IMG/VR virus record: IMGVR_UViG_3300032360_000001
Span: 25,346-89,345 of that record
DNA: 64,000 nucleotides
DNA from: a virus
Strand: one strand, 5' to 3'
The notes under the pieces are model-generated. The model was not told where the DNA came from and searched no databases. It saw only the letters and a program-made list of their open reading frames with translations. Of this stretch, positions 1 through 64,000 are shown piece after piece. The position numbers and the translations under genes are program-made. The stretch's first letter is position 1. The number at the start of each line of letters is the position of its first letter.

Positions 1-3000
1 CGGCGCGCCAACTAAATCCCCTCCTCGTCGGCGCTTGAACCCACCACGCGCCATTTCTCACCTCAGCTGGATATCTGGAACCGCCAACCGATATTCCGTA
101 CCCAGTAGAAATGCCGTGCCTTGTTCTTGATGCTTGATTATTGTATCTATTTCTCATTGCGTCCCCAACGGCAAACACAAGATCTGGGTGCTGTGGTCCG
201 ACTTCTGAAAATATTACCCTAGCTACGTCTTTATCTACAGCTGACGGGTGTACTCCCCACGCTGCAAAGTCTGGGGTTTCTTCTCTTTGGAAATATCTTC
301 CTCGATTCCTCATCGCGTTGCGATGCGCTGCTGTCGGCGGGCCTATTCTGGCTACTCCACCACGATCAATATTACCCCCCACTAGAGTGCTTGCTTCTGG
401 CCCCCGCGTATATCTATATCCACCGGGAGAAACGCCGTGTGCTCCACGTGTTGCTCTCACGCGTGGAGCAGCCATGTGGCCGTGAATTCCGGCGCGATAT
501 CTTTCCGTAGCTAACGCTAATCGATTGGGGCCGGCAGCAGTAGCATTGTAGGTGTCTCGCCAAAAGTCACGGAGTCTATTATTCCATGCTTGGTGTTTCG
601 GTAGCAATGTCTGGTTACGGCCAGTAGCAGGAATTTCAAGTGCTGATTGTCTTCTAAATTGATTCGGAACAGAGCCCCCACCTCTGGGATTCCAAACAAA
701 ACCGCCTGCGCCATATTCTACGGGCTGCATTGTGCCATATATAGTTGACATCTTATTAAACTGCTCCCACCACCCTTGCCTAAAGCCCGGGAACGGTTTC
801 CCATCAAGCATACCCGGTCTTTTGTCTGCTTCCGGATTGAACAAATGTTCCCCTCCCGGTATAAGAACAACGTCATTTGGCTTAAGGAATTTACTAATAT
901 CAGGTTTCCCCCCGGCTCTCGTCTTTAACGCTTTCATTAATTCCGGATTGGCCGCCGCCAGTGCCGCAGAAATAGTAACTCCATTTGCGCCCATGCTGAT
1001 TGCCTTGGCGGTAGTCATTTCTTCTCGGTATTGCTGACCTATAGAGGTAAGACCTTCTCCCACCTTTACCACGTGACCTAGTCCCTTTCCGGGAATTATT
1101 TCGTATCTTGACGGAAAACCTTCATTTTCGTCGAAAAATTTGTTTTTAGGATCCAATTCCCATTTAGCCTCTGGATCGAAGCCCCCTGTATGCGGCAAGC
1201 CAGTATATGGATGCACCTCCACTTCAGCGCGGTTCTTCGATTTAAAATGTTTTTTGGTCAAAAACCCGCTGGGTGCCCTACCTTTCCACCCGGCTTTGGA
1301 CATGCCAGAGTAGCCCACCACCATACCTAATGCCTCTCTAGTCTTCTTGTCGCCCTCGATTCTGCTTGGTACTGGAACTCTGTGTGGCCCTTTGGGCTTA
1401 GGATTTATTGGCGACCTCCGTGCTCGTTCTTCCGTCAGTGTTGATCGACGTGTCGGGGTCGGTATACCTTTTTTCTTTCGGAATAATGTTAATGCCTCAG
1501 TAGTAGCGGCTCCAGCGTAGCCGTCAATCTTGAGAGGCTTAATCTGACCGGCTTTAGGATTTGGCGACATGAGACCCATGCTGGTTAAATGTTTATTAAG
1601 AGCTCTTTGTTGATCTTTCCTTTCGCTCTCGCCGGTGAAGAACGCGTTAATGCCACCCCCTTGCTCACCAGCGGCCCCCGGAAAATTTGTCATATCCTGA
1701 CCCCATAATCCCGTATAGCCTCCGCTCTTTATGCTAAACCATTCGTTTAATACTCCAAAAGCTTCTGGTTCAATCCACCCGGCAGCCATCATGTCATTCG
1801 CTACGCCGGGTTGCATACCGTTTTCCCATTCCGAAAAACCGGCTGGGTGCATCAGCTGACTCATTCTTTTTCCCGGTTTTAATTTAATCTTTTCGGCGTG
1901 ACGAATCATCTTCATGTAAGCTGACTCAAATGTATCGTTCTTTGTAAACCCAAATCTTTCTATATTATTTGGATCTTTTATCCAATTTAATATGTGGGAG
2001 TTATTAGCCAACTTCTTTATATAATTCTTGTCTAATTTTGGTACTTTCGCCCTGAACGTGTCTCTAGCCGTTACTACGCCACCCGCACCGAATTGTGGTA
2101 CGTCCCGATCCGGTCCACGACGTAGGTTTTCTAATTCCTCCATCAGATCTAGATTTAGAGGAAGCGCATTACCCTTGTTCTTACGGGGGTCGGGCCCAAC
2201 CCCTGCCCCCCATCCGCGTTTATTGAGGGCCCAAGGTGCTGGGTGAACGCCTTCGGGCCATGGGTCACCACCCAACGGCATGCCAAATGGACCAAATCCC
2301 GCATCCCTCATCCCATCGATCTCGTTCTCACGATCAAGCATGGCCAGATGGTCAGCTAATTGTTGTTGGCGTACTGGATCATCTTTCCTTGCTCCCCCCC
2401 ACTCAGCAGCGGTTGGCCCAAAGGCGTTGTTACCTGAGGAGCCGCCTACACGGCTGAAGCCGCGACGACGCGGGTCCACGCGGTCCCAAAACGGCAGTTT
2501 ATCGTTGAATTTGCGCGCCGGTGAGTCGCTCCATGGATAAGCAGTACCAACGATACCACCATCTCCAAATCTTGGAACCCCCTCCCCAAGACCGGGCATC
2601 GTTGAATTCCGGTCCCTCAGGTCCGGCCTAGGAAGACCCGTGGCGGGATCAATCTCAAACGGCCATGGTATCTGTGGTGGCATTGGCGTGCTTGGGCCTT
2701 GTTGCCGGTTTCGGCGCGAAGGTATGCGATGCATACCCTTTGGGAGTGGCGCAAAGGGGTCATTCCACCATCTGCCCTGACCGGGATCAGGTTCCAAACC
2801 CATTGCACTTGTAGGTGAGTCGGGGCTTCCAACAGGCAGCGCATTTGGCGCTTGAATAAATTTATTGTACCACGCGTTTCCCTTCCCCTGCATAAGACGG
2901 TCCTTCAAAAGTCTTTTATGAAGAGCGTAGTTTTCACTCCATCTATGCTGCGATCCAATCCCTATTTTATCCAACTCCGAAATGGATGCCGAGATCTTTG

Positions 3001-6000
3001 GATCCATTAGCAATCCCGAAGTGCCCATTTCTGTAAATATTCTTTTGTTATAATCTCCTATATGGGGTATAAGTTCGGGCATGGATTCATCCAGTAACTC
3101 TTTCTCACTAAGAATATGGCGTGGGTTCTGCGTTTGCCTTTTCATGAGGAACTTGTATATTCTGCTTGCTTGCGAATTGCCCTGATGAAAAGCCCCCATG
3201 TTATCGGCCTGCTCAAACTCACCGATGAGGCCCTTCTCCTTCATAAACGAGTGGAACCACAATCTCTCGCTCATCATGCCGGGGGTGGCCCTATCTTTGG
3301 TCCTGTTCGAAGTCGAAGTGTGCCGAGTTTGAGTACCTATCCTCTGCCCAAACATAGTTCTAGGTATCTCCATACCCGGCGGCGCAAACATCGCAACCCC
3401 CCTGTTGCTAGAGGAGGCAGCGCTCCTCATTTTGTTTTCGGTCCGGAATTCCAGATTGATCCTAGCCATGCGTTTTTTCTCGGCTTCTAATTCGGCCCTC
3501 TTCGCCAGAGCCTCCTTAGACAAGTTATACCATTCGTCACCTCTGGGTATTTCAGTGGATAGATCACCCCTCCCAGACTTTATGAGCGCTTCTCTTAAAC
3601 CTTCTTCTGTCATGGGTCCCCGCTTGTGGAGGGGTTGACCAAAGAAACCCTTACTTGGAATTTGTCCCGTAATTTGAAGCATTTGTCTTTGCTGGATCTT
3701 CTTCTCCCAAGCATTTTGATATTGCGTAACGGGACCTCCGTCTTGATAAACCTGTGGGTTAGCCCATCCGGATTTATTTTTTCTCCACCACTGATTTAGA
3801 TGAGCAAAGGCTAAAGGGTTTCTCTCTTGAAAGATTTGTAGCTCTTCTCTGGCGGCTATCTCTCTCTCGTTAAGACGAGCCGGAAATCCCGCTATGGGCA
3901 AGCCGTTAACGCCAATTCGTTCCGCGAATGTCAACAATGTGTGCTCTTTCTCATGATCGTAACCGCCCTCGGCAATGTTTCGCCTCATATTGCGCATCTT
4001 TTGCGAGGCAAGGTCCTTGGGGGTACCCTTGTGACGAAATGGATTACCCGGAATTCCAATTTCCCGTCTGAATAATTCTTGCATCTCCATTTGGGATTGC
4101 ACCTCATGAAACGCTGGCGGAGCTTTGTCAAAAGCAAATTGTCCGTGCTCACCGCCGGGATTGCCCGGCGCACCGGGCAAAACTTTCACTCCCCTTAATG
4201 GGTTCCGGCCCAAGTTTAAATTGCCGCCAAGCTGCTGGCCGCCGCCCCACCCCGGCATAAGTGGTTGCTGCTGCGCCCAAGTATTTGGGTGCCGCCAAGG
4301 ATTTTGAGGCACCGGACCACCTTGTTGGAACATCCTTCCTTCATTTATCTCGCGTAAATGACCCAGCACTCCGGGCTTTCTGACTTCGCTTTTTCTGACT
4401 ATGAATTCTCCGCCCTCTGCTTCGAGCTTAATGCCTCCCCTCGAGTGAGAAGGACCATGAAGCTCTCCACCTGACTGTTGTTGCGGTAAGCTTGGCCTCC
4501 CATAGTTTCCAAAGCCACCGCTCATCAAGTTCCCCATAAATCTACCTATCGTAGCGTTATAGAACGCTTGGTTTATCATCTTTAAAAAACCTCGAGCCCA
4601 CGCTTTCGCCGTCTCGGTGGCGCTTTCGCCCTCTACTGCAAAAGCTGCCCAACCGTCTGCGAAAGACGAAATCATTCCTTCTCTTATCTCAATCATGTCG
4701 TCGAGGACCCTTTCCTTCCATCCTCTTGACATTGCCTCACCCTTCTCAAACGTGTCCGCTCCAAACGCTTCCCAGACACCTATTTTTCCCGTTCTTAGTT
4801 GCTGACGGGTTATATCCTGTTCTCTTTGGTATGTATCTGCAGGTGTTCCTATGCCCGCTGCTTCTTCTAGTCTGGCTTGTTTTGCTGCTAGCCTTAATTG
4901 AACCTCTGTCAGTTTTTTTGTTGAGTTTAATAATTCTTTGAATTTTTTGGGGTCATCCATTATGGACAAACTCATTGTTGTATTCGCTATCTGCGTGTCG
5001 AGTGCCTCCATCCTCTTCACGTGCTCTGCGGTTACAAATCTTTTTTGTATTTCTATAGCTGCCTGAGTTACCGATCCCCAGTTATCGATAATTACCTTTT
5101 GAGCATTCAGCGCATCTGTGTGTGATTGTTTTGCTTTTCTTAATTCATTTTCAGCATCTTTTCCTGCGTTTATAATGTTTATGTAGTCAGCGTATGTTGC
5201 GTTATGCGCGTCGAGTTGATTTGTTTCATTTTTTCTTGCTAACGCTGACGCTTCGGTTGCTGCCTCCAGATCATCGTTGACCTTCTTAAGCTCTTCTTTA
5301 GTATCGTCGCTCTGCTCCTTCCTTAGTATTACAGCTTTCTCGTTAAGCAACCTAACCACATTATCCTCCGCGGTCTTCTTCTCATTAGCCGTTACCCCCA
5401 ACGCCGCATCACTTTTCTCAAAATCTTTGAATTTCGCTGTCCGCATCATGTGGGCCTTTAAAACATTTGCTTCCGCCACCTTACTCTCTGCGAGAGCTTC
5501 TTTTCTTCCCCCCGCGGCTGCTTCTTTTTCAATGGTCAAAATTTTCTCCATCTCTCTCTTGAGGTTCCGCTGCTGGGTTTCCCCCACTCTTGATGGTGAA
5601 ATCGCGCTAAATGTCTGCGCGGCAAATGCGCCACCCGGCTGTGATGTCCTTGGGCTGCGCATCTGTTGCAATAGGTTTTCCCTCGGTAAGCCCTCTTGTC
5701 TTATAAGCTCCTGATCGAGCTCGAAAGGAGACATGTCTTGCAAATCTTTTGAGGAAATACCAATTGCTTTAGAGAACTTTTCAAGCGCGGCACTGGCTTC
5801 GAGCAAAGCGTCTCTTTCTGCTTGTAAAGAGTCAACAAGCCCCTTAGACTGCTCGTTTGCTGCCTGATTTAGAGCTATTTGGTCCGCGGCTGCCTTTGCT
5901 CTTGGGTCAGTAATCTCGCTGGGAAGTAGCGCCGCGCCACCACGCGCCTCTATGGTTTTTTGGAGCATGGCCGATTGGTCTGTTCTTTCTTTTATAGCCC

Positions 6001-9000
6001 TCTGTTCTAAAGCTGTTCTTAATACCACCGCATTATGCCGCGCTCTTATGTTTCTGTCCCCAATTTTCGACTCTGCCACTAGCAGCCGCTTTTGCACTTC
6101 GGTTAGCTTCGATTCAATCAGCGTTCTCTGAGCGTATAAAGCCTTTAATTTGTCTTGTGCTTTGCCAGCCTCAATCGTTCTGTTTTTTATTTTTTCTTCT
6201 ATTGCCGCAATCTCCTTAGCGTTGTCTGTTATTTTTTTCTGGGCTACATTCGCCTTGTGTATTTCGTTATGGTATGCTACGCCTTCTTTAAATTGTTTGT
6301 CGAGTTGTGCAGCAATTTTCTTTTGTTGATTGGCGGTGAGTTTCTGCCCCAGCGTGTGTTCAATACTATATTGGGCCGGGATATTCATTTTGTCCCCAGC
6401 ATTAATTCTATTAATGTTTGCAATTTGGGGATTTGCCCCTTTTAAATTGTCTAGAGAGACTCCGTAGGTTTGCGCAATTGCATTAGCTGTATCGCCACCC
6501 AGTATTGTGTGCTCCCGCGCTGCCGTAAATCCAAGTGCCGGTGGCCCCCCGACATTTCCGCCGGGTGCTGTTATCATCCGTTGATGAGCCTTGCCCTGAC
6601 TTAGATTAGTCAAAAATCTGTACGCCATGTCTCGCTTATCACCAAACGTGGCCGGGTCGTTTTGCATACCTGAGATTTTCCATATACTACCGGGGCCCAG
6701 CATTGAGTGTTCGTAGTCACGGGTGCGGTCCGGGGTGAACACCCCCCCTTCTTTTCTCACTGCTGCCCGTCGCCACAAGGCATCTTGGTTCAGTTTACCG
6801 CCAAACAAACCCCCTTCGAAAGTACCGGGTGACAAACCCTCGGGGCCCATGCCTGTGACCTTGCCAGCAATGTCCGGCATCGCGTCCTTTAGCTTATCCA
6901 TCCATTGCCCCCCAACTCTTTTTGCCACGTTGACCTGTTGAGGCCCCCTGAAGGCCGCAAGCAGATTCTGATTTATGAAAACGTTGGCCATCTCCATCGT
7001 GTGCCTACCTAGCGTTCTTGCCATAGCAGATGCTTTCTGCGTGGCGGCGGTTTGGACCCGTTTGACGGCGGACATATCTTTGTTCGCAGCTTCTAAACCT
7101 TTTTCTAATTCTTGGAAAGGCAGATCGCCCAAAAACGGTGCCAATTTATGAATTTCATCAATCATTTCCGCGTTGTCGCCCATTAACCGTTCCGCGGCTT
7201 GTCGCGCTATATCATGTATTTTATCCGAGCCAGTCTTCAGCTTAGTTAGGTATATAACGCTTGCCCTTCCGCCGGGGTCGCTTACCTCTGGAGACGCTTT
7301 CTCTACGTCCTTCATCATTTTATCTATCTCGCTAGGATCAGGAATATTCTTAAACGCTTTATCCGGGTCGATACCTAAAAGTTCCTTTACGCTTGGTAAT
7401 CCGCTTCTCGGCCCCTGATAGCCTTTATTTCCTCTTAAGAATGATCTTCCGTATTTACCAAATGTTTGTCTAGCCATTGTGGTAAGTGGCTGAGTAGTTT
7501 GTTCTGTTCCTCTTCGTACTTGACCAGCAAGCATACTACCCGGAATAAGAGGTGGGGGTATTGGTGCTGATGTAGTTTGTTTCCTGAGGTCAAAAAGTTT
7601 GTCTCTTAGTAGTCTTGAGCTAGACCTTCCCTCTATTTCATCCATTGCCCTTTTGTATTGCTCCGGCAACAGATGGAGTGCGTTTTTTATTTCTTCTCGT
7701 TGACTTTTTGAAACAGTTTCGTCGGATAGTATAGCTTCAAGTATGTTAGTGAGAACATTTATAACTATATCTTCTTTATTATTAAGAGCATTTTTTGTGT
7801 CTTCGTTTTCGCTTGAATTAAGTTTACTCAAGGCGTCTATCGATTGCTGTATAGCTAATAAAGGAGTTTCAAGCGGGTCTGCCGATATCGCTAATTCGGT
7901 ATCTGCAAGCTCGTCAATGGTAGCATTAAGAATTTCCATGCCGTTTGAGAAATTATCTGCATAGTCTGCAAAACTGTTCAAGGCATCGCTGATATTATTC
8001 CCAACATCCATGGTGTTGACTGAAAAAATCCATTCCTTCATGGTATTTTCAGCCGCCTTGGAAAACGAATTTGTCCATTCTTTCACTGCATCCACAGTGC
8101 CGCCACCTTTAGGCCTGTCCGGAACACCCCCTCCAAGATCTATCGTTGATGACCTGAATGGTTTAAGCTCCTTTATCTGCTTGCTCAAAAGAGCCGCTAT
8201 CTGTTCTGCTAATTTTTTATCTACTACAATCCCTTTGTTTGGATCAATAATTGCCTTAAGACTGGCTTGAAACGCATCTGTTATTGTGTCGAATTGTTCT
8301 AAGAGCGGTTTAATATCCCCCTCCCTCTCAAAGAAGCCCTCCTCGTCACCGGTTCTTAAAGCCACGCCTTCTAAGACCTTTCTGATCCGAGCCTCTTGAC
8401 CTTCGAACTTGTCTAGAGCAGCCTTAATCAACTTAGCCTCTGAGACGTCTACTGTCCTCCCCTCCTTAAAGGTCTTTTGAAAATTAGTAAATAGCAGCTT
8501 CCCTGCGGAGCGGTAATCCTCCATCATGTCGCTGACCCCGACCATCATGCCCTCATATTCGCCTTGCTCCAGCGGCTGTTGTACCCTAATGAGTGGTATT
8601 TCATTATAATAAGACGCATCGGTTCGCCCACCACGCTGCTGCGTCTGATCCCATGTTTCACCGCCACCAATGCCGGGTGAGAGTACTTGTCGCGTTCCTC
8701 TGGTATATATCTGACCCGGTTGACTCGGGTGAACTCCGATCACGGCTGTTTGTATAGCCAATAATGCTGTAAGAAGTTTCTTCGGGTCGCTCTGCAATTC
8801 ATACGCTTCGAATCCCTTTTTGCCCGGAAGTAGAGCTACGACATCTGTCAACTTGGATAGTGCAGATATCATGTTCGGCTGCCAATTTCCGGAGTCTCCC
8901 TCGAAAACCATATCCTTTAAATCTTTTGTTAATATCTTTATCGCCTCAGAAGGGCTGGCGGAGGTTCCCATCCATGTCTGGGTTTTTTCCCAGTCATTTA

Positions 9001-12000
9001 AGTCCAATGGCAGAGTACCGCGCACCCTAGTCTCACCCGTGGGCAACTCCGTTCTTTCAATTAGTCCCTGCTCCTCTGTTACTTCACTTATTCTAGCGAA
9101 GGACCTCAGCAAGGCTTCCTGTGCTCTTACGAGGGATATCTTCATCTGACTGTCCTGCGGGACATTTGCATCAGTTAAAGTGGATTTATACGCCTCAAAG
9201 GCGACTGTCATTTTGCCTACGTCCTCAGCATTTCCGCCAGTTCGGACCCTCTCCATGAATTTTGCCATATTTATGTCAAAACTACTATCCTTCACTTCCT
9301 GTTTCGACACAGCCCAAACGTCCATCTTCTCCGTAATGTTTTCCCACGTCATAGACTCTCCCGGCAAAAGGCTCCCAGCCGCCGCGTCAATGTGCTTTAC
9401 AAGCCAAGTATTTGCCTTGTGCAAACTCCATAGAATTCCACCTTTATCAAAGATTTCCTCATGTTGTGGAGGGACCATCGAGAATTTAGTGCCCTTGCTC
9501 AAGTTGGCCATCATATCCTCGGCACCGGCTGTTTTACCCTCTAAAGAGGCGAAGGCCTTTTCTTGGTTTATTCTAGTATGCTGCAGGCTTTGTTCTCCCC
9601 TAAATACCTCTACCGCCTGCATGAACCCTGTGTTCGCCTTGGACATGATTTCGCCCATTTTTGACACGGCCCCAGTCATCGCAGTGTCTATCGCGGCTTT
9701 ATAAACTTGATCATTAGTTCTTCGCTGGTTTGCCCCGAATTCCTCTGCTGCCATTGCCGCGCTGCCAAGTTTTTCATTTGAAACTATAAGATCGTAATTA
9801 CTGCCAATAAGTAAAGCCGTTACGTCAACATTTGCACCCAGACTCTCCACCAACATGTTTCTGTTTTTGAACTCGGCCTCTAGAAGTTTAGCTTTATATG
9901 CTCGTTCTTCTGACGCAATTTTTGACAAATTAGCTGAGTCCATAACCTCCGCCATCATTCCGCCTTGAGCAGAATTCATGCTTTCTATTATACTTTTCCC
10001 TATGTCTGGATTAAAGTTGCTATTAATGACTCTACTTACGTTTTCCGGGCTCATTCCAAGGGCCTCTAAAGCGTCGGGGGCTTCTGCCCTAAAGGTTCTT
10101 TCCAGAAGGCTCTCTTTCATGGCCTTACCTATGCCATTTGCGAAATCAAATCCCATTTTTTCCAGATCTCTTAGCCCCTGCATCTGCATCATTGCCGCTT
10201 TTGACCTCTCGCCCCTAGTTGGAAGCCCCGCCACAGTCGTTAACTTCTTCAAGGCGTCAATAATGCCTCCTCCGCCAAAACCTCCCCCCGCTGTCATGGA
10301 TTCCTGCAGGGTTCTTCTTCTTTGAAACGCCCTGTTCGATTCTGCAATTTGATTTTGAATTATCAGAAGCCTATTTGATTGGGCAAGATTTAAATTGTTT
10401 TCTTTTATTTCGTATTCTGCTTTGGAAAGTGCATCTTCTAGTTTTCTACCCTGCTCTCTTCCGACCCCCCCTTCCTTGTCATTGATTATTCCTCTGTATA
10501 TATCCGCGGCAAGATCAGCTGGGCCGACTATCATTTGCCGCGCCAAGACTTGAAGTTGCTGCAATCCGCCGGGCAAGCTTCCCCCTGCGCTGCTTTTTTC
10601 CATGGTCATCTTAAGGATTGCGTCGTGAAATCTTTTTTGCAACAGGGTATTTTTTAAGGTGTTAGTTTCTATATTCTTGAGTATATTGCCGGCAACTCCA
10701 AATCTTTCCCTGCGTTCCCTACCAATCGTTTCGTCCCCCGTTACGGCACTTGATAATTCCTTGCTCACTTTCTGACTGTGGTCAAAGAGAGATTTTGATA
10801 CATTCATTAAATGTTCAAATGAATTTGATATTTGTGATAACCTATAGTTTAGATCAGCCGTAGCTAGTGCCATTCTTTCTATCGATTCTACAGATTTTGA
10901 AGTTTCTGCTTCGAGCTCTTCATACCCTCGGGCTTGAGCCATTATCTGCGGTATAAGACCTTGATTTTCTTCTCCAAGCGCTTCTATCATGTCTGCGGCT
11001 TCTTTAGCTCCAACGCCCATTTCTTCAAGCTTAGCCGTTAGATCAGCGCCGGATTTACCCATGAGTTCCCAACTCTTAATTCCTTTTAATTCGAATGCAG
11101 AAGATAAGGTTTTCGCCAAGTCCTTCATTACTCCTCTTTGCGCTGCGCCGCCTTCCCCCGCTTTCGCCGCTAATACGCCCATCGAACCTTTCTTTTCCTG
11201 CATGGAAATAGTTTCCTGCACTTTAGCCATGGCTTCTCGCATTTTGCTTTCATCACCAGCAGCACCAATTAGCTCTCTCCTTAGTCCCGCATCCTCGATT
11301 TGCATGAGTTGTTCTCTCATTTGTCTGCGCATCATCCCCGTTTCGGCAGGACCAGCGCCCCTATTAAACATGCCGGTTAATCTCCCCTGCAGTTTAATAT
11401 ATGCCTCCGCGCCGAGTAAGGCTTTCTTTCTCGCCTCCGTCTCTTTTTGAATAGCTTTCGCGTAGTCTTCCGCTGTTTTCTTGCTGGCTTTTTGATGGTC
11501 CATGAACGCCAGCCCGGCACCAATAGCTAAGCCCGCTGCCGCGCCCCAAGGACCGCCAATCATTGCGCCAGTTCCGGCCATCCCTGCCGCGGTGCCAACT
11601 CCTCTAACTTTTGCTTTCTCTGCTCTTTCTTCTGGGGTTTCGCCTTTGCCTCCAACAAATTGTTCGGCCACTCCAGCCATCATTTGAATACCTATTCCCA
11701 GCCCAAAGCCTTTTTGTTTGATCCACTTACTCGCGGCACCTTTCGTGTCCGGTTTTAGTGCTGCGGCCTTTTCTGCCGCTTTTGCTTCTGCGTGTTTTGC
11801 GGCGGCTACTTTCCTTGAGGTCGTTGCCATTTTCTTGTCCATCGCCCAAATTTTTGCTTGAGCGGCGGCCTTTTTTTCGTTTGCTGCGTTTGCTCGATCA
11901 GCAGCGCGGGCTTCAGCCTCTCTCGCCTTTTGAAGAAGTAAGGTTTTTTTGGTTAGGTCCTTGGCTGCTTTATCGCCGGAATGTTCGCCGACGGATCCCC

Positions 12001-15000
12001 TTGGGGTTCTTCCTGAAGTATCTACGGATTGTGAAATTATTTTACCAGCTTGGGCGTGGCCTTGTTGTCTTAGCTTTTCGATTTTTGCATTGTATGCTGG
12101 GGTGTGTGGAAGACCAGTAGAAGGATTTATTCCGGGAACGCCACCAACGGTGCCTCGCTCTGCGCGTAACCCAGTCATTCCTAGTCCCGCTGGTCCGGAA
12201 TGCGCCATTCCAGCGCCTCGCGGCCCCGGGGTACCGTGCATTATTGCCCTGTTCACTTCTCTTCGAACTATTCTATCTGCTGCTTTTTGCTGCGCCGCTT
12301 CAGCTTGCTTTACGCCTCCCGTTCTCTCCCCCCCCGGAGTGGTTCTCGTTCCGAATTTGGCCTCCATTCGGCTCTTGGTCGCCTTCTGAGCGTCGCGCCC
12401 ATGCTCCTTGACCTCCGTTTGTAATCTAGTTTTTTCTTTTTGTTGGGCTTTTCGTGCTCTTTCTTGTTTTTTAGCGGCTGCTTTCGCTTTTTTCTTTATA
12501 TCTTTTTGTTTTTCGTGATCCGCCTTTTGATCGGCCAGCATTTTTGTTTCTTGAGCGCTGTCTCCGCCCATTTGCATCATCATTCCTGCCATCATCATTC
12601 CTGATGTCATGGCCATGTAATCAACGCTATCTGCAGCATAGTTGGGTATGTAACCCCCACTTGCCCTCGAGCCCGCTTTAGCTGGGTCTGGGTGAGATCT
12701 AACAGCTTTAATTAGATCCGCCTTTGTCCGTTCATCTCTCTTATTTCCTACCGCCAAACCTTTGTATTCTGGAGTATCTATGGAAGCTGCATAAAGTTGA
12801 TTTTCGGGTAACCCGGTGGCTTTCTTTTCCCTTCTAAACGCATCCGCTAGTGCATCGCCTTTGCTGAAACTAGGAATGAGCCCTTGGCCAGCTGGATTAA
12901 CCTGCCCCCAATTACTGCCATAATTTACTATTCGGGGCCGTATATTCATATCTTTGCTTGCACCTCTTAGTGCCGCGTAATATGCGTTTGCCCGTGAGTC
13001 TTCATAGAACTTTGCGTTTTGTAAATGTGGGCGTTCAAAAATTTCATAGGCCTTCTTCTGGTGAGTTTTCTCTATCCCTTTGGGGTATTTTCTGCTTCCA
13101 GTAGCTATTACTTCCCTGTATGGAATTTTTTGGGCTTTTAACCAAGTCTGAATATATGGAATTGAATCTTCCCCTCTTGCGGTTAAAACCGTCATTGGCT
13201 CTTTATTTTTTGAGGCTGCCTTCGCTAATTTAGTTGGTACCATATGACCGACAGACCAACCATGCCACGTATCCCCTTCTCGCATTTTTCTCATACCTGT
13301 TGGGGTGGTAACCATCCCTTTTGGAGGTACTCCCAACGTCCCATCAAAATCAAAAATGTTTCCCTTTCCGCGTCCACGGGCTGCGGCTGCCATCGATCCT
13401 CCCCGCATTAAATTAGGAATGAAACCTTGGGCCGCACCAAAATGCGTCATTAGTTTATCATAATTCGATGCCGATGGACTCCCTTGAAGGATCTTCATTA
13501 TATCCTTACCAAAAATATCTTTTATTTGTGTAGCGCCTTTGGCCCCCTCAAGCGTAACTTCACTTTGGGAAACTCTTTGCATTCTTTGGAAGTCTGCCGT
13601 TTTTGCGGTATCTATATAGTTATCTAATTTTGTTAGATCGCCCTGCAACTTCTGCGGACTGTGGAATGTGCCGGCTTTATCTTTGTAGCCGCCGCGGGCA
13701 ATATTCTTTTCTATTCCTGTCCGTAAAAAATGCAATAGTCCGCCCTCTTTACCCGAGTCAGAAGAGAATAACGATTTGTACGACAGGCTTCCTCTGGCGT
13801 CTCTGCCGGACATCCCCGCATGAAAACTTGGTTTGAATTCAGCAGGTCCAATTATTTTCCCCCCTTTTATAGCTATTGCATCTAGAATTGTTTCTCCTTG
13901 CCCCCCCTTTACATTGCTAAACGGCAGAAGTTGATGGCCGCTACCACGACCAACAAGGGCTTTTTCTATTAAACTAGAATGAGTTAATTCCGCTTTTGCA
14001 AAAAATGAGCCTTTAGCAGCGGGGTTGTTACCTAGCACCTCCATTGCCCTTTCTCTTGCCCCCAAGAATGACCGTGCTGTCCCGCTTGGGTGGTATACTA
14101 TATCTTGTGCTATACGCGACGCGTTACCCGCACCCCCAACTGAATCGACGAAGCCCTTGTACGCCGTCTTACCAACCGCCGGAGATAATAGATCATTGTA
14201 AAATCGTTTTGCAACATCGCTTGGCATTGTAGCTCTCGCAACTGCTACTTCTCCTATTTCTCCTAACGCTATTTTTCCCTTTGCGGCTGACACACCATGA
14301 CCCGATATTGCATGATCATAAGCGGTCCTTAATACGTTTTTTTGCCCCTTAGGAACCTTGGGTCCGGATTTATGGAATCTCCCTATTCCGAAACTTTCTA
14401 AAGAAGCGGCTGCTCCTTTTCCGGGCATGGCTACTGTACCCAACCCCAGTTTGCCTCGACCAAATAAAGAAAGCATCGCTGGGTTGGCGAAATTTGGAAC
14501 TGAATAAGGATCGACACCAGTTTTGGCCATTGATTTTTCTCTATGTTGCCTACCGGCCTTCGAGTGCTGTGGTGGATTAATGAATGGCTGAGCAAAGCCG
14601 GGTACATGTTTAACCTGTTCTTTTGAGTTGTAGGTCATTGTTCCAAGCCCGGGCATTTTCATTTGTTTTATGGCTCCTGCTTTGTACCCGCCTTCTGCTG
14701 CGCTTATTATTTCACTTACAGCGCTTTCTCTCTTGTTAAAATTCGGTATGTGTCCCCGCGCCGAGTGTTTGGGCGGTCTACCCCTCATATACGCCGGTGC
14801 CTGTACTTGTCCTGCACCACTTACGGTTACCCCGCCCTTTACCATCATGCCAGCCATTCTTGCGGCAACCTTCTCCATGTTCTGCATCACAAGGGTCTCT
14901 TGCTCGAGCATAGCGATTATTTCTCTTTCTACCTGCACTCTTGCTTGCGATGACTGCGCTGCTCTTGCTATAAGTTGTGGCTGAGCTTCCAATATTTTGG

Positions 15001-16426
15001 CTATTCCTTCTTGCAAGCTTTTTTGTTGTACAGCAGCGGTGTTCAAACCCATGAATTGGGCTCCTGATTCCTTGACGAATTTTGCTAAATTCATTCCAAG
15101 TTTTCCAAGGAATCCAGTTAATAAAAGAAGTCCCGGGCCTTGCAAGAAATTTCCAATTCCGGACAACATTCCTTGCGCAATTTTTCCCCCCACATCTTTC
15201 GTGTCCTTTTCGTTTATGTCGCCTAAAACTTTTTGCATAACTCCAACCACCCTCTCTGTGACTGGTCTTAACGTTAGGTCTCCTACTTTCTTTGCTGCCT
15301 GCGTGGCTAGAGCCATCGTCTTTTTTACTTGAGCGTCGAGAGTTTTGTTGAGCAGTTCATTTCTTAATATCGCTTCGTTTGTCGATCCCGTCGATACCTT
15401 AACGGCTTTATCGTAAATCGAATATTCTTGTCCAAGGTCAGAGAGTATCGCTCTTAAGTTATTCATTTGGAATACGCCAGCAGTAACCTCAGCAGTATGA
15501 GCTTGTTGAGCCTTAGATAGCGTAGGAAACTTTTTGGCCAAATTGCCAAGAACATTCATTGCGGGCATCATTTGCCCCTCCAAGTCTCTCACCTTCACCC
15601 CTAATTCTTCCAAGAGATTAAGAGTGTCTTTTCTTTGGATTCTTGTAAATATACTTTTTAACGCGTTACCAATAACGGGACCACCACGGGCCGTTGTTTG
15701 CTGAACGGAAGCTGTGATTGCAAGAAGTTGATCAAAGGATACGCCAACGTCCTGAGCGGTACTTCCCACACGCCTCATGGATTGAGCTAAATCATCTGTG
15801 CTTACGGCAAATGCCGCATCCACATTGGCAAGCTTATTAATTACCTGAGTAGAACTTAATGCCTCCCTATTGAACGTATTTAATGCTGCCGTTAAGGAAG
15901 AAACTGATGCCGCCGCATCCATACCGGAAAGTCTCGTAAGAATGAGGGCGTCGCTTGTTCTCTGAAGCGTCTCTTCGGTTGACAAACCTTGCCTAGCTAA
16001 TTCTGTCGCTGCTTCAGCTACAGTATCGAAACTTTGTGCCGTTTTTTGCGCTATTGTGAAAAGGCTGTTTCCGAACTTTGCGAGGCCTCGATCTGTTTGT
16101 CCTAAAATTACATTGACATCCTGAAGTCTTTTCTCGACCTCAATAGTACTTTTAAGTAAAAATTCAAATGCCCTTTGGACTTGAAAAATCGCCCCAGCAG
16201 AAGCTCCAAACGCTAAAACACGCGCATTTGATGCTTCGAGTGATCTTGTGAATTCATTTGTGGCACCAGTGATTTTCCCAAGGGGCCTAGTAAATTTCCC
16301 AGAGTCAACGCTAACGTTAACCCCTCGCCTTTCTACTTGGGTAATAGCGCTGTTTATTTGCCTTAAAGTGGCTTGTAGTGACGCGCTATCTAACCTTGTT
16401 CCTAGTGTGATAAAACTATCCGCCAT
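1..16426 (-). CDS. Giant tail tape measure protein with embedded enzyme-like modules (5' complete, 3' end outside window)
   Basis: The frame opens at the ATG ending at 16426 (protein start MADSFITLG) and runs without a stop to the left edge, at least 5475 residues. Residues about 30-230 resemble the TP901-type tape measure domain. Motifs of the form IPN[FYL]/IPSF occur near 560, 644 (VPNF), 1001, 1183 and 1261. Between them lie a possible PD-(D/E)XK module (D849, E863, K865) and a HAD-like module (DFDGT at 1026-1030). A glycine-rich membrane segment spans about 1603-1640. Long coiled-coil stretches follow, with a LysM-like unit near 3300-3350. A GGEFIVR motif near 4005, typical of tape measure C-termini, precedes a 1470-residue extension with a PG_binding_1-like unit (about 4940-4990), a second LysM-like unit (about 5113-5193) and a SleB-like hydrolase start (E5408 in FSEVG). 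The role is to set tail length and exit during DNA injection. An AAAAGG stretch precedes the start. The tape measure call is firm; the module calls are by eye. Confidence 0.9.
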   Translation of the reverse strand, partial: MADSFITLGTRLDSASLQATLRQINSAITQVERRGVNVSVDSGKFTRPLGKITGATNEFTRSLEASNARVLAFGASAGAIFQVQRAFEFLLKSTIEVEKRLQDVNVILGQTDRGLAKFGNSLFTIAQKTAQSFDTVAEAATELARQGLSTEETLQRTSDALILTRLSGMDAAASVSSLTAALNTFNREALSSTQVINKLANVDAAFAVSTDDLAQSMRRVGSTAQDVGVSFDQLLAITASVQQTTARGGPVIGNALKSIFTRIQRKDTLNLLEELGVKVRDLEGQMMPAMNVLGNLAKKFPTLSKAQQAHTAEVTAGVFQMNNLRAILSDLGQEYSIYDKAVKVSTGSTNEAILRNELLNKTLDAQVKKTMALATQAAKKVGDLTLRPVTERVVGVMQKVLGDINEKDTKDVGGKIAQGMLSGIGNFLQGPGLLLLTGFLGKLGMNLAKFVKESGAQFMGLNTAAVQQKSLQEGIAKILEAQPQLIARAAQSSQARVQVEREIIAMLEQETLVMQNMEKVAARMAGMMVKGGVTVSGAGQVQAPAYMRGRPPKHSARGHIPNFNKRESAVSEIISAAEGGYKAGAIKQMKMPGLGTMTYNSKEQVKHVPGFAQPFINPPQHSKAGRQHREKSMAKTGVDPYSVPNFANPAMLSLFGRGKLGLGTVAMPGKGAAASLESFGIGRFHKSGPKVPKGQKNVLRTAYDHAISGHGVSAAKGKIALGEIGEVAVARATMPSDVAKRFYNDLLSPAVGKTAYKGFVDSVGGAGNASRIAQDIVYHPSGTARSFLGARERAMEVLGNNPAAKGSFFAKAELTHSSLIEKALVGRGSGHQLLPFSNVKGGQGETILDAIAIKGGKIIGPAEFKPSFHAGMSGRDARGSLSYKSLFSSDSGKEGGLLHFLRTGIEKNIARGGYKDKAGTFHSPQKLQGDLTKLDNYIDTAKTADFQRMQRVSQSEVTLEGAKGATQIKDIFGKDIMKILQGSPSASNYDKLMTHFGAAQGFIPNLMRGGSMAAAARGRGKGNIFDFDGTLGVPPKGMVTTPTGMRKMREGDTWHGWSVGHMVPTKLAKAASKNKEPMTVLTARGEDSIPYIQTWLKAQKIPYREVIATGSRKYPKGIEKTHQKKAYEIFERPHLQNAKFYEDSRANAYYAALRGASKDMNIRPRIVNYGSNWGQVNPAGQGLIPSFSKGDALADAFRREKKATGLPENQLYAASIDTPEYKGLAVGNKRDERTKADLIKAVRSHPDPAKAGSRASGGYIPNYAADSVDYMAMTSGMMMAGMMMQMGGDSAQETKMLADQKADHEKQKDIKKKAKAAAKKQERARKAQQKEKTRLQTEVKEHGRDAQKATKSRMEAKFGTRTTPGGERTGGVKQAEAAQQKAADRIVRREVNRAIMHGTPGPRGAGMAHSGPAGLGMTGLRAERGTVGGVPGINPSTGLPHTPAYNAKIEKLRQQGHAQAGKIISQSVDTSGRTPRGSVGEHSGDKAAKDLTKKTLLLQKAREAEARAADRANAANEKKAAAQAKIWAMDKKMATTSRKVAAAKHAEAKAAEKAAALKPDTKGAASKWIKQKGFGLGIGIQMMAGVAEQFVGGKGETPEERAEKAKVRGVGTAAGMAGTGAMIGGPWGAAAGLAIGAGLAFMDHQKASKKTAEDYAKAIQKETEARKKALLGAEAYIKLQGRLTGMFNRGAGPAETGMMRRQMREQLMQIEDAGLRRELIGAAGDESKMREAMAKVQETISMQEKKGSMGVLAAKAGEGGAAQRGVMKDLAKTLSSAFELKGIKSWELMGKSGADLTAKLEEMGVGAKEAADMIEALGEENQGLIPQIMAQARGYEELEAETSKSVESIERMALATADLNYRLSQISNSFEHLMNVSKSLFDHSQKVSKELSSAVTGDETIGRERRERFGVAGNILKNIETNTLKNTLLQKRFHDAILKMTMEKSSAGGSLPGGLQQLQVLARQMIVGPADLAADIYRGIINDKEGGVGREQGRKLEDALSKAEYEIKENNLNLAQSNRLLIIQNQIAESNRAFQRRRTLQESMTAGGGFGGGGIIDALKKLTTVAGLPTRGERSKAAMMQMQGLRDLEKMGFDFANGIGKAMKESLLERTFRAEAPDALEALGMSPENVSRVINSNFNPDIGKSIIESMNSAQGGMMAEVMDSANLSKIASEERAYKAKLLEAEFKNRNMLVESLGANVDVTALLIGSNYDLIVSNEKLGSAAMAAEEFGANQRRTNDQVYKAAIDTAMTGAVSKMGEIMSKANTGFMQAVEVFRGEQSLQHTRINQEKAFASLEGKTAGAEDMMANLSKGTKFSMVPPQHEEIFDKGGILWSLHKANTWLVKHIDAAAGSLLPGESMTWENITEKMDVWAVSKQEVKDSSFDINMAKFMERVRTGGNAEDVGKMTVAFEAYKSTLTDANVPQDSQMKISLVRAQEALLRSFARISEVTEEQGLIERTELPTGETRVRGTLPLDLNDWEKTQTWMGTSASPSEAIKILTKDLKDMVFEGDSGNWQPNMISALSKLTDVVALLPGKKGFEAYELQSDPKKLLTALLAIQTAVIGVHPSQPGQIYTRGTRQVLSPGIGGGETWDQTQQRGGRTDASYYNEIPLIRVQQPLEQGEYEGMMVGVSDMMEDYRSAGKLLFTNFQKTFKEGRTVDVSEAKLIKAALDKFEGQEARIRKVLEGVALRTGDEEGFFEREGDIKPLLEQFDTITDAFQASLKAIIDPNKGIVVDKKLAEQIAALLSKQIKELKPFRSSTIDLGGGVPDRPKGGGTVDAVKEWTNSFSKAAENTMKEWIFSVNTMDVGNNISDALNSFADYADNFSNGMEILNATIDELADTELAISADPLETPLLAIQQSIDALSKLNSSENEDTKNALNNKEDIVINVLTNILEAILSDETVSKSQREEIKNALHLLPEQYKRAMDEIEGRSSSRLLRDKLFDLRKQTTSAPIPPPLIPGSMLAGQVRRGTEQTTQPLTTMARQTFGKYGRSFLRGNKGYQGPRSGLPSVKELLGIDPDKAFKNIPDPSEIDKMMKDVEKASPEVSDPGGRASVIYLTKLKTGSDKIHDIARQAAERLMGDNAEMIDEIHKLAPFLGDLPFQELEKGLEAANKDMSAVKRVQTAATQKASAMARTLGRHTMEMANVFINQNLLAAFRGPQQVNVAKRVGGQWMDKLKDAMPDIAGKVTGMGPEGLSPGTFEGGLFGGKLNQDALWRRAAVRKEGGVFTPDRTRDYEHSMLGPGSIWKISGMQNDPATFGDKRDMAYRFLTNLSQGKAHQRMITAPGGNVGGPPALGFTAAREHTILGGDTANAIAQTYGVSLDNLKGANPQIANINRINAGDKMNIPAQYSIEHTLGQKLTANQQKKIAAQLDKQFKEGVAYHNEIHKANVAQKKITDNAKEIAAIEEKIKNRTIEAGKAQDKLKALYAQRTLIESKLTEVQKRLLVAESKIGDRNIRARHNAVVLRTALEQRAIKERTDQSAMLQKTIEARGGAALLPSEITDPRAKAAADQIALNQAANEQSKGLVDSLQAERDALLEASAALEKFSKAIGISSKDLQDMSPFELDQELIRQEGLPRENLLQQMRSPRTSQPGGAFAAQTFSAISPSRVGETQQRNLKREMEKILTIEKEAAAGGRKEALAESKVAEANVLKAHMMRTAKFKDFEKSDAALGVTANEKKTAEDNVVRLLNEKAVILRKEQSDDTKEELKKVNDDLEAATEASALARKNETNQLDAHNATYADYINIINAGKDAENELRKAKQSHTDALNAQKVIIDNWGSVTQAAIEIQKRFVTAEHVKRMEALDTQIANTTMSLSIMDDPKKFKELLNSTKKLTEVQLRLAAKQARLEEAAGIGTPADTYQREQDITRQQLRTGKIGVWEAFGADTFEKGEAMSRGWKERVLDDMIEIREGMISSFADGWAAFAVEGESATETAKAWARGFLKMINQAFYNATIGRFMGNLMSGGFGNYGRPSLPQQQSGGELHGPSHSRGGIKLEAEGGEFIVRKSEVRKPGVLGHLREINEGRMFQQGGPVPQNPWRHPNTWAQQQPLMPGWGGGQQLGGNLNLGRNPLRGVKVLPGAPGNPGGEHGQFAFDKAPPAFHEVQSQMEMQELFRREIGIPGNPFRHKGTPKDLASQKMRNMRRNIAEGGYDHEKEHTLLTFAERIGVNGLPIAGFPARLNEREIAAREELQIFQERNPLAFAHLNQWWRKNKSGWANPQVYQDGGPVTQYQNAWEKKIQQRQMLQITGQIPSKGFFGQPLHKRGPMTEEGLREALIKSGRGDLSTEIPRGDEWYNLSKEALAKRAELEAEKKRMARINLEFRTENKMRSAASSSNRGVAMFAPPGMEIPRTMFGQRIGTQTRHTSTSNRTKDRATPGMMSERLWFHSFMKEKGLIGEFEQADNMGAFHQGNSQASRIYKFLMKRQTQNPRHILSEKELLDESMPELIPHIGDYNKRIFTEMGTSGLLMDPKISASISELDKIGIGSQHRWSENYALHKRLLKDRLMQGKGNAWYNKFIQAPNALPVGSPDSPTSAMGLEPDPGQGRWWNDPFAPLPKGMHRIPSRRNRQQGPSTPMPPQIPWPFEIDPATGLPRPDLRDRNSTMPGLGEGVPRFGDGGIVGTAYPWSDSPARKFNDKLPFWDRVDPRRRGFSRVGGSSGNNAFGPTAAEWGGARKDDPVRQQQLADHLAMLDRENEIDGMRDAGFGPFGMPLGGDPWPEGVHPAPWALNKRGWGAGVGPDPRKNKGNALPLNLDLMEELENLRRGPDRDVPQFGAGGVVTARDTFRAKVPKLDKNYIKKLANNSHILNWIKDPNNIERFGFTKNDTFESAYMKMIRHAEKIKLKPGKRMSQLMHPAGFSEWENGMQPGVANDMMAAGWIEPEAFGVLNEWFSIKSGGYTGLWGQDMTNFPGAAGEQGGGINAFFTGESERKDQQRALNKHLTSMGLMSPNPKAGQIKPLKIDGYAGAATTEALTLFRKKKGIPTPTRRSTLTEERARRSPINPKPKGPHRVPVPSRIEGDKKTREALGMVVGYSGMSKAGWKGRAPSGFLTKKHFKSKNRAEVEVHPYTGLPHTGGFDPEAKWELDPKNKFFDENEGFPSRYEIIPGKGLGHVVKVGEGLTSIGQQYREEMTTAKAISMGANGVTISAALAAANPELMKALKTRAGGKPDISKFLKPNDVVLIPGGEHLFNPEADKRPGMLDGKPFPGFRQGWWEQFNKMSTIYGTMQPVEYGAGGFVWNPRGGGSVPNQFRRQSALEIPATGRNQTLLPKHQAWNNRLRDFWRDTYNATAAGPNRLALATERYRAGIHGHMAAPRVRATRGAHGVSPGGYRYTRGPEASTLVGGNIDRGGVARIGPPTAAHRNAMRNRGRYFQREETPDFAAWGVHPSAVDKDVARVIFSEVGPQHPDLVFAVGDAMRNRYNNQASRTRHGISTGYGISVGGSRYPAEVRNGAWWVQAPTRRGFSWRA

Positions 16427-16460
16427 GGCCTTTTCTGTTTTTATTAATTACACTAAAAAA

Positions 16461-17486
16461 TCAGTGCCCATGTAACTTTATAAGTTCCTCCATATTAAGT
16501 GATCCTCCCTTTTTCATAGCCTCTTGAGCTAAGTCGACGAACTTCTCTCCTTCATCTATGGCTCCAAGTTTATTCATTTCGTCCTTGGATGCACCCACTA
16601 TTGAGCTTCCGCCCACGTTACCGGAGTCCTTAACCTTATCAAACGCAGCTTGAGACGCCTTGCTGGACTCATACCAGTCTATAATGGCATCTGGGTCATC
16701 CATTATGTCGTGTGGGGGCTTGTTTTTTGAATCTTGAAGTATCGATTTGAAATATTTTGCATGACCAAAAAGTTCAGCCTGATAAAAGGTCAAGTTTACC
16801 GCCGCCTTACCGAAGAATGTCATCGGGTTATCATCACACAAATAAAAGAAATTAAGAAAAAAGCCCGATAAAGCTATCTTTTTTAGATTTCTTGGAAAAA
16901 ATGGCTCCATTTTATTATTGTAAAGAGTAACTAAATAAAAAATATCCTGAGTGCTTAACTCGTCGAATTCTTCCTCAGAGAGCAAATGCTCAGAACATTC
17001 GGGGTTTTTAAATAATGATTGAAATATATAGTGTTCGTTTGATTTTTTTGAGCTATAAGAGTTACAAGTCATCCCTATAAACTCTGACCTTCTGTTCTCT
17101 TTTATCTGTATTTCGCCTTCTGTTTCTCTTATTTGGTTAGTTAGTTGATTCTTGTCTTTCTCTAAAAAAAGTTTGGATTTGTTTACTTTTAGTTGTTTAA
17201 CCCAGCTTCTTAGTCCATCCAACTCATTGTCTTGTTGTTTCGTCCAATCCCCCTCTTTATGGAGGTACTCAAGCTTGTCTTCTTCTGTTGGTAGTCCTTC
17301 TTTTTTAGCCTCTTCGTAGTACCTATTTTTTATTTGATCCATGCCGGCAGCGTCAATAGTACCGAGGTGTTTGATGTGTGTGCTTTTATATTTTTTGTCT
17401 TCAGTCTTAGAGTAGCCGTTTATTATATCAGCATAAAGAAGCCTCAGCGAGGCGCTATTCATTCTTTCTTTCTCTTTGTCGTTCAT
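16461..17486 (-). CDS. Protein of unknown function upstream of the tape measure gene, candidate tail chaperone
   Basis: A 341-residue soluble protein, rich in Lys and Glu in its first 150 residues, with likely coiled coil around residues 85-140. No family recognised. It is separated from the upstream gene by a rho-independent terminator and ends 35 nt before the tape measure start. In tailed phages this slot usually holds tail assembly chaperones (lambda G/GT type) that bind the tape measure protein. That role is inferred only from position. A mixed hydrophobic stretch near residues 195-225 (GFFLNFFYL) may be a buried core helix rather than a membrane segment. ATG start at 17486. Confidence 0.7.
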   Translation of the reverse strand: MNDKEKERMNSASLRLLYADIINGYSKTEDKKYKSTHIKHLGTIDAAGMDQIKNRYYEEAKKEGLPTEEDKLEYLHKEGDWTKQQDNELDGLRSWVKQLKVNKSKLFLEKDKNQLTNQIRETEGEIQIKENRRSEFIGMTCNSYSSKKSNEHYIFQSLFKNPECSEHLLSEEEFDELSTQDIFYLVTLYNNKMEPFFPRNLKKIALSGFFLNFFYLCDDNPMTFFGKAAVNLTFYQAELFGHAKYFKSILQDSKNKPPHDIMDDPDAIIDWYESSKASQAAFDKVKDSGNVGGSSIVGASKDEMNKLGAIDEGEKFVDLAQEAMKKGGSLNMEELIKLHGH

Positions 17487-17492
17487 ATGTAT

Positions 17493-17518
17493 AAAAAAAC
17501 CCCCACCTTAGGCGGGGG
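17493..17518 (-). terminator. Rho-independent terminator
   Basis: On the minus strand a GC-rich hairpin (CCCCCGCC, loop TAA, GGTGGGGG, one C/A mismatch) is followed by seven T residues. It lies between the genes ending at 17541 and starting at 17486, so it should reduce transcription into the tape measure operon unless read through. Confidence 0.75.
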
Positions 17519-17540
17519 AGTTCAGGTTAGTTTTCCATTA

Positions 17541-18494
17541 TTACTCTGTATCTTGTTGCTCCGTAGGTTCTTCAGGATTATTATCATTCTTAGGATCTTT
17601 TTTTACGGAAGCTTTCTTTTTTGTTTTTTTGCTTTTTTTAGGTTTGACCTCGGGTTCTTCTTCCTCCGGTTTCTCTTCGCTCACTACGTTCTCAAGGACT
17701 ATATCTTGCATTTCTTTGGCTATTTCTTCAGCTGGGAGTTCTTCTTGTGCGTCAAGGTCTTCTTCTTGTAGGCCTTGTTCCCTAAGCATGGCGTCGAACT
17801 CTTCTTGCGTGGATGCCCTACCCACAAACCAAAAACTTACAAAGTACGTAAGTCTTTGAATCACAGTATTTATAAAAATGTCTTCCTCTTCGCTTAATTC
17901 GTCATATACGGCAAGTCTATCTTCAAACGTTTTGCCGGGAAAATATGCGTTATTGTCATCCCCATATGACAGTTGTAAAATCCACCATAAGATGGTTTTA
18001 TTTCTGGCCCTAACTTCCGCTGTCTGTTCATACAGACTCTGCTGTTCCATCTCAAATTGGGTCAGGGTACTTCGTGACTCCGTCAATTCCTTTTCTAGTC
18101 GCGCCATTTCGTCCCGGTCTTCTTCGGACAAATTTTCTTCGTCTTTTATTAATAGCTTTTGATATTCGTCTGTTCTTCTGTAGAAATCTAGGTATAAGTT
18201 GCCATATCTTTCTATTTCTCCGTCGCTTAAAGAGCCGCCGTCGTTTTCGTACCTTTTGGCTAGAAGGGCCTTTGTGAGTAATCCAGCCTTAATGCCCTTG
18301 GAAAGCTCTATACCGTAAAATAACTCGGCCTCGTCATAAAGGGACCTAGTGGGTTTTCTCAGGAAAAATTGATGTTTGACCTTCTCATCTACGCTTTTTT
18401 CCGTGGTTACCTTCTCGCCTTTTTCGTTAGTGGTAGTGTCCTTCTTTACGACGGACTCTACTTTAGTTACTGCAAATTCATATAGTTTTTTCAT
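17541..18494 (-). CDS. Candidate tail assembly chaperone, charged C-terminus
   Basis: A 317-residue protein of unrecognised family. Residues 1-60 include a KTTTEKS-type variable region. The middle (about 115-165) is strongly predicted coiled coil with ELTES and QFEMEQQ runs. The last 60 residues are a low-complexity Glu/Pro tail followed by a Lys-rich KPKKSKKTKKK stretch. Its start overlaps the stop of the upstream 81-residue gene by 4 nt (ATGA), a sign of translational coupling. It sits between the tail tube and tape measure genes, the usual place of tail chaperones, which is the only support for that role. Confidence 0.7.
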   Translation of the reverse strand: MKKLYEFAVTKVESVVKKDTTTNEKGEKVTTEKSVDEKVKHQFFLRKPTRSLYDEAELFYGIELSKGIKAGLLTKALLAKRYENDGGSLSDGEIERYGNLYLDFYRRTDEYQKLLIKDEENLSEEDRDEMARLEKELTESRSTLTQFEMEQQSLYEQTAEVRARNKTILWWILQLSYGDDNNAYFPGKTFEDRLAVYDELSEEEDIFINTVIQRLTYFVSFWFVGRASTQEEFDAMLREQGLQEEDLDAQEELPAEEIAKEMQDIVLENVVSEEKPEEEEPEVKPKKSKKTKKKASVKKDPKNDNNPEEPTEQQDTE

Positions 18495-18736
18495 AACTTT
18501 AGTTCAATATCAAATTTTTCTAAATTTTCCTCAATTTCCCTTATGGTGTCATTCCCGTAGTCAAGAATTCTTTTTCTTATTCTTTGAAACTCTTCCTCTG
18601 GAATATCATAGCCAGCCTTTTCTAAATCTTCTAAAATAAAAAGATAATTTTTATAAAGATTGACTACCTTACGGCGTAATTGAAATACTAAGAAGTCCTT
18701 GGACTTTTCGTCCCCTTTGTTCATGTCTCCATGCAT
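18491..18736 (-). CDS. Small helical protein of the tail operon
   Basis: 81 residues, predicted almost wholly helical, with no cysteines and no signal peptide. The ATG at 18736 is preceded by AAGGAAT within a short distance; an alternative Met lies at residue 5. Its stop overlaps the next start by 4 nt. It could be the short partner of the 317-residue candidate chaperone, by analogy with two-protein tail chaperone systems. Function not recognised. Confidence 0.6.
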   Translation of the reverse strand: MHGDMNKGDEKSKDFLVFQLRRKVVNLYKNYLFILEDLEKAGYDIPEEEFQRIRKRILDYGNDTIREIEENLEKFDIELKL

Positions 18737-18792
18737 TCCTTTTAACCTTTTTCCTGCAAAGATTTACACATTTTAACCACAACCTGTAAAAT

Positions 18793-18819
18793 AAAAAAAC
18801 CCCCGGTTTGCACCGGGGG
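18793..18819 (-). terminator. Rho-independent terminator after the tail tube gene
   Basis: On the minus strand a perfect 8-bp stem (CCCCCGGT with ACCGGGGG, loop GCAA) is followed by seven T residues. It lies 30 nt past the stop of the tail tube gene, as expected for a highly expressed structural gene. Confidence 0.85.
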
Positions 18820-18848
18820 CTGGTTAAGGTTTAGTTGCTTAATTCGGC

Positions 18849-20156
18849 TTAGGAATCAGCACTCGCGTCTCTCTGCATGGAGAGATATCCAGTCGAGATA
18901 CCACTCATATACAGGCCTTGGTTCTTCTGGTTCGGTCCACCAACCTGAGTTGCGAACTCGAGAGTCACACTCTTGTTGCTGCCGATATCCGAGCTAAACG
19001 CTTGGCTATTCACTTTGCAGTTCTTCAACCAATACTGGGCGAAGACATCCTTTGCGGTTCCATCAGTAAGCGTGCCGGGGCAGCTTGTAGGACGCAGAAG
19101 GTTAACTACAATATCGTAAGAATCATCACAATTGATGATATCCGACAAACTACCAGTGGTCAGATCGGCCACCAGAGCGTCAATCGAGCAGGTCACGGAC
19201 ATCGGGAATGTGATCTCACGAGAGAACGCAAACCGGCTTCCGAGTCTGTTGATTGGCTCTCTTGCCATATCTAGACTGATGTTGTAGCTTTGGATCTTAG
19301 CGTGTGCCTTGGAATCCATATTTCCGAGGTGTGCACCGGGAGCATCGTAGTTGTCTTGATCCGCAGTCACTGAATCAAAGAGATGTCCAGATAATGAGAC
19401 GGACTCTCTATCAGCTTTCGCGAAGGCGAAGGTGATGTCTCCGGGGCGCAGGGCGCTTGTGGACATAATGCCACTGTCGGCGCTACCTGTGGTAGTCGGA
19501 AGAATGTACTTGAAATGCTCGAGTCTTGTTCCACTTTCGGGCTTCACCGCGGGGCTTGCGCCACTCACGCCGCTCTCGAAAGTCATGTTAAGACCCTCAA
19601 CATTTACTGTAACGGTTGGGAAATTACCCACTGAACACTCTGTGGTGTATGAGGTAATGAATCCATTTCCAATTCCAATTACAAACTCGTAATCGCCTTC
19701 GATTGCGATAGCATCTTTTTCGGGTCCAAGATCTCCGACGGCGTCAACGCCCTCACCAACAGTCTTGATGAAGTAGTTTTTCTCGTCATTAGTCTTATTA
19801 AGAATCCCAGAAATGCAGCTAGCATGTCCATCCGTAACAAATCCAAGATTCGTTTCGTTTTCCATGGTCGCTAGAATGTAGCTGAAGTCCAATGCTACCG
19901 TTGGAGTGTCCATTACAACTCTGTCGATAGCAGCCAATTCGCCAAACTGGTTAATGTCTGTGCGCGGTATATTAAACGAATAGTTAGCGGTCTGAATTCT
20001 GTGCAACTGCCTTACTTGGTTTCCAGACGGATGCAGCGGAGGGCTGATATATCCTTCTGCTCCAACGGCAGTTTTGTCAGTAAAGAAGCCACTAACAGCC
20101 GGTGATTGACTCACATAAAGAGCCTCACTTTGATAAATAACTCTGTTTCTTGCCAT
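18849..20156 (-). CDS. Probable major tail tube protein
   Basis: A 435-residue beta-rich virion-type protein beginning MARNRVIYQSEALYVS. It has a strong Shine-Dalgarno (AAAGGA) before the ATG, a downstream terminator of its own, and a position just before the tail chaperone and tape measure genes, all as for a major tail protein. It is paralogous to the 436-residue product of 47963-49273: the two share the start pattern, a QLHR/QLNG block near residue 50, an FSYI block near residue 90 and a closing xMSG motif. Which of the two forms the bulk of the tube is inferred from the terminator and strong ribosome site. Confidence 0.75.
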   Translation of the reverse strand: MARNRVIYQSEALYVSQSPAVSGFFTDKTAVGAEGYISPPLHPSGNQVRQLHRIQTANYSFNIPRTDINQFGELAAIDRVVMDTPTVALDFSYILATMENETNLGFVTDGHASCISGILNKTNDEKNYFIKTVGEGVDAVGDLGPEKDAIAIEGDYEFVIGIGNGFITSYTTECSVGNFPTVTVNVEGLNMTFESGVSGASPAVKPESGTRLEHFKYILPTTTGSADSGIMSTSALRPGDITFAFAKADRESVSLSGHLFDSVTADQDNYDAPGAHLGNMDSKAHAKIQSYNISLDMAREPINRLGSRFAFSREITFPMSVTCSIDALVADLTTGSLSDIINCDDSYDIVVNLLRPTSCPGTLTDGTAKDVFAQYWLKNCKVNSQAFSSDIGSNKSVTLEFATQVGGPNQKNQGLYMSGISTGYLSMQRDASADS

Positions 20157-20215
20157 GATTTATAATCCTTTCTTTTTATTACATATTTTTTAGTTTATAG
20201 GGAAAACTTTTTTTG

Positions 20216-21130
20216 TTATTGTAGATCCTGATTTCTATTTGCTTTTCGAGGGTACCTAGGTTTTGTAACCTCAAAGTCAATTACACCATTAAAGACATCC
20301 GGGTTTAAATTATTTACCTTAACGTTCACATCTCTAGAAAATTTGGAAATTCCTACGTTTTCTATGAAAATGTAACTGTTTTCTTCATAACTCGCTTTCT
20401 TCCCGGTATAGCTCCAAGGCACGCCGCTTTTATAGTCGCCAAGAGTGTTGTAAGGCATATCCCCTGTACCAAACAACGTAAAAAATGTTCTTACTTTGTC
20501 CCTCATTATGGAACAAACCGCATCTAAGTTAAATTGATTATCAGCCAAGACTACCGCCCTTAGGTTTATGGTTGTCATGTCGTACCCACCAAATGCTAAT
20601 GGCTCGCTGTGGGAGCCGTTATATCTTAAGAAAATAGCTGGATAGGTTATCGCGTTAGGAGCCAAGCCTGTTTGTATTTCTGCGGTTCTAGGCCTTAGGT
20701 TGAACTTCGTCTCAAAAAGCAATTTTTCTTCTGGCTCGTTAGTTAGATATACATTAAAATCTTTTACGGCATAATCACCACTTATCCTCGTCTCGGGGGA
20801 TGTTATTTGTGTTCCAAAATAAACTTGTCCCTGCTCGTAATTTATGCCGCTAAAATTATTTGTTCCTGTTCCTATAAGGGAACCATCTAGGTAGATTCCT
20901 GTAGGAATCTGCACTGTCGTGTTGGCAAATGCCGCGCCGGTTCCTGTTATAGAAAAATCACTCACAAACTGTTTGAACGGAGCGCCATATGTATACAGGT
21001 TATTATGCAGACTCTGCACGGGATAAAACCAACTAGAGGTATCTGTAAATGCTTCACCTTCTCTAAGCAGCGTGTGGTCAAACCACAGCAAGAAGCTGGA
21101 CATCACTCTATTGTCAAATTGTGCTTTCAT
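20216..21130 (-). CDS. Virion structural protein, head-tail connector region
   Basis: 304 residues, beta-rich, with many aromatic and Asn residues and no recognised domain. It begins MKAQFDNRVMSS and ends with a basic KPRYPRKANRNQ tail. It lies between a basic connector-like gene (1 nt gap) and the tail tube gene. By order it could be a tail completion protein or a minor tail protein. No catalytic motif seen. Confidence 0.65.
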   Translation of the reverse strand: MKAQFDNRVMSSFLLWFDHTLLREGEAFTDTSSWFYPVQSLHNNLYTYGAPFKQFVSDFSITGTGAAFANTTVQIPTGIYLDGSLIGTGTNNFSGINYEQGQVYFGTQITSPETRISGDYAVKDFNVYLTNEPEEKLLFETKFNLRPRTAEIQTGLAPNAITYPAIFLRYNGSHSEPLAFGGYDMTTINLRAVVLADNQFNLDAVCSIMRDKVRTFFTLFGTGDMPYNTLGDYKSGVPWSYTGKKASYEENSYIFIENVGISKFSRDVNVKVNNLNPDVFNGVIDFEVTKPRYPRKANRNQDLQ

Positions 21131-21718
21131 TTATCTTCTAAAATTTAAAAAGAACGTTCTCAGTAACGAGCTTACGTATTTAGTGGGCCTATAGGCTCCT
21201 CCCCTGTATGATGTTTTTGCCTGTAAACCTCCTCCTGACCTACTTCCGATTGCCCCCATCAGCGCTAAATAGTTTCCCAACCCGCTCATTCCTCTCTCTA
21301 CGCCCCTTACCCAACTTTTCCCAAGCCAGCTTAGATATGTCGCCGCTTCAATTTCTTCGATAGTTGGGCCAGTTACTCTAAATTGAAAGTCTACCCCGGT
21401 ATTCCTTTTAACTATCTTTGGCGACATAATATTGATTCGGTAACTATTTAGCATCTCTCTTAGCGTAGCCATTGGATTTGTTCCTTCTTGAAAACCTATG
21501 AAGCTAAATAGATTTCCTACCCCTCCAAGCGTACCAGAGATGTTTCCTCCCCCGGCTCCGCCTTCTAACTCTTGAGTAATTGAGTGGCTTTCGAATTCAG
21601 TTATCATCTCGCTCTTTGACCGGTTGAACTTTCTTTTAGCTTCCATTTTAACCCTTTCAGGAACCTTATTCAAGTTCTTTATGATCCTTCTTTTGACTTT
21701 TATTGGGTTTATTCTCAT
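21131..21718 (-). CDS. Candidate tail completion / neck protein
   Basis: 195 residues with a highly basic N-terminus (MRINPIKVKRRIIKN) and a basic C-terminus (FFLNFRR), resembling HK97 gp10-type neck proteins in size and charge but not recognised by motif. The start codon overlaps the upstream stop (TAATG), so it is probably coupled. A Gly-rich stretch near residues 53-68 may be a flexible loop. Confidence 0.6.
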   Translation of the reverse strand: MRINPIKVKRRIIKNLNKVPERVKMEAKRKFNRSKSEMITEFESHSITQELEGGAGGGNISGTLGGVGNLFSFIGFQEGTNPMATLREMLNSYRINIMSPKIVKRNTGVDFQFRVTGPTIEEIEAATYLSWLGKSWVRGVERGMSGLGNYLALMGAIGSRSGGGLQAKTSYRGGAYRPTKYVSSLLRTFFLNFRR

Positions 21719-22158
21719 TATGCGGTAAATTGTAGATGGAAAACATAGAGCTTTATTCCGAAAAAATACTTCACAGATTCTTCAGTCATTAGCTGAAAGT
21801 CTTTTCCGTCTATCGTAATCTTTTCTGTTTTCCCATCTTTTATGTAGTCTTTTGTTTCTTCGTCAACTTTTACTCTTACGTCTCCAGCGAAATAGGTTAA
21901 GTTAACGTTTTCCATTTCGTCTGCGTCCTGCCTGTCTTTGTATAGAACCATACAATCAAAATCTTGGGACACCGGAGAATATGTATAGTTAACCTGATCA
22001 GCTGGCTCGCCGTAGCCATGCAGAAAATCAGTGTTGATTTGTTTTATTATCCTTTTAGGAGCCTTGTGCACCGTGATCGACCTCTTGAAAGTATCAAACA
22101 GGTTCTGGAAGTCGCCGGTAAACGAATCAATCTCCGTAGCTGAAACTAAACTCGCCAT
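21718..22158 (-). CDS. Candidate head-closure or connector protein
   Basis: 146 residues. It begins MASLVSATEIDSFTGDF and contains a mid-section VHKAPKRIIKQINTD. Mixed alpha/beta, no cysteine-rich site. The position, between a probable adaptor gene and a probable neck gene, suggests a head-closure protein. This is an order-based inference. Confidence 0.6.
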   Translation of the reverse strand: MASLVSATEIDSFTGDFQNLFDTFKRSITVHKAPKRIIKQINTDFLHGYGEPADQVNYTYSPVSQDFDCMVLYKDRQDADEMENVNLTYFAGDVRVKVDEETKDYIKDGKTEKITIDGKDFQLMTEESVKYFFGIKLYVFHLQFTA

Positions 22159-22160
22159 AA

Positions 22161-22670
22161 TTAGTATTTCCTAATTCTCGTATATTCTCTATTCGGAAGT
22201 ACATGTGATGACTGATCATCGTCCCCTGCCACCTGCAATGGTTGCACGTCGTTTAGCTTGTATTGCCCCACCATGCGCTCCAATTCCGCTTGACTTGAGG
22301 ATCGTATGCCTGCGTAGAGTTTTGCTTGTTCGTTTTTGTTAATTTTTCTAATTGATGACCCGTCTGAAGACAAAGCGATAACCGCATCTGAGGTTGCTGC
22401 GGATAATACGCTCCTCAGCTTGTTGTCGTAATAGTGTATTTGATACATTTTTTTGAGTATGCCCCCCTCATTAATACCTATTACGGTTGCTGTGCCATTA
22501 ATGTCCCTCTCTATTTCATAAGAGGACTGATTGATTGCATAGCTAGTATTCAGATAGTTATTCAACGCGCCGATGTTTGTACGTACCCAAAATGATATGG
22601 CGGCTATGCCTAGGTCTGTCGGGCTTCCTAATTCTCTGTGGATTTGGTCTGCAATGTCAACGGCTTTCAT
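22161..22670 (-). CDS. Candidate head-tail adaptor protein
   Basis: 169 residues starting MKAVDIADQIHRELGSP. The N-terminal half is helical, the usual layout of gp6-type adaptor proteins (helical bundle near the portal). An upstream in-frame TTG is less likely than this ATG. It ends with a basic NREYTRIRKY segment. It is first in the connector cluster as read by the polymerase. Family not confirmed. Confidence 0.6.
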   Translation of the reverse strand: MKAVDIADQIHRELGSPTDLGIAAISFWVRTNIGALNNYLNTSYAINQSSYEIERDINGTATVIGINEGGILKKMYQIHYYDNKLRSVLSAATSDAVIALSSDGSSIRKINKNEQAKLYAGIRSSSQAELERMVGQYKLNDVQPLQVAGDDDQSSHVLPNREYTRIRKY

Positions 22671-22695
22671 CAATTAACATTACACCGGAAAGAGC

Positions 22696-22947
22696 TCAAC
22701 TAATCCATTGTTCTGTAAAATATGGAAATTTACCGTCAGAAACCCTTCTCCCGGGCTGATCGTACCTTATTGAACCCAGTCTGTCTATGTCCAACCTTCT
22801 TGTTCTAGCCCTGACATCTCTCTGCAAGGGCCACCCGGGGTGTATTAGTTCCCCCCCACGAGCAGAGCAGATCTTTTTGCCGGGGTCACCATCCCATTCC
22901 ACCGTACAGTTAGTTTTGAGTAGGTTTACGCTGTCATAGTAGGGCAT
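22696..22947 (-). CDS. Small hypothetical protein
   Basis: 83 residues, Arg-rich in the middle (RDVRARTRRLDIDRLG), with no recognised domain. It lies between the sulfotransferase and connector genes. The start is preceded by GTGTAAAT 6 nt upstream, the motif seen before several other genes here, and by no clear Shine-Dalgarno. Confidence 0.5.
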   Translation of the reverse strand: MPYYDSVNLLKTNCTVEWDGDPGKKICSARGGELIHPGWPLQRDVRARTRRLDIDRLGSIRYDQPGRRVSDGKFPYFTEQWIS

Positions 22948-22961
22948 GCTCTTATTTACAC

Positions 22962-23711
22962 CTATTCATAACCAAAAATTTCGAAATCTCTTTTATATAT
23001 GGATTTAACCATGTCTCTTGTTTTTTTGTTATAGTAAGTAGTATATATTTCATGCTTGGTAGCGTTTACCTTTTTGAACAGGAGCTCTTCATCGTATTCT
23101 ACTTTTAGATTATCCAATAGCGTAGCCAAGTCCGTGGAGAAGTCTTCAAATCTACCTAGAAAATCTACCATTAATTTGCCCCTGCTGTTGCAAATGAATT
23201 TATATTGGGGCTTGTAGAATGGCGAATTCAAAAACCAGTCGAGAGACATGTAATTTTCTACAGCACCACGGATATCCGGCTCTCCTCTTTTTTTATATAG
23301 AAACCCAACAAAGTCCTCAAACCTAGAAAAATATTTATATCCCAGCCAAAAATATACAGAAACAACCCTGTCAAGTGGGTTTCTAACAAAAGCAAATTTA
23401 TAACATCTGTTGAATAAGGCTTTATCCACCTGCCCGAACTCTAGTATCTGTCTGTATGTTAGGTGCTGCAGTTCGTAGAGGGATCTGCGTGATTGCCCCT
23501 CTCTGTGTTTCATAATAACGAGTGCTCCGCTGGAGTCATACCAATGTCCGTTTCCACGCCGATCCTCTATCTGCACGAATCCGAATAATTTTTCAATTGC
23601 CATCCTTGGGTCATCCCCGCCAAACTTCATGCCGAGTATATTCTCCACTTTTGATCCGCCGGTTTTAGGGACATGAATAAAGAGGAGTTCCTTTTCTCTA
23701 TTAATTGGCAT
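22962..23711 (-). CDS. Sulfotransferase family protein (first of three)
   Basis: 249 residues. FIHVPKTGGS at residues 11-20 matches the 5'-phosphosulfate (PAPS) binding loop of the Sulfotransfer_2 family, and FAFVRNPLDRVVSVYFW in the middle matches the 3'-phosphate binding motif. The expected activity is transfer of sulfate from PAPS to a hydroxyl group, most likely on a glycan. It lies at the end of a modification cassette, 3 nt after an unknown gene. The substrate could be the phage fibre glycan or a host surface polymer; the sequence does not decide. Confidence 0.85.
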   Translation of the reverse strand: MPINREKELLFIHVPKTGGSKVENILGMKFGGDDPRMAIEKLFGFVQIEDRRGNGHWYDSSGALVIMKHREGQSRRSLYELQHLTYRQILEFGQVDKALFNRCYKFAFVRNPLDRVVSVYFWLGYKYFSRFEDFVGFLYKKRGEPDIRGAVENYMSLDWFLNSPFYKPQYKFICNSRGKLMVDFLGRFEDFSTDLATLLDNLKVEYDEELLFKKVNATKHEIYTTYYNKKTRDMVKSIYKRDFEIFGYE

Positions 23712-23714
23712 ATC

Positions 23715-24827
23715 TTAGTAACCTATATCCCAGTCGATTGTCTTGATTCTTTCTCTATCCCAGCCACGTATGTCGTCTAGGTAATCGTTCATGTTCCAGC
23801 CATTAGAAATATTAGCGATAGGGATGTTTGCTATCGTTTCTTTTTTGTGCTCGAGCCCATATCCATTAAGCCAACTCTTAAATCCTGAATGATTTAAAAA
23901 CTTGTTAAGGCCATTATTTTGATCGACGCAAAGGCACGCAGCGTGACGCAAGTCGATATTACATATATCTACGTTAGTCGGGTCGTCTTCGTCCAGCCAA
24001 CATTGGTGGTAATCTTTACCAAGTATATCTTTTAGTAGCCATATGTCGTGGTTTTCAAACGAGCAATACCTTCTCCATTCTTGTTTAAAGTTGTTTTGGT
24101 CGCTTGGCAATATCATACCGCACCCATTATCCGCTCTTACGTCGAAACGTTGGGTTATGTGCCATGATTCTTCTTCGGAAATTATATCCCTAATTTTATG
24201 TTTGTTGCTGGTTTCTGTGTAAGATTCAAAATTGTGAATGTCTCTATTAATAATATGGACTAATTCCTTGAACCTGTTAACAGGAGCTTCTAGCGGGACT
24301 TTAGCTAGGCTACCCTTGGGAGCAAATAAATCACAGAACCAGTCTCGATCAGATTCTTTCGCCTCAACCAAATGTTCGTGTTCACATTCAAGTGGGAATT
24401 TCCACATGACGCTACGCAAGAATCCTTTACCATGTTGTTCGGGGTCTCGATCCTTATCACAAGCCACATACTTCATTTCAGACGTAGTAAAACAACGATG
24501 GATAAGATTGCATTCTGGTTGCTGCATCTCGACAAAAGCGTGGGGCTTAGGAAAATCTAAACCAAATTCAGTTTTTAGATTTGCTATGGCCTCATTGATA
24601 TTGTTAACGAGCTCCTGCTTTCTTGCTAAAATCTTTTCTGCGGGCCAATTTTCTTTGTCATATGTTAAGGGGGTGTGTCTCCAGTACCCAGTTTTGGTGT
24701 CCGCTAATTTCTTACCATACTTTTTTTGTTCTTGAAATAATTCGCAGAATGCTTCGGTAAAATCATTTTCAATTATGTTCGCTTCCAATTCGGACCCGTT
24801 ATTAAATTTCATGTACAGTTTCTTCAT
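23715..24827 (-). CDS. Protein of unknown function in the modification cassette
   Basis: 370 residues, acidic, rich in Trp, His and Cys, with no recognised domain and no membrane segment. It lies between two sulfotransferase genes with 2-3 nt gaps, so it is surely co-translated with them. The C-terminal half includes Cys residues in NVDICNIDLRHAACLC that could bind metal. A role in making, or presenting the substrate for, the sulfated product is inferred from context only. Confidence 0.65.
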   Translation of the reverse strand: MKKLYMKFNNGSELEANIIENDFTEAFCELFQEQKKYGKKLADTKTGYWRHTPLTYDKENWPAEKILARKQELVNNINEAIANLKTEFGLDFPKPHAFVEMQQPECNLIHRCFTTSEMKYVACDKDRDPEQHGKGFLRSVMWKFPLECEHEHLVEAKESDRDWFCDLFAPKGSLAKVPLEAPVNRFKELVHIINRDIHNFESYTETSNKHKIRDIISEEESWHITQRFDVRADNGCGMILPSDQNNFKQEWRRYCSFENHDIWLLKDILGKDYHQCWLDEDDPTNVDICNIDLRHAACLCVDQNNGLNKFLNHSGFKSWLNGYGLEHKKETIANIPIANISNGWNMNDYLDDIRGWDRERIKTIDWDIGY

Positions 24828-24829
24828 AG

Positions 24830-25549
24830 TTAAAATGCATATTTGAATCTATCAATATCCTCTTCGTAGTGTTTTCCTACATCGTCTATCAATTTTTGAT
24901 TAGTATAAAAGTCTTTGTAGGTTTTGCCGCTTTTAGCTAACTGTTTTTGTTCCCATGGAACCTCGTCAATGGGAGCTCCGATAATACCCGCTACGTGCTT
25001 CAAATCTTTTTCGAATGTTTCCAATCTACCAATAAAATCATAGTCAGATATACGCGTCTTTCTTTTTTTATCTTCAAGTTCAAATAAGCGTATTAGACGA
25101 CATTGGCTCATCCAGTGACAATTTGTTTTAGCATGTTGCTCCTCAATGTTAATAACAAAGTCAGCGAAAGCGTCAAAAGTTGGAGGGTCTTCTCTCGAAG
25201 AGATAAGCTCAGTCATTTGCGGTATAGTTAATCTCTTTTCGTTAGCCCATTTCTTGTTTTGCCGCACTGCCCCGGGGTAGCCAGCGTTGGTTGATTCAAG
25301 ATATTTAAGAAACTCGTAGTAACCAGAGACCAGTCGAGACCATGGGTTTCTCACAAAACTAAATATATAATAATCTTTTGGAATGATTCCGCTGCGCTTC
25401 TCCCACTCATTGCGGAGTGTACTCCCGCCGGAGTCATGCCACTTAATTGGCTGCACATCGAGAAGATCTGCGAAATAATGACACACCGACGTTGAACCGC
25501 TCTTAGGGACGTGTTGATACCCACACTTATATTCGTCAATTATTATCAC
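24830..25549 (-). CDS. Sulfotransferase family protein (second of three)
   Basis: 239 residues from a GTG start overlapping the upstream radical SAM gene by 14 nt. YQHVPKSGSTSV at residues 11-22 is the PAPS 5'-phosphosulfate loop and FSFVRNPWSRLVSGYYEF is the 3'-phosphate motif. Cytoplasmic, with no signal peptide. It is divergent from the neighbouring sulfotransferase, so the pair are not simple duplicates. The acceptor is unknown. Confidence 0.85.
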   Translation of the reverse strand: MIIIDEYKCGYQHVPKSGSTSVCHYFADLLDVQPIKWHDSGGSTLRNEWEKRSGIIPKDYYIFSFVRNPWSRLVSGYYEFLKYLESTNAGYPGAVRQNKKWANEKRLTIPQMTELISSREDPPTFDAFADFVINIEEQHAKTNCHWMSQCRLIRLFELEDKKRKTRISDYDFIGRLETFEKDLKHVAGIIGAPIDEVPWEQKQLAKSGKTYKDFYTNQKLIDDVGKHYEEDIDRFKYAF

Positions 25550-26600
25550 GCTTATACTCTGTTAAATTTCCAAGATCCACGATAGGATCGTTAAAAATTG
25601 GATTTTGTAAAATTTTAATAAACTCATTAAATTCCGGGTGATTCTTTCGCCAAACCGCTTCTTTTTTAAAGCCTCTTTTACTGAAGGCTCCCCAGTTTAT
25701 TATACGTGAAAAATATACGCTGTCTACTTTATATTTTTTTCCTATTTCTACAACCAAAGGCATTTCTTTGTAGTTGCCTACTTGCGTAACGACATCCAGC
25801 CTTAATTTTTTAACTTTGTTTTGCTGCCTTAGTTCAGAAATGAATTCTAGATTGCGATGTAATTGGTCCCAATCTCCCCCACGCCTGATAACATCATAAG
25901 TTTCCTTTGTTCCCGCGTCAATTGAGATAATGACGGTATTGATGTTGTTCTGAATTTTTTTCATTTTATCCCAGTATTTGGGGGTAAACATCACGCCATT
26001 AGTTTGAAGATTGAAAAAGACCCTAGGGAATTTCGCGCCATCTATATTAAATAATAATTCTCTAAATAGCTTTGAGCCAAATGGGTCACCCGAGCCAGTC
26101 ACGTTAACCAAGCAATACTCATTATGAGGTTTACCAAATACTTCTTTTATAATTTCATTTTGAATTTCTAAGCTCTTTTCGTATGCGGAGCCGCAAGTAT
26201 TACTGATTTTATCTGTTCTGCAACTGGGGCAACTCAAATTACAAGAGTAATCATAACACAAATTATAAAATTTAGGCCTTAGGTCGTCTATAATTTTATT
26301 GTCAACGATTTCCTTGAAGCGGGGCTCAACTTTTTCTTTTTCGGGTAGGGAATCGTTTTGTATGAGCGGGCACAGGCCCCAGTTGCAATACTTAAAACTT
26401 CCGTCATGAATGCTTGTTCTTATTTTTTTTGCTACGTCTGAATTAAACACTTCCTTAACGGAGTTGTTCTTATCTATCTTACCGGCGTGGTGAGGCAGCC
26501 ATGAGAAGCAGCAAAGCGAAACCTTGCCATCGGGGGCAACCTCGAAATGCTCAAACGGCTTAGAACAGAACTTATTCTTTAAGCTGCGCATGCCATTCAT
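25536..26600 (-). CDS. Radical SAM / SPASM-like enzyme
   Basis: 354 residues. The CX3CX2C iron-sulfur motif that defines radical SAM enzymes is present at C120, C124 and C127 (CNLSCPSC). An extra Cys group (C12, C30, C31, C72, C77) lies N-terminal, resembling a SPASM-type auxiliary cluster binding region placed ahead of the barrel. Such enzymes do C-C, C-S or epimerisation chemistry, often on sugars or peptides. It sits in a cassette with glycosyltransferase and sulfotransferase genes and overlaps both neighbours, so a role in glycan modification is likely. The substrate is unknown. Confidence 0.85.
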   Translation of the reverse strand: MNGMRSLKNKFCSKPFEHFEVAPDGKVSLCCFSWLPHHAGKIDKNNSVKEVFNSDVAKKIRTSIHDGSFKYCNWGLCPLIQNDSLPEKEKVEPRFKEIVDNKIIDDLRPKFYNLCYDYSCNLSCPSCRTDKISNTCGSAYEKSLEIQNEIIKEVFGKPHNEYCLVNVTGSGDPFGSKLFRELLFNIDGAKFPRVFFNLQTNGVMFTPKYWDKMKKIQNNINTVIISIDAGTKETYDVIRRGGDWDQLHRNLEFISELRQQNKVKKLRLDVVTQVGNYKEMPLVVEIGKKYKVDSVYFSRIINWGAFSKRGFKKEAVWRKNHPEFNEFIKILQNPIFNDPIVDLGNLTEYKRDNN

Positions 26601-27438
26601 GAATCTCTTTTATGTTCGGGATCTTTTCGTAGTGATTTTTTTGGTGTTGTTTCGTTTCGGGGCTTAATGCGCTTGTAATTATTTCATTGTCTATATACTC
26701 CAGCCCAATAAATTCTAGTACGTTTTTGAAAAAGCTTACGCGTTCTTCTAACCCAATAGAGGGCCCGAGAAAGTCTTCATAACACACATCAAGATATTCA
26801 AGGCTTTTGAACTCCAAATAGGTTGGATATGTTTCACTTAGTCTGCTCATCTTTTCATACTCCGCCCCGACCCAATTCATTGGGATCGGTTCGTATTCGG
26901 TAGAGTCAACTACTTTTCTGTTATCTTTGTCAAGGGCGTGCCATATTCCTTCCTGCTTAGCTGCCCCTTTTGAGAGTATGATATCAAGAATACCCTTCCT
27001 ATGTGCGTATAATATTTTTATATCATGATCCGCCGCGTAATCAAGTATAATTTTATTATTCTGTATTGAAATTACATCATGTAAGTGCTTTATACCATGA
27101 AATTTTGCATAGAATTCATCAAGTAGTTTATATATTTGGCCCGCGGTTAATTTTCTGATTACGGTTACTCCACCTTTTTTATCAAGGACGAGTTTATGTA
27201 GCAGGCCAGCTTTTTCGAAGCAGCGCGCTATGCTATGACCGTCTTGCTTGTTTAAACGGGGCTTTCTTAGGGGGTTATTCAATGGCTCATCTATAAAAAG
27301 GCTATTTGCTAAGTGTTGGCTGCTGCCCGGATCGGGAGGCGCTGCCCGATTACAGTTAAGGAGCATGGTATTTCTAATGCAATGGGAAAGTGTCGTTGTT
27401 CCCGTTCTAGCACCACCGAATATCAATACTTTGTTCAT
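26572..27438 (-). CDS. Sulfotransferase-like protein (third of three)
   Basis: 288 residues. GGARTGTTTLSH at residues 8-19 is a P-loop-like PAPS binding motif of the sulfotransferase superfamily, with a different lead-in from the other two copies. The 3'-phosphate motif is less clear. It overlaps the glycosyltransferase gene by 4 nt and the radical SAM gene by 29 nt. It could alternatively be a P-loop kinase-like protein, but the Gly-Ala-Arg-Thr-Gly-Thr-Thr loop favours sulfotransferase. Confidence 0.75.
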   Translation of the reverse strand: MNKVLIFGGARTGTTTLSHCIRNTMLLNCNRAAPPDPGSSQHLANSLFIDEPLNNPLRKPRLNKQDGHSIARCFEKAGLLHKLVLDKKGGVTVIRKLTAGQIYKLLDEFYAKFHGIKHLHDVISIQNNKIILDYAADHDIKILYAHRKGILDIILSKGAAKQEGIWHALDKDNRKVVDSTEYEPIPMNWVGAEYEKMSRLSETYPTYLEFKSLEYLDVCYEDFLGPSIGLEERVSFFKNVLEFIGLEYIDNEIITSALSPETKQHQKNHYEKIPNIKEIHEWHAQLKE

Positions 27439-29714
27439 AGGCTTTTGTATATCTCACTTTCTTCGAAGGTCGCCCTAAAATGTTCTTGAGATATTTTTTT
27501 TCTGATCTCGCAATTTTTAAGGTATTTATGAGTTTCCCCAACAAGATCTAAATTCTCTGCTTTTCTCGCGCACTCCTCTAATGAATCATAATATAATGGA
27601 TAATCCTTACCTAGGTATTCCATCACCGCAGGCAATGGATTAACAAGGAGCGGCGTTGCCCGCGCAATGCACTCTATCACTGCATTATTTGCGCTAGAAT
27701 CATAAAGATCTAAAAAAACTATATTTTCAGAAAGAAGTATATCATAGTCCTCGTTGGAGAGGGAGCTACTTGTCTCCGTGTTGTCTATGTATTTTTGTTC
27801 TATTTCTATCTTATATATACCTTTTTCTTTCTGCAGCATCCCGTTTATTACCTCAAGCGGCCTAGCGGAAGAATAGGGTATCAACCTAAGCTTGGTGTAT
27901 TGATTGCCTTGCGCGATTGGCACCGAATAAATGGAGTTCAGTTTCCTTAACCAATAACCAATGTTTACTATTCGTTTGTTTTTATTTTTTAAAAATTTAT
28001 CATAGTCGAAAAGAGTTTCGGGTATTTCTGTTGGATGAATGAGTGAGCATACCGTTTTTCCCGTCGTTTCCCTTAGGTACTTTGCGTGGTACTCTGATAA
28101 CGTGAACAACCCCGCACAATGCTCTAGGCTTTCTTGGAACTCGTCTCCCGCGATAATGTTCTGCAAGGAATACTTGTTGAAAAACCAAGGGGGCATGTTT
28201 TGTGGGTTATGGAAAAATCCGATCCAAGGAATCTTGTAGGGTATAACTTTTTTTTCTCTCCTGTGTTCTTCTAAGTGCCAAGCGAAATTATTCTCCAAGA
28301 AGCCGTCCAACAGAACTCCATTTTTATTGTGCAAAGAAGTTAACGCGCCCACGGCGTATCTCCAGCCGCTCCTATGGGAATCGAAAACGGTTTGTAAGCC
28401 TAAGTTTATTTTCCCCTTGGGGTTTGACGCTCCGAACTTAAAGTTCTCCTGTCTCCCTCCCCACCCACTATCTATTTGCTTTATGAATTCTAATATTTCT
28501 TTGTGTTTTTTGTTTTCGCTATTGGTTAGAAATTTAATGGTTTTTGATTTTAACCTTTTGTTTTCGACGTTAAGCCTCGCGTGTTTTTGTAAATTTTGAT
28601 TTTCTACCGCGTGCACATGGATACTCTTGGGCTGAATTTTCGAGCTAAAGCTTTTTCTCCAAAACCCTATATTATGAAGCTTGTCAAAAAGCCCGACGTC
28701 GAACTTTTCACATATCTGATTCATGCATTCTTGTTCAAAAAAATCAGAATTATTTATATAAGCATCTTTCCAGAAATTTGGTAAATCCGAGTCCGCACAG
28801 AACACGTATCCCGCGTTAAAGAACCCATAGTCAATAGAGTTGCCCGCGTCAGACGAACCCGCCTTATGATAGTGTGGAGACAGAAAAATATCTTTATCAA
28901 ATTTCTCCTGAAGGGAATCTAGCACAATCATATCACTGTCCAAAAAGAATACATTATCATGATTCTCTAGCGCGTAACTCATGCAATCCATTTTTTTTAT
29001 AATACATTCTGGGCGATGGTAATCATTTTTTCTTTCGAAATTATATTTCTCATTTATAGAGTCTAGAGTTTTTTGTTCCATTTCGGCCCTAAAGAAAACA
29101 TTACCCAAGTCCAAATTTAGACAAGATAGGAAGTACTCGGTTTCTTTATCGCAGACAACATATATAGGCTCATCATGGAACCCCCTTAAGCTTTTGATTA
29201 AAATCGCCGACTCTTCTTTCACTTCTTTCGTTGCCACGAAGCAAAAGCTTTGTATCTTGTGGTCAATTTCCGAGGAGCCTTTCCCTTCAAAAATTAACTT
29301 GTATGGATATTCCTTTTCGTAGATATCCGCTATCTTGTCTATAGCTTTATAAGCAGACGTTTCGTCTTCGGAATGTTTAAGCTTTATTGGGAAAAGCGTA
29401 CTTGCAGAAGTGGTGTGCCGCTTTATTGTTTCGAAAGCCTCTCGGTCTTCTGAGTAGTCTGCGACAAAGAAAATCCATTTTTTACCAAGCATTTGTTCTT
29501 CTATGTCGTTCAGAAGTTCCGTGGTCTCTTCCGCGTTGCTTGCTGTATATAGACAGACCCTAAACTTGTCCGTTAAGTGTGATTTCTCGGTTTTGTTTAA
29601 AATAGATTCAAAAATTTTTGAATTTTTGGGTCCAAGTGTGCCGTCGCTTAGTCTGCGTAAGCCAATCTTCACCTCCCCTAGGGTTAGCGTGTCTGCTGTC
29701 TCTAGAGAGTCCAT
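27435..29714 (-). CDS. Two-domain glycosyltransferase
   Basis: 759 residues. The N-terminal 150 residues are unassigned. Residues about 150-330 resemble a GT-A (GT8-like) domain with a DXD metal and nucleotide-sugar site (FFLDSDM, DSD at 259-261). Residues about 430-750 resemble a GT-B domain, with an ANNAVIECIARATPLLV segment like the donor-binding helix of GT4-type enzymes. One protein therefore probably adds two sugars or acts as a polymerising pair. It follows the fibre genes and starts a cassette with sulfotransferases. The acceptor may be the collagen-like or LamG fibre proteins, or a host surface glycan. Confidence 0.8.
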   Translation of the reverse strand: MDSLETADTLTLGEVKIGLRRLSDGTLGPKNSKIFESILNKTEKSHLTDKFRVCLYTASNAEETTELLNDIEEQMLGKKWIFFVADYSEDREAFETIKRHTTSASTLFPIKLKHSEDETSAYKAIDKIADIYEKEYPYKLIFEGKGSSEIDHKIQSFCFVATKEVKEESAILIKSLRGFHDEPIYVVCDKETEYFLSCLNLDLGNVFFRAEMEQKTLDSINEKYNFERKNDYHRPECIIKKMDCMSYALENHDNVFFLDSDMIVLDSLQEKFDKDIFLSPHYHKAGSSDAGNSIDYGFFNAGYVFCADSDLPNFWKDAYINNSDFFEQECMNQICEKFDVGLFDKLHNIGFWRKSFSSKIQPKSIHVHAVENQNLQKHARLNVENKRLKSKTIKFLTNSENKKHKEILEFIKQIDSGWGGRQENFKFGASNPKGKINLGLQTVFDSHRSGWRYAVGALTSLHNKNGVLLDGFLENNFAWHLEEHRREKKVIPYKIPWIGFFHNPQNMPPWFFNKYSLQNIIAGDEFQESLEHCAGLFTLSEYHAKYLRETTGKTVCSLIHPTEIPETLFDYDKFLKNKNKRIVNIGYWLRKLNSIYSVPIAQGNQYTKLRLIPYSSARPLEVINGMLQKEKGIYKIEIEQKYIDNTETSSSLSNEDYDILLSENIVFLDLYDSSANNAVIECIARATPLLVNPLPAVMEYLGKDYPLYYDSLEECARKAENLDLVGETHKYLKNCEIRKKISQEHFRATFEESEIYKSL

Positions 29715-29953
29715 TCTGAGCCGTTAATTATTTCTAAAAATTCTTGGTGAGAATACTCTTTTCTTCCTATCAAATCTTTTGTAATTTCAAATATAAAGTT
29801 GGGCTGCTCTCCCTTGTATTTTACAAATGTTTTGCTCCGGTCTATAGAATACCTCATTGTTGATGGGCTGCTTTGCAGGACATCTGCGAAATCGATATAG
29901 TCTATTTCATCCGCGTCTAGTATAACATATTTTACGTCTTCTCTTAATCTCAT
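29702..29953 (-). CDS. Small conserved marine-phage-type protein
   Basis: 83 residues with the pattern KYVILDADEIDYIDFADVL, then SKTFVKYKGE, ending in a short acidic SEWTL segment. From memory this pattern is common in marine phages, including cyanophages, next to fibre genes; its function is unknown. It overlaps the glycosyltransferase start by 13 nt. Confidence 0.65.
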   Translation of the reverse strand: MRLREDVKYVILDADEIDYIDFADVLQSSPSTMRYSIDRSKTFVKYKGEQPNFIFEITKDLIGRKEYSHQEFLEIINGSEWTL

Positions 29954-29969
29954 TGTGTTTTTCTTTTAT

Positions 29970-31019
29970 TTAATGATTTGGGTGATTTGGGCCAATAGCG
30001 CCGCCTTGACGCCATGGGTAATATATATGATTTAGTGCTAAGTAGTTTTGTCTTAATTCTGAGTGTTTTAGGGCTCTATCATAAACTAAAATGTGACCGA
30101 CCCCGCCGTTTAGCGCGTAGTTTACCGACCCCAAGAAACCTTCATACTCTTCCGCCATCGCCATGGCGATTATCGACTGCGTTCCGCCAATAACCCCGGC
30201 AGGAACCATTTCTCCTCCGTGATTTGTGCCGGCTTGACAATTCGATCCCGGAATTAACCTTTGATAAACTCCATTTACATACAAAGTAATTCTATCCTTG
30301 TCCTGATAGGAACTTTCACCCTCGCCTATGATATTCCCCGTTTCTTTCACTAATGAAAACATATACCATTTATTAAACTCAAGCTTCTGTCCGATTGAAC
30401 GGCGAGCACTAAACATTGGCATCGAGAATTGTAACGGGTCTCCGCAGAAGAGGGCAATTCTCATGCCTTGGGAGTCATTGTCCTCCATGATTCCAACTGA
30501 GCATCCGCCGTTGGAGTAGTCGTTCATGGCACCAACCCCAATGAGACCCTGCTGTCTTACACACGCCCCCTTGGACCCCGGGAATGAGCTTGTGAAACCC
30601 CAGATATTTAAGGTAAAATCACCTGCCGCGTTAAGCGTGAAATTATCTGAATACCCCCCATCGCATTGGTGTAAATGATTATCGATTCCATCCCCTACCA
30701 TATACCCTTCGGAGGTAGTCGTCGGTCCTTCAAAATCGGGTGCCCCAGATTCTCCAGCTGGCGTCGTCTCCATGCTAATAAGACATAAATCCTCTCCCCC
30801 CTCCACTAAATTCTCGTATACATCTCCCCCATTTGAATCGTCGTAAGAATCGCTATTGTTCGGGTCAAAGTGGCCAATAAGATTTTTGCTTATGAGCCCT
30901 CCGCTATCTCCACCTTCGCCTACGCTTTTTGGCCTGAACCAATCGTCAGAGACAATTGAGCTAGACTTCTGCCCCAGTGCTCGTAACCAAGCAGTGCTTT
31001 TCCAATCTGTTATATGCAT
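29970..31019 (-). CDS. LamG / concanavalin-like fold tail protein
   Basis: 349 residues. The second half has the marks of a LamG-like carbohydrate-binding domain: FTLNIWGFTSSF, KWYMFSLVKE, ITLYVNGVYQRL and a closing HILVYDRALKHSELRQNY. It is likely displayed on the virion and binds host polysaccharide. It is related in layout to the 332-residue product of 32018-33016, with which it shares a LIGHFDPNNSDS / LVGYFAPNDTST block, suggesting duplication. Confidence 0.75.
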   Translation of the reverse strand: MHITDWKSTAWLRALGQKSSSIVSDDWFRPKSVGEGGDSGGLISKNLIGHFDPNNSDSYDDSNGGDVYENLVEGGEDLCLISMETTPAGESGAPDFEGPTTTSEGYMVGDGIDNHLHQCDGGYSDNFTLNAAGDFTLNIWGFTSSFPGSKGACVRQQGLIGVGAMNDYSNGGCSVGIMEDNDSQGMRIALFCGDPLQFSMPMFSARRSIGQKLEFNKWYMFSLVKETGNIIGEGESSYQDKDRITLYVNGVYQRLIPGSNCQAGTNHGGEMVPAGVIGGTQSIIAMAMAEEYEGFLGSVNYALNGGVGHILVYDRALKHSELRQNYLALNHIYYPWRQGGAIGPNHPNH

Positions 31020-31021
31020 CC

Positions 31022-31969
31022 TTAATCCTGTATCCCGTATGCCGCTAAGACCCCGCTTGGAAGCGTATTGTGCTCATGAGGAGAAATCCCCGGGCCCCCT
31101 GTACCAAAGCAAGTAAAAACAAGCATGCCTGTTTTCCCAGAGTGAAAAGCTACAGGTTTTTCTCCTATGAATGAGAATTCATTCATGAAGCTCACGTTGT
31201 TACCCGTTGGACAGGTCACCATTATCGTGGCTGCTGCGCCAGTTGTAAACCCGGACATATTAAATCCAGTTATATCTCCCGTCACCATCATCTGTGAAAA
31301 CGAGTGCTCAAAGCTTCCCGTAAATCCGCTTTGTTCAATCATGCCAATTCCGCTATCTTCCGAATTTGTTCCTCCGCTATAAATATGGTGACCCGTGTAG
31401 CCACCACCCCCTCCGCCGCCTCCGCCACCCCCGGCGCTGGCGCTATTATTTCCGCTTATAATTAATCTGCCCGTGTCACCTGTGATAATAATATTTCCGG
31501 CACCACTTAGGCTTCTGAATCGAAAAATACTTGTTCCATCTTCCGTTACGCCTATACCGCTGAATACGCCGCTTAGGCCCGTGGCCGAGTCATCAGTGCC
31601 TATATTGTGTCCCGTTGGAGATGGTTTTCCGGTGAAGTCTATCACCAAATCTCCTGTGTAGCCAGTAATCTGTATACCGCTACCACCCACCATTGATTTA
31701 AAAAGAAAAGTATTCTGAACTTTCACTATGAATAGCCCTGAGCCGCTTACGCCATCGCCGCTCACATTCCTCACCTCCGCCAGCTGGTTTGTGGAGGCAA
31801 TGTCGCCGCTAATCATAAACCTATCTCCCTCCGAAGAAATAAATATTCCGTCCCCCGGGCTTCCTATTTTGAAAATATTCTCATAATCAGTATGAGCTCC
31901 GCCTTGTTCCCATCCTGATGTGCTTATTTGTTTTACAAATATTTGCTTATTTTTCTTTCCTAGATCCAT
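31022..31969 (-). CDS. Gly-rich fibre-like structural protein
   Basis: 315 residues, composed of Gly/Ser/Thr-rich beta repeats (many SG and TG pairs), with an unbroken run of ten glycines near residue 190 acting as a linker. The C-terminal about 100 residues (MNEFSFIGEKPVAFHSGKTG) resemble the C-terminus of the large fibre, where a FSFIGIEPHTLEIGKVG block appears. It may be a tip module of the same fibre. No enzymatic motif. Confidence 0.65.
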   Translation of the reverse strand: MDLGKKNKQIFVKQISTSGWEQGGAHTDYENIFKIGSPGDGIFISSEGDRFMISGDIASTNQLAEVRNVSGDGVSGSGLFIVKVQNTFLFKSMVGGSGIQITGYTGDLVIDFTGKPSPTGHNIGTDDSATGLSGVFSGIGVTEDGTSIFRFRSLSGAGNIIITGDTGRLIISGNNSASAGGGGGGGGGGGYTGHHIYSGGTNSEDSGIGMIEQSGFTGSFEHSFSQMMVTGDITGFNMSGFTTGAAATIMVTCPTGNNVSFMNEFSFIGEKPVAFHSGKTGMLVFTCFGTGGPGISPHEHNTLPSGVLAAYGIQD

Positions 31970-32017
31970 CTTCTTCTTCTTATTTTAGATATTAAATTGC
32001 GTTCTTGCTAATTATTT

Positions 32018-33016
32018 TTAGATAGTAAAGGTATCATTCGGGTCTTCTACAAAGAATTGATTTTTTTCCCCGCTGTGCCTGTTGTAGTCTTCTCTTGTCG
32101 CTATATAATTTTGTATAATTCTGTTAATTCCTATGTTCCCGCTATATATCATAATTTTTCCGAACTTCGCGCCTGATCTAGCATACTCATAGCTCCTTTC
32201 AATGACCTCTGCTTCCACTTCGTATTGCGAGTAGCTTGCACCTATGTATATCGGGGTACTATCGCCGTTTATCTCAAAGGGCCCGTTATCATTCTTAAGG
32301 GGTTGGATCTTACCGTCGACGGCCATCGTCCAACTCCTCGCGGCGTTTTCAATGGTCCTAGTGCCATCTTGTCCATACGCAACGAAATACCACCTCTCTT
32401 TTTCTATTGTCTTGAGATATGTTTTGGAAGTTGTTCCCCCCGCATTTTGTCCAAAGTCGTAATTATATCCCGTCTGAAATGCATACGCTGCGACTCCACC
32501 CCAGCTTAAGCTGGGTGACTGTGGCCCGCAGCTAAATATCATACTGCCGCTGCTGTTCCAAGATTGCTCAGGAAAGTTTACCCACATGCATACCGTCCAA
32601 GAACCTGCAAAATTCAAATTAAGGCCTGTCTCTTCGCCGTAGCTAAGCGACTCTGTGGGCCCCAAATAATCATCTACCCCATCTGCCTCAAAATAACGAG
32701 TAAGTCTAAAATCTGCCGAGCCGCTTGTCTCGCTATGGAAACCCGCTCCATTTACATACCCGCTGTTGTAAGACATCCCGTTATGGATAACTAAATGAGG
32801 ATATTCATCGCTAACAAGATTCTTGTATTCCGCACCTACAACAGTACTTGTATCATTTGGGGCAAAATATCCAACTAATTTTGTGCCATCAATTGGCGCT
32901 CCCAATTTTCCTCTCTCCGCCCTCCCAAGCCCCGGTAAAGGAGTCCCGTCACCAGAAAATATTCCTGATGGTATGCTTCCAATAAGCGCGCAATTCCGTG
33001 GCTGTGTAGAGAACAT
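32018..33016 (-). CDS. LamG-like tail protein
   Basis: 332 residues from the ATG at 33016, which begins 1 nt after the fibre stop; an upstream ATG at 33076 would overlap the fibre by 59 nt and is less likely. LamG-like features: GSWTVCMWVNFP, RWYFVAYGQD, WTMAVDGKIQPL, PIYIGASYS and KIMIYSGNIGINR. Probable carbohydrate binding on the virion surface. Related in layout to the 349-residue neighbour downstream. Confidence 0.75.
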   Translation of the reverse strand: MFSTQPRNCALIGSIPSGIFSGDGTPLPGLGRAERGKLGAPIDGTKLVGYFAPNDTSTVVGAEYKNLVSDEYPHLVIHNGMSYNSGYVNGAGFHSETSGSADFRLTRYFEADGVDDYLGPTESLSYGEETGLNLNFAGSWTVCMWVNFPEQSWNSSGSMIFSCGPQSPSLSWGGVAAYAFQTGYNYDFGQNAGGTTSKTYLKTIEKERWYFVAYGQDGTRTIENAARSWTMAVDGKIQPLKNDNGPFEINGDSTPIYIGASYSQYEVEAEVIERSYEYARSGAKFGKIMIYSGNIGINRIIQNYIATREDYNRHSGEKNQFFVEDPNDTFTI

Positions 33017-33017
33017 G

Positions 33018-36000
33018 TTAAAGCGTGTAGTCTGATTCGGCCCAATGACACACACAAGAGCCGGTAGTACTACCATACGCGGTTATCGTTAACATTCCGA
33101 CTTTTCCTATTTCTAAGGTATGAGGCTCAATTCCTATAAAGCTAAAATTGTTTCCGCTTAAGAACCTAAAGTAATTCTCACCCACAGAATAAGCATCTAC
33201 CGCGGTAACCTGAATCGTTATTGAGCGCCCCGCTTCTATGTTCACCAAGTTAAGTCCGTGAGCATGGTATGATAAATTAAACTTCTTTAAATTGCTGCCG
33301 GCCATATTAATATTGAAACTGGAGCCCCCTGCGCCTATAGCGTATGGATCTGGTGCCCACCCCGTAGACTTGAATTCACCCAAGTCTTCTACGCATTGAT
33401 TAACCTGTCCACAGAATGTCAAATCTCCCACGGAGGAGCCAGCGTCATGGACATCAAATATTGTTTCACCCGCGTCATCTGTTATGCTCAAGCCTGATAC
33501 GAGGGTCCCAGATTGTCCAGAGAACAAAGTGGTTTGAAGAACTGGTGAGGTTACTTTAGCGTTGGAAAGAGTTGTTTGTCCTCCCTCTTCGCTTTCGGTT
33601 GATATAGATATCTCTCCTTCGCTGGTTGCCCTTAGTGTCGTAGCCTCTGACGCTGAATCACCAGAGAGCCTTAGGTCAGCTAAGGTATTGGGAGAATAAC
33701 CCGTTACGGGTGTTCCGCTTAGTGTTACTTCGTTTCCTGTTTTGGGCGCGCTTATCCTAAGGTTATGATCGTTATCGAATCCTATATGTACTGCACCGCT
33801 CATGCCTACGCCAGACATTACCAAACTGTTATTGTTTAAATATAAACTATTCCAATATAAATCAGGAGTACCAAGATCTGCTCCTCCATCCCACTGAGGA
33901 GAAAAGTGCATACAATTCTCGTGCAGGAAAATTCCATGGAAAGATGTGTCTACTGCCGGCGATCCCATGTAATCTGACCATGAACCTAATGTATCATAGT
34001 AGCCAGTTGGTGAAGTTATTATCCCATTACCGCCCTCAAACGTCATTGGGTCATACGTGCCAACACTTATTTTTGCGGGGGGATGGCCCAACGCACCCGT
34101 GACATGTATTCCTCGGGTTTCTAAATTATTAATATACCCGTAGTCCGCGAGAACTTCGAACCACCATTTACCATTTTCAAAATTTCCGGGCTCGAAGCCT
34201 TCTTCGCCTTTATCACCAAGGCTATAAGCTCCGCTTTGGTGGGGAATTAAACTTCCGCTGGAATAAATGTCTCCCCTCACATCCAGCGTTCCAGACATGC
34301 CGGTGAGCAGTTCCCACGCTTGCGTTGAGCCAACCTCCATCCCGAAGAATTCCCCAACGCCTATTGAGTTAGAACGCGTAAAGCACCCGCAAACCGCTTC
34401 GTAAGCCAGCCCTTGCCAAAGCGCATTTGAACCAGACAATGAACCGGGACCAAGGCGGTCTCCCTCCAGACTCAGGACAATATCGCCACCATGGAATTGA
34501 AATGCGCCAGTATATCCTGTGGCCGGAGCTCCTGCGCCGCCACCGCCGCCTTCTCCAGCAGCGCCTGATCCCCCTGAGGGGCCTGCTGGAACGAAAGAGA
34601 CTACGGTTTCCCCGGAATGAGTAAACACGCCTCCATCAACATCTCGGACAGTGTTACTTGACGAGGATTTCCATGTAACTCCTACGCTATGATGGTAACC
34701 ATGGTACGCAGGCTCGCCAGTAATCAAAAATGCAGCCCAATTTACATTGACTTTATCTCGATGGAATAATTTTAATATGCCTCTATTTGCTACATCACCA
34801 TAGTTTCCAAAATCATCAAGCCACTGAGAGGCATCTCCCCCGCGATAATTAGTATGAGATATATCTATGCCCGACGTATCACGCATATCATCATTCGGGG
34901 TCACAAGCTTAAGCCCGCTGGTTCCCGGTCCCTCGGACCAAAGAGCTTCTGAATACCCGCTATTAAAATAGAAACTAAAACTATATCCCCCGAAATCTCC
35001 GGTTGCTCCCGTTGCTCCCGTAATACCCGCCCCCGTGGCCCCCGTGACCCCTGTAGCGCCAATGCTCCCTACCTGCCCGGTGGGGCCAGCAGGAACAAAA
35101 GAGATCACGGTTTCCCCGGAATGAGTAAACGGGAAGTTCTCCTCCGAAGAGGTTCTCCATGAAGCTCCTATGTTTACCCAAGGTGCTGACGTTTTGGGCA
35201 TGTTGTAGCGAACCGTGGGATTACCAGTAATCGTAAATGACATCCAATTTTCATTTACTTTATCTCTTGTAAATATTTTTAATATACCTCTATTTGTTTC
35301 GTCACCATAACTTCCAAAATCTAGAAGCCAACCAGAAACGGCACCTCCGCGATGATTAAAATAAGATACATCTATGCCTGTCGTGTCGGGTGGAATAGCT
35401 GAGGCGAAGAGCTTAAATCCGCTGTCTCCCGGCCCATCAGCCCAATGAGCCGCTGTGTACCCGCTGTTATAATAGAAACTGAAACTGTCTCCACCGAAGT
35501 CTCCTGTTCCCTGCCCCGCCGCGCCTGTAGCGCCTGTAGCGCCTGTGGGTCCCGCTACGGTACTATCTGCGCCGGCTGGTCCCTGTATGCCTTGCGGTCC
35601 TTGCGGTCCAACTTGCGCATAAGACATTATTACCGGTTCTCCACTAAAAAAGGCTCCAGTATAGCCAGTGTAGGCCATCCCAGAAGAGACCCCCGTAACG
35701 GGTATTATGTTGTACCCTGTTATGTTATTTCCGGTTTGGAACGGGTCTCCCGAGTGGTGCACGATAGATCCAGTTATTTTATAAACTACAAATTGCGAAG
35801 AACCGGTTGCGCTATAGATTCTTAGTCTTCCTTTTATGTCTCCATCTGCATCGTCATCAAATGACTGTACCCATCCCGATATATCTATCATATCGATTTG
35901 CTGATCGTCTACGTGTATACCTGAAACTTTTAGATAATCTATGCCAGAAGGTAGAGCACGATTATGTGGAGCCTGAGCAAAACCTAAGTACCCAGATCCG

Positions 36001-38270
36001 GGGTCTTGATATCCACTATTTGCATACCCAGAGTTGAACCAGAACATCATGCTGTCGCCACCAAATTGTCCTGTCGTGCCCGTATGGCCCGTGGCCCCGG
36101 TTGCGCCTGTGGCTTGTATATCTAATGGGCCTATATTCCCCGGAAGGTCGGTAAGAAAATAGACCCCAGTTCCAAACCCGCTTACTCCCGTAATAGATAT
36201 GCCCGTCGCGCCTGTGACCCCCGTTGCTCCAACTGGTCCCGGATGTCCCGGTGCTCCGCTAGCTGCTGGCGCAAAACTTACGGACACTTCTTCAAGGTTC
36301 GTAAAGGAATCGCTATGAGCTATATAGTGAACATTAAGTTGTTTAGCGCCGCCCAAGTCGGTGTTGTCTGTTGCTATTCTAAATATGGCCCATTTTTCCG
36401 CAGTGCTTGTGTCAAAAATTTTGAATCTTGAGCCTGTTACGTGGTCGAAAGAACTAATCCAGTCGATTACTGAATCTCCTCCCCTTTCCAGATTGTCAAT
36501 AATAACCTTCTGGACGTTTGGATAAGTTGTAGTATCAAACCTTATGTTCCCATTTCCGGGATCGGCAACACTCGTGTCAGTGCTCCAATTAAAATTAAAA
36601 GTATCTCCGCCAACAAAGCCTTGGATTCCTTGGTCTCCTTGAATCCCTTGAGACCCCTGAATGCCTTGGACCCCTTGAGGACCTGTGCTTCCCAGACCTC
36701 CCGGCATTCCAGAGATTCCCGTAGTTCCTTGTATGTTTATTGGCCCTAGAACGCCTCCTCCGGAGACAAAGAAGCTTGTCCCTGTCCCACTGCCACTTAC
36801 GCCTGTAATGTGCGGCCCTATGGGTCCTACGGCCCCCGTGGCCCCCGTGGCCCCGCTTGGTCCTTGGATTCCCTGAATTCCTTGGTCACCTTGGTCGCCT
36901 TTGTCGCCTTTGTCGCCTTGGGCCCCTTGGGGACCTGTGCTTCCTAGACCTCCCGGCATTCCAGAGATTCCAGATAAGCCAGATAAGCCAGATGGGCCCT
37001 GTATATTTATTGGGCCAAGAGTTCCGCCGCCAGATAATAAAAAGCTTACCCCTGTTCCGCTCCCGCTTATGCCGGTGATTCCAATACCACTAGTTCCGGC
37101 GGCTCCTTGATCTCCCTGATCACCTTGAGCGCCCCCCGGCCCTGTCGGTCCAGTATCCCCTTTCGGCCCTTGCGCTGCTGGCGCAAAAGTCATTGCCACT
37201 TCTTCGTCTGCGACAAAAAGATCGCTATGGCCTATATAAGTGACATTAATTTGAGTATAACCGACCTTCGCGGTGTTGTCTGAAACCACCTTGAAAACCG
37301 CCCACTTCTCTGCGTCGCTGGAAGAAAAAACTTTTACTCTTGATTGATAAACGTCATCTAAGGAATTGACCCAGTCAGATATTGAGTCTCCACCCTTTTC
37401 TAAATCATCGACGTATATTTCGGTTGTGCTTGTGGGGCTAGAATTCCCAAATTTTAAATATCCATTTCCGGGGTCTGCATCTATTGTATCCGTACTAAAA
37501 TAGAACTGAAAAGTGTCTCCACCGACGAGACCTTGATCTCCTTGACTGCCTTGTGGTCCCGTTGGTCCCGTACCCCCGGCGTCGCCTTGTGGCCCCGTGT
37601 CGCCTTTTAACCCTGATATCCCACTAACGCCTGTTGCACCGCTTGGTCCTTGTATGTTTATTGGCCCGAGGATGCCTCCTCCGGAGACAAAGAAGCTTGT
37701 CCCTGTCCCACTGCCACTTACGCCTGTAATGTGCGGTCCTATGGGTCCTAAAGCCCCTACAGCCCCCGTGACCCCCGTGGCCCCGCTTGGACCCTGAATA
37801 CCTTGGTCGCCTTGGTCGCCTTGGTCACCCTGAACGCCTTGAATGCCCTGTTCCCCCTGCATTCCAGAAATACCCGAAATGCCAGTAGCCCCAGAAGGGC
37901 CCTGAATGCCCTGCATTCCAGAAATACCCGAGGCTCCTGTAGCTCCACTCGGACCCTGAATGCCTTGGTCGCCTTGGTCACCCTGAGAGCCTTGTTCTCC
38001 TTGCATCCCAGAAATACCAGAGACTCCAGTCGCTCCACTTGGACCAACTGGGCCAGTGCCAGACAGGCCTGATATACCCTGCATACCAGATATGCCAGAT
38101 GGTCCCGGAGGACCTTGAGGACCAACCATGATAACCTGCGCTTGATCAACCTTGGCGCTGGTTACCGTAGCAGAAGATGAAGATTGCTCTATGGAAGCGC
38201 CTATAGAAGTTGCAGCTTCTACACTTGCACTTGTCTGCGTAAGCTGTACGGATACTTCCTTTTGAGCCAT
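33018..38270 (-). CDS. Collagen-like tail fibre protein with five repeated beta modules
   Basis: 1750 residues. After an N-terminal 50-residue Ser/Ala-rich segment come long Gly-X-Y stretches (GPSGATGVSG, GIQGDQGDQG), expected to form trimeric collagen-like rods. These alternate with five copies of a module of roughly 100-140 residues. Each starts GGD or GGY followed by a SF/TF/MF-F pattern and ends in a VSFVPAG-, MTFAPA- or MSYAQV-type strand. The C-terminal 500 residues are non-collagen and probably fold as the receptor-contacting head, ending with cysteines. It is followed 1 nt later by a LamG-like gene. Likely the main host-binding fibre. Confidence 0.85.
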   Translation of the reverse strand: MAQKEVSVQLTQTSASVEAATSIGASIEQSSSSATVTSAKVDQAQVIMVGPQGPPGPSGISGMQGISGLSGTGPVGPSGATGVSGISGMQGEQGSQGDQGDQGIQGPSGATGASGISGMQGIQGPSGATGISGISGMQGEQGIQGVQGDQGDQGDQGIQGPSGATGVTGAVGALGPIGPHITGVSGSGTGTSFFVSGGGILGPINIQGPSGATGVSGISGLKGDTGPQGDAGGTGPTGPQGSQGDQGLVGGDTFQFYFSTDTIDADPGNGYLKFGNSSPTSTTEIYVDDLEKGGDSISDWVNSLDDVYQSRVKVFSSSDAEKWAVFKVVSDNTAKVGYTQINVTYIGHSDLFVADEEVAMTFAPAAQGPKGDTGPTGPGGAQGDQGDQGAAGTSGIGITGISGSGTGVSFLLSGGGTLGPINIQGPSGLSGLSGISGMPGGLGSTGPQGAQGDKGDKGDQGDQGIQGIQGPSGATGATGAVGPIGPHITGVSGSGTGTSFFVSGGGVLGPINIQGTTGISGMPGGLGSTGPQGVQGIQGSQGIQGDQGIQGFVGGDTFNFNWSTDTSVADPGNGNIRFDTTTYPNVQKVIIDNLERGGDSVIDWISSFDHVTGSRFKIFDTSTAEKWAIFRIATDNTDLGGAKQLNVHYIAHSDSFTNLEEVSVSFAPAASGAPGHPGPVGATGVTGATGISITGVSGFGTGVYFLTDLPGNIGPLDIQATGATGATGHTGTTGQFGGDSMMFWFNSGYANSGYQDPGSGYLGFAQAPHNRALPSGIDYLKVSGIHVDDQQIDMIDISGWVQSFDDDADGDIKGRLRIYSATGSSQFVVYKITGSIVHHSGDPFQTGNNITGYNIIPVTGVSSGMAYTGYTGAFFSGEPVIMSYAQVGPQGPQGIQGPAGADSTVAGPTGATGATGAAGQGTGDFGGDSFSFYYNSGYTAAHWADGPGDSGFKLFASAIPPDTTGIDVSYFNHRGGAVSGWLLDFGSYGDETNRGILKIFTRDKVNENWMSFTITGNPTVRYNMPKTSAPWVNIGASWRTSSEENFPFTHSGETVISFVPAGPTGQVGSIGATGVTGATGAGITGATGATGDFGGYSFSFYFNSGYSEALWSEGPGTSGLKLVTPNDDMRDTSGIDISHTNYRGGDASQWLDDFGNYGDVANRGILKLFHRDKVNVNWAAFLITGEPAYHGYHHSVGVTWKSSSSNTVRDVDGGVFTHSGETVVSFVPAGPSGGSGAAGEGGGGGAGAPATGYTGAFQFHGGDIVLSLEGDRLGPGSLSGSNALWQGLAYEAVCGCFTRSNSIGVGEFFGMEVGSTQAWELLTGMSGTLDVRGDIYSSGSLIPHQSGAYSLGDKGEEGFEPGNFENGKWWFEVLADYGYINNLETRGIHVTGALGHPPAKISVGTYDPMTFEGGNGIITSPTGYYDTLGSWSDYMGSPAVDTSFHGIFLHENCMHFSPQWDGGADLGTPDLYWNSLYLNNNSLVMSGVGMSGAVHIGFDNDHNLRISAPKTGNEVTLSGTPVTGYSPNTLADLRLSGDSASEATTLRATSEGEISISTESEEGGQTTLSNAKVTSPVLQTTLFSGQSGTLVSGLSITDDAGETIFDVHDAGSSVGDLTFCGQVNQCVEDLGEFKSTGWAPDPYAIGAGGSSFNINMAGSNLKKFNLSYHAHGLNLVNIEAGRSITIQVTAVDAYSVGENYFRFLSGNNFSFIGIEPHTLEIGKVGMLTITAYGSTTGSCVCHWAESDYTL

Positions 38271-38280
38271 TTATCGTTCC

Positions 38281-38667
38281 CTACTGTAGTGATATTGTCA
38301 CTTCTGGAACGACATTGAAATACCCCCTTACCACCTTTTCAGCTTCCCAATCGCCAGACGCAATAGGAACAGTCCTATATCTTTCGACATCATACACGCC
38401 TTGTACCACGGGCACGCCAGAGGTATCGGTTGGCCTGATGTAAACGTCAATAAACCCGCTTGCGCCAAGGGTGGCATCAGAGTCGTTTCCAGAAATTACC
38501 TTTGGATTTAGATTTAACAGTGTACCAGTGCTTCCATACCCCATTCGGGCAACACCCCTCGCTGAATATCCGCTTAAATTTACTGGATTTTCGTCTGAAT
38601 CTGTGACCTTAAATCTGAGATCTAAAGTGTCTCCCTGCACGAGGGTAATGTCATAAGTGGTAGCCAT
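38281..38667 (-). CDS. Small beta-rich virion protein
   Basis: 128 residues, starting MATTYDITLVQGDTLDLRFKVTD. This opening, with VNLSGYSARG soon after, resembles the Ig-like N-terminal fold of baseplate upper (BppU-like) proteins that attach fibres. It ends 10 nt before the collagen-like fibre gene, so it may attach the fibre. Assignment by resemblance only. Confidence 0.65.
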   Translation of the reverse strand: MATTYDITLVQGDTLDLRFKVTDSDENPVNLSGYSARGVARMGYGSTGTLLNLNPKVISGNDSDATLGASGFIDVYIRPTDTSGVPVVQGVYDVERYRTVPIASGDWEAEKVVRGYFNVVPEVTISLQ

Positions 38668-38718
38668 GGTTCGTCACTATTATTTATAATAGAAGAAATC
38701 GAAACCTTATCCAAAAGA

Positions 38719-39144
38719 TTATCTACCTTCTTTTAAAATATCCCACACTTTTTTGGGGATTTTACTCATTTCTTCTTCCTTAGTTGGCGTAGAAGATCCG
38801 ACATTTGGCTTTCTGTAGACGTTTACATGTCTATTGAATTCTTTCACAAGTCTTCTCTCCAGCATATCTCTGCTATCAATGGGAATTATACCCACTTCTG
38901 CTGCGTGTGCGTGGAGGTCTGTGAGAGAAAACTCGTCTAATTCTCTTTGATACTCCTCTTCGTCTAGCGTACCGTATTTATCATTTCCCGTATCCCCCCA
39001 AATTTGATCTAGCGTCGTGGGTTGGAATTCTGGCTCTTCTGTCTTCCCATGGGTTTGGGATAATTCAGAAGTTTTACGGGGTTTTTTTTGCGTTTTTGCC
39101 TTAGAAGCCTTAGGTTTTTCCGTGTTATTTTTTTTCCTTTTCAT
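38719..39144 (-). CDS. Basic protein with a SAP/HeH-like motif
   Basis: 141 residues. The first 30 are Lys-rich (KRKKNNTEKPKASK) and disordered. Residues about 72-105 (LTDLHAHAAEVGI then DMLERRLVKEF) follow the helix-extension-helix pattern of SAP-like nucleic acid binding motifs. A strong AAGGAAAAAGG stretch precedes the ATG. It comes immediately after the capsid terminator. It may bind DNA or plug the capsid; function unproven. Confidence 0.6.
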   Translation of the reverse strand: MKRKKNNTEKPKASKAKTQKKPRKTSELSQTHGKTEEPEFQPTTLDQIWGDTGNDKYGTLDEEEYQRELDEFSLTDLHAHAAEVGIIPIDSRDMLERRLVKEFNRHVNVYRKPNVGSSTPTKEEEMSKIPKKVWDILKEGR

Positions 39145-39170
39145 ACCTTTTTCCTTACCTAGGGTTACAC

Positions 39171-39200
39171 GAAAAAAGACCCGGAGGGAATCCCTCCGGG
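39171..39200 (-). terminator. Rho-independent terminator after the capsid gene
   Basis: On the minus strand a perfect 9-bp stem (CCCGGAGGG, loop ATT, CCCTCCGGG) is followed by a T-rich run (TCTTTTTTC). It lies 22 nt after the major capsid stop, fitting very high capsid gene expression. Confidence 0.9.
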
Positions 39201-39221
39201 CCTTAAATCTATTCCGAACAA

Positions 39222-40400
39222 TTAGCCCAGAATCAGTCCAACGACTGCGCGTCCATCCAAGCAGAGTCTGCCTTCCTCAAGGAAGCCATACCAGCCTGTT
39301 TTGTCAGCACGAGTGGCGTAGAATTGGTCATCGGGCAATGCCGCGAAGGTTCCACCACTTTCAGCTTGACGAGCAACTGGACGAACAAACGACTCGCGAC
39401 TCAGGTCCAACCCAACAAGAACTTGATGGGAGGCTGTTGCGAAGTTGGAAATGCTGTTCGTGGAACCATCAAGGTTCGTTGCAGCAGAGCCAACACTGTC
39501 GAAGAACGTCTCGAATAGCGCGTTGTATCTTTCGCTAAGACCGAGCTCAATGAGCTCATGCAGCGCCACGCCGTAGATCTCAGACATTCCGGCGGAGTTC
39601 CAGACTCCCATCCGTGCCGCGTCGGGCAAGTTCTGAGCGTTTGTGGCTGTTGCCGAACCGTCAGTGCGAATTGCGTTGAACGCAAAAGCGCGAACTTGAG
39701 CCATTACTTCTGGACTCATCCAAAGGTCAGTAAGACCTCTGCCGATCAGACCAGCGGGAGTACCGCCAGCAAAACCAACATTGATTCTCTTAACTCTGGT
39801 AAGCAGATCGTTAAGGTCAGTCAGTCTGAACTCAGCGGTTGCACCAGTGTTTCTCGAAGTCAACACGTGACGTAGAGAACCACCTGTTCCAGCAGCAACA
39901 GAGCGGCCATTCTTCGTGGCTCCCTCCGCGAGGGCCTTCATGATCACTGACCATGCGTTGCGCTCTTGCTTAATGAGTACCTCTTGCGCCATGCGCTCAA
40001 TAGCCTTCGCCACAACGTCCAGACGCGCTTTGCGCGCATAACGTTTGTGAAGGTGAACGGCACTGTCAAGACGGTAAGTCATGAGCTTTAACTCTTGGAT
40101 CGGAACCATCGCGTTGGATGACGGAAGACCGCCAGCAACGTCTTGGGACCAAACGCTGATAAAGCCCTTGTCCGTATTGTAATATAGGTCAAGTGGGTAG
40201 CTCGGATGATCGTCTTCGTCGAATACGGTATCAGTATAAATGGCGCTAGACGTTCCAGCCTCATTCAAAACCTTACTCACGACGGGACCGATAAATGCAG
40301 CAAAAGCTTCGTTGGCTTCTTGAGAAATCGCAGGATTTCTAGAGCCAAGCGCTCTTACGAGCTCTACTTGTTCCGGTGTTTCTTTTAATTTAAGCTTCAT
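39222..40400 (-). CDS. Major capsid protein (HK97-like)
   Basis: 392 residues. The order (protease/scaffold, small decoration-like gene, this gene, strong terminator), an AGAGAGGAAA ribosome site and the composition all fit a phage capsid subunit. The N-terminal about 60 residues are helical (EQVELVRALGSRNPAISQEA), like a delta-domain or N-arm; later come a long spine-helix segment (KAIERMAQEVLIKQERNAWSV) and a beta-rich C-terminal half. The HK97 fold is inferred, not shown. Confidence 0.85.
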   Translation of the reverse strand: MKLKLKETPEQVELVRALGSRNPAISQEANEAFAAFIGPVVSKVLNEAGTSSAIYTDTVFDEDDHPSYPLDLYYNTDKGFISVWSQDVAGGLPSSNAMVPIQELKLMTYRLDSAVHLHKRYARKARLDVVAKAIERMAQEVLIKQERNAWSVIMKALAEGATKNGRSVAAGTGGSLRHVLTSRNTGATAEFRLTDLNDLLTRVKRINVGFAGGTPAGLIGRGLTDLWMSPEVMAQVRAFAFNAIRTDGSATATNAQNLPDAARMGVWNSAGMSEIYGVALHELIELGLSERYNALFETFFDSVGSAATNLDGSTNSISNFATASHQVLVGLDLSRESFVRPVARQAESGGTFAALPDDQFYATRADKTGWYGFLEEGRLCLDGRAVVGLILG

Positions 40401-40425
40401 AGTAAATTTCCTCTCTTATTTAATA

Positions 40426-40989
40426 TTAAAGTTCCAGTTTGATCAGGAGGTAACCATCGACGTCACTGACACCGAGTGATTTGCCAACTAAATGGTTAGC
40501 GCTGTCCTGATTTAGCGTTGTGATCTCGCCATCGTCAGCAGTATAGAGCTTGGTGTTGGCGTATGCAACCGTTCCGATTGTGTCTCCAGTATATAGGAAT
40601 ACTCCTCTGGTTACCACAGGGACGGTTTGTCCGCTGATCACCACTTCCATTTCAGCCGCCTTGCGGGGGTTGAACTTCAGTAATTCTCCGTTTTCATCGA
40701 CCTCTTGAATGTCGTGCAGCATCATGCCTAGGGCAACGTTACCGCTTGACGCAAGGGCCACCTTTGCTACTGTTCCGTATCTCTGCGAAACAGTGCCGTC
40801 GTAGGAAGCTCCGGGGCTTCCGAGCATTTCGACAGGTTCGGATGTATTATCCCATCCCTGTACTACTTTAACAATTGATCCACGAGGGATTTTGTCACCC
40901 GCACTTACGCCAATAGCACCGCTATAGGCGTAAAGGTTGATAACATCATGCTCATCGTAAATTCTAAATGGTTTTAGATTAATAGCCAT
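40426..40989 (-). CDS. Capsid-associated protein, probable head decoration
   Basis: 187 residues, beta-rich and mildly acidic, with a strong GGAGAAA ribosome site. Located between the protease/scaffold and major capsid genes, the usual place for decoration proteins. Features such as GSIVKVVQGWDN and GNVALGMMLHD suggest a compact beta fold. No cysteine and no membrane segment. Decoration is inferred from order. Confidence 0.7.
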   Translation of the reverse strand: MAINLKPFRIYDEHDVINLYAYSGAIGVSAGDKIPRGSIVKVVQGWDNTSEPVEMLGSPGASYDGTVSQRYGTVAKVALASSGNVALGMMLHDIQEVDENGELLKFNPRKAAEMEVVISGQTVPVVTRGVFLYTGDTIGTVAYANTKLYTADDGEITTLNQDSANHLVGKSLGVSDVDGYLLIKLEL

Positions 40990-41025
40990 AATTTATTTCT
41001 CCTTTTTTCTTAATGTAAAATTTAA

Positions 41026-41709
41026 TTATTCTTTCAATTCCCATTGGTCTACGTCAAAAGCTCTTCTGAACTTGTCGTGTACAGTGGGTTCTTCGGCTGG
41101 TGTAGAAACTGGAACCGTAGACGCTTCCGCTTCAGCATTTTCCAAAGCCTCCGTAACAGCTTCCTCGGTTTCCTCGGACTCTTGTTTCGCGTTGGTTTCG
41201 GAAGTCTCAGCTTCCTTTTCAACGGGGGTTTTGGTCTCTGCTGCCACGGCAACTTCTTGCGCTTCGGCCTCTTCAGCCAGCAACTCTTTATTTTTGTGAC
41301 GAATAAGGGTGGACATTTTCTTTTGGTATGTCTCAAACCCGTCATCATCCAAATCCTTTACGTCTGACGCGATAACTTCTCGATCTTCATCGTTAAGCTC
41401 GTAGACGTCGTCCATGTGGGCCATACGTTGGTTAAACTTCTCTTCGGCCTCCTTTGCCTCTTTCTCGTCAACGAGTTTGGCAATTTCGGTCTTGAGGGTA
41501 TTAAGCTCCTCGTGGGTGTTCTTCTCTGCTTTCTCGATTTTGTCATTGGCCTCTTTGGCTGCCTTTAGCGACTCGTTAAGTTCGGTTTTTTCGGCCTCAT
41601 ACTTGTCGACAGACTCTTGGAGTTCCGTTTTGATAAAATCCGTGATAGCAGAAGCGGAAACTTCCTGTAGGCTCTCATCAGTGATATCTTTCAAACTGTT
41701 TATTTTCAT
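41026..41709 (-). CDS. Possible nested scaffold protein (internal start)
   Basis: An in-frame ATG at 41709 gives a 227-residue product starting MKINSLKDITDESL, exactly at the change from the protease part to the coiled-coil part. AAAGAAAAGAGA lies just upstream as a plausible ribosome site. This is the lambda C/Nu3 arrangement, where the scaffold is produced separately. Not proven by sequence alone. Confidence 0.45.
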   Translation of the reverse strand: MKINSLKDITDESLQEVSASAITDFIKTELQESVDKYEAEKTELNESLKAAKEANDKIEKAEKNTHEELNTLKTEIAKLVDEKEAKEAEEKFNQRMAHMDDVYELNDEDREVIASDVKDLDDDGFETYQKKMSTLIRHKNKELLAEEAEAQEVAVAAETKTPVEKEAETSETNAKQESEETEEAVTEALENAEAEASTVPVSTPAEEPTVHDKFRRAFDVDQWELKE

Positions 41710-42561
41710 AGCTAGTCTCTTTTCTTTGATTACATTGTTTATATTGGTTTGTGAAATATTTTCTTTATTTTTGGTTTCTGGGTTAATCTGCTTGTTTTTA
41801 GCAAGATTCTCCTTTGCTTCCTCTTTTTTGACGAAGACGCCTTTCACATCCGCTGCCGGAGTTTCCGTAAGTCCTATCCCAAGGGGAATGACCGTGTTGA
41901 TTACTTTGCGGTAAATAAATTTACCATCATCAAGTTCTCCTGATCCGCCAAAAATTTTTAAATTTTCTTTCAATGATTCTATCTGTTCCGGGTCGTCAAT
42001 GACAACCGCGTTTTCGATATTCTTTTCTTCTCCTGCTAGAACCAATAAGTTGTAGTCTGTGAAACCCAACTCCCAACTCGCTGAAATTTTCATGAAGTGT
42101 TCGCTTGTTGGATCGTTTGATTCTTCTATGATATCAGATAAGTCGTTATTTACTACTTTCCACACTATTCCGCCGAGGGTAATGTTAAATGGCTCATTTC
42201 CGCTTGCCACCTTATCCTTATCTACTAGAGCATCCGTTCCGAACTCGCTGAACCCAGCGGTAAGGATGGTACCTATTACTCTTTGTCTGTTATGTTCAAT
42301 ATTTATAGGTTTGTTAATGAACGATTCAAAAATTTCTACAGCCGTTTTCGTGTCAATGACGTCCCCATTCCTATTAACCCTATTGGCTACGCAAGCATTG
42401 AAAGCGATGGGAAGGAGGTCGATGTTTTTGGAGGTATCAATTTCCGGGATGAAATTCGACACGTCTAACGTGCTCGCCATAGCAAGGTACTTGTCCTTCT
42501 CTTCTGATACTAAGGGTCTTATGACCGAGCTAAATATTGTGGTGTGTTCGAATTTTTTCAT
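41026..42561 (-). CDS. Prohead protease fused to capsid scaffold
   Basis: 511 residues. The N-terminal about 250 residues resemble a prohead protease of the assemblin type: INIEHNRQRVIGTI supplies a candidate catalytic His and HFMKISASWELGF a candidate Ser. The C-terminal half (about 285-511) is acidic, Glu/Lys-rich and strongly coiled coil (AKLVDEKEAKEAEEKF), as for a scaffolding protein. An internal ATG at 41709 could yield the scaffold alone. It makes and cleaves the procapsid core ahead of capsid maturation. The catalytic residues are assigned by eye. Confidence 0.8.
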   Translation of the reverse strand: MKKFEHTTIFSSVIRPLVSEEKDKYLAMASTLDVSNFIPEIDTSKNIDLLPIAFNACVANRVNRNGDVIDTKTAVEIFESFINKPINIEHNRQRVIGTILTAGFSEFGTDALVDKDKVASGNEPFNITLGGIVWKVVNNDLSDIIEESNDPTSEHFMKISASWELGFTDYNLLVLAGEEKNIENAVVIDDPEQIESLKENLKIFGGSGELDDGKFIYRKVINTVIPLGIGLTETPAADVKGVFVKKEEAKENLAKNKQINPETKNKENISQTNINNVIKEKRLAMKINSLKDITDESLQEVSASAITDFIKTELQESVDKYEAEKTELNESLKAAKEANDKIEKAEKNTHEELNTLKTEIAKLVDEKEAKEAEEKFNQRMAHMDDVYELNDEDREVIASDVKDLDDDGFETYQKKMSTLIRHKNKELLAEEAEAQEVAVAAETKTPVEKEAETSETNAKQESEETEEAVTEALENAEAEASTVPVSTPAEEPTVHDKFRRAFDVDQWELKE

Positions 42562-42565
42562 TGGC

Positions 42566-42916
42566 TTATGATTGTAAATAATAAGTTACTAAAATAGAAT
42601 AATTGGTGTTCGAATTATTCAGTTTCATTTTCAATGCGTTTCCGGCTGTTAACTTAAGTGGGCCAGACAGGTTCACTGAGGCTACCCCACCCGCCGCTAC
42701 GTATAAGTCTGCAATCTCTGTTGAGTCATCCTGAACGGTTACCGTTCCTGCTGTTCCCTTGCTTACAACGATATCCGTTATTACAATTGAATCAGTACTT
42801 ACCGAAGGGGCCGCAATCACTGCCGCTGCTGTGCTGATGTCTGACCCTTTCTTATATGCATAACTCAGCCCCGCTGCAATGCCGTCATGCTTAAAATCGC
42901 TTTCTTTTCTTGCCAT
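42566..42916 (-). CDS. Small structural protein, possible capsid decoration
   Basis: 116 residues. After a short charged N-terminus it is Ser/Thr/Val-rich beta sequence (STDSIVITDIVVSKGTAG, VASVNLSGPLKL), typical of small virion surface proteins. The ribosome site is AGAAGAGGA. It lies upstream of the protease gene. No known motif. Confidence 0.6.
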   Translation of the reverse strand: MARKESDFKHDGIAAGLSYAYKKGSDISTAAAVIAAPSVSTDSIVITDIVVSKGTAGTVTVQDDSTEIADLYVAAGGVASVNLSGPLKLTAGNALKMKLNNSNTNYSILVTYYLQS

Positions 42917-42936
42917 AATAAAATATCCTCTTCTTA

Positions 42937-43458
42937 TTAATACACCTTATTAATTGGTGAATACTCTTCTAAATACAGATCTTCTAGGTTATTAAAGCTC
43001 ACTCTCATGTTATATTTCTCAATGTCTTGGTCTGCTTTTTCGAAATTTGGCTCCTCTGCCTTCTCTAAAAAAGCATTAACATTAGCCATCCCCCATTGGT
43101 TGCATGTTTTTTTTGAACCTTTTGGGCGTAAATTGACACCCTGCCTGTATGCTTCTTTTATTTTTGAAAATTGAGCTTTTGTGTTAAATTCGGAGTTGTG
43201 ATCTTTCTGTTTTTTTCTTAAAACCCCAATTATCTTACTAGAATAATCTATAGCCTCTTCTTGAGATAAAGCAGCTTGAGCTTTCTTCTTGGCGGGGGCG
43301 GGTATACATTTTCCGCCCTTCTCTACGTACCCTTTGTTGCAATTGGGTGGATAGCCAGCCTTTTCGTCAGCCTCCACAAGAGGAACCTCGTTTACCTTTT
43401 CCCAGAGATTAGAGTATAACTCTTTCTTCTTTTTGGTGATAAAAAGTTTTTCTTTCAT
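42937..43458 (-). CDS. Hypothetical protein with Cys-containing N-terminus
   Basis: 173 residues, basic in its first half, with a PPNCNKGYVEKGGKCIPAP segment that could form a disulfide or a small metal site, and a helical C-terminal half. It could be a head-associated protein because the capsid genes follow. A GTGTAAT motif lies 36 nt before the start. Family not recognised. Confidence 0.55.
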   Translation of the reverse strand: MKEKLFITKKKKELYSNLWEKVNEVPLVEADEKAGYPPNCNKGYVEKGGKCIPAPAKKKAQAALSQEEAIDYSSKIIGVLRKKQKDHNSEFNTKAQFSKIKEAYRQGVNLRPKGSKKTCNQWGMANVNAFLEKAEEPNFEKADQDIEKYNMRVSFNNLEDLYLEEYSPINKVY

Positions 43459-43522
43459 TTTAGCGCAACGTGAATTCAGACCCGTTAGAACATATTACAC
43501 AAAAATGATTAGATATTAAAAA

Positions 43523-44017
43523 TTATATTTTTTTTAAGAGCAATATTTTGCTTATCTTGGTGTACCTTCCGAAAAAGTTATCTATGTTTACATCTATCGG
43601 AAAGCAAAGCCAATGTGCGTCAAGAATCTCCCCCCATACAAGAACGAGTGCTACGTCCTTCTTTGGGTCAAGCTCATTTAGCTTATCAGCAGCTATTACT
43701 TTGTAGCCATATTTTTTGCATACGGTTTTTATTTCGCTAGGGAGAGTTATCTGTAGTGCGCCGTGGTGAAGCATGGAAAGAAGAAGCCTCGTGCCGTTTC
43801 CGGTGTCTTGTATATCTCTACTTATCTGAATTCTATTTATGGGATTCTCTAAGGCTTCGAAAGCCTTTTCTAAAGCGATGGGGCCACAAGCATTGAAGTG
43901 CGATATATAATATCCTAGTTCGTCTTTCTTGGTTCTGTCTGGATGAAATATAGCGCAGCTTACATTCAATAAGCATATTGCTATTACCCAAAGTATAGTT
44001 CTTCTTAGTTTTACCAT
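43523..44017 (-). CDS. Lipoprotein with C39-like cysteine peptidase features
   Basis: 164 residues from the ATG at 44017, which overlaps the upstream stop (ATGGTAA); a longer in-frame start would bury the signal peptide. Residues 1-20 form a lipoprotein signal with lipobox LNVSC and lipidated Cys21. NACGPIAL places a candidate catalytic Cys at 44 and DAHWLC a candidate His at 135, the C39/papain-like pattern. Predicted to be anchored in the envelope. In a phage late region it may take part in lysis, or block or process host envelope proteins. Peptidase activity is inferred. Confidence 0.65.
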   Translation of the reverse strand: MVKLRRTILWVIAICLLNVSCAIFHPDRTKKDELGYYISHFNACGPIALEKAFEALENPINRIQISRDIQDTGNGTRLLLSMLHHGALQITLPSEIKTVCKKYGYKVIAADKLNELDPKKDVALVLVWGEILDAHWLCFPIDVNIDNFFGRYTKISKILLLKKI

Positions 44018-44262
44018 AGTAAAAAAATTAAATTTAAACCGATGCTTACTCCCAGCGCTCCCGCCATAACCGCTAGCATGATTCTGGCGTCGCAAACTGT
44101 AGATTCATTTTTTTTCTTTGTAACGAGTTTTTTCTTTTGAGGGGATTTCTTCTCTGGGCGCGTAATCCACCAGTCTCCATTTTTAGTTTGGAAAGCGTAG
44201 GTGGTTTTTTCCTTGTCCCACCACCTGTAGGATCGAGATTTGTCGAGGATCGCAAGTTTCAT
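44011..44262 (-). CDS. Small tail-anchored membrane protein
   Basis: 83 residues. A Trp-rich soluble head (SYRWWDKEK, GDWWITRPEK), a Lys-rich linker (KKKLVTKKKNES) and a single C-terminal membrane helix (IMLAVMAGALGVSIGLNL). Tail-anchored in the inner membrane with the head probably in the cytoplasm. Its stop overlaps the start of the C39-like lipoprotein gene, so the two may act together. Confidence 0.6.
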   Translation of the reverse strand: MKLAILDKSRSYRWWDKEKTTYAFQTKNGDWWITRPEKKSPQKKKLVTKKKNESTVCDARIMLAVMAGALGVSIGLNLIFLLW

Positions 44263-44272
44263 TACGATTCTC

Positions 44273-44743
44273 CTATATTAATTTGTCTGGGTCGATTGGC
44301 TCAGGTCGCTGTGGTGGTGCAATTTTCGGCGGCCATTCTTTTATACTCTTTAAATATTCTATTAGCTTTTGGACCATGGCTTTTTGAAATTCAAGTTCGG
44401 CGGAGAGGCTTTGAATAGCTTCGCCTGCCCTTTGTAAAGTGTTTTCCTGTTTGGTATTTAATTTTCTTAGGCTGTGATTTATTTCGCCTTGGAAATCAAT
44501 AAAGTCTCCTTGCTCTTTATTAATCTGCCTAGCTAAATTAAGATTCCCCTCGACGCCGATGACATCTTTTTGGATTTCTAAAAGGTTAATTGCGTAGTCG
44601 GCCTGATATTTTAGACCCAACCCTATAAAAAGAATCGCAGTAACTAATACTGCATATATAGATTTTATGTTATCGTTTAGGAAGTTTGATGTTCGTTTCA
44701 GGAGATTTCCAGCTTTCTCCCTTAGTATCTTTAGGGCTTTCAT
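44273..44743 (-). CDS. Membrane protein with long coiled coil, spanin-like
   Basis: 156 residues. A basic N-terminus (about 28 residues), one membrane helix (IYAVLVTAILFIGLGL, about 29-45), a periplasmic coiled coil (about 50-135) and a Pro-rich end (PPKIAPPQRPEP). This is the topology of an inner-membrane spanin (Rz-like) that helps disrupt the outer membrane at lysis. It is preceded by GTGTAAAT about 7 nt before the ATG. The proposed lipoprotein partner is not certain. Confidence 0.6.
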   Translation of the reverse strand: MKALKILREKAGNLLKRTSNFLNDNIKSIYAVLVTAILFIGLGLKYQADYAINLLEIQKDVIGVEGNLNLARQINKEQGDFIDFQGEINHSLRKLNTKQENTLQRAGEAIQSLSAELEFQKAMVQKLIEYLKSIKEWPPKIAPPQRPEPIDPDKLI

Positions 44744-44873
44744 CTTTTGTATTTACACAAATAAACCCAAAAATCATAACAAATAAACAAAGTATAAACA
44801 TCACAATGTAAAATTGAGGAGTTCGGTCTTCCGGAGGATATCTCTTCCAGCTACAACCATGTGGCTTTGGCAT
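44670..44873 (-). CDS. Small single-pass membrane protein
   Basis: 67 residues with one membrane helix (FYIVMFILCLFVMIFGFICV, about 22-41) and short charged ends. It overlaps the spanin-like gene by 74 nt in another frame. Holin-like or accessory lysis roles are possible; the sequence does not decide. The start has GTGTAAGG 7 nt upstream. Confidence 0.5.
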   Translation of the reverse strand: MPKPHGCSWKRYPPEDRTPQFYIVMFILCLFVMIFGFICVNTKDESPKDTKGESWKSPETNIKLPKR

Positions 44874-44892
44874 GATGTAACCTTACACAATT

Positions 44893-45096
44893 TTATCTAA
44901 GTATTCTGTGCTTTATAACTTTTTTTGTCTTTTTGTCAGAATAAAGAAATACTATTTGATCCCTACCCTCCATTGGGTTGAAATACTTCACCCACTCTAC
45001 ATGGAAAGGGTACCTGTCGGAGTTCCTGTAAAGGTCGGTGAGGTCCCAGCTTCCGTCCCTTTTTTTGTGCGGCTTTTTTTTATAGTTTTTTTTCAC
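44893..45096 (-). CDS. Small basic protein, GTG start coupled to the ClpP-like gene
   Basis: 67 residues if read from the GTG at 45096, which overlaps the ClpP-like stop as GTGA and is preceded by AAGAAGAA. A longer frame from 45195 would overlap the protease by about 100 nt and is unlikely. The protein is Lys/Arg-rich (KKNYKKKPHKKRDGSW), cytoplasmic and of unknown function. Confidence 0.5.
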   Translation of the reverse strand: MKKNYKKKPHKKRDGSWDLTDLYRNSDRYPFHVEWVKYFNPMEGRDQIVFLYSDKKTKKVIKHRILR

Positions 45097-45836
45097 TTCT
45101 TCTTTTTCTTTTTGCCCGCCGGGTGTTCGGGCATCATCGCTCTGATTTCGTCGACCAGCCCCGACTCTAGACATTCGTCTGCATCTATCCACCAATCTTT
45201 GCGATCCCAGTTTCTTTTAATTTTTTGTTTAGATAATTTAGATCTGGAAACGAAAATATCAAGACAACGTTCTTCAATTCTCTTAACTAGCTTCACCTCG
45301 TCCTCTACTTCATAGGTTTTGCCGATTGCCCCGAAAGCTGCTCTGTGGATCATCATCCATGCTTGGTGGCCTATCCACCTGATATCTCCAGCTTGCAAAA
45401 GGATACCAGCCATGGACGCAGCCATTCCTAAAGAACCAGTTATAACTTTGTGTCCTTGGGATCTCATTTCTTGAAGAAAATCAAACAATTCGAAACCATC
45501 AATAATACTTCCTCCGGGTGACGAAAAGATAATCTCCATATCACATTCTGGATCTAGGCGGTGCCATTGCGTAAGCTTGCTCATGCATGCCTGCACAGAG
45601 TTAGAGTTAACATCTTTATTAAATCTGTAAAGATGATTCTCCTCGTCGGTTGTGAGTTCTTTTTTTCTTGAAATATAAGCCTTCTGGTACTCGATTTCGA
45701 CTTTACCTGCTTCGGCAAGGAGTTTTCTTGTCTCTGCGTCCTGCCTTCTTATTTCAGATTCAGATTTTAATACTTCCGCCTCTTTAATCTTAAGGTCGGC
45801 CTTGATTTCTTCTTTTGTTCTTTTTTCTTCACTCAT
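45093..45836 (-). CDS. ClpP-like serine protease
   Basis: 247 residues from the ATG at 45836, with GGAGAAA 9 nt upstream; an in-frame TTG at 45851 is a poor start. ClpP/crotonase-type signatures: SSPGGS at 105-110 (oxyanion loop), catalytic Ser141 in GMAASMAG, His164 in WMMIHRA, and an acidic candidate Asp near 217. The N-terminal 60 residues form a charged helix absent from host ClpP. The phage already has a separate prohead protease, so this one may be for late envelope or host protein processing rather than head maturation. Confidence 0.8.
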   Translation of the reverse strand: MSEEKRTKEEIKADLKIKEAEVLKSESEIRRQDAETRKLLAEAGKVEIEYQKAYISRKKELTTDEENHLYRFNKDVNSNSVQACMSKLTQWHRLDPECDMEIIFSSPGGSIIDGFELFDFLQEMRSQGHKVITGSLGMAASMAGILLQAGDIRWIGHQAWMMIHRAAFGAIGKTYEVEDEVKLVKRIEERCLDIFVSRSKLSKQKIKRNWDRKDWWIDADECLESGLVDEIRAMMPEHPAGKKKKKK

Positions 45837-45862
45837 AATGCGTTTCTCCAAGTGACCTTATC

Positions 45863-45898
45863 AAAAAAAGGCTACACAAGTGTTTACACCCGCATAGC
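45863..45898 (-). terminator. Probable rho-independent terminator
   Basis: On the minus strand an imperfect stem (GGCTA paired with TAGCC, and GTGT paired with ACAC) is followed by seven T residues. It sits between the lipoprotein gene ending at 45930 and the ClpP-like gene. It contains a GTGTAAA motif. Confidence 0.55.
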
Positions 45899-45929
45899 CC
45901 TGTTGCTTTAAAAAGCTTTTCGTGTAGAA

Positions 45930-46154
45930 TTAATCCTTGGGTATGCCCCCTGCGTACCAACCCTCCGGCAGCTTAACTTTATTCTTACTAAGCACCCATT
46001 CTCCGTTTTTAAGTATATAGCATTTTCCGGTTACATTTGGGCCAATTCTTATCATGTCTGCGCCAGTATCAACAAACACTACACGAGTGCTTCCGCACCC
46101 CATAAGGAGAAACGCAAAACTAAGAATCGTCAGATTTTTCAATAGGTTCTTCAT
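45930..46154 (-). CDS. Small lipoprotein of the lysis region
   Basis: 74 residues from the ATG at 46154 (an upstream in-frame TTG is rejected). Signal peptide and lipobox LLMGC, then a compact domain ending in KLPEGWYAGG. From memory, similar small lipoproteins ending in a WVLS-N-V-IPEGWY pattern are common in phage lysis cassettes next to holins. Possible outer-membrane partner of the spanin-like protein. Confidence 0.65.
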   Translation of the reverse strand: MKNLLKNLTILSFAFLLMGCGSTRVVFVDTGADMIRIGPNVTGKCYILKNGEWVLSKNKVKLPEGWYAGGIPKD

Positions 46155-46317
46155 CTTTTTTGTTTTTTGACTTCTCAAGCTGCTTGTTTATTCTATCCCG
46201 CCACCTATCTCTTAGGGACTGAGGTATATCATCCGCGTCTGAAGCTTTAGTATCTTTCTTTACTTCCGCCGTCAGCCATTCTAAGACGGCTTTTATAAGT
46301 GCCGTCAGCCAAGCCAT
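46120..46317 (-). CDS. Small protein of the lysis region
   Basis: 65 residues with an N-terminal amphipathic helix (MAWLTALIKAVLEWLTAE) and a charged, Lys/Glu/Asp-rich remainder. It lies 6 nt after the holin-like gene and overlaps the small lipoprotein by 35 nt. It may associate with the membrane. Family not recognised. Confidence 0.55.
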   Translation of the reverse strand: MAWLTALIKAVLEWLTAEVKKDTKASDADDIPQSLRDRWRDRINKQLEKSKNKKDEEPIEKSDDS

Positions 46318-46323
46318 TTTGGA

Positions 46324-46533
46324 TTAACCCTTCTTGGCGAGACCTCTAGACACTGTGTATCCGACTGCTGCCAGCCCAGAAACCACCATGCCAAAGACTT
46401 GGTTCGCTGTTCCACTGGCCTCTGGATCGAGCACATCTGCTCCCCAGAGCAATGATCCCAATGCGACCACCACTGTCAACCAGAATTCCGTAGTTTTCCA
46501 ACCCGGCTTCACTTCGTTCTTTTTTACTGCCAT
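46324..46533 (-). CDS. Probable holin
   Basis: 69 residues. Two hydrophobic segments (FWLTVVVALGSLLWG, about 18-32; GMVVSGLAAVGYTVS, about 49-63), a short polar loop, and charged ends (MAVKKNE, GLAKKG). This size and topology fit small class II-type holins that permeabilise the inner membrane. Ribosome site AAGGGAA. Neighbours are lysis-type genes. Confidence 0.65.
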   Translation of the reverse strand: MAVKKNEVKPGWKTTEFWLTVVVALGSLLWGADVLDPEASGTANQVFGMVVSGLAAVGYTVSRGLAKKG

Positions 46534-46589
46534 AATATTATTCCCTTAATCTGTTCAATTATAAATGGTAATTGCGAAAAATACCAAAT

Positions 46590-47774
46590 TTATACTCCGA
46601 GCTTCTTGAGCTCCTTAAGTTTTTCGTCAGGGCTCGCTAAGCCACCAATTGTTGTAAATACGGTGAGGCTATCTTTGTCTCCGGAATAAATTCCCCTGTG
46701 TACAACGTTCCCAGCGGCAAGCATCCGACACAGCTGGTCAAAGGCTTGATCTAGGTTAGCTTGAGGTATATTGTCTAATTGATTCTGTCCACCAACGACA
46801 ATTGCTCCAGCGCAACTACCAGTAGATAAGTCTATTCCTCCAGATAATACTCCACTATTGAAATTGTCTCTTACAGCCCTAGAGATACTGACGGGATTTT
46901 CCCAATCATTAACTGGTGCTGCTCCAAAGACCATGAGTCCTGAGTCTAGGACGTTCTTATAATCATTCGCGTCAAATGCGGTATAAGAGCTATCTCTAGC
47001 CGCAGTCAAATTAAATAGATGGAAAAGCCCAGCCATACTCATATTAGCGGTTTGCCAAAAATTCGATACCACAAGGTTCGGGTATACTTTTCCTATCCTT
47101 TCGTTGTCGATGACCACCAAAGGAGAAACCACGCCTTCCTTAACTAACGCATAGACGCTTTTTAGGCAATCATGAGCATTAGCGTTGACCTTCTTACCTT
47201 CTGAAGCTTTCGGTAAAGCTAAGATTACTCCTACTTTAGAAGTGGAGCATCCGAGTGTCTCTTGTAGCTCTTTAGCTGCGCGAACCAATGGTACCACAGT
47301 ACCACCTCCGGTTCCGCCACCAGCGCCTGCACAGACCATAATTCTATCAAGCTCTTCGCCAAAAGAGTACCTCATGAAATCTATTACATCTTCTTTTCTT
47401 TCTGCGAATACCTTTCTGGCGACTTCAGGGTCTTTCCCCGCTCCTCCTTCACCAATGCAAAGTTTATTGTTTAAATTAACCGTATTTAAATCCTGCTCAG
47501 CGGTGTTTAGAACCGCAATTTTTCTATAACCCAAACCGTGAAAAGTCTCAGCTATTCTTGATCCCCCTTGTCCAGCGCCGATAAATGCAAATTTGAATGC
47601 TACATCAATTTCGTCCTTCACTTCGACTGTCTGCTCCGACTGTGGGGCAGGCATGGGGATGTCTGGCAGGGATAGATCTGGTCCAGATGGGTTATTGTAG
47701 CCGACTACCCCTTGTCCGGCTTGGCCCTCTATGGGCAAGTCTACTTTTATAGAATTATCGTTTTGTTCTTCCAT
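46590..47774 (-). CDS. Tubulin/FtsZ-family GTPase
   Basis: 394 residues. GAGQGGS at 66-72 (N-terminal nucleotide loop) and GAGGGTGGGT at 150-159 (tubulin signature, T4 loop) bind GTP; FDANDYKNVL at 267-276 fits the T7 loop with catalytic Asp. A 55-residue Gly/Pro-rich leader precedes the GTPase domain. It has no long FtsZ-type tail and no MinC/FtsA-like C-terminal peptide. Phage tubulins (PhuZ, TubZ-like) build filaments that centre or move DNA or capsids in the cell. It lies between the holin-like and second tail-tube genes. Confidence 0.85.
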   Translation of the reverse strand: MEEQNDNSIKVDLPIEGQAGQGVVGYNNPSGPDLSLPDIPMPAPQSEQTVEVKDEIDVAFKFAFIGAGQGGSRIAETFHGLGYRKIAVLNTAEQDLNTVNLNNKLCIGEGGAGKDPEVARKVFAERKEDVIDFMRYSFGEELDRIMVCAGAGGGTGGGTVVPLVRAAKELQETLGCSTSKVGVILALPKASEGKKVNANAHDCLKSVYALVKEGVVSPLVVIDNERIGKVYPNLVVSNFWQTANMSMAGLFHLFNLTAARDSSYTAFDANDYKNVLDSGLMVFGAAPVNDWENPVSISRAVRDNFNSGVLSGGIDLSTGSCAGAIVVGGQNQLDNIPQANLDQAFDQLCRMLAAGNVVHRGIYSGDKDSLTVFTTIGGLASPDEKLKELKKLGV

Positions 47775-47783
47775 GATTAACCT

Positions 47784-47945
47784 TTATTTTTTAGCCTTTT
47801 TCCTAAATGTCACCCCTCTTGCATCTCGTCTTTCGGCAGCTTTAAGAAAGCGGGGGTGTACTCTGTCTACAAGGTTTTTCAGCCTGAAAACCCAAAAACC
47901 AAGACCAGCATTCACCAAAAGACTTAAAATTAACAGTTCCAGCAT
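47784..47945 (-). CDS. Short single-pass membrane protein
   Basis: 53 residues. One N-terminal membrane helix (LELLILSLLVNAGLGFWVF) followed by a basic tail (RKKAKK). GTGTAAT lies just upstream and a weak AGAGAAG ribosome site precedes the ATG. It ends 9 nt before the tubulin-like gene start; it could anchor or assist that protein. Confidence 0.5.
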   Translation of the reverse strand: MLELLILSLLVNAGLGFWVFRLKNLVDRVHPRFLKAAERRDARGVTFRKKAKK

Positions 47946-47962
47946 GCTTCTCTTATTACACC

Positions 47963-49273
47963 TTAAAAGTTAAAACCAGAGAAGGCAAATCCTGTTTCGA
48001 ATACCATTCCACTCATGAAGATACCCTTCCCTCCGACCCCTTCTGCTACATCAGTTATAAAATTTAGCTCTACCTCTCTCCCTTGATTTACTTGGTTTGT
48101 AAAAGAAAAATTATCCAAATTTGACCCAAGAACATCATACCTAAGCCTTACGTCTTGCTCAAAACCCGGACACCACATCGTAGGAGCCTTACATTCAAAG
48201 ACTAAATCATATGGATAATCTTTTGATATGAAATTATGTAAATCGCCTGTTCGGGTTTCCCCCACCAGTCCCTTTATTCTAGTCGTTACGGTAATTGGGT
48301 ATTTTATGGGTCGGTCTATAGGTAGTTTATGACCCAACCCTTTCCACGCGTGTCTATTTATTTCAATTGAGATGGCTGCGTTTTGAACGCTAAGATCTCT
48401 ATAATTTATACCGGCGTCCAGTATGTCTTCTTTTTCTGTTCCATATAGGGGCGCGGTTATTCTAAGGTTCATGTCCCCTATTCTTAGTGGCTCAGCTACC
48501 CCTGATACATTACCGCTGACTTCACCTTTAAGTTTCGGAATCGTGAAAATGTTATCATTTACAGGAGTAAAGTCTACGGTTTTCATTGCGGGAATAAACC
48601 CTGACCCACTCGAATGATACTGTATGTTCGCGCACTGATACGACGTGTTGACAACTATGGGGCTATTGAGGCTAAATTCTACATCATATTTAGCCAAGTG
48701 GCAGTCACCGAAAGATACACAATGGATTTTCTCGTATTGCTCGTCTGGGATGTCTTTCATATCCGTTCCTTCGGGGGCTATACCTAAAAACAAATTTCTT
48801 TTATCCCTATCAGAATATGGCCAAGCAGATGTAAACACCTTATTGTCCACGGTATTAAATCCGCTATACACTGGATAACTTTCCCTACTGAGCATTCCGG
48901 ATAAGCAAAATATCCCAGTATTGTTTGCGTGAAGTGGATCCGTCCAAGAGTACCCGGTGTGAAAATTGACGTCGAACCCCATTCTGATTTCGTTTTTTAA
49001 ATCAGAAGCAATATACGAAAAATTTACATTAACATCGGGAGGCGTAATGATAGCTCTTTTCACGGTCTCCCTTCTACCGAGTTCACTTACCGGAACTCTA
49101 TTGTTGATTATCTCATAGTCTAAAGATTGAAGGCCGTTGAGTTGCTTAAGTAAATTGGTGGAGTTCACATTACCGGTAGGATCGCCACTCGCATTTATGA
49201 AGTGATAACCGGTAGACGGCGCAGGACCCACGTATAGAGCCTGAGATTGTGAAGTTATCCTTACTCTTGACAT
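47963..49273 (-). CDS. Second tail-tube-like protein (paralogue)
   Basis: 436 residues, paralogous to the 435-residue protein at 18849-20156: both start M[AS]RxRxxxQSxALYV, share a QLNG/QLHR block near residue 50, an FSYIAS/FSYILA block near residue 90, and an xMSG close. It overlaps the portal gene end by 13 nt, far from the other tail genes. It may form a different tube layer, a terminator ring, or a minor tail component. Confidence 0.7.
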   Translation of the reverse strand: MSRVRITSQSQALYVGPAPSTGYHFINASGDPTGNVNSTNLLKQLNGLQSLDYEIINNRVPVSELGRRETVKRAIITPPDVNVNFSYIASDLKNEIRMGFDVNFHTGYSWTDPLHANNTGIFCLSGMLSRESYPVYSGFNTVDNKVFTSAWPYSDRDKRNLFLGIAPEGTDMKDIPDEQYEKIHCVSFGDCHLAKYDVEFSLNSPIVVNTSYQCANIQYHSSGSGFIPAMKTVDFTPVNDNIFTIPKLKGEVSGNVSGVAEPLRIGDMNLRITAPLYGTEKEDILDAGINYRDLSVQNAAISIEINRHAWKGLGHKLPIDRPIKYPITVTTRIKGLVGETRTGDLHNFISKDYPYDLVFECKAPTMWCPGFEQDVRLRYDVLGSNLDNFSFTNQVNQGREVELNFITDVAEGVGGKGIFMSGMVFETGFAFSGFNF

Positions 49274-51309
49274 GGGTCAACTTCCGATCTGCTTGCATGT
49301 AATATTCCTGCCAGATATGAGTCAACTTGATGTTCGCATGCTATTTCGTTAATAGAGTTTACCGCTTCTTTATTCGTGTCCTTGGGGGCTTTTATATATT
49401 TTCTTATATAAGTTACCTTGTTCCAATTCTTAGAATCCTCATTCGCAATCACTAGCTGCGCTATATTTTCGACCACCTCCATTTGCAGGGTATCCAATTT
49501 CTTAAGCTTGAATTTCTTTTTCAGTTCTATTTCTATTTTTTCCTCCAGCTTATTCGCGAGAAGCATATTGTCTTTTATTTTGTCTATACTGAACAACGCT
49601 TTTGATTGTTTCTCTCCAATTTTTCCGGGCTTTCTATCGCTTGGTTGCGGTGTGCTAACCCCAGCGGGTCTACCTACCGGGCCTCCTCGCTGAGGCGGCA
49701 TCGCGAGTTTTGGAGCCTTCGCGGCCTCCTTCGCTTTCTCTTTGCCCATTTTCTCTTGAGACTTGATATTTTTATCAGCGAGGTCCATTGCTCCCTTTTG
49801 GTTTTTGTCTGCTATTTCTTTTTGGGTTTCTGGTCCTCCTAACAACGGCTCGTATAAACCCTTATCTCTGAGTTTTTTGTATTCCATTTGAGACTCTACA
49901 GACGAATCGGAATCGGGTAGTCTATTATCTGAAATAGCCAACATACCTTCTTCTGGGGTAAGCACGCCAAGCTCAATTAGTCTGCTATATATTCTTTGCA
50001 TGTTGTAGTCCTGTTTGAGCGGCGTATCTTCGAAATGAGCTTGTGGAAACTTCCTGAAGCCCATAAGTTTTGATATCCTTTTAATTTCGGGCATCAAGAA
50101 GTCTTTCATGAAAGATTGTCTGGCCTGTTTTAGCCTCGCCATAAAGACTTCTGTCTTAGTTTGCTGATTAGCATACTTTTCTCCACCTACTAAAATATTA
50201 TTTAGTCCGATATTTATATCTCTTTCCACTACTTCGTATTTTTCCGGAGAAAGCAAGGTCCCAATTTGCGGGATGACAAATTCAGCTTTCGTAGTATAAT
50301 CCGAAACTAAAACTCTCCCTATCGACTCGTTGATGAAAAGAGACTGCATGCGCTCAAGATTTTTTTGGTTAACTCCGCCTTTGTCTGGCTCATTGCCCAT
50401 TGTAATTAAAAGTATAGCTTGCTGCATGGTTCTGGTGATTGCCATGTCCATTTTTCTCATTTCAGCTTTGCAGTTTATCGCTTCGAGAACAGGCCAACCC
50501 ATTGGGATCGCCAAGGGCTCGTAATCCTGTTTCTTGTAAAAAATAGCTAGAGTTTTGTCTTTGTCCAAGGGGAGCCTTATCGCATGATTCCCGGGCTTGC
50601 TAATTTGTTTTTTTATGTCTGGTGGAAGCGTCTTGTAGAGTTCCTTGTCTTCCTCTGTTCTGGGTGATCTTAACCTTTCTATTTCATAATCAGAAAGAAG
50701 CTTGTAATAATCATTCCTTACGAATGAAACGTTTCCGCCTGATTCAATACTTACGGGATTAAGTATAACGTACCTTATTGGTAACAGGAGATCTTGAGCT
50801 TTGCTTGAGAGGATTTTGGTTTTGAAAACTCTCGTGAGTTTGTTCACTTCGTTTATCGGTATCTTCCCGTCAAACCTATGTATAAATACATTACCAGATC
50901 TAAAGTACTCTCTGAAAAATTTATCCTGTAATCCCCATATATTAATCTTTTCCAAAAGCGCTTCAAAGAATTGTTTGGACTTTTTTGACCCTCCCGTAAA
51001 ATAGATATTCTCGATGGAAAATTCAGTCATCAAGTCAATGGTGTTACGAAACACCGCAAAATTCCAATATGCTTTTTGACAGAGGACGCATGCCTCCCTA
51101 ACGTCCATATTGGTATATTTTGCTATACCTTTGGAATAATTGAACGGAACCAGCCCGTTCTCTATGTTGGTGAACCTGTTAGTCCTTTCTATGGTTCCGG
51201 CAATGTTACGGCGGGATCTGGTTTTTTTCTCGGCGTTTACGTAAGCCCGAGACTCTTCCATTCCGGTCATTAGAGGTTCAACTTCTACGGTTTTCTTTGG
51301 TCTTGGCAT
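49261..51309 (-). CDS. Portal protein
   Basis: 682 residues, immediately after the large terminase gene as in most tailed phages. Features: a basic, Ser-rich N-terminus (RRNIAGTIERTNRF), a mixed alpha/beta core, a long helix-rich middle including MDMAITRTMQQAILL, and a Lys/Gln/Pro-rich C-terminal region (APKLAMPPQRGGPVG). Longer than the usual 400-550 residues, with an added C-terminal domain (about residues 500-682) of unknown role. Forms the dodecameric DNA channel. Identity from context and size. Confidence 0.8.
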   Translation of the reverse strand: MPRPKKTVEVEPLMTGMEESRAYVNAEKKTRSRRNIAGTIERTNRFTNIENGLVPFNYSKGIAKYTNMDVREACVLCQKAYWNFAVFRNTIDLMTEFSIENIYFTGGSKKSKQFFEALLEKINIWGLQDKFFREYFRSGNVFIHRFDGKIPINEVNKLTRVFKTKILSSKAQDLLLPIRYVILNPVSIESGGNVSFVRNDYYKLLSDYEIERLRSPRTEEDKELYKTLPPDIKKQISKPGNHAIRLPLDKDKTLAIFYKKQDYEPLAIPMGWPVLEAINCKAEMRKMDMAITRTMQQAILLITMGNEPDKGGVNQKNLERMQSLFINESIGRVLVSDYTTKAEFVIPQIGTLLSPEKYEVVERDINIGLNNILVGGEKYANQQTKTEVFMARLKQARQSFMKDFLMPEIKRISKLMGFRKFPQAHFEDTPLKQDYNMQRIYSRLIELGVLTPEEGMLAISDNRLPDSDSSVESQMEYKKLRDKGLYEPLLGGPETQKEIADKNQKGAMDLADKNIKSQEKMGKEKAKEAAKAPKLAMPPQRGGPVGRPAGVSTPQPSDRKPGKIGEKQSKALFSIDKIKDNMLLANKLEEKIEIELKKKFKLKKLDTLQMEVVENIAQLVIANEDSKNWNKVTYIRKYIKAPKDTNKEAVNSINEIACEHQVDSYLAGILHASRSEVDPCQE

Positions 51310-51350
51310 ATCAAAAAGAATTTACACGGTTTTTCTTGGTTTTTTTTGGA

Positions 51351-53186
51351 TTATTGTATCATGAACGGAGTAAAGGTATCCTCGACTCCAATCATTTTAG
51401 CATTTTGTATATCATAATAGCACTTAATGCCCCAACATCCAAGCATTAAAGTTGTATAGTTATCTTTTCTGGCTTTATGCGCGGATGTGCTTTTCTTAAG
51501 GTGAAGGGGCAAGTCGAATGTTTGGGTTCCCTTCGCTGTGCTTTTTACCTCTACAAGAGCGCATTGTTTTTTTGTTTGATATATTAGGGCGTCTTGAGTT
51601 TCCACAAACTCTAATGTGTTTATTTCATTAACGTCCTTTAAGGGGAGCTTCTTAGATGTGTTCCTGTTGAACGCTGGGTCACACGCTGCTGCTCTCGACG
51701 CGAACCATACCTTCTTATGGTCTATGCATGTTTGGAGATGCTCATTCGCCTTTCTTATAAAGTCAGAAGTAAACACCTGTTTGAAGCATATATAATTGGC
51801 GGTCTTATTATACGCTCTGCCTGCTCTCGCGATTTCTTTTCTGTAATCTTCTCCGTCTTTGGCGCTATTGAATTCGAAAAAATTTATCTTAATTTTACTC
51901 TCTTTAAACATGGCGGATGCATTGGCGCTATCTATGAATTCTGCTCCTGCATTATCAATGATAACCATCTCTATATTAAAATGAGTTAAAATGTAATGAA
52001 GGTATTTTATATGGTCCGTCAAATTCCCACCAGCTACAGCGTAAGTATGGACCAGTGTGCCCTGCTGGGTTTTATCGTCTAGCTCCAGCACAGACATTGC
52101 AAAAAAGTCAGACGACGGACTGTTACTAAAACTTGGATCGATGCCCAATATGTATTTTGACCCCTTGGTTCCAAATAGTTGCGTGGTTGGCTCCTCCCCA
52201 TCTGGAATTGTACATTCGTGCATTTTTCTGGCACTAAAATAACTATCGCTTCCGTCGGTAAACGTAGCGCAATACTCGCGCAAGAAAGAACTATGGCTCT
52301 GTCCCCCGCCTTGAGCTTCCTCAATAATAATTGGGTCGATCATTTCCTCCGGGAGAGATTCGTATCCCATTTGGGAAATAAAATATTTTGCGTCCCCAAC
52401 CTTTTCTGGCGTGGTTATTTTCTCCATCCATTCTTTGTATGTTTTGTATAGATTTTCAAATGTATAACTGGCTGAGGAAAGGGCAACCATCTTTGATGTG
52501 TTTTCAAAAGCCATTCTGTCTTCTTCTTTCATGGCTCCCTTCTTGATTAGATTGTCTTCCATTTCCCTGATCTCTAGTCGCTCTTTAATATTTTGTGGTG
52601 CAACCAAGAACGGCATAAGGACGTTAGATATGATATCTTCTGGAATGAGGAGATACTCGTCTAGCACTAGGACGTTTGCCCTGAAACCACGAATCTTTTC
52701 TCCGTTGAGCGGGATGGCTGTTATGGTTCCTCCGTTTATCTTCCATTCATACTGATCGTTTCTTTTGATCTTCGCGCCAAAGGCTTGCGCTAGGAGTTCG
52801 GCACCTTCTGATTCTACTATGGTTTCCAGATTGTTAAATATAAACCTAGCGGTTCTAAAGGTCGGCCCGGCTATTAAAATTTTTGTCCTTGGCTCAAAGA
52901 TGCACTGCAAAAAACAAAATACACTTGCGATGAAAGTCTTACCACAACCACGACCCCACACGCACATAGAAAAGTTCCTATTCATTAAGGCCTTTAAGGT
53001 CACCTCCTGATAGGGCGCTAGCTTTATACCTGAAATAAGCTCCGTTGTAAGGCCTAGGTTGCTCCTTAGGAATTTAGCTAGGGTAATTTTTGCCTCCTCG
53101 TCGTCTAGCCCACCTTTTAGCTTAAGGAATTCGGCGTTAATGTCCGTCAGCGGCTTTTCATTATATTTGTCTGGTGAGTACCACAT
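51351..53186 (-). CDS. Terminase large subunit
   Basis: 611 residues. ATPase domain: Walker A GRGCGKT at 78-84, Walker B VLVLDEY at 172-178, coupling motif region near SSASYTFENLY (237-247). Nuclease domain: GIDPSFS at 348-354 supplies the first acidic metal ligand, with further acidic residues in VIIDNAGAEF. It packages DNA into the prohead via the portal. Start overlaps the upstream stop as TAATG. Length is normal for the family. Confidence 0.92.
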   Translation of the reverse strand: MWYSPDKYNEKPLTDINAEFLKLKGGLDDEEAKITLAKFLRSNLGLTTELISGIKLAPYQEVTLKALMNRNFSMCVWGRGCGKTFIASVFCFLQCIFEPRTKILIAGPTFRTARFIFNNLETIVESEGAELLAQAFGAKIKRNDQYEWKINGGTITAIPLNGEKIRGFRANVLVLDEYLLIPEDIISNVLMPFLVAPQNIKERLEIREMEDNLIKKGAMKEEDRMAFENTSKMVALSSASYTFENLYKTYKEWMEKITTPEKVGDAKYFISQMGYESLPEEMIDPIIIEEAQGGGQSHSSFLREYCATFTDGSDSYFSARKMHECTIPDGEEPTTQLFGTKGSKYILGIDPSFSNSPSSDFFAMSVLELDDKTQQGTLVHTYAVAGGNLTDHIKYLHYILTHFNIEMVIIDNAGAEFIDSANASAMFKESKIKINFFEFNSAKDGEDYRKEIARAGRAYNKTANYICFKQVFTSDFIRKANEHLQTCIDHKKVWFASRAAACDPAFNRNTSKKLPLKDVNEINTLEFVETQDALIYQTKKQCALVEVKSTAKGTQTFDLPLHLKKSTSAHKARKDNYTTLMLGCWGIKCYYDIQNAKMIGVEDTFTPFMIQ

Positions 53187-54118
53187 TATAGTATCTTTAA
53201 GTCGTAAGCGTACTGTAGGTCTATGTCTTTATAAACACACCCACATGTAAAAATTCTTTCTATAACTCTGGAAGCTTCTACTCTTCCATTTACAAATAAA
53301 AATTGGATATGCGGATATTTCTGTATTAAACTCCTTACTCTATGAAATATGAACTCGGGGGTTGCTTTTATTTTTTTTGATATATGTGGCAAGTATGGAA
53401 AACTCATAGCGTGAGTTAAGCTGTCTTCCACTAGAACCACAAGATATGCTTCTGCATCTTCTGCTCTTTTTATTTCGTTTATGAATCTCTCGTATCCCCC
53501 GCTCATGGTACCTATAAAGTCAGATAGCATTTTTCTTTCTATGTAACAATTGCATGTCGCTATTTTGCTGCTGAACGCATAGTCTCCGAAATCCAATTTT
53601 CTCACTTCGATGCCTCTCTCAAATTTAAGTGGTATACGCTCACGGGTATCTACGAATATTTTATATTCTGGCTTGTTATACTCGTAACCACTTACCATGT
53701 CGCTAAAGCGGCCATGCTTATTCTTGAACCCTAGGCCAGAACACAGCCTATAGTAATCCCCGAATAATTCATTATAGTATTGCATGGGTGGACTTATTAC
53801 CGTTCTAAGTTCCACTTGAGACGGGGTGTATATAAGGTCTCGTTTTTCTTTTCTTTTTGTAAGTACGTCTTTACAGTATTCTTTTGCTTCGTCTTCGCTT
53901 ATGCTCTTGAGCCACATTCTAAGGTTAGTGCGGGTATTAAATTCGGTAGTGAGGTATTGCTCTTTGTTTTTGAATTTTATTATTTTGCCGTCGTGTTTAT
54001 CATAGCGGGGGGAGTACTTTTGGTAATACTCTACCATGCGCAATCCATGAGCCTTTAGGTGCCCATGTAATTGCCTGTCGTTTTCGAATTCTTTTTCACA
54101 GACCTTACAGTTAACCAT
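53186..54118 (-). CDS. Zinc-finger ERCC4-type structure-specific nuclease
   Basis: 310 residues. A C2H2 zinc finger at the N-terminus (C4, C7, H20, H24) and an XPF/MUS81-type ERCC4 nuclease domain: VDTRER at 156-161, FGDY at 177-180, and ERKMLSD at 194-200, giving the ERK-D catalytic signature. Such enzymes cut branched DNA. Here it precedes the large terminase (1 nt overlap), so it may resolve branched replication products before packaging, as T4 gp49 does with a different fold. Seen motifs are strong; the packaging role is inferred. Confidence 0.8.
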   Translation of the reverse strand: MVNCKVCEKEFENDRQLHGHLKAHGLRMVEYYQKYSPRYDKHDGKIIKFKNKEQYLTTEFNTRTNLRMWLKSISEDEAKEYCKDVLTKRKEKRDLIYTPSQVELRTVISPPMQYYNELFGDYYRLCSGLGFKNKHGRFSDMVSGYEYNKPEYKIFVDTRERIPLKFERGIEVRKLDFGDYAFSSKIATCNCYIERKMLSDFIGTMSGGYERFINEIKRAEDAEAYLVVLVEDSLTHAMSFPYLPHISKKIKATPEFIFHRVRSLIQKYPHIQFLFVNGRVEASRVIERIFTCGCVYKDIDLQYAYDLKIL

Positions 54119-55199
54119 TGAGTATTTCGTCCTCCGTAATTCCCATTATTCTAGCTTTGACCTCATCTATGGATGACAGCTTTTCGATTTCTTTTTTTAC
54201 GACCTTTTTCCTTTTCTCTGCTAGTTGGATAAGCTTTTCCCTGCTCTCTTCCTCTTTCCACATTTGTACCAAATTTAAGATGCTGGCATTCTGTTTGACG
54301 AGCTTACTCAGTCTGTCGCTCCTTTTGACCTTTAAATCGTTTAATAGTTTTTGCTGTCTCGTGACGCATTGGTTGTACTCAGAGCGGGCCGTATTGCTCG
54401 CCTCGACCAAGGACATTGGAACTTTCCCTCCATTTGTCACTTCTTGGTCGATTTGCATTTGAAGCATCTGAATAGTTTCTTGGATGGTGGACGATATAAC
54501 GACCTCGGTACATAGGACAATATATTGATCAACTTCTTCTTGCGTTAGGTCCGCCTTGTCATGGGTGTACCTTACGAAACTGCTCTCGAATAATTCTCTG
54601 TCTTGATCGGATTGATACGTGTTGATTTGATGGCCAAATCTATATGTATTCATATATCCAGTTACCGAGTCTAGCTCTTTTGTCTGCTGGTGGGTAACTT
54701 TGTCCTTGTCTATCTTTACATGTATGTATTTGTTTACTACTAATAGTGTTGCATAAAAAGTTTTAGGAGGCTTATAATATTCTATGGTATAATCCCTATC
54801 GGGCTCAGAATATACTTTTACGTCTGCGGTCTTTAAAAATTCAGTTACGGTTCTGAACTCTTGACTCAATGTTGTCAAACTGTCACTATCAAAAATGTTC
54901 TTTGTGAGTTCTAACGGCTTAAGTAGTGAAGCGTTGTTCTCAAGGTATTCTTTTTGGTCCACAGTTAGCTCTAGGAGCCCTTTTGCCTTATATTGGTGTG
55001 ATCCCCTTGCCTTCAGTTCTCTGCTCGCTAGAAAGGCTTTTACGGCCCTTCCCTCTTTACTTCTACCATCTACATTTTCCACGTCTGGGAACGCTATCGT
55101 CGTCAATTCCATTAGCGACGGCGGATTATCCGGCCTGCTATTCCATGCCTCCAGAATGTCCTGTTCTTGCTTCGGGGTAAGTTGGATTTCGTTACTCAT
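54111..55199 (-). CDS. Possible terminase small subunit or DNA-binding packaging protein
   Basis: 362 residues. The N-terminal 90 residues are HTH-like (TPKQEQDILEAWNSR, SKEGRAVKAFLASRELK), a mixed middle domain follows, and the C-terminal 110 residues are charged coiled coil (ESREKLIQLAEKRKKVV). It lies one gene ahead of the large terminase, overlapping both neighbours. The small terminase is the natural candidate for this place, but this protein is longer than most and was not recognised directly. Confidence 0.6.
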   Translation of the reverse strand: MSNEIQLTPKQEQDILEAWNSRPDNPPSLMELTTIAFPDVENVDGRSKEGRAVKAFLASRELKARGSHQYKAKGLLELTVDQKEYLENNASLLKPLELTKNIFDSDSLTTLSQEFRTVTEFLKTADVKVYSEPDRDYTIEYYKPPKTFYATLLVVNKYIHVKIDKDKVTHQQTKELDSVTGYMNTYRFGHQINTYQSDQDRELFESSFVRYTHDKADLTQEEVDQYIVLCTEVVISSTIQETIQMLQMQIDQEVTNGGKVPMSLVEASNTARSEYNQCVTRQQKLLNDLKVKRSDRLSKLVKQNASILNLVQMWKEEESREKLIQLAEKRKKVVKKEIEKLSSIDEVKARIMGITEDEILNG

Positions 55200-55920
55200 C
55201 AGATTCCTCAGGTTCCTGAGCGGGGGGTTGTTTTTCGGCGATTAAATTACAGTCGCTTCCGTGGTCGTAGAGAACATAGTACCCGCAACTATTAAAATAG
55301 CCGATAAGGCTTCTGAGTCTGTTTCCTTGGGTAAGCATTCCGTCAGCGTGAAGATGCTCGAAACAAACCTGCTTGAGAGAAGGATACCGCAATAAATCAA
55401 TACTAAACAGGTTCAGCATATCGTACCCCTCCGTATCTATGATTAAATGAGTTATGTCTGGTACTTCTCCCATTAATTTCTCTAAAGAAATCGTATCCAC
55501 CTCATATTGAAATAGTTCCCCCACTTGCGCGTGTGCGGCAGTGAAGTCTGGGTCAATTGATGAGAATGGAGAACCCCTGTCTTCGTTGGGGACATGAAAT
55601 GAGATCTGCTTACCACCAATTTCTATTGGAATGACCGCGGCAAACTTAAAATCACAAAATGAAAAATCCTTGTATTTTTCCCTCGCCTTTTCTAGTGCCC
55701 ATGGGTTCGCATCGACGAGCATGCATGAATCCATCTCTAATGCGTTTTCCTCTACGAAGGTAAAAACTGGATCATCACCGTCGTTTGTTCCTATCTGGAG
55801 AAGCTTGAGACCCTCAGGGCTTTCTTCTTCATGTGGCAATCTCGTTTTGAGATGCGTGCTATTTTCTTTTGTCTTACTCATGGGTTCTTCCTTTTTATCT
55901 CCTGTAGTCTTAAAGCTCAT
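55192..55920 (-). CDS. FkbM-family methyltransferase
   Basis: 242 residues. LKLLQIGTNDGDDP is the SAM-binding motif I and IIDTEGYDMLNL is the closing signature of FkbM O-methyltransferases, which methylate sugars and other small molecules. It sits in the packaging operon, not in the glycan cassette, and overlaps neighbours by 4-8 nt. The target is unknown; it may act on virion or host surface glycans. Confidence 0.8.
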   Translation of the reverse strand: MSFKTTGDKKEEPMSKTKENSTHLKTRLPHEEESPEGLKLLQIGTNDGDDPVFTFVEENALEMDSCMLVDANPWALEKAREKYKDFSFCDFKFAAVIPIEIGGKQISFHVPNEDRGSPFSSIDPDFTAAHAQVGELFQYEVDTISLEKLMGEVPDITHLIIDTEGYDMLNLFSIDLLRYPSLKQVCFEHLHADGMLTQGNRLRSLIGYFNSCGYYVLYDHGSDCNLIAEKQPPAQEPEESDE

Positions 55921-56618
55921 AGTATATCTACGTCTCCTTCATATATTAGTCCTTTCGCTTTTTTTAGTATGGATTTTTTTATGTTTTTAAGTTGCTTGTA
56001 CCCCGGGGATCTATTTTTTTCAGACGTCTTATACCCCATTGCCTTTGCGACTTTCTCTTCGTCCATGTTTTGCACATATAATTTTTCATAGACAGCCCAC
56101 TCTGATGGTTTTAATATTTTCTTCATTTTTTTATGAAGTTTTACCGCAGACTTTTCAATATCTACATAGTCGGATGACATACTGAACACTTCTTGGGAAT
56201 GATTTTCTAATGATACTGGCAGCTTTGTGTCGTGTGCTCTTTTTTTACTTTTTTCCCAGTTGGCGTATAGTGGGCATGTATTACATTGTTTTTGGTATAT
56301 AGTACATAAGTCCTCACCCTCAGCAGCGGCACACTTTAAACATGGTCTGGAGAAGTTTCCATAGTTGTTTCTTATTAGGTTTTTTATTTGGTTGGAGATT
56401 ATTCTGTTTAGCCAAGGACTGAGGGGTTTTTCCGGATCATATAGGTGCCATTTTTTATATATATGGATTCTTATAATTTGAGAAACATCATCAAAATCCA
56501 TCCAACTTAGAATGGTAAGATTCCACTTACCCTTCCTTTTTTGGATTTCGGTGTTGATGTCTGAGATTACGTCCTCAAAGCGAGGACGCTTCGCTTGCGT
56601 TTTTTTCGAATTAGCCAT
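55917..56618 (-). CDS. Sigma-factor-like protein with a cysteine cluster
   Basis: 233 residues. Residues about 38-84 (MDFDDVSQIIRIHIYKKWHL, SPWLNRIISNQIKNLI) follow the region 2 pattern of ECF-type sigma factors. The end (about 170-222) looks like a region 4 helix-turn-helix (SEWAVYEKLYVQNMDEEKVA). Between them is a Cys group (C93, C96, C105, C112, C115), probably a zinc site, uncommon in this family. It probably directs host RNA polymerase to late promoters. It overlaps the zinc-ribbon gene by 8 nt, so the two are likely partners. Confidence 0.75.
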   Translation of the reverse strand: MANSKKTQAKRPRFEDVISDINTEIQKRKGKWNLTILSWMDFDDVSQIIRIHIYKKWHLYDPEKPLSPWLNRIISNQIKNLIRNNYGNFSRPCLKCAAAEGEDLCTIYQKQCNTCPLYANWEKSKKRAHDTKLPVSLENHSQEVFSMSSDYVDIEKSAVKLHKKMKKILKPSEWAVYEKLYVQNMDEEKVAKAMGYKTSEKNRSPGYKQLKNIKKSILKKAKGLIYEGDVDIL

Positions 56619-56988
56619 CCTTAGTGTGGTCCGGTCTTAGCGTGCCTGCTTCACGCTTGAACTCTTCCATGGCTTCTTCTGCGGTCCTTTCGGGTGCTTC
56701 ATAATTTGGGTCATCTTGGGGCGCTTCTTCTTGTCGCGATGCGTCTTGAAAGATTGAGCCTAAGGTAACCTTTGGGGAAGCCTCATCACTAATAATTTCA
56801 AAATCTAATTTATTAATTTTAGGGATGGGTCCCTCAGAGGGCTTGCCGCCCTCTGCGTCGTCATCGAGTTCGAGTTCGGATGCCTGAGCGGTTGATCCTG
56901 CAAAAGGCGTACCGCACTTCATGCAGAAGTTCGGCTTCTCCGAAGTGTACGCAACCCCGTTTCCGCATTTGGTACAGTAAATTTTCAT
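56611..56988 (-). CDS. Zinc-ribbon protein, co-expressed with the sigma-like factor
   Basis: 125 residues. An N-terminal zinc ribbon (C5, C8, C22, C25) followed by an acidic, largely disordered tail (ELDDDAEGG, PERTAEEAMEEFK). First gene of the packaging block, transcribed just before the sigma-like gene with an 8-nt overlap. It might bridge RNA polymerase or DNA, like small phage transcription accessory proteins; that is inference. Confidence 0.7.
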   Translation of the reverse strand: MKIYCTKCGNGVAYTSEKPNFCMKCGTPFAGSTAQASELELDDDAEGGKPSEGPIPKINKLDFEIISDEASPKVTLGSIFQDASRQEEAPQDDPNYEAPERTAEEAMEEFKREAGTLRPDHTKDG

Positions 56989-57193
56989 AACTATTCAAAT
57001 TATAATAATTAGCTGGGGCAAAAAACCCCACAATATTTAAACAAATATAGAAACCGTTGGTTTTTAAAAAAGTGTAAATAATAACGAAGGGTTGTAGTAG
57101 ATCAATGCCAAAACTTATCCGGTTAGGAATATTGATTAACAAACCAAGTGGATCACGATTGCTGTAACCAACCTTTACGAAGGCTAACTGTCA
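56989..57193 (-). promoter_or_regulatory. Intergenic region upstream of the zinc-ribbon gene, candidate promoter
   Basis: 205 nt without an ORF. On the minus strand a TATAAT (56999-57004) lies 10 nt before the ATG of the zinc-ribbon gene, with only a weak -35. A small hairpin (TGGGG, TTTTTTG, CCCCA) lies just upstream. It may drive the packaging and structural block. No other feature seen. Confidence 0.35.
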
Positions 57194-57418
57194 CTATGCT
57201 AGTCCATTATCTTCACGGTGCTTTGAATTTATTCCGTAATAGTGAGCATCCTGCCAAGGACATGGCATATCCTTACCTTTCATCTTGGCCATCCATTGCT
57301 TCTTCCCCGCGTCGGGGTATCTGTTCAAGAAATGTTGAAGTTCGTCACTCGCTTCATGATCAGTCATGATAAGACTCTCACTGGTTCCGTCACCGTAGCT
57401 AAATTCTACTTTAACCAT
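57194..57418 (-). CDS. Small hypothetical protein
   Basis: 74 residues from the ATG at 57418, chosen over a further upstream start because GGAGGA sits 8 nt before it, the clearest Shine-Dalgarno in the window. The N-terminal half has beta-like VKVEFSYGDG. Function not recognised. Confidence 0.65.
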   Translation of the reverse strand: MVKVEFSYGDGTSESLIMTDHEASDELQHFLNRYPDAGKKQWMAKMKGKDMPCPWQDAHYYGINSKHREDNGLA

Positions 57419-57478
57419 CTTTATTCCTCCATAATTTATAGAAAGCCGCTTGAGCAACTTTCAGTTGAGAAAACCAAT

Positions 57479-58246
57479 TTATTCTGTGTTTGTATTCTTA
57501 AGTTTTTTTACTACGTATTTCACTAACTCTGATCTCATAATATCATCCTCAGTAAATTCAAATGTATGTATACCCATATCCTTACTCTCTTCATCAGAAA
57601 AAGTATTAAACATCTTCTGAAAGCCGCCGGTGGAGCGCCTTAAATCTGTCTGCATGGGGTCGGCCAACACGAAGCAGCGGCAATTCTTACCCATCCTTGT
57701 TAAGACCGTCGTTATTTCCTGCTCAGTTGAGTTTTGAGCCTCGTCCATGATGATTACCTTGTCTGGCCAGTGTAGTCCACGAGCAAAATTGATAGGAAAC
57801 ATAGAAACCCGCCCAGTTTCCTCTAGTTTTGTCACTTTAGTACCTATTAGAAGCTCATCCAGCTTATCAATGAAAGGCAAATTATAAAATCTTAATTTAT
57901 CATCCGCTGATCCGGGTAAAAATCCTAGGTGAGAGTCGGAAGATTCGACAGCAGACCTCAGATAGCAAATTTCTGAAGCAGCATGCATGTTTAAAAGCTG
58001 AAGACCGCAATAAGTGGCGAGTAAAGTCTTACTTGTGCCCGCAGGACCATCAACAAATACTATTCTAGTAGATGGATTGAGCGCAACTTTAAAGAATTCC
58101 TTTTGTTTGTCTGTCCAAGGGAATTGTCTTAATTTGATTTGCCCTTTTAGTGGATTACGAATCGGCGGAGGGCCGGGTGGTGTCATGGAGTCTTCTAATT
58201 GACCTTTTTGTTCCCCATCGACCTGTTTCAGTTTTTTACGAGGCAT
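57479..58246 (-). CDS. PhoH-like P-loop ATPase
   Basis: 255 residues. Walker A GPAGTSKT at 67-74 and Walker B VIIMDEAQ ending at 171, followed by a CRCFVLADPMQTDL segment, are the PhoH-family pattern. PhoH-like genes are very common in marine phages. The role in phages is unsettled (an RNA-related or phosphate-linked ATPase has been suggested). The N-terminal 35 residues are a basic, Pro-rich leader. GTGTAATT precedes the ATG. Confidence 0.88.
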   Translation of the reverse strand: MPRKKLKQVDGEQKGQLEDSMTPPGPPPIRNPLKGQIKLRQFPWTDKQKEFFKVALNPSTRIVFVDGPAGTSKTLLATYCGLQLLNMHAASEICYLRSAVESSDSHLGFLPGSADDKLRFYNLPFIDKLDELLIGTKVTKLEETGRVSMFPINFARGLHWPDKVIIMDEAQNSTEQEITTVLTRMGKNCRCFVLADPMQTDLRRSTGGFQKMFNTFSDEESKDMGIHTFEFTEDDIMRSELVKYVVKKLKNTNTE

Positions 58247-58276
58247 AGCTACTCGTAATTACACAAAATAAAAGAT

Positions 58277-58570
58277 TTATCCAGAAAGCAGATTTTTTAA
58301 GTCAGGCAACTCAACTCCCAACGCCTCCGCTTGTTCTTGGGTTATTTTCTTCTGTACTTTTTCGTATCCCTCAGGTAACCCTTTGAATTCTGCTATAATA
58401 ATTTGTTCTAATACGTTTTTTATAGTTTCGTCTTCTATATGTAAGCCGGAAGCTCCAAGGCGATTCAAATCTTGCCAAACTTGAAGAATAATATCAAGCT
58501 CTGAGACCTTTTCGCCCTGACTATTGAACAATTCTTTAGAATCATTCACATGTAATGTATAATCTTTCAT
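58277..58570 (-). CDS. Small hypothetical protein
   Basis: 97 residues, acidic and mostly helical, no membrane segment, no cysteines. It overlaps the upstream gene by 4 nt (ATGA coupling) and belongs to a run of five small genes that precede the PhoH-like gene. No recognised family. Confidence 0.6.
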   Translation of the reverse strand: MKDYTLHVNDSKELFNSQGEKVSELDIILQVWQDLNRLGASGLHIEDETIKNVLEQIIIAEFKGLPEGYEKVQKKITQEQAEALGVELPDLKNLLSG

Positions 58571-58776
58571 TTTTCTTCCTCCGTGTATGGTGTCATGAGT
58601 TTTAACCAGTCCCTCAAGACCCCTACGTTTCTATCTTTGAAGGTCTCTATGACGAATCCACCCTTCTCGAAGTGTTTATCTAGTGTCTCGATGAGTTTAG
58701 CTTCCTTAATGACGTCGTCTTCCGTTTTGACTTCCACAAGGAAGGCTTTATTCTTCATTACGAGATTCTTTTCCAT
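58567..58776 (-). CDS. Small hypothetical protein
   Basis: 69 residues, alpha/beta with FLVEVKTEDDVIKEAK near the start. Start overlaps the upstream stop as TAATG, so translation is coupled. Function not recognised. Confidence 0.6.
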   Translation of the reverse strand: MEKNLVMKNKAFLVEVKTEDDVIKEAKLIETLDKHFEKGGFVIETFKDRNVGVLRDWLKLMTPYTEEEK

Positions 58777-58982
58777 TATAAATGAGGCGTTATGAGTTGG
58801 GACTGAGTTTCCGCCGCGTCTCGCTGACGAATTAACTCCTGTCTTAGCTCACTCGCTTTCCCCACAAGGAATTTTCTGTCTTCTGGGTCATCAATTTTGT
58901 TTGCTTCGCCCCAAGGGATCTGTAACAGGGTCATTAATAGCCAATTTTCTTCTTGTTTACTCATCGTTTTTTCTGTTTCCAT
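58776..58982 (-). CDS. Small hypothetical protein
   Basis: 68 residues; an inner ATG at 58964 (start MSKQEENW) gives a 62-residue version with less overlap. Helical, with a central LLQIPWGEANKID segment. Part of the tightly coupled small-gene run. Function not recognised. Confidence 0.55.
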   Translation of the reverse strand: METEKTMSKQEENWLLMTLLQIPWGEANKIDDPEDRKFLVGKASELRQELIRQRDAAETQSQLITPHL

Positions 58983-59196
58983 TTTTTAATTCTTTCTTTA
59001 ACCATTTTATCATTTTTTTACGATTTTTCAAACATTTTTTTGGCATTCTTTCGTGAAGCTCAGGCAAAATAACTAAACATATATAAAAAAGCACCAAAAT
59101 CTTAATATCGGGGTCCAAATTTGGATCATCAAGTAGGTTAAGTTTCTTCTTTTTCTTTTTCTTCTGTTTCTGCGCTGAGATTGATAGGTGATTCAT
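58957..59196 (-). CDS. Small hypothetical membrane-associated protein
   Basis: 79 residues from the ATG at 59196 (an upstream TTG is less likely). It starts with a very Lys-rich run (QKQKKKKKKK), then one hydrophobic segment (IKILVLFYICLVIL) and a basic end. The 59-nt overlap with the upstream gene falls on the A-rich run, so the true start or a frameshift junction is unsure. Confidence 0.45.
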   Translation of the reverse strand: MNHLSISAQKQKKKKKKKLNLLDDPNLDPDIKILVLFYICLVILPELHERMPKKCLKNRKKMIKWLKKELKNGNRKNDE

Positions 59197-59356
59197 TGTC
59201 TTCAAGCAGTTTTAATGTCGCGGAGGGTCTATATGTATACAGTAAGCGTCCTAGATCATTAATTACACCGTTGAGGATCTCATATTCTCTTTTGTCTTGA
59301 CTATTTTTTACCTGTTCCCGGTATTTCTTAATCAAACGTATGAGCAAATCTTCCAT
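59138..59356 (-). CDS. Small hypothetical protein
   Basis: 72 residues, helical and charged (RLIKKYREQVKNSQDKRE), ending in an acidic ETEEKEKEET. No Shine-Dalgarno: the ATG follows TTTTAAAA directly downstream of a structured element and the tmRNA. First of the small-gene run. Function not recognised. Confidence 0.55.
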   Translation of the reverse strand: MEDLLIRLIKKYREQVKNSQDKREYEILNGVINDLGRLLYTYRPSATLKLLEDNESPINLSAETEEKEKEET

Positions 59357-59369
59357 TTTTAAAATAAGA

Positions 59370-59435
59370 CTGGGTGCCGGTTAGCTACTCCGGTCCTCCT
59401 ACTGCAGAAGGCATGCAAGCTCACACTACACCCAG
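59370..59435 (-). ncRNA. Structured element directly downstream of the tmRNA
   Basis: 66 nt closed by a perfect 7-bp stem (CTGGGTG with CACCCAG), containing a CCGG-loop-CCGG hairpin and GCATGC and CTGCAG palindromes. It begins 10 nt after the tmRNA 3' end and is followed by TCTTATTTT, so it may be a processing or termination structure, or a separate small RNA. It does not fold as a tRNA. Confidence 0.35.
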
Positions 59436-59445
59436 CCTCTTAAAT

Positions 59446-59858
59446 TGGTGGAGGCGGTGGGAGTCGAACCCACGTCTTTAAAACCGTCAACAAGATATAC
59501 TACAAGCTTAGTCGGTGATGTACTCGTTAGGCGACCACCGACAGACTGACTAACGAGTTTTGAGCCGCCTTTTATACTAGTGCTGCACATTCCCTAGTTT
59601 TTTGCTCGCTGTCGTCGCCCTAGCCCCTTAACGAGCATCCAGAGTAGGACGTGACGGCTTATGCCGCCATTTGGAGGGCTTCCTCCTCAACGTAACCGAA
59701 CTTGGCGAGAATCTCGTCAGCCTCGGCTACAGAAAGAGCCATCTCCATGTCAATGTCATCATTGGCATATATGTTTTTGATAGATGTTTTAAGAGGCCAA
59801 CCATCATCCTCTACTTGCAATCTGGCGTAAGGAATCAAATCGAAACCAGTACGCCCCC
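59446..59858 (-). ncRNA. ssrA: tmRNA (transfer-messenger RNA) with a 35-codon tag frame
   Basis: 413 nt, one piece. The 5' end GGGGGCG pairs with CGCCTCC before the encoded 3' ACCA, giving a 7-bp acceptor stem with a G3-U70 wobble, the alanyl-tRNA synthetase identity. A GGTTTCGAT block follows the 5' end, the T arm GTGGGTTCGACTCCCAC precedes the 3' end, and GGTTGGCCTC and GACTAAGCTTGTAG match conserved bacterial tmRNA segments. The tag frame starts at a GCC resume codon (ANDDIDMEM...) and ends ...EEEALQMAA then TAA: 35 residues, against about 10 in E. coli (ANDENYALAA). It rescues stalled ribosomes and tags the product for proteolysis. No sign of the permuted two-piece form. Confidence 0.92.
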
Positions 59859-59860
59859 TT

Positions 59861-59890
59861 GTTATATATTACAACACTATAAATGAAAAG
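59861..59890 (-). promoter_or_regulatory. Candidate tmRNA promoter
   Basis: Minus-strand TATATAAC-like -10 sequence lies a few nt before the tmRNA 5' end, with a weak TTTTCA -35 about 15 nt further up. Position is right, sequence match is modest. Confidence 0.4.
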
Positions 59891-60085
59891 GCCAGAAAAA
59901 ACGAAAGAGCCCGGGGGTTTTTTTGAATTGACTTTTATTTATTATTAATTATTGCTGCAAATTAATAGATTATATATTAATAGCGAGGAGATTCCCGGGG
60001 AGACTGAAGAGACCCCCCGCCCCTACGTCAGTCAAGAAAAACTTATTGACAATTTCGAGTATTAGGGGGTGGGGAGGGGGTGGCC
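59891..60085. other. Gene-free spacer between tmRNA and first early-type gene
   Basis: 195 nt with a CCCGGG palindrome followed by seven T on the plus strand, an AT-rich middle (TTATTTATTATTAATTATTG) and a G-rich stretch near 60065-60083. A TTATTGACA sequence at 60043-60051 is one base from a DnaA box. No ORF supported. Confidence 0.5.
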
Positions 60086-60499
60086 CTAATCCCTGCAACG
60101 GATGTCGTTGCCCTCGTTGTCATCGTACCATCCGACAACAGCCGAACCATCAGAGTCACGCACTACCTCTTTGCCGCAGTAATACTCACGGTGGAGGGTG
60201 TTGTTTGAAAAGCTGCAAGGCTCGCCATCCATAAAGGATTTGTGCGATGGTGATTTTGCGGGTGTGGTGTAAACACGCAAGTCATCCAAGAAGTCTTGCA
60301 CTTCATCGACGTCTGCATAATGGCAGTCCTCGAATTTCACAAGGTCGCCATAACCTAGACCGTCGAAAGTCTCAAGCCAAACGCCTTGGCAAGATACGAT
60401 GTGAACCAAGCGGCAAGGCTGCCCAGTGTTTGCGTTGATGTAGATAGCCCCGATGATGAGGTTGTTAGCTTTGTTAGTTTTATCATTCATAATTTTCAT
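60086..60499 (-). CDS. Early-region protein of unknown function
   Basis: 137 residues (MKIMNDKTNKANNL start). The first 60 residues (NLIIGAIYINANTGQPCRLV, WLETFDG) suggest a small beta barrel; four Cys lie in two pairs (SCQ..DCH, YCG..RC) and the end is acidic. Preceded by promoter copy 1, with the ATG 6 nt after its -10. Function not recognised. Confidence 0.6.
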   Translation of the reverse strand: MKIMNDKTNKANNLIIGAIYINANTGQPCRLVHIVSCQGVWLETFDGLGYGDLVKFEDCHYADVDEVQDFLDDLRVYTTPAKSPSHKSFMDGEPCSFSNNTLHREYYCGKEVVRDSDGSAVVGWYDDNEGNDIRCRD

Positions 60500-60542
60500 G
60501 CGTTCAGTATATCACAGTAGGTGGGACATCCGTAGTCCTACC
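60500..60542 (-). promoter_or_regulatory. Hairpin plus extended -10 promoter, copy 1
   Basis: Inverted arms GGTAGGAC and GTCCCACC around loop TACGGAT (60520-60542), 8 nt, then TATACT (60506-60511) with TG one base before it, then 6 nt to the ATG at 60499. Same layout in three other copies. The dyad may be an operator. A transcript starting 6-7 nt past the -10 would be leaderless. Confidence 0.75.
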
Positions 60543-60553
60543 ATTAAACTTTT

Positions 60554-60838
60554 TTATCTTTCCATGCTCTCCTCATAAGTGAGCACCCTAGTGCCTTTGC
60601 TACCTTTGTCGTCTGCGTGGTTGTGGCTCCACACCGTTTCTTTCTCTGTACCGTCTGCGCTTACGCAGCAAATCTCAATGCCGCCAGAGGTTAACCCAGC
60701 CTTGCGGCCATGATACATTAGCTCACCCGCGTCAATCAGCATCTTGTTGAGTGAGTCACGGCACACCACAAGGGAGTTGCACCTGTCGCCCAAGTACCAG
60801 AGTTCGTAGGTTCGTTTGCTTTCTTCTTTCATAATCAT
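60554..60838 (-). CDS. Early-region protein of unknown function
   Basis: 94 residues from the ATG at 60838. A longer in-frame reading would translate the promoter hairpin and is rejected. Contains a YELWYLGDRCNSLVV start, then mixed alpha/beta sequence. Function not recognised. Confidence 0.6.
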   Translation of the reverse strand: MIMKEESKRTYELWYLGDRCNSLVVCRDSLNKMLIDAGELMYHGRKAGLTSGGIEICCVSADGTEKETVWSHNHADDKGSKGTRVLTYEESMER

Positions 60839-60881
60839 GCGTACAGTATACCATACGAGGTGAGACATCCGCTGTCCTACC
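60839..60881 (-). promoter_or_regulatory. Hairpin plus extended -10 promoter, copy 2
   Basis: Arms GGTAGGAC and GTCTCACC around AGCGGAT (60859-60881), 8 nt, TATACT (60845-60850) with a TG extension, 6 nt, ATG at 60838. Identical spacing to the other copies. Confidence 0.75.
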
Positions 60882-60903
60882 AAAAAGAAAAATAAAAAAA
60901 AAT

Positions 60904-60943
60904 AAGCTTGACAAAAAATCGGGGGCCCCATTTTTGGGGCAAG
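60904..60943. repeat. GC-palindrome repeat element, copy 1
   Basis: AAGCTTGAC, then CGGGGGCCCCATTTTTG and a closing CAAG on the plus strand. Same plan as copies at 62011, 63186 and 63974, but this copy has no DnaA-box-like sequence inside. Confidence 0.6.
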
Positions 60944-60949
60944 TAAAAC

Positions 60950-61132
60950 TTACTGACACAGAACGTCGATTGCGTCAATAAGCTGGAAGCCATAGTCAAG
61001 CACAATCGCAACAAACATAATCGTCACAGCGAACTTGACCATTGGCATCATCAGTTCATCGGCAAACGCTTTGTTGAATTCGTCGTTGATGTCTTGAATT
61101 TTTCCGATAATGGGTAGGTTGTTTTTCTTCAT
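60950..61132 (-). CDS. Small membrane protein
   Basis: 60 residues. One hydrophobic segment (MVKFAVTIMFVAIVLDYGF, about 31-49) after a short charged N-terminus. No Shine-Dalgarno seen. Early-region membrane proteins of this size often interfere with host envelope processes; no specific function is known here. Confidence 0.5.
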   Translation of the reverse strand: MKKNNLPIIGKIQDINDEFNKAFADELMMPMVKFAVTIMFVAIVLDYGFQLIDAIDVLCQ

Positions 61133-61201
61133 AATTTTTTTAGTTAGTTAGTATTAAAATAATTCCAATAAATATTCCGTAAAGGCAGCGCGGGTCAATG
61201 T

Positions 61202-61414
61202 TCATAGGCTGTGATTCTCTAGCCCGTACATGGTTTCGACCTTGGGAGTGCCGTCAGAGCATAGCCCGCAAGCGTTATAAAAACGCCCCTTGTCAAAGCG
61301 CGGGTTGTCCTTGGCGAACTTGGCAGCGGCCAAGATGGCGAGGTGTTGAGGTGCAACGCCCTTGTTGGCGGCGTCGATTAGTGAGGCAACAAATTCGAAA
61401 TGTTGTTTAGTCAT
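61202..61414 (-). CDS. Small conserved phage/plasmid-type protein
   Basis: 70 residues beginning MTKQHFEFVASLIDAANKG with later NPRFDKGRFYNACGL. The MTxxHFE...NPRFD..RF..AC pattern is common in small phage and plasmid proteins, as remembered; function unknown. It follows the 61434-61706 gene by 20 nt and has no promoter of its own. Confidence 0.6.
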   Translation of the reverse strand: MTKQHFEFVASLIDAANKGVAPQHLAILAAAKFAKDNPRFDKGRFYNACGLCSDGTPKVETMYGLENHSL

Positions 61415-61433
61415 AATTTTTTAAGTGATAGGA

Positions 61434-61706
61434 TTAGAGTTGATTGTGAGGCAGAACGCTGTTGGCGTCAGGGCCGAGACTTTGCTCGGTCTTGGCGAAC
61501 TGTTGACGCTCTTGGATTTCACCAACGAGGGTGACGTCTAGGAACACATCTCCCACGCCGTCGAGGTCGATGTCTAGGGTGCGACCATCGGGCATGATTT
61601 TGTTCACGATGCCAGTGCGGCCAGTGAAACGCGAGAGGTGAGAGGTGACAACCACTTGCTGATTCAGCAGCAGTTGAGCTTCGGTGATGTTTTTCGTATC
61701 TTTCAT
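61434..61706 (-). CDS. Small early protein, KOW-like beta fold
   Basis: 90 residues from the ATG at 61706 (a longer frame into the upstream spacer is rejected). LSRFTGRTGIVNKIMPDGRT resembles the KOW-type loop of small nucleic acid-binding barrels. Function not recognised. Confidence 0.55.
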   Translation of the reverse strand: MKDTKNITEAQLLLNQQVVVTSHLSRFTGRTGIVNKIMPDGRTLDIDLDGVGDVFLDVTLVGEIQERQQFAKTEQSLGPDANSVLPHNQL

Positions 61707-61749
61707 TGTTAAAATTGTCTCATAAAATAGCCCAAAAGTCGATAAAAAC

Positions 61750-61932
61750 TTATTCACAATCCTCACAGGCAAATTCAATCTGTAAGCTCGGCGCGTTAAT
61801 GAACTCACCGCGTACCATCGCGTGGACGATGCGCGCAGCGTGGTCTTCGTCGCGAGCCTTCACGAACTCGGTGCGGGTGTCGGCCTCAGTGCTGAGGACT
61901 GTTACTTTGTAGATTGCTTCCTTAATCATCAT
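61750..61932 (-). CDS. Small early protein
   Basis: 60 residues from the ATG at 61932 (second ATG at 61929). A compact alpha/beta pattern (YKVTVLSTEADTRTEF, EDHAARIVHAMVRGEF) similar in style to the 62639-62878 product, which also pairs an extended strand with an ARxxHxxxR helix. The stop codon overlaps a TTATTCACA sequence. Confidence 0.6.
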   Translation of the reverse strand: MMIKEAIYKVTVLSTEADTRTEFVKARDEDHAARIVHAMVRGEFINAPSLQIEFACEDCE

Positions 61933-61975
61933 GCGTACAGTATAGCACAGAGGGTGGGACATCCGCTGACCCACC
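61933..61975 (-). promoter_or_regulatory. Hairpin plus extended -10 promoter, copy 3
   Basis: Arms GGTGGGTC and GTCCCACC around AGCGGAT (61953-61975), 8 nt, TATACT (61939-61944) with a TG extension, 6 nt, ATG at 61932. Confidence 0.75.
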
Positions 61976-61984
61976 TAAAAAAAA

Positions 61985-62054
61985 GTATTCACAGACAATT
62001 CACAAAAATCCTTGACATTGTGAATAACTCCGGGGGCCCCATTTTTGCGTCAAG
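61985..62054. repeat. DnaA-box pair with GC-palindrome element, copy 2
   Basis: GTATTCACA (61985-61993, one mismatch) faces TGTGAATAA (62019-62027, perfect DnaA-box consensus on the minus strand). Then CTCCGGGGGCCCC and a closing GTCAAG that mirrors the CTTGAC at 62011. Lies between two small genes. Confidence 0.65.
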
Positions 62055-62060
62055 CATTAC

Positions 62061-62342
62061 TTACTCACCGCCCATGTAATACGGGTCTGCTTCAAAGTCT
62101 GCTTTGTTAGATGCTTGCGCTACGGTCAACCCATCCTCTAGGTAACTCATCAGCCCTTGCTTCTCAATGAAGTGTTCTTCTAACTCATCGAAATGAGGCC
62201 CACCCGTGCCCATGTCGTTGGCATACTGCAATGCCCGAAATAGGCTCACGGCCTCGTTAAAGGTCGCGCAAGTTTTCGCTGCGCCCATGTTTTGCTCCCA
62301 TGTGGTAGCTACTACGTTTTGCTTTTTACCGTTTTTTATCAT
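62061..62342 (-). CDS. Small early protein
   Basis: 93 residues from the ATG at 62342, which follows the upstream stop as TAGTATG; the longer version begins at a TTG and is rejected. Helical, with Trp/Asn-rich and acidic stretches; ends DPYYMGGE. Last gene of a four-gene unit. Function not recognised. Confidence 0.6.
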   Translation of the reverse strand: MIKNGKKQNVVATTWEQNMGAAKTCATFNEAVSLFRALQYANDMGTGGPHFDELEEHFIEKQGLMSYLEDGLTVAQASNKADFEADPYYMGGE

Positions 62343-62343
62343 A

Positions 62344-62469
62344 CTAAAATAATGCTTTAAGGATTGCTTCAATGGTGATTGCGATAATAACTACCGCACC
62401 GAATACGGGGAAGATGCATAGCGTAAAAAATCCGCTTAACTGCAACATCTCTCTTGTGTCTCTTTTCAT
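62344..62469 (-). CDS. Very small membrane protein
   Basis: 41 residues: charged N-terminus (MKRDTRE) and one hydrophobic segment (FPVFGAVVIIAITIEAIL). ATG preceded by TTAAGATT. Found by reading the gap between larger genes. Function unknown. Confidence 0.5.
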   Translation of the reverse strand: MKRDTREMLQLSGFFTLCIFPVFGAVVIIAITIEAILKALF

Positions 62470-62473
62470 AATC

Positions 62474-62632
62474 TTAATAAATATCAATCTCGTTTTCTGT
62501 TAGCTCAAAATCTTGCCCATCTTCATCAATCGCAATGATGGTGTCAAATTCTGTAATCTCATCAACTATCATTAGTTGCATACCAAAGCGAATCTCATCG
62601 CCTACCTTTAATGTCTTGTTTTCTATTGTCAT
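62474..62632 (-). CDS. Very small acidic protein
   Basis: 52 residues (MTIENKTLKVGDEIRFG start), beta-rich and acidic, ending ENEIDIY. It resembles a small barrel. Start is preceded by AAAAGATT; fits exactly between neighbours (4-6 nt gaps), which supports it. Confidence 0.55.
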   Translation of the reverse strand: MTIENKTLKVGDEIRFGMQLMIVDEITEFDTIIAIDEDGQDFELTENEIDIY

Positions 62633-62638
62633 AATCTT

Positions 62639-62878
62639 TTAGCTGTAAACTTCGTAATCTTCGTCGTAAGCAAATGCGTGAGTTGCTTCAGTGTAAGCAG
62701 CAACTTCATCGGTTACGGTGGTGTTGCTAATGTAGCCAAAGCGGCAAAGGTTGCGAGCAACCCATTCAGCTTGGTGAGAGTCAATCGCCTCTAGCACTAT
62801 GTTGATATAACGAGAGCCAGCAAATGCTGTCGTAAACTCTACGTTGTAAGTTTTCATTTTGTTTTTCATATTCTTCAT
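62639..62878 (-). CDS. Small early protein
   Basis: 79 residues from the ATG at 62878; later Mets at 62869 and 62857 are possible. The core (TYNVEFTTAFAGSRYINIVLE) is strand-like, followed by a helix with QAEWVARNLCRFG. First gene of a four-gene unit expressed from promoter copy 4. Function not recognised. Confidence 0.6.
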   Translation of the reverse strand: MKNMKNKMKTYNVEFTTAFAGSRYINIVLEAIDSHQAEWVARNLCRFGYISNTTVTDEVAAYTEATHAFAYDEDYEVYS

Positions 62879-62921
62879 GCGTCTAGTATAGCATACAGGG
62901 TGGGACATCTGTAGTCCTACC
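62879..62921 (-). promoter_or_regulatory. Hairpin plus extended -10 promoter, copy 4
   Basis: Arms GGTAGGAC and GTCCCACC around TACAGAT (62899-62921), 8 nt, TATACT (62885-62890) with a TG extension, 6 nt, ATG at 62878. The distal arm touches the stop region of the upstream gene. Confidence 0.75.
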
Positions 62922-63120
62922 TACATCTTTCTATATCTTTTTCTCTGCGTAAATCTTCCTCTTCCTCATGGGTGAACAGGCGGCCCGCTTCTACGTTGGC
63001 AATCTTTAAGCCAATCTTGCTGCCAAAGAAATTGGCCCGCACATCAGCGATGGATGCGCCAGTAGCGGCCCAGCGTGTGCCGTTTGCGGTGGTTACGATA
63101 AAGTCTTTTATGTCTTTCAT
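62917..63120 (-). CDS. Small early protein
   Basis: 67 residues from the ATG at 63120 (start MKDIKDFIVTTANGTRW); the longer frame would cross its own promoter. Mixed alpha/beta with an Arg/Glu-rich end. Function not recognised. Confidence 0.6.
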   Translation of the reverse strand: MKDIKDFIVTTANGTRWAATGASIADVRANFFGSKIGLKIANVEAGRLFTHEEEEDLRREKDIERCR

Positions 63121-63126
63121 TGTTAT

Positions 63127-63155
63127 AATATAACACAAAAAACCCTGTTTGTCAA
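63127..63155 (-). promoter_or_regulatory. Sigma70-type promoter
   Basis: TTGACA (63150-63155), 17-nt spacer, TATATT (63127-63132), 6 nt, ATG at 63120. Consensus -35 and near-consensus -10. The start point would fall at the start codon, so the mRNA is probably leaderless. Confidence 0.8.
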
Positions 63156-63172
63156 TGGCATAGTTATACAAA

Positions 63173-63246
63173 GTATTCACAAAATAAGCTTGCATTGTGA
63201 ATAACTTCGGGGGCCCGCCCAAGCCGTCAAGCTAAAGTTATCCACA
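63173..63246. repeat. DnaA-box cluster with GC-palindrome element, copy 3
   Basis: GTATTCACA (63173-63181, one mismatch), TGTGAATAA (63196-63204, perfect on the minus strand) and TTATCCACA (63238-63246, the classical DnaA box). AAGCTTGC, CGGGGGCCCG and GTCAAG parts of the repeated element lie between them. Confidence 0.7.
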
Positions 63247-63249
63247 GGC

Positions 63250-63489
63250 CTACCAGTCTGGGTACTCATGGGCGTCATGCCATGCGTCATCCGCATAGCT
63301 GCCATAGCCATCGTCCATGCTGCCACCACAGCACCCGCAGCAAGGCGCATCCTCACACTGGCCCGTGACCTCCTTATGGGAGGGCTGGGGCTGGGCCTGC
63401 TGGGCCTCATGCTCCATCTGGGCCTCGACGTCAGGGGTGATGGCCTCCTCGCAGGAAACCCGAATCATGTCATGTAGTTCGTTCATCAT
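63250..63489 (-). CDS. Small acidic Cys-rich protein
   Basis: 79 residues from the ATG at 63489 (second ATG at 63486). A Gln/Pro/His-rich middle and a CEDAPCCGCCGG cluster of five cysteines that may bind metal, then an Asp/Tyr-rich tail. Function not recognised. Confidence 0.55.
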   Translation of the reverse strand: MMNELHDMIRVSCEEAITPDVEAQMEHEAQQAQPQPSHKEVTGQCEDAPCCGCCGGSMDDGYGSYADDAWHDAHEYPDW

Positions 63490-63495
63490 TTAAAA

Positions 63496-63523
63496 ATTAT
63501 ATCAGACTGGCTAAAAAGCGCAA
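63496..63523 (-). promoter_or_regulatory. Promoter with extended -10
   Basis: TATAAT (63496-63501) preceded by TGA, weak TTGCGC -35 (63518-63523) at 16 nt, and 6 nt to the ATG at 63489. Confidence 0.65.
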
Positions 63524-63530
63524 TTAAAAG

Positions 63531-63539
63531 TTATTCACA
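63531..63539 (+). promoter_or_regulatory. DnaA-box-like site
   Basis: TTATTCACA, matching TTATNCACA, overlapping the end of the 63535-63903 gene and just upstream of the promoter at 63496-63523. Confidence 0.55.
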
Positions 63540-63903
63540 CACGCTGCGGGAATGGTTTAGACTCATGCCCACACGCGTCCATGGGGTCAAGATGGGCCTT
63601 GCCATCGATGCACTCACGTTGCCACGCGTGCAGATTAGACACACACCATCCCGCGCTCCGAAAATCACCGTCCTCATCGACGGGCCAAAAAATTCTAGAT
63701 GACCCCATTGGGCTGGTGGCCTGAATCTCATCGATGGGCAACCATCCCAACCACCCATGCCCACCGCGCAAACAAACACGCTCCGCGACGGAATTATGGC
63801 CCGTAAGCTCGCGGGTCACATCTTCAAAAATTGGCCCATGCTCGCGGATGCGGTTGCGGGTGCGGCGGGTGGCGTTAGAGGCTGCTGTCAATTTCAGTTT
63901 CAT
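63535..63903 (-). CDS. Early-region protein of unknown function
   Basis: 122 residues from the ATG at 63903. Arg-rich N-terminus (ASNATRRTRNRIREHG), then GWLGWLPIDEIQ and several Trp and Cys residues. First gene of the window in transcription order, with a consensus promoter of its own. Function not recognised. Confidence 0.6.
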   Translation of the reverse strand: MKLKLTAASNATRRTRNRIREHGPIFEDVTRELTGHNSVAERVCLRGGHGWLGWLPIDEIQATSPMGSSRIFWPVDEDGDFRSAGWCVSNLHAWQRECIDGKAHLDPMDACGHESKPFPQRV

Positions 63904-63910
63904 TAGGGAT

Positions 63911-63939
63911 AATATAACACGAAAAAACGCATCTGTCAA
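63911..63939 (-). promoter_or_regulatory. Sigma70-type promoter
   Basis: TTGACA (63934-63939), 17-nt spacer, TATATT (63911-63916), 7 nt, ATG at 63903. Confidence 0.8.
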
Positions 63940-63947
63940 CCCTAAAC

Positions 63948-64000
63948 TTACTCACACGTTATTCACGAAAAAAAAGCTTGACTGTGAATAACTCGGCGGG
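63948..64000. repeat. DnaA-box-like group with GC-palindrome element, copy 4 (cut by window edge)
   Basis: TTACTCACA (63948) and TTATTCACG (63959), each one mismatch from consensus, then TGTGAATAA (63983-63991, perfect on the minus strand) inside AAGCTTGAC...CTCGGCGGG. Confidence 0.6.

Follow-up and report, generated by a model that had tools for sequence, protein, structure and literature searches.

A one-piece phage tmRNA with a 35-codon tag whose predicted helical middle is conserved in a group of uncultivated phages

In trans-translation, a tmRNA charged with alanine by way of its G3-U70 pair enters stalled ribosomes together with SmpB and adds that alanine and an encoded tag to the chain. 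As a rule, such tags are regarded as short degradation signals that can replace one another. Their commonest length is 10 residues (PMC11915505), and lengths of 8-35 are given in reviews (PMC3968760, PMC8012679). The isolated phages ET08 (Bxz1 type), G and Jay2Jay encode tags of 25, 13 and 11 residues, respectively, and a long, acidic phage tag thus already has a precedent in the Bxz1-type phages. The tmRNA-like RNA of mycobacteriophage DS6A is little more than a tRNA-like domain, a form that has been shown to inhibit tmRNA (PMC4131195, PMC11915505), while the authors describing marine phage Melnitz suggest selective tagging (PMC9004378). The current tmRNA database includes only 79 phage sequences (PMC11915505), and ARAGORN has been used in phage surveys (PMC9004378, PMC7162821).

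The window analyzed here, a stretch of 64,000 nucleotides from IMG/VR virus record IMGVR_UViG_3300032360_000001 (positions 25,346-89,345), carries a complete one-piece, ssrA-like tmRNA gene on the minus strand at 59446-59858. It was originally predicted from an acceptor stem with G3-U70, a T arm and an encoded CCA, with a covariance search proposed as the check and a lack of any tmRNA model match as the outcome that would speak against it. That outcome is excluded: the Rfam model RF00023 matches over its entire length (positions 1-374 of 374) at 144.3 bits, against a curated cut-off of 47, with an E-value of 1.4e-56, which places the RNA among the tmRNAs. This match is the only Rfam RNA within the window, and no second RF00023 match was found across the full 89,345-base record. 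Sequence and covariance-model alignment give an acceptor stem of 7 bp, GGGGGCG/CGCCUCC, with its 5' strand, including G3 of the G3-U70 pair, at 59852-59858 and its 3' strand, followed by the discriminator A and the encoded CCA, at 59446-59456 (both minus strand). The T arm reads GGGUUCGACUCCC, and the tRNA-like domain has both the G3-U70 pair and the CCA for alanine charging.

The resume codon, GCC (59766-59764, minus strand), follows a conserved stretch, bases -8 to -1 at 59767-59774 of the same strand, in which the adenines at -4 and -8 are present in 44 of 44 distinct relatives; this is the context expected of a tmRNA. From there the tag reading frame (59659-59766, minus strand), itself conserved in relatives, runs for 35 codons and a TAA, encoding ANDDIDMEMALSVAEADEILAKFGYVEEEALQMAA, exactly as predicted from the opening ANDD to the closing LQMAA, and the final ALQMAA and TAA provide the hydrophobic, alanine-rich end and stop codon that a tmRNA requires. 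A 12-codon alternative frame had been named as the finding that would overturn this reading. It was rejected, since it is not conserved among the 44 relatives: frame +1 is anywhere from 3 to 41 codons long and the -4 adenine is invariant, while frame +2 stops within 0-9 codons and frame 0 is 30-35 codons long in all 44 (these coding sequences, used for the statistics, had passed a 28-36-residue length filter, and their own length range is no evidence by itself).

ARAGORN fails to call the tmRNA at 59446-59858. It calls one in many of the relatives, with the full tag of 31-33 residues in four (L092, L093, L094 and L176); in others it begins the tag too late or chooses a different frame. The missed call could be taken to mean that the window holds a decaying, functionless copy, but the fold is complete at 144 bits, the CCA is intact and the frame is under purifying selection, and we give this reading almost no credence. 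The pattern suggests that long tags lie outside what ARAGORN handles well; that it misses or trims several of them amounts to a blind spot.

The tag of the window has about three times as many residues as is usual. When control viral tmRNAs were gathered by a 3'-end pattern and read by ARAGORN, 58 of 63 tags were of 9-16 residues and the outliers of 21, 24, 27, 28 and 31, a control that may undercount long tags since ARAGORN can trim them, although most of the short ones read are complete and canonical. The original remark that tags are mostly near 10 residues stands as far as the commonest length is concerned, but 35 is still inside the range given in the reviews, and so lies at the top of what is known, extreme and not outside it.

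Nine further tmRNAs were found in records reached by way of the terminase, every one of them long-tagged. A DNA pattern taken from the tmRNA 5' end only, and so blind to the tag, gave 46 viral loci, in which the tag frame was read by resume context alone, with no length filter. It spans 30-35 codons in 43 of the 43 loci that run far enough, with 28 distinct tags; the other three loci are truncated where the stretch ends. Long tags are a trait common to a group of phages, not a one-off, and the window tmRNA, with its 35 codons and conserved, predicted helical middle, belongs to this group (30-35 codons); no description of the group was found within the open-licence literature. Three tag families can be distinguished: ANDxxDMExAPSxAEADxILAKFGYVEEExLQLAA, of 34-35 residues; ANNxVDMAPSLxEADAILAKFGWAEEAAVAA, of 30-31; and ADDDMSDLLAEAEYIFNNADEFLAGVEE..LAA. 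There are also singleton long tags, such as AKAITNAVNVVKSFVTNVAESLFSQEEDYCLMAA. The first two families are labelled marine and the third freshwater-type here, a guess based on collection ids. No recognizable copy of the window's terminase occurs in records of the third family, and the long-tag trait thus spans distinct phages. In one type of genomic context the tmRNA lies near PhoH, sigma factor and terminase genes; in the other (L141, L144, L146, L126, L140 and L149) it lies among RecA-like, DnaB-like and primase-like genes, as read from the sequences. A shared neighbor gene was considered as a partner of the tag and set aside, no single gene accompanying the tmRNA everywhere.

The long tag could have been taken from, or could match, a host lineage with an equally long tmRNA tag, with nothing phage-specific about it. 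Published tags do extend to 35 residues; the conserved core, however, was confirmed in none of 84,980 bacterial and archaeal species genomes in a scan for this core only and not for every long tag, and we consider a host origin improbable. An Anaerolineales MAG, the only genome sharing the 22-nt pattern of the tmRNA 3' end, was rejected as cellular source or host, its tag being an ordinary one of 14 residues. Viral contig 3300020477_001105 (L223) carries at about 5-397 a tmRNA whose 27-residue tag, GKNKVSELFAKVADMFQATPKQELALA, is also long and helix-prone and is unrelated in sequence, which hints that long tags may have arisen more than once.

Codon comparisons show codons 6-30, the added middle (59677-59751 on the minus strand), to be the most strongly constrained part of the tag. 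From codon 6 to five before the end, dN/dS is 0.165 (computed on 10 near relatives), 0.078 and 0.154 in three groups, whereas in the same groups it is 0.38-0.55 over the first five codons and 0.25-0.43 over the last five. Variable columns make up 39 of 71 third positions and 24 of 142 first and second positions (p = 2e-8), and the pattern recurs group by group (p = 0.00015, 0.0021 and 0.0056), these p values being optimistic because the relatives are not independent. No 3-base periodicity was seen in the flanking tmRNA, and differences in tag length among the relatives are multiples of three throughout. The low dN/dS and the third-position excess together argue that the peptide is translated in frame 0 and selected for its sequence. 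The middle is evidently under selection, and its role probably goes beyond marking proteins for destruction; its dN/dS, the lowest within the tag, supports a selected role of its own, in line with the original suggestion. It is very improbable that the peptide is instead a separate small protein begun at an internal AUG (Met7 or Met9). A methionine near position 7 is indeed conserved in the marine groups, but many freshwater-type tags and that of L122 have none there, the resume context and the ANDD-type start are conserved, and the ends are those typical of tags.

A hairpin of 5-6 bp starts at the end of the resume codon; in the window it reads CAAUG AUGA CAUUG (59751-59764, minus strand). 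Stems of at least 5 bp are present in 33 of 44 long-tag genes versus 7 of 47 short-tag genes, and synonymous recoding of the former gives 8.8 +/- 2.4, with a maximum of 16 in 300 draws. Compensatory changes were found in both groups tested, and a similar hairpin is present in the freshwater-type group; one pair of that third family has gone from C-G to A-U, with an amino acid replaced on either side. Given so short a stem and sequences that are not independent, the hairpin can be called likely from these comparisons. Such folding bears on the proposal that the middle is conserved mainly at the level of RNA, a longer mRNA-like stretch having to fold compactly and the peptide simply following. 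The whole tag region can indeed fold back into one long hairpin in which 97.8% of cells are paired, and the recoding result and compensatory changes in the short hairpin point the same way. The two-sided changes, however, are confined to that first short hairpin, with no compensatory support in the long helices, and the clear 3-base periodicity with variable third positions and the in-frame length differences also count against it; this proposal keeps a slim chance. Part of the constraint may nonetheless fall on the RNA and not on the peptide.

Selection on the peptide goes together with a predicted structure. AlphaFold2, run with 28 tags, places helices at residues 13-23 and 28-34 in a helix-turn-helix with a core pLDDT of about 90, and for the third family it places them at 5-17 and 19-34, the end being less certain; the 35-residue model is small and its pTM low (0.41), as expected at such a size, and only the helices were used. 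The middle had been described as helix-prone, and helices are predicted in both families modelled. No match to the middle was found in Pfam or the PDB, and Foldseek returned no notable match to the model, which is too small for it. Searches for relatives of the tag gave only weak matches at chance level elsewhere in the window and nothing convincing among isolated phages.

The last three residues of the tag are LAA in 21, VAA in 13 and MAA in 4 of the 44 distinct relatives (38 together), ends that are canonical and of the ClpX type. Escape from host proteases, offered originally as one purpose of the long tag, is therefore unlikely. The same ends fit the main rival to a docking element, namely that the extra length only makes the tag a stronger degron, in which the added residues act as a spacer giving reach for ClpX engagement, or for joint binding of an adaptor and ClpX, and their exact sequence matters little. 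E. coli ClpXP degraded ALAA-ended tags better when a longer stretch preceded the end, AANDENYSENYALAA beating AANDENYALAA, a direct biochemical precedent for longer reach to ClpX with E. coli tags (PMC8512704), and divergent tags of equal length do exist among the relatives, as in L111 and L178. A spacer, however, would be expected to drift, yet no part of the tag is better conserved than the middle, which is predicted to be helical, not unstructured. Reach to ClpX alone is disfavored by this strong conservation in sequence, and we regard the degron reading as unlikely, if worth keeping in mind.

Candidate partners of the tag were sought in the viral records. SmpB was not found in the window's record or in 20 other viral records, many of which are fragments, and use of the host SmpB is presumed from its absence in these 21; SspB was likewise absent from the viral records searched. 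The protein encoded at 45093-45851, the only ClpP-family protein in the virus record, was considered as the protease for the tag and rejected, being the head maturation protease by PHROGs, by NCBIfam and by its place among the head genes.

The RNA, its frame, the long tag in all relatives, the selection on the middle and the predicted helices, all of them computed here, are consistent with an expressed, working phage tmRNA that would take part in ordinary trans-translation using the alanyl-tRNA synthetase, SmpB and ribosome of its host. Alanine and the 35-residue tag would be added to chains on stalled ribosomes, and the ANDD opening and ClpX-type hydrophobic end (MAA here, LAA or VAA in relatives) would still send the tagged chains to a Clp-type protease. 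Between these ends, an acidic, predicted helix-turn-helix of about 22 residues, kept by purifying selection, would serve as a docking element for a host or phage adaptor, or for the protease directly, and so set the speed or destination of tagged chains during infection. We give this explanation as a whole -- a working tmRNA, a degradation-competent tag and a docking middle -- an even chance of being right. A bolder version, which we put forward more tentatively and hold to be rather less probable, is that these phages have turned the tag into a small folded docking module: a helical hairpin on every chain rescued during infection would be read by a specific phage or host protein, the phage thereby choosing the fate of the chain, with the hairpin after the resume codon tuning entry into the tag.

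Several neighboring features deserve mention. Just downstream of the tmRNA, at 59367-59438 on the minus strand, lies a separate small structured RNA of about 70 nt with a nearly invariant core. Its closing stem of 10 bp covaries: 7 pairs have changed on both sides with all cells still paired. It matches no Rfam family, and identity as a tRNA was rejected, neither ARAGORN nor the Rfam tRNA model matching it; further copies (L322, L323, L324 and L326) stand without a tmRNA end immediately upstream. A single open frame, about 6,430 codons long, occupies 1-16426 on the minus strand and continues to record position 22482; its N-terminal part matches tape measure proteins and its later part endolysin and transglycosylase families, so that the product would be a tape measure protein of very large size, implying a very long tail. 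Recoded stops in 1-16000 were considered and rejected, this region being the single open frame of the tape measure gene. Also on the minus strand are a 394-residue FtsZ/tubulin-type protein among the head genes (46590-47774; PF00091, E 1.2e-10, with NCBIfam ftsZ below its cut-off), a radical SAM domain protein (25536-26600; PHROGs, E 2.6e-13) and a protein with sigma-70 region 2 (55917-56618), from which the phage may carry a sigma factor of its own.

A group of uncultivated phages thus keeps a tag some three times longer than usual, with an added middle that is better conserved than the parts of known importance, and this offers a direct handle on the reason for phages to have a tmRNA of their own. 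With the standard one-piece tmRNA (ssrA, RF00023), the window's RNA shares the acceptor stem with G3-U70, the T arm, the CCA, the resume codon with A at -4 and the alanine-rich hydrophobic end; it differs in its tag of 35 rather than about 10 codons, in the conserved, predicted helical middle and in the hairpin after the resume codon. The tag of Mycobacterium phage ET08 (Bxz1-type, GQ303260), ATDTDATVTDAEIEAFFAEEAAALV, is likewise phage-borne, long, acidic and helix-prone, but it is shorter, unrelated in sequence, ends in ALV and belongs to a phage of a different host. A tblastn search with the Bxz1 tag gave no match, though ARAGORN reads the tag in ET08; so short and low-complexity a query probably fails. 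DS6A, too, carries a phage version unlike the host tmRNA, but its RNA lacks a tag, where that of the window has an extended one. Melnitz, too, is a marine phage with a tmRNA, but its tmRNA is of the permuted, two-piece kind, whereas that of the window is one-piece and carries the long tag.
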